This document shows positions 1-21,995 of a DNA stretch of 21,995 bases, in pieces (position 1 is the first letter of the stretch; the number at the start of each line of letters is the position of its first letter). A program made the position numbers and the translations under genes. The notes beneath the pieces were generated by a model that saw only the letters and a program-made list of their open reading frames with translations, was not told where the DNA came from and made no database searches. This DNA comes from a virus: positions 1 to 21,995 of the IMG/VR virus record IMGVR_UViG_3300027247_000028, one strand, 5' to 3'.

Positions 1-1572
1 ACTTTGGCTAAATTGGTAGTACAAAGTTTTTACTCCTTCTTCGTGTGCATATAGATATAATGTATTAATATCTTTAGCCGAAACCGATGGGTGTATCATT
101 AAATTTAATGACTGTGATTGGTCGATGTATTTCTGTCTTTGTGCTGCTTGTAGAATAAGTTCCTTTGGCGAGATTTCAATAAATGATTTAAAAACTGCTT
201 TAGTTGGAAAATCTAAATGTTGAACTGATCCGTCCTTCTTTAAGATACTTTCCCATACTTCTGGTGTATTTAAACCATATTTGTCAAGTTCTGCCTCTAA
301 ATGCGCATTTTTGAAAATAGTTTTCGACTTAGCCAAATCTTTAATAAAATAATTTGATTTGATCGGCTCAATACCCATACTAACTTGGCCATGGATAAAT
401 GAACTACTTTTAGTTGGTGCAATTGCAATTAATGTAGTGTTAGCAAAACCTTCTCTGATTGATCGGTAACCCAACTCATCATGAAGATATTTTGATGCTA
501 GTTCGCTCTTTTCTTTTAAGGTTCTAAAGATTTCTGCATTTAACATTTTTGACTGTAAAGAATCAAATTCAATTAGCTTAGATTGGAATAATGAATGGTA
601 TCCAAGAACTCCTAATCCTAATGCTCTGTGTTGTTCAGCGAATCTGTGTGCTCTTGACATACCTGGCATGTTGTATGATTTCTTTACGAATTCGTCCATT
701 ACCGCATTTAAGAACATTGTATAAACTTCGATTGCGTCTGTATCTTTAAGTTCTTCCCAGTGTAAAAGATTAATAGATCCTAAACAACAAACAAAAGAAT
801 TAAAACTGTCGGTTGGTAATTGAATCTCAGAGCATAAATTACTAGCTGTGATTTCCAAACCTAATTCTTTGTATGGTGAATTGTTATTGGTATTATCTTT
901 AAACATAATGTAAGGAAAACCAAATTCATTACGTCTTTGAATAACTTTAGCCCAGATTTTACGTTTGTCTGGATCTCCAGCTTTCATTTCAGCAATCCAT
1001 GCATCAGTAACAGTAACTCCATATTGTAAATTTTGAATAGGATTTCCTTCTGTTCCAATATCTAAGAATTCTAAAATATCATTATGTTCAACTGGTAGCC
1101 ATGCTGCGCATGCTCCTCTTCTTGCTTCAGATTGTTTGCAAACATCGACTGTAGTATCGTACATTCTAGCATAGTGGACTGGTCCATCTGCTGTTCCTCC
1201 TGTCGAAATCTTTGCTCCTCTTTCTCTAATATTTCCTAAATAAATGCTGGTTCCTCCACCATATTTAGACATCATTCCTATTTCTCTGCTTGCATTTAAA
1301 ATACTATCTAATGTATCATCAACATTACTTCCGTAGCAGCTGATTGGTAGACCTTTGTCTTTTCCAAAGTTGATCCATACTGGAGTTGAAAGACTGTAAA
1401 ATCCGCGAGCCATATAGTCCTCGAACTTTTTAGCAAATCCTTCAATTTTTAAATACTTTTCGGCTTTATTTGCAATATCTTTAATTCTCTGTTCCGGTGA
1501 TTCTGTAATATAACCTCTTGACAAAAAGGTTCTACTATTCTCGTTTAGCCAATAGTATTTATTGTATTCCAT
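1..1572 (-). CDS. nrdA: Class I ribonucleoside-diphosphate reductase, large (alpha) subunit, 3'-truncated by window edge
   Basis: Catalytic subunit that reduces ribonucleoside diphosphates to deoxy forms for phage DNA synthesis. The frame is open from an ATG at 1572 to base 1 (524 codons, no stop). Visible landmarks are PISCYG with the first redox cysteine (C79), the N-L-C-S-E active-site loop (N245, C247, E249), the partner cysteine in SFVCCLGSINL (about 262-263) and the G-V-K-T-L-Y-Y radical-transfer tyrosines (Y518, Y519). The C-terminal cysteine tail lies outside the window. The protein starts about 60 residues before STPVWINFG, so there is no N-terminal ATP-cone. That suggests loss of the usual dATP overall-activity control, unless a cone lies in the missing tail. 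It follows nrdB by 24 bases and is probably co-transcribed with it. Identity is very secure. Confidence 0.95.
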   Translation of the reverse strand, partial: MEYNKYYWLNENSRTFLSRGYITESPEQRIKDIANKAEKYLKIEGFAKKFEDYMARGFYSLSTPVWINFGKDKGLPISCYGSNVDDTLDSILNASREIGMMSKYGGGTSIYLGNIRERGAKISTGGTADGPVHYARMYDTTVDVCKQSEARRGACAAWLPVEHNDILEFLDIGTEGNPIQNLQYGVTVTDAWIAEMKAGDPDKRKIWAKVIQRRNEFGFPYIMFKDNTNNNSPYKELGLEITASNLCSEIQLPTDSFNSFVCCLGSINLLHWEELKDTDAIEVYTMFLNAVMDEFVKKSYNMPGMSRAHRFAEQHRALGLGVLGYHSLFQSKLIEFDSLQSKMLNAEIFRTLKEKSELASKYLHDELGYRSIREGFANTTLIAIAPTKSSSFIHGQVSMGIEPIKSNYFIKDLAKSKTIFKNAHLEAELDKYGLNTPEVWESILKKDGSVQHLDFPTKAVFKSFIEISPKELILQAAQRQKYIDQSQSLNLMIHPSVSAKDINTLYLYAHEEGVKTLYYQFSQS

Positions 1573-1596
1573 TCCTTATTTAATTGTTTTTAAGTT

Positions 1597-2577
1597 TTAA
1601 AATAAATCATCTTCTGTGATGCTTTGGCTCTTCTTGTTATAATCAATTTGCTTCTTATAAAAGAAATCGCCTTCTTTTGTTGAAAGAATTTCAACGTCAA
1701 ACCATAATGTCTTTTCGATTTCAGAGAAATCTACTTCGAATACTGGTTTCATACCAATTCTAGCTAGAGAATTGTTAAATCTGTTTTGAATAAAACTCTT
1801 AATAGTATCTTTTGTTAAGAAACTTAGTTCACCCTTTTCAAAGATCCAGTCTAAGATTTTACATTCAGCAATATAAGCTTTTTTACAAGCTGAATCAATT
1901 AATTGTTCGAATTCTTCGTCGAACCATTCTGGGTTTTCTTCTTTGATAATGTTAATAAGTTCAGAACCGAAATTACCATGAATTTCTTCTTCTTTTGAGG
2001 TAGCTTCAACGACATTTGAAATTCCTTTGAAAAGATTTTTCTCTTTATTAAAAGACATCATAATCAAAAATTGGCTAAAAAGGCTGACATGTTCAATGAA
2101 TAGAGAGAATAAAAGCACCGATTTGGTATACATTTTATTGTCTTTACTTCTTGTACCGTCTAGATATTTAGACAAATAGGCTATTCTGTCCTTAATTGCT
2201 GGAATTTCAACGACATGCATGAATTCCTCTTCTAATCCTAAAATTCTTAAAAGTCTAGCATACGCATCTTTGTGTCTTACTTCAGATTCGGCAAATGTCA
2301 TTCCAACATCTCCAATTTCTGTAATTGGCATTCTTTTGTAAAGATCTGCCCAAAATGTTTTTACATTTACTTCGATTTGTGCGATCGCAAGCATAGATCT
2401 TTTAATAACCTCTCTTTCATCGTCCGATATTTTTGTTTTAAAATCATCAATGTCTGTTGTGAAATTAAACTCGGTGTCGATCCAGTATGAATGACGTATT
2501 GCATCCTTATATGCCAGAAGGGAAGGATATTCATAGGGAAGAATATTAACCCTTGGCATAAATATATTTTTATTCAT
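1597..2577 (-). CDS. nrdB: Class I ribonucleoside-diphosphate reductase, small (beta) subunit
   Basis: Metal-cofactor subunit that generates the radical passed to NrdA. The 326-aa length is typical and there is no ATP-cone. Likely metal ligands are E69 (in AQIEV), E99 and H102 (in SEVRH), E162 (in FIEHV), and E197 and H200 (in EEEIH). Y106, four residues after H102, sits where the E. coli radical tyrosine Y122 sits. The first ligand looks like Glu rather than the Asp of classical class Ia enzymes; this comes from a hand alignment and is not certain. The C-terminus ends in D-D-L-F. In this family the tail docks on the alpha subunit, but the ending also resembles sliding-clamp-binding peptides. 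The gene lies 51 bases after the polymerase fragment and 24 bases before nrdA. Confidence 0.93.
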   Translation of the reverse strand: MNKNIFMPRVNILPYEYPSLLAYKDAIRHSYWIDTEFNFTTDIDDFKTKISDDEREVIKRSMLAIAQIEVNVKTFWADLYKRMPITEIGDVGMTFAESEVRHKDAYARLLRILGLEEEFMHVVEIPAIKDRIAYLSKYLDGTRSKDNKMYTKSVLLFSLFIEHVSLFSQFLIMMSFNKEKNLFKGISNVVEATSKEEEIHGNFGSELINIIKEENPEWFDEEFEQLIDSACKKAYIAECKILDWIFEKGELSFLTKDTIKSFIQNRFNNSLARIGMKPVFEVDFSEIEKTLWFDVEILSTKEGDFFYKKQIDYNKKSQSITEDDLF

Positions 2578-2628
2578 AGTGTTATTAGTTTGAATTTTGT
2601 TAGAGGTATTATATATTTCTTTAACAGT

Positions 2629-4038
2629 CTAGATGCTTCTAGATTCTGCAAGTTTTTTATAATATTCTGACTTTTCGAATAGCTGGTAAGATGTAGACTT
2701 ATACTGCTTTCGTTTGTTATATAGGTCAGTAAGAATTTGTTTTAACATCGAGTCTTCTTTGTTATAAACAACTCCATTCTCGCAAACAATTACATTTTTA
2801 TCTTTTCTGCGTTCTTCGATTTTTGCAGCAGTTACCTTTTCAATATATGAATCCGGTGAAATATTAAACTGTCGCATAATTGAAGGATATAGAGACGCAA
2901 AGTCAAATGCACTTACTCCAGCATAGAAACCAACTTTAGGTTCTTTAACAAATGCTCCAGCAAATTGTGTATCTTTTACACCATCATCTCTTTGCTCAGT
3001 ACCGATTCTTAGTCCATCTTCTGCCATTTTTCTGGCGATTAAGGCTTCAGTTACAGCAACCGGAGAGGCTGCTTTATAAATTGGCATTCTAGTAATATTT
3101 GCCAATGTTAAAAGAACTTCCATTGATTTTAATTTTTGGTCAATGAAATAAACCAGCACTGAATCGACTACGTTATAATATACATACTTTTTAAAATCAT
3201 CTCGATACAGGTCTTGTAAACCTCCGTTATATTTGATTTTTCCAATACCAAGAACTTGTCCAGAAACATAATCAAGAGAGTTAGATTCTTTTACTTTTAC
3301 AGTTCTATCGTACTTATCATAAAGTTGCATGTAATCTAGAATTCCCATATGAAGAGGTCTAGAATCTGTTGAATCGAGTGCTTTGGTAATTGCTGATTCA
3401 GCGATATCGATTTGTAAATGTTTACAACGATTAACAATATATTGCCAGTCATAGTTAATAAAGTTCCAACCTGACATCATTGGGAATTTAGGCATGAATT
3501 TATACAGGAATGTATAAACCATATCATATTCTGTTTTGAACTTTATATATTGAAAAGTCCAGTTAACTCCAAATTGTTTAAAATAATCATTAGTATCTTT
3601 TTCAATCTGGGAGATTTGCTCAGCATCAAGGTCTTCTAAACCTAATACAATTGTTTTTCCGTTTGGCGTAATGATAGAGAATGTTAAGATACGAGATTTT
3701 GCTTCTTCTGCTCTTGGAAAACCATCAACGATTTCTGTTTCAATATCGACAAAATAAGTCTTTGGCATATTGTATGCATATATCTCTTCTTTGTCCTTTT
3801 CAGGGAGACTATCCATAAAATATACTAATGAAAATTTATTAAACTGACGAGAATTTTGTAATTTAACTGATCTTCCGTCCCAGTTTTTAACTTTGGTACT
3901 TAAATCTCTTTCTTTGGCGTCGCAAACTGCCCAGTTTTGGTATTGTGGAATTGGGTATCTTTTAAATGCTACTTCTCCGGCTGGATTGTAGTATGAAACC
4001 ATTATTTCTTTATCTCGTTGCTCTATGTCTAATAACAT
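2629..4038 (-). CDS. 43A: Family B DNA polymerase, N-terminal half (exonuclease domain plus palm motif A); split gp43-type
   Basis: First half of a T4 gp43-like replicative polymerase. Exonuclease motifs are intact: exo I FVDIETE (D98, E100), exo II NFINYD (N192, D197) and exo III YYNVVD (Y288, D292). The GAFV turn (361-364) and palm motif A, DFASLYPSI from D379, follow. The ORF stops with TAG at residue 469, in the finger region (LYNKRKQYKS). Motif B (NSxYG) and the catalytic D-T-D of motif C are both missing. Only 51 bases separate it from nrdB, so the second half must be encoded outside this window. Split gp43 genes are known in some T4-like phages (43A/43B), so a natural split is more likely than decay; the exonuclease half shows no damage. 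The start ATG lies 8 bases after an exact TATAAATA. A sequencing error is unlikely, since no polymerase sequence follows in any frame. Confidence 0.9.
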   Translation of the reverse strand: MLLDIEQRDKEIMVSYYNPAGEVAFKRYPIPQYQNWAVCDAKERDLSTKVKNWDGRSVKLQNSRQFNKFSLVYFMDSLPEKDKEEIYAYNMPKTYFVDIETEIVDGFPRAEEAKSRILTFSIITPNGKTIVLGLEDLDAEQISQIEKDTNDYFKQFGVNWTFQYIKFKTEYDMVYTFLYKFMPKFPMMSGWNFINYDWQYIVNRCKHLQIDIAESAITKALDSTDSRPLHMGILDYMQLYDKYDRTVKVKESNSLDYVSGQVLGIGKIKYNGGLQDLYRDDFKKYVYYNVVDSVLVYFIDQKLKSMEVLLTLANITRMPIYKAASPVAVTEALIARKMAEDGLRIGTEQRDDGVKDTQFAGAFVKEPKVGFYAGVSAFDFASLYPSIMRQFNISPDSYIEKVTAAKIEERRKDKNVIVCENGVVYNKEDSMLKQILTDLYNKRKQYKSTSYQLFEKSEYYKKLAESRSI

Positions 4039-4046
4039 TCAGTTTG

Positions 4047-4054
4047 TATTTATA
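4047..4054 (-). promoter_or_regulatory. T4-type late promoter octamer TATAAATA upstream of the polymerase gene
   Basis: Exact match on the minus strand to the T4 late-promoter consensus, in the 21-base gap between dUTPase and polymerase. It ends 8 bases before the polymerase ATG, so a transcript starting a few bases downstream would be nearly leaderless. T4 gene 43 itself is not mainly a late gene, so this could instead be an A/T-rich translation signal. Confidence 0.5.
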
Positions 4055-4059
4055 TGGTA

Positions 4060-4527
4060 TTAATATCCTCTAGCTTGTCTTTGTTTATTCTCTTCTGCTT
4101 TTGCAAAATAATAATTGTAAGCTGTTTTTGCATCTAATCCAATTGAAGATGCATAGTTAATAAAGAAGTGTAGAATGTCTACCCATTCCATATACAATTC
4201 TTTCTTATCGTTTTCAGATAGGTCAGAGATTTTCATGTTCTCATATTTCTTATGAGCAGTTTTCCAGTATTTCCATACTGCATTTCCATCTCCATCTTTA
4301 ATACCACCAAGAGCATCAGTCATCTCGTGAATTTCATCAACTACTGCATGTGTATTAACATGCCAAAAGTTCATAATATCGCGGATAGACATTTCATCAA
4401 AATTAAACCCATAAGTTTGTTGTTGCATGATTTTCTGATTCTCCATAATGTCAGCTAAATGTGTAGTTGACTTGTCATAGAAGTTAACAACTTCTAAATC
4501 TTTGCATTCGTTGTCTATGTTTGCCAT
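4060..4527 (-). CDS. All-alpha dimeric dUTPase (MazG-like superfamily)
   Basis: Hydrolyses dUTP (and probably dUDP) to dUMP, which keeps uracil out of DNA and feeds thymidylate synthesis. The helical metal-binding signature is present: E-x-x-E in VVDEIHEM (E65, E68) and E-x-x-D in EWVDILHFF (E114, D117). The C-terminus, ENKQRQARGY, matches the N-x-x-RQ-x-GY ending typical of phage and Trypanosoma-type dimeric dUTPases. The 155-aa length fits the compact members. It sits directly upstream of the polymerase and ribonucleotide reductase genes, as part of a nucleotide-supply unit, and next to the possible thymine-modification gene. MazG-type pyrophosphatase is the alternative, but the C-terminal motif favours dUTPase. 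Confidence 0.85.
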   Translation of the reverse strand: MANIDNECKDLEVVNFYDKSTTHLADIMENQKIMQQQTYGFNFDEMSIRDIMNFWHVNTHAVVDEIHEMTDALGGIKDGDGNAVWKYWKTAHKKYENMKISDLSENDKKELYMEWVDILHFFINYASSIGLDAKTAYNYYFAKAEENKQRQARGY

Positions 4528-4548
4528 ATCGTTTATTTGATTATTATA

Positions 4549-5589
4549 TTAGAAAAGAGCGTTTTGTTCAAAGTTATTATTAAAAAAATAATCCATTAGA
4601 GAAGTGTCAGCTCTTGCAACTTTTCTTCGATTAATTAGATGTGGGTTACTTCTTAGTCGGTAATAAACTCCATACTGACAAAGTCCTACTTCGCAACCGT
4701 ATGTTTTTAAATCGTCTTGCTCGTCTTGGAAAATCTTCTTGCCATTTACTTCGACATTATGGGTTGATTCATGCAGAGGAATATCTCCAATTAAGTCCTT
4801 ATAGTTCTCTCTAAACCAAATTACCCTGTCACCGTATGGAATATTACAATCTTCGCCAAACATTAAGTCTAACGTAAATCTAGCTCCTGGTCCTGGTACG
4901 CAGAATCTTTCGTCATGATTAACATTGATTCTTGGATTTACCGAATTAGACGTTGAGCAGTGATATCCGTAGTACTGTCCTACACCTTCTAGTGAGGACA
5001 TAATTTCATACATCTCGCTTAAAGAGTTAACCTGGGCCATCCTTCCAGTGATTCCTCGAGGTATAAATGACGCTACCCATAATAAAATATTAATTTTATG
5101 AGCATCTCGTTCCTGGTTTCTAGTCTGAGCAACGTAAGTATTGGCTGCGCCAAATAAACTTGTACGTAATTCAGTACTACCGTAGATCGGCAAACCTAAA
5201 GAAACTGCGTCTTCTAAATTCTTGCGAATTTTATTTTCATATTCTCTGTCGACTAAAAGTCTTTCAAAGTCAATAAGAGCTGTTTTAGGATTTGGATCTC
5301 TTGTTAGAATCTGGTGAATTCCACGAGCTCCGTAAAAGTGAGAAATAATTGTATTGCAGATAATATTGTCCATTGAGATTGGAGCATATACAATATTCTC
5401 CATAATATATCTCATACGGTCATCTAGAGTAATTTGTGGATGGAAGTATTCTACTGTTTCTCCTAACGCATCATCTCCACCGCTATCATAAGTATCGAGA
5501 ACACCCATATTGTAGAGAGCTCTTTCGTTAACTTTGTTAAAGAATCTACCGATATCTTTAACGACTTCCATATTTACCCTATCTCTCAT
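4549..5589 (-). CDS. Helical protein resembling alpha-glutamyl/putrescinyl-thymine pyrophosphorylases and HMdU-kinase helical domains
   Basis: The family remodels 5-hydroxymethyluracil in phage DNA: the pyrophosphorylated base is attacked by an amine or other nucleophile, giving hypermodified thymine. The match rests on a C-terminal helix-hairpin-helix-like stretch, LEGVGQYYGYH (200-210), then RFCVPGPGARFTLDLMF (228-244). This recalls the G-x-G-x-[FY]-x-x-[YH] and GPGA-R signatures of the family. The first 190 residues are mostly helical and I do not recognise them. The protein ends in E-Q-N-A-L-F, close to a Q-x-x-L-F sliding-clamp motif, which would suit an enzyme acting on newly made DNA. 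It lies 10 bases after the FkbM methyltransferase gene and 21 bases before dUTPase. The assignment is from motif memory only; a DNA-glycosylase-like HhH protein of other function is the main alternative. Confidence 0.55.
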   Translation of the reverse strand: MRDRVNMEVVKDIGRFFNKVNERALYNMGVLDTYDSGGDDALGETVEYFHPQITLDDRMRYIMENIVYAPISMDNIICNTIISHFYGARGIHQILTRDPNPKTALIDFERLLVDREYENKIRKNLEDAVSLGLPIYGSTELRTSLFGAANTYVAQTRNQERDAHKINILLWVASFIPRGITGRMAQVNSLSEMYEIMSSLEGVGQYYGYHCSTSNSVNPRINVNHDERFCVPGPGARFTLDLMFGEDCNIPYGDRVIWFRENYKDLIGDIPLHESTHNVEVNGKKIFQDEQDDLKTYGCEVGLCQYGVYYRLRSNPHLINRRKVARADTSLMDYFFNNNFEQNALF

Positions 5590-5598
5590 TTTTAATTT

Positions 5599-6267
5599 TT
5601 ATTTTGTGAACCAGCAATCGTAACCTGCTACGCTTTGAAATACGATTAATTCCTTAACGTGCTGTTTTGGATATAGAGCTGATAATCTTTCTAATGTAGG
5701 TTGAGCATATTGTTTAACTTTACCCATGTGTAATTCTACAAATAAGGCGTCTGGCTGGTATGCTTCTACAAATTCGATAATTTGATATTCTGCTCCTTCA
5801 ATATCAATTTTAATAATATCTGGTTGATATTTCTTTAAGAGCTCGCTGATGTGAATGTTAATAACTTCATCATAGTCGGTAAATTTACTACGTTTCATAA
5901 TAGAAACCGAGCAGTGTGCCTGTTGGCTATTACCTTTATAGATTCTAATAGAAGGTGCTGTACTATCCGATACTGCAGCATGAATTATAGTTGCTTTAGG
6001 CTCGTCTGCAAAACTTTCTGCCATTTTTTCGTAATTGCGAATATCGCATTCTACAGTGTAAACTGCTTTGGCTCCTCCGTCAATTGCTACTTTAGTAAAA
6101 CCTCCAACATTTCCACCTAAATCTAAACAAACTTTATCAGTGAAGTCTATTTCCGGAGTCATGTAATTAGTAATACAGTCAACGATCATGTTTTTATCAA
6201 CTGATTCTGTTGCATTCAAATACTTAATGTATTTTCTTTTTAATTCTCTTTGTACTGGTGTTAACAT
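5599..6267 (-). CDS. FkbM-family SAM-dependent methyltransferase
   Basis: Probable O-methyltransferase. The SAM-binding motif I is clear: CLDLGGNVGGFT (47-58), followed by the acidic residue of motif II in VYTVECD (E73). The FkbM hallmark IIKIDIEGAEYQIIE (K153, D155, E157) is well preserved. The 222-aa length is normal for the family. Members typically methylate hydroxyls on sugars or small molecules rather than bases. The gene is flanked at 6 bases by a HAD phosphatase gene and at 9 bases by the thymine-modification-like gene, so the substrate may be a sugar or inositol moiety made or attached by the neighbours. That substrate is inference; the fold and family are well supported. Confidence 0.88.
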   Translation of the reverse strand: MLTPVQRELKRKYIKYLNATESVDKNMIVDCITNYMTPEIDFTDKVCLDLGGNVGGFTKVAIDGGAKAVYTVECDIRNYEKMAESFADEPKATIIHAAVSDSTAPSIRIYKGNSQQAHCSVSIMKRSKFTDYDEVINIHISELLKKYQPDIIKIDIEGAEYQIIEFVEAYQPDALFVELHMGKVKQYAQPTLERLSALYPKQHVKELIVFQSVAGYDCWFTK

Positions 6268-6273
6268 ATTCTG

Positions 6274-6684
6274 TTATTTTTCTACTAAGTTTGATACTAT
6301 ATGAACTATATCTAGTTCTGGATGCGCTTGTTTAATTACTGCCATTTGAACCTCATCATCTTCAAAGAATCTAACAACTTCAATTCCATCTTTTTTCAGA
6401 TCAGAAATTGTTTTGGCTTTATGTTTTCCAGAAAAGATTCTAGCTTCTACGGTATGGTCTCCTCTTTCTGCTAATGTCATTTGATTAAAGAAAACATTAG
6501 TGGAGATATTAAGTTCTGCTAGTTTTTCAAAAACGTAAGGTGCCTCTTCTTGGCATCTACCTGTTATGATAACATCATCACTCCATCTTGGTCTAATACC
6601 AAGGGAAACTACTCCATCAAAATCGTATGCGTATATTTTATGTGTCATTGGTTTAAATTTTAGCCATTTCCTGAATACTGACAT
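6274..6684 (-). CDS. Small HAD-superfamily phosphatase-like protein
   Basis: Short 136-aa HAD fold without an obvious cap. Motif I is AYDFDGVVS, where the first Asp is the nucleophile. Motif II is IITGR (Thr). A lysine in GKHKAKTISDL fits motif III, and FFEDDEVQ supplies the acidic motif IV. All catalytic positions therefore look present. A second Met at residue 13 (MTHKIYAYDFDG) would place the nucleophile close to the start and could be the true start; neither has a Shine-Dalgarno. Substrate is unknown. Given the neighbouring inositol-phosphate synthase, dephosphorylation of inositol or sugar phosphate is possible, but a nucleotide or polynucleotide 3'-phosphatase role is equally open. Its leader overlaps the terminator of the preceding gene. 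Confidence 0.75.
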   Translation of the reverse strand: MSVFRKWLKFKPMTHKIYAYDFDGVVSLGIRPRWSDDVIITGRCQEEAPYVFEKLAELNISTNVFFNQMTLAERGDHTVEARIFSGKHKAKTISDLKKDGIEVVRFFEDDEVQMAVIKQAHPELDIVHIVSNLVEK

Positions 6685-6695
6685 GCTTGTAAATT

Positions 6696-6722
6696 AAAAA
6701 GATGGAGAATTGCTTCTCCATC
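6696..6722 (-). terminator. Rho-independent terminator after the inositol-phosphate synthase gene
   Basis: A perfect 9-bp stem GATGGAGAA / TTCTCCATC (6701-6709 with 6714-6722) with a 4-base loop. On the minus strand it is followed by a run of five T (6700-6696). It begins 14 bases after the synthase stop codon and ends just before the HAD gene start, so it should reduce read-through into the downstream genes. Confidence 0.85.
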
Positions 6723-6736
6723 TTAGTGTTTGTGAA

Positions 6737-7915
6737 TTAAGCTTTAACTTGTTTAGCAGTAACCTTTGTTAGTTTGCGGTGAGCTAATGCTTCGCATTCT
6801 TGAACGGCATCTGTAAACATCATTTGCTGAGGTGGTGTTTTTTGAGTGAAAGCAGAAGGACCTCTTAAGGCTCCAACTATTCCCATTTCTCTTGCTACTC
6901 TTAAGTAACGAAGAGCGTCAATTACAACTCCTGCAGAGTTTGGAGAATCTTGTACTGAAAGTTGAGCATCAAAGATTACTGGTGCTCCACCAAATCCTTC
7001 AAGTTCTAAACGGAAGTTAGCAACTTTATTATCTCCATAATATGAGATATACTCAGAAGGACCAGCATGTAGGAATGAACCTTCGGTTGCGATTCCACGT
7101 ATTTCGTTTTGAGCACGAATTACGTTTTCTTTAGAAATCTTTTTAGATTTCAAACGGGTTTTGTCTTCCATATTCAAGAAGTCAGTGTTACCACCAACGT
7201 TACGTTGAATGTGTGCTTTTACAACATGTCCTCTTTCGAATGCAAGTTCTTGTAACATTTGAGACAAGATAGAAGCACCAAATTGAGAACGCATATCATC
7301 ACCAATTAATGGAATACCTGCGTCGATAAAACGTTTCTCCCATGCTGGATCAGATGCAATAAATACTGGAATACAGTTTACTAAAGAGATTCCAGTTTCT
7401 AGGCAGATTTCAGCCCAAAATTCTGTAGCATTTTGAGAACCTACCGGTAAGTAGTTAATCAATACTTCTACTTCATGCTCTTTTAATTGAGCAATAACTC
7501 TGTCTTTCCAAAGACGAGACTTTTTATCAGTCCAGTCAGTACGATTCATTTCTGTTGTATTTCTTAAATCTTCAGAAACTAAGAAACGATTTGCTTCTGG
7601 ATATGCATCCATTAACAACGCGTAACCATCAATTACAGGGGCTTCATAAACTGGAGCTTTAGATGTAATTTTTTCAACAATGTTCCATGCTGAATTTGGT
7701 TTTTGCTTCAAGGCAACTCCTAGAGGTTGATTAACTTTACGTTCATCGATGTCGAATGCGCAGACAAATTCAATGTCTTTTGCAGTGTAACCGCCGATGT
7801 CGCTTCTCATCATACCGTCGATGTTGGCTTGATTTTCAGTGTAGAATTGTACTCCTTCTACTAGAGATTTGGCACAGTTTCCTGTTCCAATGATTGCAAC
7901 TTTGATTTTACTCAT
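6737..7915 (-). CDS. ino1: myo-Inositol-1-phosphate synthase (inositol-3-phosphate synthase)
   Basis: Converts glucose-6-phosphate to myo-inositol phosphate in an NAD-dependent cyclisation. The N-terminal NAD-binding loop is VAIIGTGNCAKSL (G10, G12). Family blocks follow in order: NYLPVGSQNATEFW, NCIPVFIASDPAW, IPLIGDDMRSQFGAS, NVGGNTDFLNM, a lysine-rich RLKSKKISKENV, and VIFDAQLSVQDSPNSAGVV. At 392 aa it matches the compact archaeal/actinobacterial type rather than the roughly 530-aa eukaryotic form. The protein looks complete and active. It has its own terminator and a possible promoter, so it may be an independent transcription unit. An inositol-phosphate synthase is unexpected among replication and virion genes. 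It may feed DNA or glycan modification, or alter host inositol lipids; neither role is shown by the sequence. Confidence 0.93.
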   Translation of the reverse strand: MSKIKVAIIGTGNCAKSLVEGVQFYTENQANIDGMMRSDIGGYTAKDIEFVCAFDIDERKVNQPLGVALKQKPNSAWNIVEKITSKAPVYEAPVIDGYALLMDAYPEANRFLVSEDLRNTTEMNRTDWTDKKSRLWKDRVIAQLKEHEVEVLINYLPVGSQNATEFWAEICLETGISLVNCIPVFIASDPAWEKRFIDAGIPLIGDDMRSQFGASILSQMLQELAFERGHVVKAHIQRNVGGNTDFLNMEDKTRLKSKKISKENVIRAQNEIRGIATEGSFLHAGPSEYISYYGDNKVANFRLELEGFGGAPVIFDAQLSVQDSPNSAGVVIDALRYLRVAREMGIVGALRGPSAFTQKTPPQQMMFTDAVQECEALAHRKLTKVTAKQVKA

Positions 7916-7935
7916 GATTTTAGTAATTTGTTTAA

Positions 7936-7965
7936 GTTATACGTGATTTTTATTAAATGTTTCAA
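7936..7965 (-). promoter_or_regulatory. Possible sigma70-like promoter for the inositol-phosphate synthase gene
   Basis: On the minus strand TTGAAA (7965-7960) and TATAAC (7941-7936) are separated by 18 bases. The -10-like box ends 20 bases before the ATG. The boxes fit the bacterial consensus, but the region is very A/T-rich and a Bacteroidota host would prefer TAnnTTTG, which I do not see here. Confidence 0.3.
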
Positions 7966-9017
7966 AATAGGCTAACTACTTTTGGTTTAGGTGTTGGTTT
8001 TTTCTTTTTTTCTCCAGTTTCAAAATCATATTGATAATATTCTCTTGAAAGATGGACTGAACCAGGCTTTTCCATATAAGTGTCGGCATAGTCTTTAGGA
8101 CTTATGTTGAACCATTCGATAGGCCATTCGATTAATTCGAACCCGGCCTCACTTAGATATATACTCAGCTTTTTGTTGAAAATTCGACAGATTTCCAATC
8201 TTTTTTCTAATGAGCCATAAAATGGAGTTTTCTTGTAGAATCCAGTTTGTGGAATTCTTCTCTCTTCATGCTCGATTGGAAGTAATTGCATAACACTAAT
8301 CTTTTCGATGTTTAATGTCTTTAGCTGATCGACATAGTTTTTAACTAGTTCTTCAGTTGCTTTTACTGGATCGGCTTGACGGCACAAATGATGTCTAATA
8401 TCGATATTGCCGAAATAAGTTACCAAATGTTTGGTACCTTGTGGTACATAAGTACCAATTCCCTCTTTAAGGATTCCAAATAATGTTTTACCATCGTTTC
8501 TGGAAATATCAGCTCCGGGAATGTAAGCAGATACTGAATGGCTATCGCCTAGTACAAAGGTACCCTTGTTAAGGGTTAAATCAATAGTTTCTACTGACTT
8601 TGCCCTTGTTGACAGGAGTTCAACGTCTAACGCTTTCCAATTGTCTGTACATGAAGACATTCTACTTTGTGCAAATACACCGACGTCAGGCATTTGTCTA
8701 TTAAGACAATATACTTCTCCTTTAAAATCAATAAATCTTTGGATTCTAGCGGCTGGTTCATCTCCTGCTCCGCCAAAAAGATTGTAACTACCTTGGAATT
8801 CCATCGGTAGGGCTACCATCCAAACGTCAAAATCATGAATGTTTCCGTCTTTTGTTAAGACAGTAACATCCAATCCTAGGCTTTTTAGTTGGGACATTAA
8901 TAAATACGTCCATGCTGATTTGTGAGATTCTGGTCTAGAGCTGTAAGTAGTTACTACATCATCAATGGCAATTTTCTTGCCGACCAAATTATCTTTTACA
9001 TCATAGATACTAATCAT
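7962..9017 (-). CDS. Two-domain protein with a C-terminal SGNH-hydrolase-like domain
   Basis: Residues 1-130 look like an alpha/beta (Rossmann-like) domain with a LFGG stretch (80-83) that I cannot assign. The C-terminal part carries SGNH/GDSL-type blocks: block I FVLGDSHSVSAY (G157, D158, S159), block III YFGNIDIRHH (N204, D206) and a block V-like SVHLS (H322). This layout is common in esterases and acyl-modifying enzymes of glycan loci, often near FkbM methyltransferases, so removal or transfer of an acyl group on a sugar-like moiety is plausible. A lysine- and proline-rich tail (KKKKPTPKPK) ends in V-V-S-L-F, resembling a clamp-binding peptide. The start overlaps the end of the 92-aa gene by 8 bases, so translation is probably coupled. 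Substrate unknown. Confidence 0.6.
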   Translation of the reverse strand: MISIYDVKDNLVGKKIAIDDVVTTYSSRPESHKSAWTYLLMSQLKSLGLDVTVLTKDGNIHDFDVWMVALPMEFQGSYNLFGGAGDEPAARIQRFIDFKGEVYCLNRQMPDVGVFAQSRMSSCTDNWKALDVELLSTRAKSVETIDLTLNKGTFVLGDSHSVSAYIPGADISRNDGKTLFGILKEGIGTYVPQGTKHLVTYFGNIDIRHHLCRQADPVKATEELVKNYVDQLKTLNIEKISVMQLLPIEHEERRIPQTGFYKKTPFYGSLEKRLEICRIFNKKLSIYLSEAGFELIEWPIEWFNISPKDYADTYMEKPGSVHLSREYYQYDFETGEKKKKPTPKPKVVSLF

Positions 9018-9288
9018 TTGCTTTTGTTTTATCGTTGATGTAGTTTTCTAATCCTTGGATATATGCAACTGCATCTAACAAGTTATCTTGCTTATGATTG
9101 TAACTTTCTCTAGAGAATTTTAAAGCAACTAAGGCTTTAAACATATGTTCTCCAGTTACTGGGAATCCGGTCATGCCTTGAAAAATTAAGGCTGCACGGT
9201 CCATACCTTCTGAAAAAGGACCATAGTTGCGGTCTGCTTCTTCTGATCTGTGATTGACGATTTTGTCTGCTTCTTCTAAAATACTCAT
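9010..9288 (-). CDS. Conserved small phage protein, DUF6378-like
   Basis: A 92-aa helical protein. The pattern ILEEADKIVN, then RNYGPFSEGMDRAALIF, then FKALVALKFSRESYNHKQDNLLDAVAYIQGLE resembles a common small phage family (I believe DUF6378), with the YG-P, K-x-x-R and D-N-L-x-D-A-x-x-Y positions conserved. The function of that family is not established; the acidic and His positions hint at a metal- or nucleotide-binding helical fold, but this is inference. It overlaps the SGNH-like gene by 8 bases and stops with TAG. Confidence 0.65.
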   Translation of the reverse strand: MSILEEADKIVNHRSEEADRNYGPFSEGMDRAALIFQGMTGFPVTGEHMFKALVALKFSRESYNHKQDNLLDAVAYIQGLENYINDKTKAND

Positions 9289-9338
9289 TTCTCGATATGT
9301 TTAGTAATTATATACGTTAGTTCAAAAAAGTTTCGAAA

Positions 9339-9569
9339 TTATCGATATAAAATTACATAATCGCCAAAATGTTTATCGAAGATGTTGATTAGGTTTTCGT
9401 AGTCTGAGAATGTCAGCTCTACTCTAAGTTTTGATTTTTGCTCTTGAGACCAACCTAGTTGTTTAGCAAAATTCATGGCCATTCCCATTAAATAGAATGC
9501 GTTGCCTTCTGGTCCGTTAAGATCGATTTCGATTGGACCCTCTTTCTTTTCGTTGATTGATTTTATCAT
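9339..9569 (-). CDS. Conserved small phage protein of unknown function
   Basis: A 76-aa protein whose pattern IEIDLNGPEGNAFYLMGMAM, then DYENLINIFDKHFGDYVILY, occurs in many large myophages as a short hypothetical. The G-P-[ED]-GNA and FG-[DE]-x-V blocks are the recognisable parts. No catalytic motif is visible. An exact TATAAATA octamer lies 8 bases upstream of the ATG, so it is probably expressed late. It is separated by 50 bases from the next gene downstream. Confidence 0.7.
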   Translation of the reverse strand: MIKSINEKKEGPIEIDLNGPEGNAFYLMGMAMNFAKQLGWSQEQKSKLRVELTFSDYENLINIFDKHFGDYVILYR

Positions 9570-9577
9570 GTGCTAAT

Positions 9578-9585
9578 TATTTATA
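9578..9585 (-). promoter_or_regulatory. T4-type late promoter octamer TATAAATA upstream of the 76-aa gene
   Basis: Exact octamer on the minus strand in a 53-base A/T-rich gap, 8 bases before the ATG, the same spacing as at the polymerase gene. This is one of the larger intergenic gaps in the window, which supports a real promoter. Confidence 0.6.
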
Positions 9586-9622
9586 TGTAAATATAAACAA
9601 TTTTCTTGACATAAAAAAATAT

Positions 9623-9913
9623 TTAGTGAAGTAATTCAAAAAAACTTTTATCGATCTCATCTACCATTTCGGTAATCAATTGAGTTTCTCTGTTTTTTAT
9701 AAGTAAATGTAGGAGTGTGGATATTAAAACAAGATCCTTGTCGTCTGTTTCTTTGGCTGAAATAATCGATGCAAACATGAAATTATTTACTAGGGATCGG
9801 CAAGTCATCAATTGACCTAGACATTCGCAAGATTCAATTGATTTAATAATTTTTGTTGCGGCCATACTTGACCAATTATTATCTTTTCCGGCATTTAGTA
9901 GTAAGAATTCCAT
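9623..9913 (-). CDS. Hypothetical 96-aa helical protein
   Basis: I do not recognise this protein. It is predicted all-helical, with amphipathic stretches (IISAKETDDKDLVLISTLLHLL) and three cysteines at or near C34, C36 and C43. There is no signal peptide or clear membrane segment. It lies between the DUF3008-like gene and the 76-aa conserved phage gene. A TATAAGTA variant octamer lies 15 bases upstream of its ATG. The ORF is real by packing and gap size; function is unknown. Confidence 0.65.
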   Translation of the reverse strand: MEFLLLNAGKDNNWSSMAATKIIKSIESCECLGQLMTCRSLVNNFMFASIISAKETDDKDLVLISTLLHLLIKNRETQLITEMVDEIDKSFFELLH

Positions 9914-9928
9914 TTGATAGTGTTACTG

Positions 9929-9936
9929 TACTTATA
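9929..9936 (-). promoter_or_regulatory. Possible late promoter variant TATAAGTA
   Basis: One mismatch to the T4 late octamer, on the minus strand, 15 bases before the ATG of the 96-aa gene and just after the stop of the 154-aa gene. Weak support on its own. Confidence 0.3.
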
Positions 9937-9940
9937 CAGA

Positions 9941-10405
9941 TTAATTGTCTAATGTTTTTAGTTTCTCAAACATGAATTGCTCAAACGTTTTAACCGGCTT
10001 TTCAGCATTTTTAGCCTCTTTCTCGCGTTGTTTACGTCTTTTCTTTTGCTCTTCATATTCGTCTTCTGCCCAACCAGCTCCAGCAGGAACATCTCCAGAA
10101 CCAACAGCTCCTTTAGCAAATGATGGGGGAAGTTTAATGTTTCCCATACCAGCTCCTGGCATCATTGTACTTTGAGGACCTCCAGTATTTACAGCAAATC
10201 CCATTGAAGCTTCTTTAACCTCTTCAGGTAGTCCTTCATGTGGAGTCTCTGCAAAATCTTTAAGTTGTAATACTGTCATAGAGTTTATTAAGTCCGCCAC
10301 CTTGTCGCGATATTCATCTCCAACGTCAGAAAGTTGCATATACCCTTTTTTAACGGCGTATGCAACTCCCATAAGTCTTTGTTGTGTTTTGCTTGTAGCT
10401 GGCAT
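9941..10405 (-). CDS. DUF3008-like phage protein with a C-terminal capsid-targeting-like peptide
   Basis: The N-terminus MPATSKTQQRLMGVAYAVKKG and the later LKDFAETPHEGLPEEV match the DUF3008-type family of phage proteins, whose function is unknown. The middle (75-115) is Gly/Pro/Met-rich and probably disordered; a charged helix (EEQKKRRKQREKEAKNAEK) follows. The last 15 residues contain T-F-E-Q-F-M-F-E (140-147). This resembles the F-x-x-F-[IL]-x-E peptide seen in neighbouring proteins, but here it is C-terminal. An E-V-K-E|A site at about residue 66 could be a prohead-protease target. The gene follows the 182-aa gene by 8 bases. Confidence 0.7.
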   Translation of the reverse strand: MPATSKTQQRLMGVAYAVKKGYMQLSDVGDEYRDKVADLINSMTVLQLKDFAETPHEGLPEEVKEASMGFAVNTGGPQSTMMPGAGMGNIKLPPSFAKGAVGSGDVPAGAGWAEDEYEEQKKRRKQREKEAKNAEKPVKTFEQFMFEKLKTLDN

Positions 10406-10413
10406 CTTATAAA

Positions 10414-10962
10414 TTATTTTGCGTCGATTGTTAAGAATACAGAACTTCTAATTTCGATATTGTTGCTACCGACTAGTTTATCATATTCTCCAACGACTGC
10501 AGTTTCTTTTCCAGATAGTAACGCATCGTTCATCATTCCATCTAGTTTTCTAGAGAATTTAGAACCATCAGCATCATCTGCAAAACCGATATTAATTACA
10601 AAATCACTTGGGATTCTAACTAATAGCTCTGGTTTTCCAGGTGCGTTGATACCTTCGACGTCATCAACTACCCATAGTGTTTTACCTAGAGTAGCCATAA
10701 TATAAACGATTGCTTCTTTGTCTTTAACTTGCTTCATTACCTCTTTCTCGATAATTTCTGCACCGTCTCTGTCTGCCCAGTAAGACCAAATTTCGTTAAG
10801 TTCTTCTAATGTTGCATCAGAATCTCCTTCGTATTTAATGCGTTCTACCTCTTTTTTAAATGCAAATGCAACTTTTCCTACGATACCTTTAGCACCGTAA
10901 ATTCCAGTTAACTGGTACGCTTTTTCATTTATAAATTGTTCAAATAATTGTACGTGTTTCAT
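10414..10962 (-). CDS. Hypothetical protein with an N-terminal capsid-targeting-like peptide
   Basis: A 182-aa protein I do not recognise. It opens with V-Q-L-F-E-Q-F-I-N-E (residues 4-13), close to the T4 internal-protein leader MKTYQEFIAE. The rest is a soluble alpha/beta domain with an acidic middle and no catalytic motif I can name. It sits inside the block of genes with the same peptide, so it is a candidate internal capsid protein. Spacing is 18 bases after the 445-aa gene and 8 bases before the DUF3008-like gene. Confidence 0.65.
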   Translation of the reverse strand: MKHVQLFEQFINEKAYQLTGIYGAKGIVGKVAFAFKKEVERIKYEGDSDATLEELNEIWSYWADRDGAEIIEKEVMKQVKDKEAIVYIMATLGKTLWVVDDVEGINAPGKPELLVRIPSDFVINIGFADDADGSKFSRKLDGMMNDALLSGKETAVVGEYDKLVGSNNIEIRSSVFLTIDAK

Positions 10963-10980
10963 AATTTCTGTTTTATATTA

Positions 10981-12318
10981 TTACCAAGCGTAGTTTAAGT
11001 TATCAACTTTCTTTAGGTAATCTTGGATATTTTTAGCACGTTGTCTCATGCTACCTTCGTAGTAAGAACCACCATAACCGGCTGCAACTTCTTTTTCCTG
11101 ATTAACCGCGTCTCCACAATATCTAGAATATTCATCTAAAAGATTTCTCATTAGGTTTGCAGCGTCATTCATTTTAACTTCTCTTCCTTTTGGATCTAAA
11201 CCAACAATAAGTTCGTCATATCTTCCTTTTAAGCCTTTAGCGATGCCGTCTTTAATTTGATCTGCGATAGTATCAATTGCTTTTGATACAAGAGAATCTA
11301 ATGGTAATTCAGCTGCTTTAGTAGCTAAAATTTCATTGTATCTTTTGATGTTTTCTGCTTTAAAATCTTTATCGTTTTGGAATGCAGTTGCTCCTCTTTT
11401 AGCATCAGCTCTTTGTGACTGTAATGCACTTGTAGAATATCTTGCTCTAAGAATATCTAAGTCTAAACAATAAGCTCTATCAGCAAGTTCAACAACTTGT
11501 TTTAGACTTGAGATTTTAGAACCATAGCTTGAATTTGCTGATGATTTTGAAACTCCTGCTGAATCATCTCTTTTAGTTACTTTTAAAGTTCTGCTTGATG
11601 CTTTTCCATATCTATTCCATTCAGCATTCATCCACTCATTATTACCATCAGTAATAGCCAATAGAGTATTTGCTGCAATTGTTCTAGTTGACCAATCGCT
11701 TTGAGAATATGGATTCTCTTTTTCGTTTGTTGTAAAATAGAAATAAACAGCGCTAGCTCTTTTTTCTTTTTTAGCTGTTTCTGGATCCATTTCGATAATA
11801 TCAACATCTTGGATTTTATCCAATGCTAATTTCGACATGTTATAAAATGCTTTTGGAAGATCCTTTGGCATTTTTTCAGCGCCAACTAAAAGTCCTGCTA
11901 GCTTTGAAGATGCAAATGACTCGTTAAGTTGTCCACCATTTAAATTCTCAACAAATTCTGAGAATGATTCTACTAATCTATTCATTTCAAATGATATTTT
12001 ATTTTGGGTTGTTTTAGTTTCTTTCTGTAATTGAGAATAAATCTTTAATCCTGCGCTAGATAGAGTAACTCCATCTTCGGATAGGTTAAAATAATGGTTG
12101 TTTCTTTTTAACCATCTTTTTTGGTCTTCCGAAACTTTTGTCAGAATTAAATTAAATTCTTCTTTGGTTAATTTACCATCCTTAATCGCTTCAATAACTT
12201 TATTCCTGGTTTTAGCATTTGTTGATGCTAATTTAGCAGGATGAAGTTCTGTATATTTTCTCTTTAGAGTAATTGCAGCTTCATTAAGGTTTTCGTTAAT
12301 AAATTCGTTAAAATCCAT
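10981..12318 (-). CDS. Candidate internal virion protein with capsid-targeting-like leader and predicted processing site
   Basis: A 445-aa protein with no family I recognise. It begins MDFNEFINENLNE|AAI: a targeting-like F-x-x-F-I-x-E followed by an L-N-E|A site of the kind the T4 prohead protease cuts (after E13). A second F-x-E-F-V-E-N-L-N motif and L-N-E|S site lie near residues 118-134 (FSEFVENLNGGQLNES). The rest is mostly helical, with a basic Ser-rich segment around 240-270. The C-terminal YGGSYYEGSMRQRAKNIQDY suggests a nucleic-acid- or core-binding surface, which is inference. Gaps are 33 bases upstream and 18 downstream. Confidence 0.65.
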   Translation of the reverse strand: MDFNEFINENLNEAAITLKRKYTELHPAKLASTNAKTRNKVIEAIKDGKLTKEEFNLILTKVSEDQKRWLKRNNHYFNLSEDGVTLSSAGLKIYSQLQKETKTTQNKISFEMNRLVESFSEFVENLNGGQLNESFASSKLAGLLVGAEKMPKDLPKAFYNMSKLALDKIQDVDIIEMDPETAKKEKRASAVYFYFTTNEKENPYSQSDWSTRTIAANTLLAITDGNNEWMNAEWNRYGKASSRTLKVTKRDDSAGVSKSSANSSYGSKISSLKQVVELADRAYCLDLDILRARYSTSALQSQRADAKRGATAFQNDKDFKAENIKRYNEILATKAAELPLDSLVSKAIDTIADQIKDGIAKGLKGRYDELIVGLDPKGREVKMNDAANLMRNLLDEYSRYCGDAVNQEKEVAAGYGGSYYEGSMRQRAKNIQDYLKKVDNLNYAW

Positions 12319-12351
12319 TGTTATATTCTTGTTTTTATAGTCTATATATCG

Positions 12352-13809
12352 TTATTTCATTTTAAAACCTAACTTACCATTACCTGGGTTGGTAGATGAT
12401 ACATTCGGTGCTTCAAACGATAATTTAGCATTGGCGTCGCTGAATCCTTTTAGATAAAAATGGATGATGTCCTTTTTAAGGTCTACGTCCATGTACAATT
12501 GTTTAACATCTAATTTACCAACGATTGTTCTTAGAGTACTGATATACATATCACCAGCTCCAAGTTTACCATTCAACGCATCAATAAGTTCTAAACTTAA
12601 TGAATAACTAAATAGACCAATATACTTTTTACCTTTGTCTAATTTGTCCCACTGTACTTTTTCAAATTTAGCAACTCCTCTTCCAGAAGATTGAACTAAT
12701 GGTACAACGTATGTGCTAAAGAACTCTTCTTTTCCAAGTTCGTTCATTTTGGTTTGTATAAAACTTTCTAAAGATTTTTCATCTAATGATATGTTTCCAA
12801 CTAAGCTCTTTAATATAGCAACAGTTGGAGTATTTATAAATTCAGCTCCTTTAAGATAACCATCAACCACTGAATTAGTTTCGACTATTTTGAATAAGTC
12901 ATATAACTGAACTTCTGCAGTTTCAGTAAAATTTTCAGCTTTTAGATTTTTAATGATGTTAGTAAGGGTTGGTGCAGCTCCTGATTTGTATTTTGAAGAT
13001 ATACCATATCCATCTATATAAAAGTCAACTAATGGGTTATTTCCAGAAGGGAATGAAATTCCTTTTTCAGTTTTTACCATGTTTAATAATAGTGCTGCTC
13101 CTAAAACTTCACCAAAGTCTTTACCAATCGTATTTAAATCTGCTGCTCCAAGAGCATCAATTGCCTCTCTAACATTTTCATCGTAACCGATAGTTTCTGC
13201 AAATGCAGAAAGAGCTAAAGGGTCATTAAAGAAATTAGTTGGCTTATGCGTTGAAACCAAATCATAGAGTTCAGTTAAGAAACTTTGCATGAAAAGATTA
13301 GAACTATATTTGCTATTAATTGCACCTTTAACACTACTTGCTAATGATGAACTATTCATATCAATATCTTGTGGTAACTTAAGAGAAGTTGGTGTCAGTT
13401 CTTTAGATTTAATTGAACCTTTTGGAGGATTATTATCAACAAATTTAATAACATCTCCTTTAGAAGCTTTTATTGAATCTACATCTTCTCCAAACGTTAC
13501 AATAAATGTTGTGAATTTTCCGGAGTTAGAACCATTTGAATATTCTCCTGGTCCAGCTGTTATAATATCGAAATTTGTCGCTCCAACTTTATTTAAAGCA
13601 TCTGATATTAATTGTAAAGCTTTTTTAGAATCTCCACCTAAATCAAATCTAAGATCCTTTCCTCCATTCTTTGTATTGATTCTACCACTTCCTAATATTT
13701 TTTCCATGGCAGGAAGCACAGTTCCTTCAATTGTTCTTGCAGCTTCATTTAATGTTAAATCCATTGCTAATTGAAATCTTGCTCTAATATCTCCGTAAGT
13801 TTGCGCCAT
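12352..13809 (-). CDS. Virion-block protein with possible PD-(D/E)XK nuclease-like motif
   Basis: A 485-aa protein. Residues 228-282 contain IGKDFGEVLGAALLL (E234) and then NPLVDFYIDGYGISSKYKSGAAPTL (D262, S272, K273 inside it, given by position). This has the order Glu-helix, Asp strand, x-x-Lys of PD-(D/E)XK nucleases, though the usual acidic residue before the Lys is Ser here. Near the N-terminus D-L-T-L-N-E|A (17-23) is a good prohead-protease-type site, so about 22 residues could be removed on capsid maturation. No F-x-x-F-I-x-E peptide is seen. The ATG overlaps the stop of the 619-aa gene (TAATG), and a TATAAATA octamer lies 7 bases upstream, inside that gene. Nuclease activity is a suggestion only. 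Confidence 0.6.
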   Translation of the reverse strand: MAQTYGDIRARFQLAMDLTLNEAARTIEGTVLPAMEKILGSGRINTKNGGKDLRFDLGGDSKKALQLISDALNKVGATNFDIITAGPGEYSNGSNSGKFTTFIVTFGEDVDSIKASKGDVIKFVDNNPPKGSIKSKELTPTSLKLPQDIDMNSSSLASSVKGAINSKYSSNLFMQSFLTELYDLVSTHKPTNFFNDPLALSAFAETIGYDENVREAIDALGAADLNTIGKDFGEVLGAALLLNMVKTEKGISFPSGNNPLVDFYIDGYGISSKYKSGAAPTLTNIIKNLKAENFTETAEVQLYDLFKIVETNSVVDGYLKGAEFINTPTVAILKSLVGNISLDEKSLESFIQTKMNELGKEEFFSTYVVPLVQSSGRGVAKFEKVQWDKLDKGKKYIGLFSYSLSLELIDALNGKLGAGDMYISTLRTIVGKLDVKQLYMDVDLKKDIIHFYLKGFSDANAKLSFEAPNVSSTNPGNGKLGFKMK

Positions 13810-15668
13810 TATATCTTATTTATAAATTGTTCGAAGGTTAGTATCTCTAAATCTTGATTTGTTTCATTTGACTCATTTGCCATAGAATAATCTAATTTAT
13901 CTTTTAGTGTAAGAAACATTGAGTGCATTGATCTTGGAGTCATTTTATCAAACTCTTTAGAGTTACCATCGATCAACGCCTGTCTTACCTTTGTTGCTGA
14001 TATATCATCATCACCTCTTTGGATTTCGTACAACCCAAATTCAGGAAGTACACCCAGATCTTCACGATATTTGTCATTGTTAACCATATATCCGTATGCC
14101 TTCATTCTGTCAGTACCGGTTCCCCAAAGTACTGGTTCAAAATTTGGCCTTAGCTCATTAAACATTACGTCAATGGCTGCAGATGGTACAACGATTACTT
14201 GCTTTAGGAATTTGTATTCAGATTGAACGTTGTTAAACATTTCAATTTGTGTTTCAACATCGTAAGGACGTTTAACAGCATCTTCTTTTTTAGAAGTTTT
14301 TGATTTAACTAAAAATACAATAACTGGATAGCCATTTTGTTTGTTAAGAGTTTCTAAAACTTTAACATGTCCTAAGGTAAATGGTTGGAACCTTCCAACA
14401 AAAATATTAACCTTCTCTTTACCTTGCTCTGGATAATCTATCTTAAGAGCTTCTGTAATTTTTTGGCTATTTGCTACTTTGTCGTGGACAATATAATTTT
14501 TAAAATCATGAACGTGATTTTCATCTGTAGATTCTACAAATATCTTCTGTTCGATTTTGTCGATAATTTCATTAATTTGAGTAAACACTAAACCGGTGAT
14601 GATTGATGTTTCTTTAGTTCTTTTCTTTCTTAGGCTACCTAAGATGATTTTGTAAAGTTCTGCCAAAACTGGGTTTTCTAAATATTTAAGAGTAGTTTCA
14701 TTCTTAATATAATTAGTGTTTAATTGGAATGATTCAACTGTTGAAAAGTTAGCTGAATCGAATTTAGCTCCTACATATTTAAATGCATTTTGATTTAAAT
14801 ATTGATTGTAGATTGCTGAAACTAGTTCAACGTATCTTAGTTCAGAATTCTCTTCAGTAAGTTCGATTTCATCGAAATCAAAACCATTTAAGAATTCTAA
14901 TAAGTCTACAATTGTGATTTGGTACATGTGACTTGCTTCTCTTTCCTCTTTTGTTTCAATATCTCTATCAAAGGCTTCTAATTTAAAAGTTTTGATTTTA
15001 GTACTATCAACAAAAGAAACGATTAGTCCGTCAATTTCTTTGTCTAGATTATTATTAAGAGCAGATTTTGCAAGAGAAGAGTCAAATGCATGATATGCAT
15101 CTCTGGTAAAAGATTTAGCAGCAAACTGTTGTTTGTACTGCGAATCGCTTAAAGATAATAAGTCTAATAATTTAGTTTTTTGTTCTGCACTCAACATACC
15201 GTCAAATAGAACTGGTGGAGCTTGTACTCCGAATGTGGTTGCCCATTTACCTAAAACTTGAGAATCAGTAATGATTTTTCTAGCTTTACCATTCTCTCCA
15301 AGGGCTTGGATATGAGTAAGTATTAAGTAGTTTAGTGGAAGCGTATCGTATTCGATTGATGCTACTCCATCTTCTGGCATGTAGTCAAAACCGAATTTCC
15401 AGTCAATTGGCATACTTTGTTTGGTCTCTGGTGAGAGACTTTGAAAATATTTAATTGCTGTCTCATATAAAGATACTAGAGTTCTATCAACAACGCTAAG
15501 CTCTTCGCTTGATCCGTTCTTAAAGAATTCAAATCCATTCAAACCTCTTCTAACGAATAGCGAAGGTGCAGCTATCTTTTCAGTAACTACAATTTTATTA
15601 TTTAGCATATCATTAAATTCGTTAGAATTACATGATTGATAAAAGTCTCTTAGTTTTTGCAATGCCAT
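13809..15668 (-). CDS. Fusion of an RNA/DNA-ligase-like nucleotidyltransferase domain with an NMN-adenylyltransferase-like domain
   Basis: A 619-aa two-enzyme protein. The N-terminal part (about 1-260) has ligase-type motifs: VTEKIAAPSL with candidate lysine K31, a motif III-like WKFGFDYM (90-97), EIDGLIVSF (motif IV, 211-219) and KTFKLE (motif V, 226-231). Motif I lacks the usual Gly of KxDG. A helical linker follows. The C-terminal part (about 418-595) is a clear HxGH-type adenylyl/cytidylyltransferase: IFVGRFQPFTLGH (422-434), LWGTGTDRM (514-522) and ISATKVR (556-562), as in NadM/NadR-type NMN adenylyltransferases. The last nine residues, T-F-E-Q-F-I-N-K-I, resemble the capsid-targeting peptide of neighbours but at the C-terminus. 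Start follows the 426-aa ligase-like gene by 1 base. NAD synthesis or repair and RNA-end work are both possible. Confidence 0.8.
   Translation of the reverse strand: MALQKLRDFYQSCNSNEFNDMLNNKIVVTEKIAAPSLFVRRGLNGFEFFKNGSSEELSVVDRTLVSLYETAIKYFQSLSPETKQSMPIDWKFGFDYMPEDGVASIEYDTLPLNYLILTHIQALGENGKARKIITDSQVLGKWATTFGVQAPPVLFDGMLSAEQKTKLLDLLSLSDSQYKQQFAAKSFTRDAYHAFDSSLAKSALNNNLDKEIDGLIVSFVDSTKIKTFKLEAFDRDIETKEEREASHMYQITIVDLLEFLNGFDFDEIELTEENSELRYVELVSAIYNQYLNQNAFKYVGAKFDSANFSTVESFQLNTNYIKNETTLKYLENPVLAELYKIILGSLRKKRTKETSIITGLVFTQINEIIDKIEQKIFVESTDENHVHDFKNYIVHDKVANSQKITEALKIDYPEQGKEKVNIFVGRFQPFTLGHVKVLETLNKQNGYPVIVFLVKSKTSKKEDAVKRPYDVETQIEMFNNVQSEYKFLKQVIVVPSAAIDVMFNELRPNFEPVLWGTGTDRMKAYGYMVNNDKYREDLGVLPEFGLYEIQRGDDDISATKVRQALIDGNSKEFDKMTPRSMHSMFLTLKDKLDYSMANESNETNQDLEILTFEQFINKI
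13817..13824 (-). promoter_or_regulatory. T4-type late promoter octamer TATAAATA inside the 3' end of the 619-aa gene
   Basis: Exact octamer on the minus strand, 7 bases before the ATG of the 485-aa gene. It also encodes part of the 619-aa protein's final F-I-N-K-I, so the match could be a by-product of that peptide. Confidence 0.4.
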
Positions 15669-15669
15669 T

Positions 15670-16950
15670 TTATCTTCCGTATTTTATAATACCCATTAAT
15701 TGATTAATTGCTGCAAATGTACCAGTTAATTTATACATCTTGCCTTTATATTTAAATACTAGTCCTTCAGTTGGGATAATTGAATCGATACCACCGATTC
15801 TTTCTAGTCTAGCTAATTCTCCTTCAACCTTACTAATTTGAGAAAGGTCTCCGTTTTGTTTAATCTTATCAGCTTCAGTTCTAATTTGATTATGTAGTCT
15901 CTGCATTTCCTGATCAGGATTTGCAGCTAATAAATTAGAAACGTTTTTAAGAACGACAGATCCTAATTCTAAGAAGATGTTTTCGAAAGGTAAGATATTC
16001 TCTTTGTATTTCTTTTTAGCATCGTTCTTTTCAAAATCTTGTAACTTTTTATATTCTGATGGTGCAATTTGTTTAGCAACTTCGCGGATATTTAATGATT
16101 TTTTGTCATCAAAAGCCCAACGTAATACTAAACCTTCTTTGGTAGCATCATCTAAATCTGGGAAAGTTTTTGTAATAAGTTCTCTCCACCACATTTCATG
16201 GTATCTAGAAACTGAATCAGTATCATTTAACTTATAAACGTTTTGTAAGGCTTGTACCTTACCTAGGAAATATCCTTTTTTCTCTTCAAAGTCTACTGAT
16301 TTTCCAATCACTAAATCCTGTGGAGGTATAATACTAAATGTCTTTTGTACATCGGCTGCTACTGAATTCAGAGCGCTTTGTACTTTTTTAGCAACTTTAG
16401 AATCAGATCCAGTCTGATTTCCAGCTCCGTCAGTATGTACAATACCGTGGAATTGAATAACATCACGGTCATAATTAATTACATTTGAGTTTCCAGAGTA
16501 AATTAACTCCATATTCATAAATGATGTACCATTATTAAAGTCTTCAATATCTTTACCTTTCAGTGAACTTAGAGCCTTGTCTAGGTCAGCAGCTGCAAAG
16601 GTGAATGTATCTCTTACTGCTTGAGAAGGGTGATCCGTGAACATACTCTGAACCTGTGATAGATTAATAGGATTAGCCATTTGACCCTTGTTTCTAGCAA
16701 AAAGAACTTGACCATCTTTAATCGTAACAAATAGATTTTGTCCATCTGTTTTTTCGGTAGGAGCGTCTTCGAAATCTAAACGACCATCTAATGCTGAATC
16801 AATTAGAGTCTTAAAGTCTCCAAAAGTTAAATCATTATCGTCGAATGGATGCATCATGTGACCTGCTGCTCCGCCTTCTAATACTAGAGAAGGGAATTTA
16901 GAATTCCATCTTTCTAGTAAAAATTCTTTATATGTCTGTAGTGTATTCAT
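15670..16950 (-). CDS. Ligase-like covalent nucleotidyltransferase with capsid-targeting-like leader
   Basis: A 426-aa protein with the order of motifs seen in ATP-dependent DNA/RNA ligases. Motif I is PTEKTDGQNLF (K67 would carry AMP), then LFARNKGQ (83-90), motif III FMNMELIY (E148), and near the C-terminus EGLVFKYKGKMYKLTG (motifs IV-V, E395 and K407). About 245 residues lie between motifs III and IV, far more than in standard ligases, and there is no C-terminal OB domain. It opens with Q-T-Y-K-E-F-L-L-E (5-13), very close to T4 MKTYQEFIAE, and V-L-E|G follows at 23-26. It lies after a terminator and begins a run of tightly coupled genes. Substrate (RNA, DNA or protein) cannot be told from sequence. 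Confidence 0.75.
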   Translation of the reverse strand: MNTLQTYKEFLLERWNSKFPSLVLEGGAAGHMMHPFDDNDLTFGDFKTLIDSALDGRLDFEDAPTEKTDGQNLFVTIKDGQVLFARNKGQMANPINLSQVQSMFTDHPSQAVRDTFTFAAADLDKALSSLKGKDIEDFNNGTSFMNMELIYSGNSNVINYDRDVIQFHGIVHTDGAGNQTGSDSKVAKKVQSALNSVAADVQKTFSIIPPQDLVIGKSVDFEEKKGYFLGKVQALQNVYKLNDTDSVSRYHEMWWRELITKTFPDLDDATKEGLVLRWAFDDKKSLNIREVAKQIAPSEYKKLQDFEKNDAKKKYKENILPFENIFLELGSVVLKNVSNLLAANPDQEMQRLHNQIRTEADKIKQNGDLSQISKVEGELARLERIGGIDSIIPTEGLVFKYKGKMYKLTGTFAAINQLMGIIKYGR

Positions 16951-16958
16951 AATAATCT

Positions 16959-16988
16959 AAAAAGACCTGAGTGTTTGTACTCAGGTCT
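16959..16988 (-). terminator. Rho-independent terminator after the 848-aa gene
   Basis: A perfect 10-bp stem AGACCTGAGT / ACTCAGGTCT (16963-16972 with 16979-16988) with a 6-base loop. On the minus strand it leads into a T run (16963-16959). It fills the 55-base gap between the 848-aa and 426-aa genes and separates the two as transcription units. Confidence 0.85.
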
Positions 16989-17005
16989 AATATTTATCTG
17001 TTTTA

Positions 17006-19552
17006 TTAAGATTCCTGCGCGATCATTGCTCCGGCAACGTTAACTGAAATCCAACCTGTTTTTTTGAAAAATTCTTTTGCGATTTTTTCAACTTTTTTAG
17101 CCATTGCAGGAGTTATTTCATTTTCTTCTCCCATTTCGTTGTTATCGTTCCAATCGTCAACTGCTAATTTAAAGGTAGCAGCAAAGTTTTTAGATTTATC
17201 TGCAAATGATGGATCTGCTTGTCCAGAAGTATCAGTGTTATAATCAGCCCAGTAATCAACATCAATTGATTCATTAGTAACTGATTCTCCAAGAGAACTT
17301 GTTAACATTCCAACACATGCACCGTAATCTCCTTCACATTTTTTAAGAATACCATCAGCAACTTCTTTTCCTTTTGCTTCGTCAAAGTCAGCACCAAATG
17401 CTTTCTTTAAAACTGTCATTGCATATTCTTTAAACTCGTCGTCTGATTTAATTTCAGCTTCGTTAACTACTGATTCAGCAACGTTAGCTTCCCACCAGTC
17501 TTGAAGTCTTTCAAATTCTTTTTTACCCATGTTAGAAATCATGTACTCAACAATATCGTTGTCGTAATCTTCAGATTCTTCGTTATAATTACCAGGAGTA
17601 TCGATATAATCTTTACCCATGATTTTCTTAATTCCAGCTTCTCCCATTCCGTCAATTTCTTCTAAGAAATCTTCGAAGTTTTTAGTATTCTTGAATTTAG
17701 CAGCTTCGTTAACTACTGATTCTTTAATACCTAATTCTTTTAGAGATTTAACTTGAGTTTCTTTCTCTTCGTCGCCATACCATAAAAGACCGGCTTTTAA
17801 TAATCTTTTGTAAAGTTCAGCTTTAACTATTTCAAAGTCAATAGTGTCTGATGAATTTTCCCATGTAGTTTCTACATACTCAGGATCGATCCAACCAATA
17901 CCTCTTTTGATAGAAGTTTCCATGTCAGCATAATCCTTATCAAATTGTTTTGCTTCGTTGATTTGTTCTTTAACTATTTTAATAGAAGGGTTATGTTTAG
18001 ACTCTTCTACTTTGTAAGTTTTACCATCAAATTCGAATTCTTTCTCTCCAGCTTCTTTAGCTTTTCTAACTGCATCTCCAAAAGCGTTACCTTCTTGAAG
18101 TTCAGCTTCTTCTACTTTGTAAGTTTTACCGTCAAATTCGAATTCTTTCTCTCCAGCTTCTTTAGCTTTTCTAACTGCATCTCCGAAAGCATTACCTTCT
18201 TTAACTTCTTCGTCATCTTCATTAACCTTCTTAGCGCCTGCTACTTTGTAAGTTTTACCGTTAAATTCAAAGGTCTTTTCTCCTTTGTTTCTAGCAGCGA
18301 ATAGGGCTCCAGTAAATGCGTTACCTTCAGTAACTACTAATTCTAGGTCTTTGTCTTTATCTGTGATTGCGTCATCTAATTCAGCTTCTAACTTTTTCTT
18401 TTGAGCAGTTAGGTCTTTTAGTGTATTCAATATTGCTGCTTTCTCATCTCCTTGAGATTGTTTCCAAAGTTCAGCAGTATTTTTCATCTGATTGATAATC
18501 TTTGTAAAATCGTTTTGGATTTTGTTAATTGAACGAGCTTCGTCAACTTTAACAGTCGCAGATTCGTTTGCTTTACCAAATGCCATATCTAATGTTAGGC
18601 CAACGTTTGATTCTCCAATAGATTCTAAATATTTACGGAATCCTAAAGTAATATCATAACCGTTCCATTGTCCTGCAGATGAAATATCTGAAGTCCATTT
18701 TCCTTGCCATGCTTCGATTTCTTTTTTACCAATTGATAATTTAGTTCCTGATAAACCTGGAACGTCAACTTCAATAGCTTTTCCATATGCACTAAAGAAC
18801 GATTGGAAAGCTGCAAAACTTGCATCTTTAGCCTCGTTGTAGAAATTAGCATCTTCCATAGCGTCCATATATAAACCATCTACAATTGCAACATGTTGCG
18901 CCTTGTCTTTAGTTAATAAAGGTGCTCCAGCAAAAATCTTTTGCAGTAATTTAAAAACTTTAGTTTCTGATCTTGCTTCGAAAATATATTCGCCATTGAT
19001 TGGATCGAATGCTACAGTTAATACTCCTTCTTCGATGAATTCTGCTAAACCGCTATCTTCGCCATCTCCTTCCCAGAAGGTCTTAATCATCTGTTCTAGA
19101 TCTTTTTTCTTACCAATGTATTCAACTTCTGGATAACCACCGGCTGGACCATTCATATTTATAATTTTCCATTTGATGCCTTTCTTTTTACAGAATTTAA
19201 CAAGACCTTCTTCGTCTGGTTCGATTGCATCTAAGGTAACATTAGCTTCATCAAGCTCTGATTCTAATTCTTCACCATCTTTAGGATCTGCCTGCTTAGG
19301 CTCGCCTAAATCTTTAATATCATCTGCGATTTCTTCGTCGCGATCTTCGTTAAATAATTTAGAATATAGTGCTTTTCTTTTTTCTTCATCTAATTCAGAC
19401 ATGTCGCTTATTTCTAGCTCATCTAAAATAGTAGAGATTTTTTCAAGAGATTTTACTCTTTTAACTTTGTTTTCCTGCTCAGTCTTTACTGCCGTTTCTT
19501 GGTTTCTCATTTCTGAGAAGGACTTGAAGGATGAAATTTTGTTTAGTTCCAT
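17006..19552 (-). CDS. Acidic multi-domain virion/core-type protein with internal repeats and repeated processing-like linkers
   Basis: An 848-aa, strongly acidic protein I cannot place in a named family. The N-terminus (I-S-S-F-K-S-F-S-E, 6-14) is a loose form of the capsid-targeting peptide. An acidic coil (20-110) leads to a small alpha/beta domain (about 115-165, KGIKWKIINMNG) and a globular domain to about 330. A coiled coil (about 345-405) precedes three E-G-N-A-F repeats (409-518). Four further domains of about 60-85 residues are separated by near-identical linkers: Q-I-N-E|A (530-534), ESVVNEA (611-617), ESVVNEA (693-699) and ESVTNES (756-762). These fit the [LIV]-x-E|[AGS] form of T4 prohead-protease sites. 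A scaffold or internal polyprotein is the best guess. It has its own terminator. Confidence 0.7.
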   Translation of the reverse strand: MELNKISSFKSFSEMRNQETAVKTEQENKVKRVKSLEKISTILDELEISDMSELDEEKRKALYSKLFNEDRDEEIADDIKDLGEPKQADPKDGEELESELDEANVTLDAIEPDEEGLVKFCKKKGIKWKIINMNGPAGGYPEVEYIGKKKDLEQMIKTFWEGDGEDSGLAEFIEEGVLTVAFDPINGEYIFEARSETKVFKLLQKIFAGAPLLTKDKAQHVAIVDGLYMDAMEDANFYNEAKDASFAAFQSFFSAYGKAIEVDVPGLSGTKLSIGKKEIEAWQGKWTSDISSAGQWNGYDITLGFRKYLESIGESNVGLTLDMAFGKANESATVKVDEARSINKIQNDFTKIINQMKNTAELWKQSQGDEKAAILNTLKDLTAQKKKLEAELDDAITDKDKDLELVVTEGNAFTGALFAARNKGEKTFEFNGKTYKVAGAKKVNEDDEEVKEGNAFGDAVRKAKEAGEKEFEFDGKTYKVEEAELQEGNAFGDAVRKAKEAGEKEFEFDGKTYKVEESKHNPSIKIVKEQINEAKQFDKDYADMETSIKRGIGWIDPEYVETTWENSSDTIDFEIVKAELYKRLLKAGLLWYGDEEKETQVKSLKELGIKESVVNEAAKFKNTKNFEDFLEEIDGMGEAGIKKIMGKDYIDTPGNYNEESEDYDNDIVEYMISNMGKKEFERLQDWWEANVAESVVNEAEIKSDDEFKEYAMTVLKKAFGADFDEAKGKEVADGILKKCEGDYGACVGMLTSSLGESVTNESIDVDYWADYNTDTSGQADPSFADKSKNFAATFKLAVDDWNDNNEMGEENEITPAMAKKVEKIAKEFFKKTGWISVNVAGAMIAQES
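17455..17476 (-). repeat. Linker repeat copy 1 (encodes ESVVNEA)
   Basis: 22 bases identical to 17701-17722, in frame in the 848-aa gene, marking a boundary between two small domains. A diverged third copy (ESVTNES) lies at 17267-17287. Confidence 0.85.
17701..17722 (-). repeat. Linker repeat copy 2 (encodes ESVVNEA)
   Basis: 22 bases identical to 17455-17476. The distance between copies (246 bases, 82 codons) equals one small domain plus linker. Confidence 0.85.
18001..18328 (-). repeat. Three tandem EGNAF repeats inside the 848-aa gene
   Basis: Each unit has about 30 residues: E-G-N-A-F, a short helix rich in Ala/Lys, then F-[ED]-F-[DN]-G-K-T-Y-K-V. Units start at residues 409, 452 and 487. 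Units 2 and 3 are 105 bases apart and differ at only a few bases, so the last duplication is recent; unit 1 is more diverged. Similar G-K-T-[YF]-x-V modules occur in other phage structural proteins. Confidence 0.9.
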
Positions 19553-19613
19553 TTTAATAGTATTTTTTTACAATCTTATCTTATATATTCGTATAAATTT
19601 ACGAGTTATTATG

Positions 19614-21122
19614 TTATTCTGTCCCGTCAAACTTCACCAGTTTAACATCATATTTGAATTGTTCTTGGTCGTATATCTTCTGTCTCTCAATTCCGTGTCG
19701 ATAAAGGTAACAGGACCAATCTGGTGTTGATAAATTATCAACGAAATCGATGATTATTACCTCTTTCTTGGACTCATGATTTCTAAGTCCTCTACCGATT
19801 GATTGTCTAATGATAACTTCTGATTTAAACGATTCTGTGAAGAAGATGCTATGTATCTTTTTAATTGAGATTCCGGTAGAAAACGTTCCATAGGATGCAA
19901 CAATGACAATCTCTTCACCGGCCTCCATTTTCTTTTTGTATTCTTCTCGAATATCAGAATCTGTCCCTCCGTCAACATAAAAAACCTTTTTCTGGCTTCG
20001 TTGGCGAAGAGCTTCGTATAGCTTTTTACCATGTTCGATTCTGTGGAAAAGTACCAAAGAATTCCTTGGTATTCTGGAAATAAGATTGACAACAAAGTCA
20101 AGGCGTGCCTTGTTGTTGATGATATAATTTTGTTCGAGTTGGAAAACATCTTTGCTTTCATATCTATTTTGTGCTAGTTCTTGGAACGCTATTTTTGTTG
20201 TTTCTGGTGCATAGTCCATTTCGATAACTTTAACTCTGCAATTTGCAATATGTCCTTCTTTCTGGAGAAAAGCAGCTTTTACTTCCGTAATAACTGGCCC
20301 GGTTTGAGACATTAAAGTTAGCTTATCTATCGTTCCTTCTTTTGGAATTGTTCCTGACAGTCCGAATTTATATTGTGCGTTTCGGCATTTTACAAGAATA
20401 TCTTTTATTGACTGTGATTTTGCTTTATGGGTTTCATCTACAATAACTGCGTCGAAATCGTCGAAATACTCTTTGTCTTTTTTAACAAGAGACTGATATG
20501 TTCCTATTACGACATTAGCATTTCCTTTAATTTTCTGACCTGCGTAGATCTGCTGGATATTGATTCTCACTTGGTTCCTCCAATTATAATCTATAAAGTC
20601 CTCGCTAGCTTGTACAACCAGTGAGACGTTAGGTACAATGAAGAGTATTTTAGATGCCTTCTGTTTCTCAAGCATATATGCGACAGTCATGAAAGAAATC
20701 ATTGTCTTTCCTGCTGAAGTTGCTAATTCTGCTAAGCATCTTTTAAATTTAAGAATATTATAAGAGGCATCAATTTGATAGTCGTGTGGGGTTAGTTTAT
20801 AACCATCAAAGAAATCCAGAGCCCATGTCTCGAATCCTTCAGCTGTTATATTTCTATCAAATATGCGGGTTATCCCGTTTAATTTTAATTCAAAGTTGTA
20901 TTCCTTACAAACATCCATGACTGTTCGCCATAAACCTGCAGGAATCCATTTGTTGTCTTTAATATATGAAATGTAGCCATCCCATATTCCCCTCTTTACA
21001 AGTGGGTTAAATCTCCACCCGTCGATTCTTTTTGTTAAACTTAAATTTATTTGTTCAAGTTCTAATTCGGAGGCTTCATCAATTCTTAAAAATCTATTAT
21101 CGTCTGTTAGTGTAATTACCAA
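19614..21122 (-). CDS. uvsW: UvsW-like superfamily 2 ATP-dependent helicase
   Basis: T4 UvsW unwinds branched DNA and R-loops in recombination, fork rescue and the switch from origin- to recombination-dependent replication. The 502-aa length matches T4 UvsW (about 503). The N-terminal domain keeps GWRFNPLVKRGIWDG (35-49). Helicase motifs are Walker A ATSAGKT (134-140), DETH (229-232), LSGT (255-258) and QSIGRGLR for motif VI. The tail YRHGIERQKIYDQEQFKYDV also resembles T4. The start codon appears to be TTG at 21122-21120: an in-frame stop lies four codons upstream, and the next Met (residue 69) would remove the conserved N-terminal domain. It follows uvsY by 15 bases, as a recombination pair. 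Confidence 0.95.
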   Translation of the reverse strand: MVITLTDDNRFLRIDEASELELEQINLSLTKRIDGWRFNPLVKRGIWDGYISYIKDNKWIPAGLWRTVMDVCKEYNFELKLNGITRIFDRNITAEGFETWALDFFDGYKLTPHDYQIDASYNILKFKRCLAELATSAGKTMISFMTVAYMLEKQKASKILFIVPNVSLVVQASEDFIDYNWRNQVRINIQQIYAGQKIKGNANVVIGTYQSLVKKDKEYFDDFDAVIVDETHKAKSQSIKDILVKCRNAQYKFGLSGTIPKEGTIDKLTLMSQTGPVITEVKAAFLQKEGHIANCRVKVIEMDYAPETTKIAFQELAQNRYESKDVFQLEQNYIINNKARLDFVVNLISRIPRNSLVLFHRIEHGKKLYEALRQRSQKKVFYVDGGTDSDIREEYKKKMEAGEEIVIVASYGTFSTGISIKKIHSIFFTESFKSEVIIRQSIGRGLRNHESKKEVIIIDFVDNLSTPDWSCYLYRHGIERQKIYDQEQFKYDVKLVKFDGTE

Positions 21123-21137
21123 AACTTTATTTTATTT

Positions 21138-21578
21138 TTACAACTGCTTCATATCGATTCGATTCTTAATTGCGAATCCGATATTATCAAGTGTTTTGAT
21201 AGAATTAACAAAGAAATCTTTTTGATTCTCTAGCAATTCTTGCAATTGATAATCTTCTGATAGATCAGCTTCAATAAATCTGGCTCTTTGTCCATCTGAA
21301 AGTTTATAATCATAAGTGTAATAACTTACCCATGCTGCTTTATACAATCGATCAAGTTTAGCCTTTTGTGTTCTAATCTTAGAGCTAATCGAACCAATCA
21401 TATCGACCAGAATTTGTCGATAACTTAGTGCGTATGAAGATACTTCCGGAAGGTTACTACCTGCTTTTAAATCATCAGCAACTGCACGAATTTTAACAGT
21501 CCATTCAGTTCTTTGAGTTGCCAAATATTCGTCTACTTGTTGTAGTTTAGTCTGTGCTGGTTTAGTTTCAACTTCCAT
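21138..21578 (-). CDS. uvsY: UvsY-like recombination mediator
   Basis: In T4, UvsY loads the UvsX recombinase onto single-stranded DNA coated with gp32. This 146-aa protein is close to T4 UvsY in length (137) and is mostly helical with a basic centre (KIRTQKAKLDRLYKAAW). The best match is the C-terminus, IKTLDNIGFAIKNRIDMKQL, against the T4 pattern I-K-S-R-G-F-A-I-K-H-I-Q-D-M-R near its end. Position directly before uvsW also agrees with T4 gene order. The N-terminal half is too diverged for me to align by eye. Confidence 0.8.
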   Translation of the reverse strand: MEVETKPAQTKLQQVDEYLATQRTEWTVKIRAVADDLKAGSNLPEVSSYALSYRQILVDMIGSISSKIRTQKAKLDRLYKAAWVSYYTYDYKLSDGQRARFIEADLSEDYQLQELLENQKDFFVNSIKTLDNIGFAIKNRIDMKQL

Positions 21579-21589
21579 TTATTGAGTTT

Positions 21590-21826
21590 TTAAAACAACG
21601 AGTTCTTGTTGTTCGGGTCTTGTTTAATATAAACGCTACTTTTAATTTTTGCTTTGAATTTTGGAGCTACTTTAGTCTGCATCTTGGTGCCTTCGTATTC
21701 GATTCTTGTAGAATCAAAGTCCATCATGGTCTTTAGTCCTTTGCGACTTTCTCTGTCCTTTTCAAAATCTTCAAAATCTTGTTCTATCATATCTAGAACC
21801 TGTTTATTTTTATAAGTAATACGCAT
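21590..21826 (-). CDS. Hypothetical 78-aa charged protein with a clamp-binding-like C-terminus
   Basis: I do not recognise this small protein. It is highly charged (FEDFEKDRESRKGLK) with a basic, probably extended C-terminal half. It ends N-N-K-N-S-L-F, similar to the x-x-S-L-F form of sliding-clamp-binding peptides found at the ends of other proteins here. In T4, small late-transcription and replication factors such as gp33 bind the clamp through a hydrophobic C-terminus, so a comparable role is conceivable but unproven. Its ATG overlaps the preceding ORF by 17 bases, and uvsY starts 11 bases after its stop. Confidence 0.6.
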   Translation of the reverse strand: MRITYKNKQVLDMIEQDFEDFEKDRESRKGLKTMMDFDSTRIEYEGTKMQTKVAPKFKAKIKSSVYIKQDPNNKNSLF

Positions 21827-21995
21827 CTAACATTGAATTTGAAAAGTAATTATTTATTGTAGATAAACAGGTACTTTTGTTTCGATATGCTGCTATTACT
21901 AAATCGTTTAAATCTTTTATAGGTTCTTTATATTTATCCATTTTACTGTCTTTGAGAAATTTGGACCATAAGAACACTGATTTTCCGGCTTTTAG
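21810..21995 (-). CDS. C-terminal part of an unidentified protein, 5'-truncated by window edge
   Basis: An open frame runs from base 21995 to a TAA at 21812-21810 (61 residues), ending in NNYFSNSMLDAYYL. It is rich in Lys and Asn and probably helical. It overlaps the next gene by 17 bases, typical of tight phage packing. The fragment is too short to assign; helicase loader or another replication accessory would suit the neighbourhood but nothing in the sequence shows it. Confidence 0.5.
   Translation of the reverse strand, partial: LKAGKSVFLWSKFLKDSKMDKYKEPIKDLNDLVIAAYRNKSTCLSTINNYFSNSMLDAYYL

Follow-up and report, generated by a model that had tools for sequence, protein, structure and literature searches.

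Why would a phage encode its own myo-inositol-3-phosphate synthase (Ino1), and what would it do with the product? The question is raised by the window, i.e., the whole analysed stretch of 21,995 nucleotides from the IMG/VR record IMGVR_UViG_3300027247_000028, whose source is a T4-like virus of aquatic bacteria. A first-pass annotation described five contiguous genes here and proposed that inositol phosphate is made, dephosphorylated, attached to activated hydroxymethyluracil in the phage DNA and then O-methylated or acylated. The five open reading frames are real, all on the minus strand and closely packed, and near-identical contigs (L002-L006) carry the same five. With the genes on either side, they are arranged as follows:

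4060..4527, minus strand: MazG/dUTPase_2-like NTP pyrophosphohydrolase, 155 aa (phrog_173, E 1e-12; phrog_18650, E 1e-8)
4549..5589, minus strand: PF18723 (HMUDK_hel / aGPT-Pplase clade 1) protein, 346 aa; proposed DNA-modification subunit that flips the base
5599..6267, minus strand: FkbM-family O-methyltransferase, 222 aa; proposed to methylate the installed inositol
6274..6684, minus strand: small HAD phosphatase, 136 aa, recognized by motifs; proposed inositol-phosphate phosphatase
6737..7915, minus strand: Ino1, 392 aa
7962..9017, minus strand: SGNH (GDSL-like) protein, 351 aa, whose N-terminal domain is alpha/beta; proposed to act with the PF18723 protein
9010..9288, minus strand: DUF6378 protein, 92 aa, conserved, first gene of the cassette (PF19905, E 1.3e-8)

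Looking for the gene set in related phages, as the first-pass annotation had suggested, gives a strongly positive result: the five genes plus those for DUF6378 and MazG constitute a cassette that is conserved across some 80 relatives in IMG/VR. About 80 contigs, with Ino1 identities as low as about 80%, keep the gene order, and in distant contigs the members of the cassette are found together in rearranged orders. This synteny rules out chance adjacency, and the idea of ordinary neighbours without a shared function, which it refutes, deserves practically no credence. The DUF6378 gene overlaps the start of the SGNH gene and is present in 73 of the 86 loci in which Ino1 accompanies SGNH and PF18723 proteins (type 1, the type of the window). 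For the MazG/dUTPase_2-like gene, synteny with the cassette holds in 47 of these 86, and a possible role for its product is the clearance of unmodified dCTP and dUTP. The location originally given, between polymerase/dUTPase genes and virion genes, holds in part: a polymerase gene is indeed nearby (gp43 is split, and what lies here is its N-terminal half), the supposed dUTPase is the pyrophosphohydrolase just mentioned, and the downstream genes encode mostly unknown proteins with capsid-targeting-like tags. The whole window had no megablast match among phage records, and PADLOC recognized no defence family.

The family assignments proposed for the five genes hold, each on its own evidence. The synthase, described as complete, aligns over its full length with Ino1 of M. 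tuberculosis (PDB 1gr0, E 4e-79), keeps intact the motifs NVGGN-DFLNM, SKKISK and DSPNSAGV, and matches PF01658 with 80.4 bits (E 1.4e-22). Against the NCBIfam equivalog of the mycothiol Ino1 (TIGR03450) it scores 287.6 bits, below the cut-off of 638; therefore, it is homologous to Ino1 without being orthologous to the mycothiol enzyme. Other phage homologues are found in Stenotrophomonas phages and in Cr30. The HAD assignment comes from motifs alone, the Pfam search having given no match. DFDGV (DxDGV), ITGR, GKHKA and FEDD provide the DxD nucleophile, the motif II Thr, the motif III Lys and the motif IV acidic pair, respectively, and are conserved with the Ino1-adjacent homologues of Cr30, Mendera, locus L162 and others. 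DxDG is present in 171 of 174 HAD proteins, and the HAD gene lies at most 200 bp from Ino1 in 103 of 111 loci; a weak PNK-like match of the window protein (phrog_415, E 0.003) was also noticed. The FkbM protein exceeds the cut-offs of both PF05050 (56.9 bits against 22.7, E 3.6e-15) and TIGR01444 (61.1 bits against 37.7, E 1.5e-16). Since it occurs in only 12 of the 16 type-1 Ino1 clusters, it is an accessory gene.

The protein first read as thymine-pyrophosphorylase-like matches PF18723, formerly "thymine pyrophosphorylase clade 1", with 50.9 bits (curated cut-off 25, E 1.9e-13). Its Cys304, G204, G233 and G235 are identical in all 27 sequences compared, including those of phages ViI, phiW-14 and M6-like AN14, and residues 233-235 form a GPG motif common to these homologues. 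Phages of this kind carry hypermodified thymidine (PMC6449724). The AF2 model (pLDDT 84) has as its best Foldseek match the 5-PmdU glycinyltransferase 8z2n (probability 0.92, E 0.05, TM about 0.3, a weak match), followed by OGG1/AGOG glycosylases, which tentatively suggests a DNA-glycosylase-like fold. Nothing useful was obtained by searching PDB sequences with the PF18723 alignment profile, and phmmer of the ViI, phiW-14 and Cr30 proteins against PDB gave no matches.

The SGNH assignment is sustained by motifs and fold, with the Pfam GDSL match (E 0.14) below the cut-off. The blocks GDSHS, RNDG, GNID and SVHLS are invariant in 16 homologues, including S159, G176, N204 and H322 of blocks I, II, III and V, and the model fold matches sialate O-acetylesterase/GDSL proteins with a probability of about 1.0. 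The canonical catalytic Asp, three residues before the His, is absent; Gly or Lys is found there in the 16 homologues. When the alignment was searched against PDB sequences, the matches to ribosomal protein uS15 were chance-like and nothing useful emerged. For the N-terminal domain, a resemblance to beta-glucosyltransferase (BGT) is kept as a lead only, because hhalign gives a probability of 20% and the Foldseek matches to T4 BGT are of low probability. SGNH and PF18723 are fused in the Aeromonas phages 44RR and 31. Phage 44RR combines the fusion with a dCMP-type thymidylate synthase homologue (TS) and lacks Ino1, so the pair need not use phage-made inositol.

Does inositol synthesis belong to DNA modification at all, or does it merely travel beside it? 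To answer, 121 loci were picked by Ino1 alone, and all searches returned to DNA-modification genes. SGNH and PF18723 accompany Ino1 in 86 loci. Another 29 contain PF18724 ADDT (amino acid:DNA transferase) and/or a P-loop kinase, 21 of them also with a TET/JBP dioxygenase; here belongs the cultured phage Cr30, with TET/JBP, which has ADDT, TAGT, TET/JBP, kinase, Ino1 and HAD all inside 16 kb and the best PF18724 match (E 1.3e-52). PF18724 is absent from the window and from the window-type loci. Five loci have 7-deazaguanine genes (QueC/DpdA), and the remaining one (L162) resembles M6-like phages in its P-loop kinase and dUMP-HMase-like TS (i.e., a hydroxymethyl-dUMP context). Ino1-HAD thus recurs with independent DNA-base transferase systems. 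That Ino1 and HAD are an auxiliary metabolic unit for an osmolyte, a lipid or a surface glycan is very improbable. T4-like phages from aquatic habitats often carry auxiliary genes, glycans are among the substrates of SGNH and FkbM proteins elsewhere, and the Stenotrophomonas phage gene has been read in one paper as host-acquired (PMC9025141); against this, the surroundings of 120 of the 121 loci, and of the remaining one as well, are DNA-modification genes, which fall into three or more unrelated kinds, and Ino1 has no conserved association with lipid or glycan genes.

It is nearly certain, then, that the cassette acts in DNA modification, and the proposal of a base-hypermodification island with its own inositol supply gains support from the co-occurrence in relatives and from the recurrence of Ino1-HAD. 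We lean slightly towards a broader reading, in which Ino1-HAD, as a transferable module supplying "inositol for DNA", has been joined to several unrelated base-modification machineries. In the window this would be PF18723/SGNH with hmC (5-hydroxymethylcytosine) from dCMP hydroxymethylase; in Cr30, ADDT and kinase with hydroxymethyl bases made by TET; in L162, an M6-like hydroxymethyluracil (hmU) system; and in Mendera, a 7-deazaguanine system. If so, cyclitol-linked bases would make up a class of DNA modification that is widespread and has yet to be described.

Which base would be decorated? The window, a 22-kb fragment, contains no TS gene, and the relatives provide the evidence (residues 177 and 147 in E. 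coli numbering, read from alignments). In long relatives of the window cassette, every diverged TS homologue has Asp177/Thr147, i.e., is of the dCMP type, and its gene often lies within the cassette itself (as in L201-L232). The closest long relative (G025), whose PF18723 protein is 92% identical to that of the window, has such a TS. The second TS of window-type contigs is an ordinary ThyA (Asn177/His147). In addition, some relatives contain inside the cassette a T4-type BGT with the T4 active-site residues, and the T4 enzyme acts on hmC. Because of these two features, the modified base in the window-type family is probably hmC and not hmU. In the same direction, the Asp177 pattern was found by MetaGPA in modified-cytosine contigs (PMC8670742). 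The claim of an activated hmU substrate is therefore not upheld. It retains a very small probability, given that the name of PF18723 refers to a 5-hmdU DNA kinase, that the family is present in the hmU phages ViI, phiW-14 and M6-like AN14, and that L162 couples Ino1-HAD with its dUMP-HMase-like TS; the dCMP-type TS and the BGT of the window-type cassettes speak against it, and the search for a dUMP hydroxymethylase in relatives of the window cassette returned only the two TS types described. As for activation, window-type loci have no Cr30-type P-loop DNA kinase beside PF18723, and no T4-type dNMP kinase gp1 (PF21448) occurs in G001-G012, including contigs of 200-236 kb; consequently, activation of the substrate remains hypothetical. 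The sole kinase lead in window-type phages is a distant 135-aa AAA_33 protein (in G011), and another kinase may stand in place of gp1. A ParB-like domain, also sought in these phages, was not found.

Taken together, the cassette is with fair probability a DNA-hypermodification operon that decorates hmC with inositol, and attachment of inositol to the base is likely. From the genes, their families, synteny and recurrent linkage, and the dCMP-type TS and BGT of relatives, we infer the catalytic steps, the chemistry of the linkage and the order in which SGNH and PF18723 act. The starting point would be hmdCMP, made by a dCMP hydroxymethylase whose gene, seen in relatives, would lie in another part of the genome; the hmdCMP would enter the DNA at replication. 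Ino1 would convert glucose-6-phosphate into inositol-3-phosphate, from which the adjacent HAD phosphatase would probably free inositol. The PF18723 protein, with its predicted resemblance to DNA glycosylases and the phage 5-PmdU glycinyltransferase, would flip hmC from the helix and, together with its SGNH partner, join inositol to the 5-CH2 group. In the phages having FkbM, this enzyme would O-methylate an inositol hydroxyl, and in some relatives the T4-type BGT would add glucose. An unlikely variant of such an operon would install an inositol derivative (e.g., a phosphodiester-linked inositol phosphate, or a cyclitol that has been oxidised or aminated), and HAD would act at another step. In its favour, the HAD substrate is only predicted, accessory genes vary (a PLP enzyme in L072, a 2OG-Fe(II) oxygenase in L066, an extra FkbM in L047), and a distant PDB match of Ino1 (6k96) is a five-membered-cyclitol-phosphate synthase; however, the window protein is far nearer to true Ino1 (4e-79 vs 2e-45), HAD adjoins Ino1 in all contexts, and the core set requires no extra cyclitol enzymes. 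As a separate observation, Ino1 also lies beside 7-deazaguanine genes, where no 5-CH2 handle is involved, which counts against the model of inositol on hmC.

The literature search found neither an inositol-linked DNA base nor any connection between a phage inositol synthase and DNA modification, but an earlier mention is possible. If true, inositol on a DNA base would be a decoration not described so far, with cyclitols as a new chemical class. It would account for the inositol synthase of phages already sequenced, e.g., Cr30 and the Menderaviruses, and would mean that SGNH and PF18723 proteins take part in DNA chemistry. It is plausible that polyols of this kind, neutral and bulky, would shield the DNA from restriction enzymes and CRISPR nucleases when placed in the major groove; they could also provide new tools for DNA labelling. 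The prediction is directly testable in cultured Caulobacter phage Cr30.

Several known systems resemble the window type in part. An unusual handle or group on hypermodified phage cytosine is also a feature of CmoX/CmoY carboxymethylation and glycine ligation (PMC12783734) and of 5hmC carbamoylation (PMC8670742), whereas the window cassette has neither CmoX/CmoY nor a carbamoyltransferase. The thymidine hypermodification of M6, ViI and phiW-14, in which 5-hmdU is followed by a kinase step and then by an amino acid:DNA transferase, likewise comes with a PF18723 protein, which has its invariant Cys and its glycine motif in common with that of the window. As in the model proposed here, a 5-hydroxymethylpyrimidine is decorated post-replicatively, with a glycosylase-like transferase fold. 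The window type differs in its base, probably hmC, in its SGNH partner, in a cassette without P-loop kinase, and in a nucleophile that would come from Ino1-HAD instead of amino-acid enzymes. With the hmC glycosylation of T4 and RB69 (gp42 dCMP hydroxymethylase, BGT, RB69 arabinosylation island) it shares T4-like phages, the dCMP-type TS and, in the cassettes of some relatives, the T4-type BGT; by contrast, an Ino1-made cyclitol would take the place of the nucleotide sugar, and PF18723 plus SGNH would replace or supplement the glycosyltransferase. The RB69 island likewise adjoins gene 43, and a PNK-phosphatase-like gene is listed in it (PMC8056088); the window HAD has no significant BLAST similarity to this gene (RB69p051). 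Finally, the TET/JBP operon of Rhodococcus phage Tonitrus also encodes aGPT-Pplase2 (ADDT) together with a 5-hmU DNA kinase (PMC11955845). The window has neither TET nor ADDT, while the Cr30-type sister cassettes share TET/JBP, ADDT and kinase with Tonitrus, which is not reported to have Ino1-HAD (PMC11955845), and differ from it by the insertion of Ino1-HAD between ADDT and kinase.

The window is a complete 21,995-base virus record and represents a fragment of a T4-like phage; no close relative was found among phage records. Its main genes are all encoded by the minus strand, among them, at the coordinates listed here, the five described in the first-pass annotation. The genes follow each other with short gaps and one overlap, and two further genes flank the set:

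4060-4527, minus, MazG-like pyrophosphohydrolase (flanking)
4549-5589, minus, PF18723 (HMUDK_hel)
5599-6267, minus, FkbM family
6274-6684, minus, small HAD phosphatase
6737-7915, minus, myo-inositol-3-phosphate synthase (Ino1)
7962-9017, minus, SGNH protein
9010-9288, minus, DUF6378 (flanking)

The DNA polymerase gene is split, and the ORF at 2629-4038 encodes no more than the N-terminal half of its gp43-like product (phrog_2062).

An IMG/VR scan with the window Ino1 as sole query yielded 80 loci, and the gene order DUF6378, SGNH, Ino1, HAD, FkbM, PF18723, MazG, polymerase is kept in nearly all of those long enough. Two extra scans, which started from the Ino1 proteins of the phages Mendera (Stenotrophomonas) and Cr30 (Caulobacter), added distant relatives with different neighbours. 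As the scans match exact peptide patterns, other kinds of phage Ino1 could be missed. All 121 Ino1-selected loci were typed with HMMs made from the cassette proteins; cluster counts accompany locus counts because the loci, which include some duplicate records of one phage, are not independent. Of these loci, 86 (forming 16 clusters at 90% Ino1 identity) carry SGNH and/or PF18723. A P-loop kinase, the amino acid:DNA transferase PF18724 or both occur in another 29 (15 clusters), and 21 of these 29 loci carry a TET/JBP dioxygenase (Pfam-verified in representatives). QueC/DpdA-like 7-deazaguanine genes are found in five (3 clusters), while the remaining locus, L162, combines a P-loop kinase, a dUMP-hydroxymethylase-like thymidylate synthase (TS) and an HD protein in an arrangement resembling that of M6-like phage AN14. 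The HAD gene lies at most 200 bp from Ino1 in 103 of the 111 loci where the HMMs detected both; that of Mendera was detected by tblastn and alignment. The gene set is, with high confidence, a DNA-modification cassette.

Several loci show additional features. In L082, L129, L130, L136 and L157, Ino1-HAD adjoins QueC/DpdA-like/QueE genes, where either an inositol-linked 7-deazaguanine or two separate neighbouring modifications are possible. A jumbo-phage-sized 389-kb contig (L140) has SGNH, Ino1, PF18723, FkbM and HAD scattered across ~10 kb, and one in-frame TGA is reported in its dCMP-type TS frame. Some cassettes include accessory genes whose products may tailor the base further, namely a PLP-dependent enzyme (PF00291; L072, 8996-9874), a 2OG-Fe(II) oxygenase (PF13640; L066, 8620-9183) and a cyclic-phosphate receiver domain (PF20274; L012, 13284-13781).

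The TS gene of the window phage falls outside the fragment. Long-contig relatives carry an ordinary ThyA (Asn177, His147) and a diverged TS-family copy (Asp177, Thr147), and according to well-established TS chemistry the Asp177 form is cytosine-directed. In MetaGPA data this form marks modified-cytosine contigs (PMC8670742). It lies inside or adjoining the cassette in several of L201-L232, and the closest long relative, G025, whose PF18723 protein is 92% identical to that of the window, also has the Asp177/Thr147 copy. Moreover, G025 has a T4-type beta-glucosyltransferase between HAD and FkbM, and the enzymes of G025-like relatives retain the T4 enzyme's residues E22, D100, R191, R195 and E272. 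The relatives' TS and glucosyltransferase thus point to 5-hydroxymethylcytosine (hmC) in the window phage rather than the hydroxymethyluracil first proposed, and hmC is very likely the base in this cassette family.

Ino1 is full length with the motifs of the M. tuberculosis enzyme. The adjoining HAD protein has a complete motif set and is the natural candidate for releasing free inositol; alternatively, inositol phosphate may be the donor. FkbM proteins O-methylate hydroxyls on sugars and similar compounds, which fits an accessory role for this gene, present in 12 of the 16 SGNH/PF18723-type clusters. It is likely that inositol or a direct derivative is attached to the base; the full model, inositol transferred onto hmC by the cassette, is somewhat less so, though still favoured.

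Regarding transfer, Cys304 and both GPG-motif glycines are common to all 27 aligned PF18723 sequences. The PF18723 proteins of phages ViI, phiW-14 and AN14 are likewise stand-alone (323-418 residues), with no recognisable P-loop domain. Modelled with AlphaFold (pLDDT 84), the window protein matched the 5-PmdU glycinyltransferase 8z2n best, followed by 8-oxoguanine DNA glycosylases, with weak scores (E 0.05, TM ~0.3) that support, without proving, a base-flipping fold. The SGNH protein, with GDSL-esterase fold matches, retains Ser, Asn and His and lacks the usual Asp. Since the two are fused in Aeromonas phages 31 and 44RR, they probably act on DNA as a single unit, which in 44RR may use a different donor, as that phage has a dCMP-type TS and no Ino1. 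A search for a kinase serving the window-type cassette found none. Speculatively, a kinase-free route would have Cys304 add to C6 of hmC, water being lost and an inositol hydroxyl attacking. A chromosomal PF18723 homologue (54% identical) in a Crocinitomix algicola contig (L250, 7560-9589) has an XRE-type HTH gene on one side and a 184-aa unknown on the other, away from phage genes, and is possibly a bacterial defence unit sensing modified DNA.

Cr30 is the best cultured test case. Its Ino1, HAD and P-loop kinase genes lie within ~16 kb of DNA that also encodes a TET/JBP dioxygenase (PF12851, E 9e-23; L083, 59353-60681, deposited as 'SNF2 DNA repair protein'), an amino acid:DNA transferase (E 1.3e-52) and, by a match below cut-off (E 8.5e-4), a TAGT-like glycosyltransferase. 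If inositol were the nucleophile, the transferase and kinase would give a chemically sensible route, comparable to glycinyl transfer to 5-phosphomethyl-dU. Hypermodified phage DNA is known; the predicted novelty is a new substituent class. The open-access literature searched yielded neither an inositol-linked DNA base nor a paper linking phage Ino1 to DNA modification; one paper on a Stenotrophomonas phage lists its Ino1 gene as presumably acquired from bacteria (PMC9025141).

Elsewhere in the window (9941-19552), several consecutive proteins (154, 182, 445, 619 and 426 aa) bear a short N- or C-terminal tag of the type FEQF(I/M)xE, FNEFINE or YKEFLLE, looser in an 848-aa protein, which resembles the sequences that target T4 internal proteins to the capsid. 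A cytidylyltransferase-like domain (PF01467) is present in the 619-aa protein. In the 426-aa protein (15670-16950), which had no Pfam match, a KTDGQN stretch recalls motif I of ligases and nucleotidyltransferases; this protein is possibly an ejected ligase.
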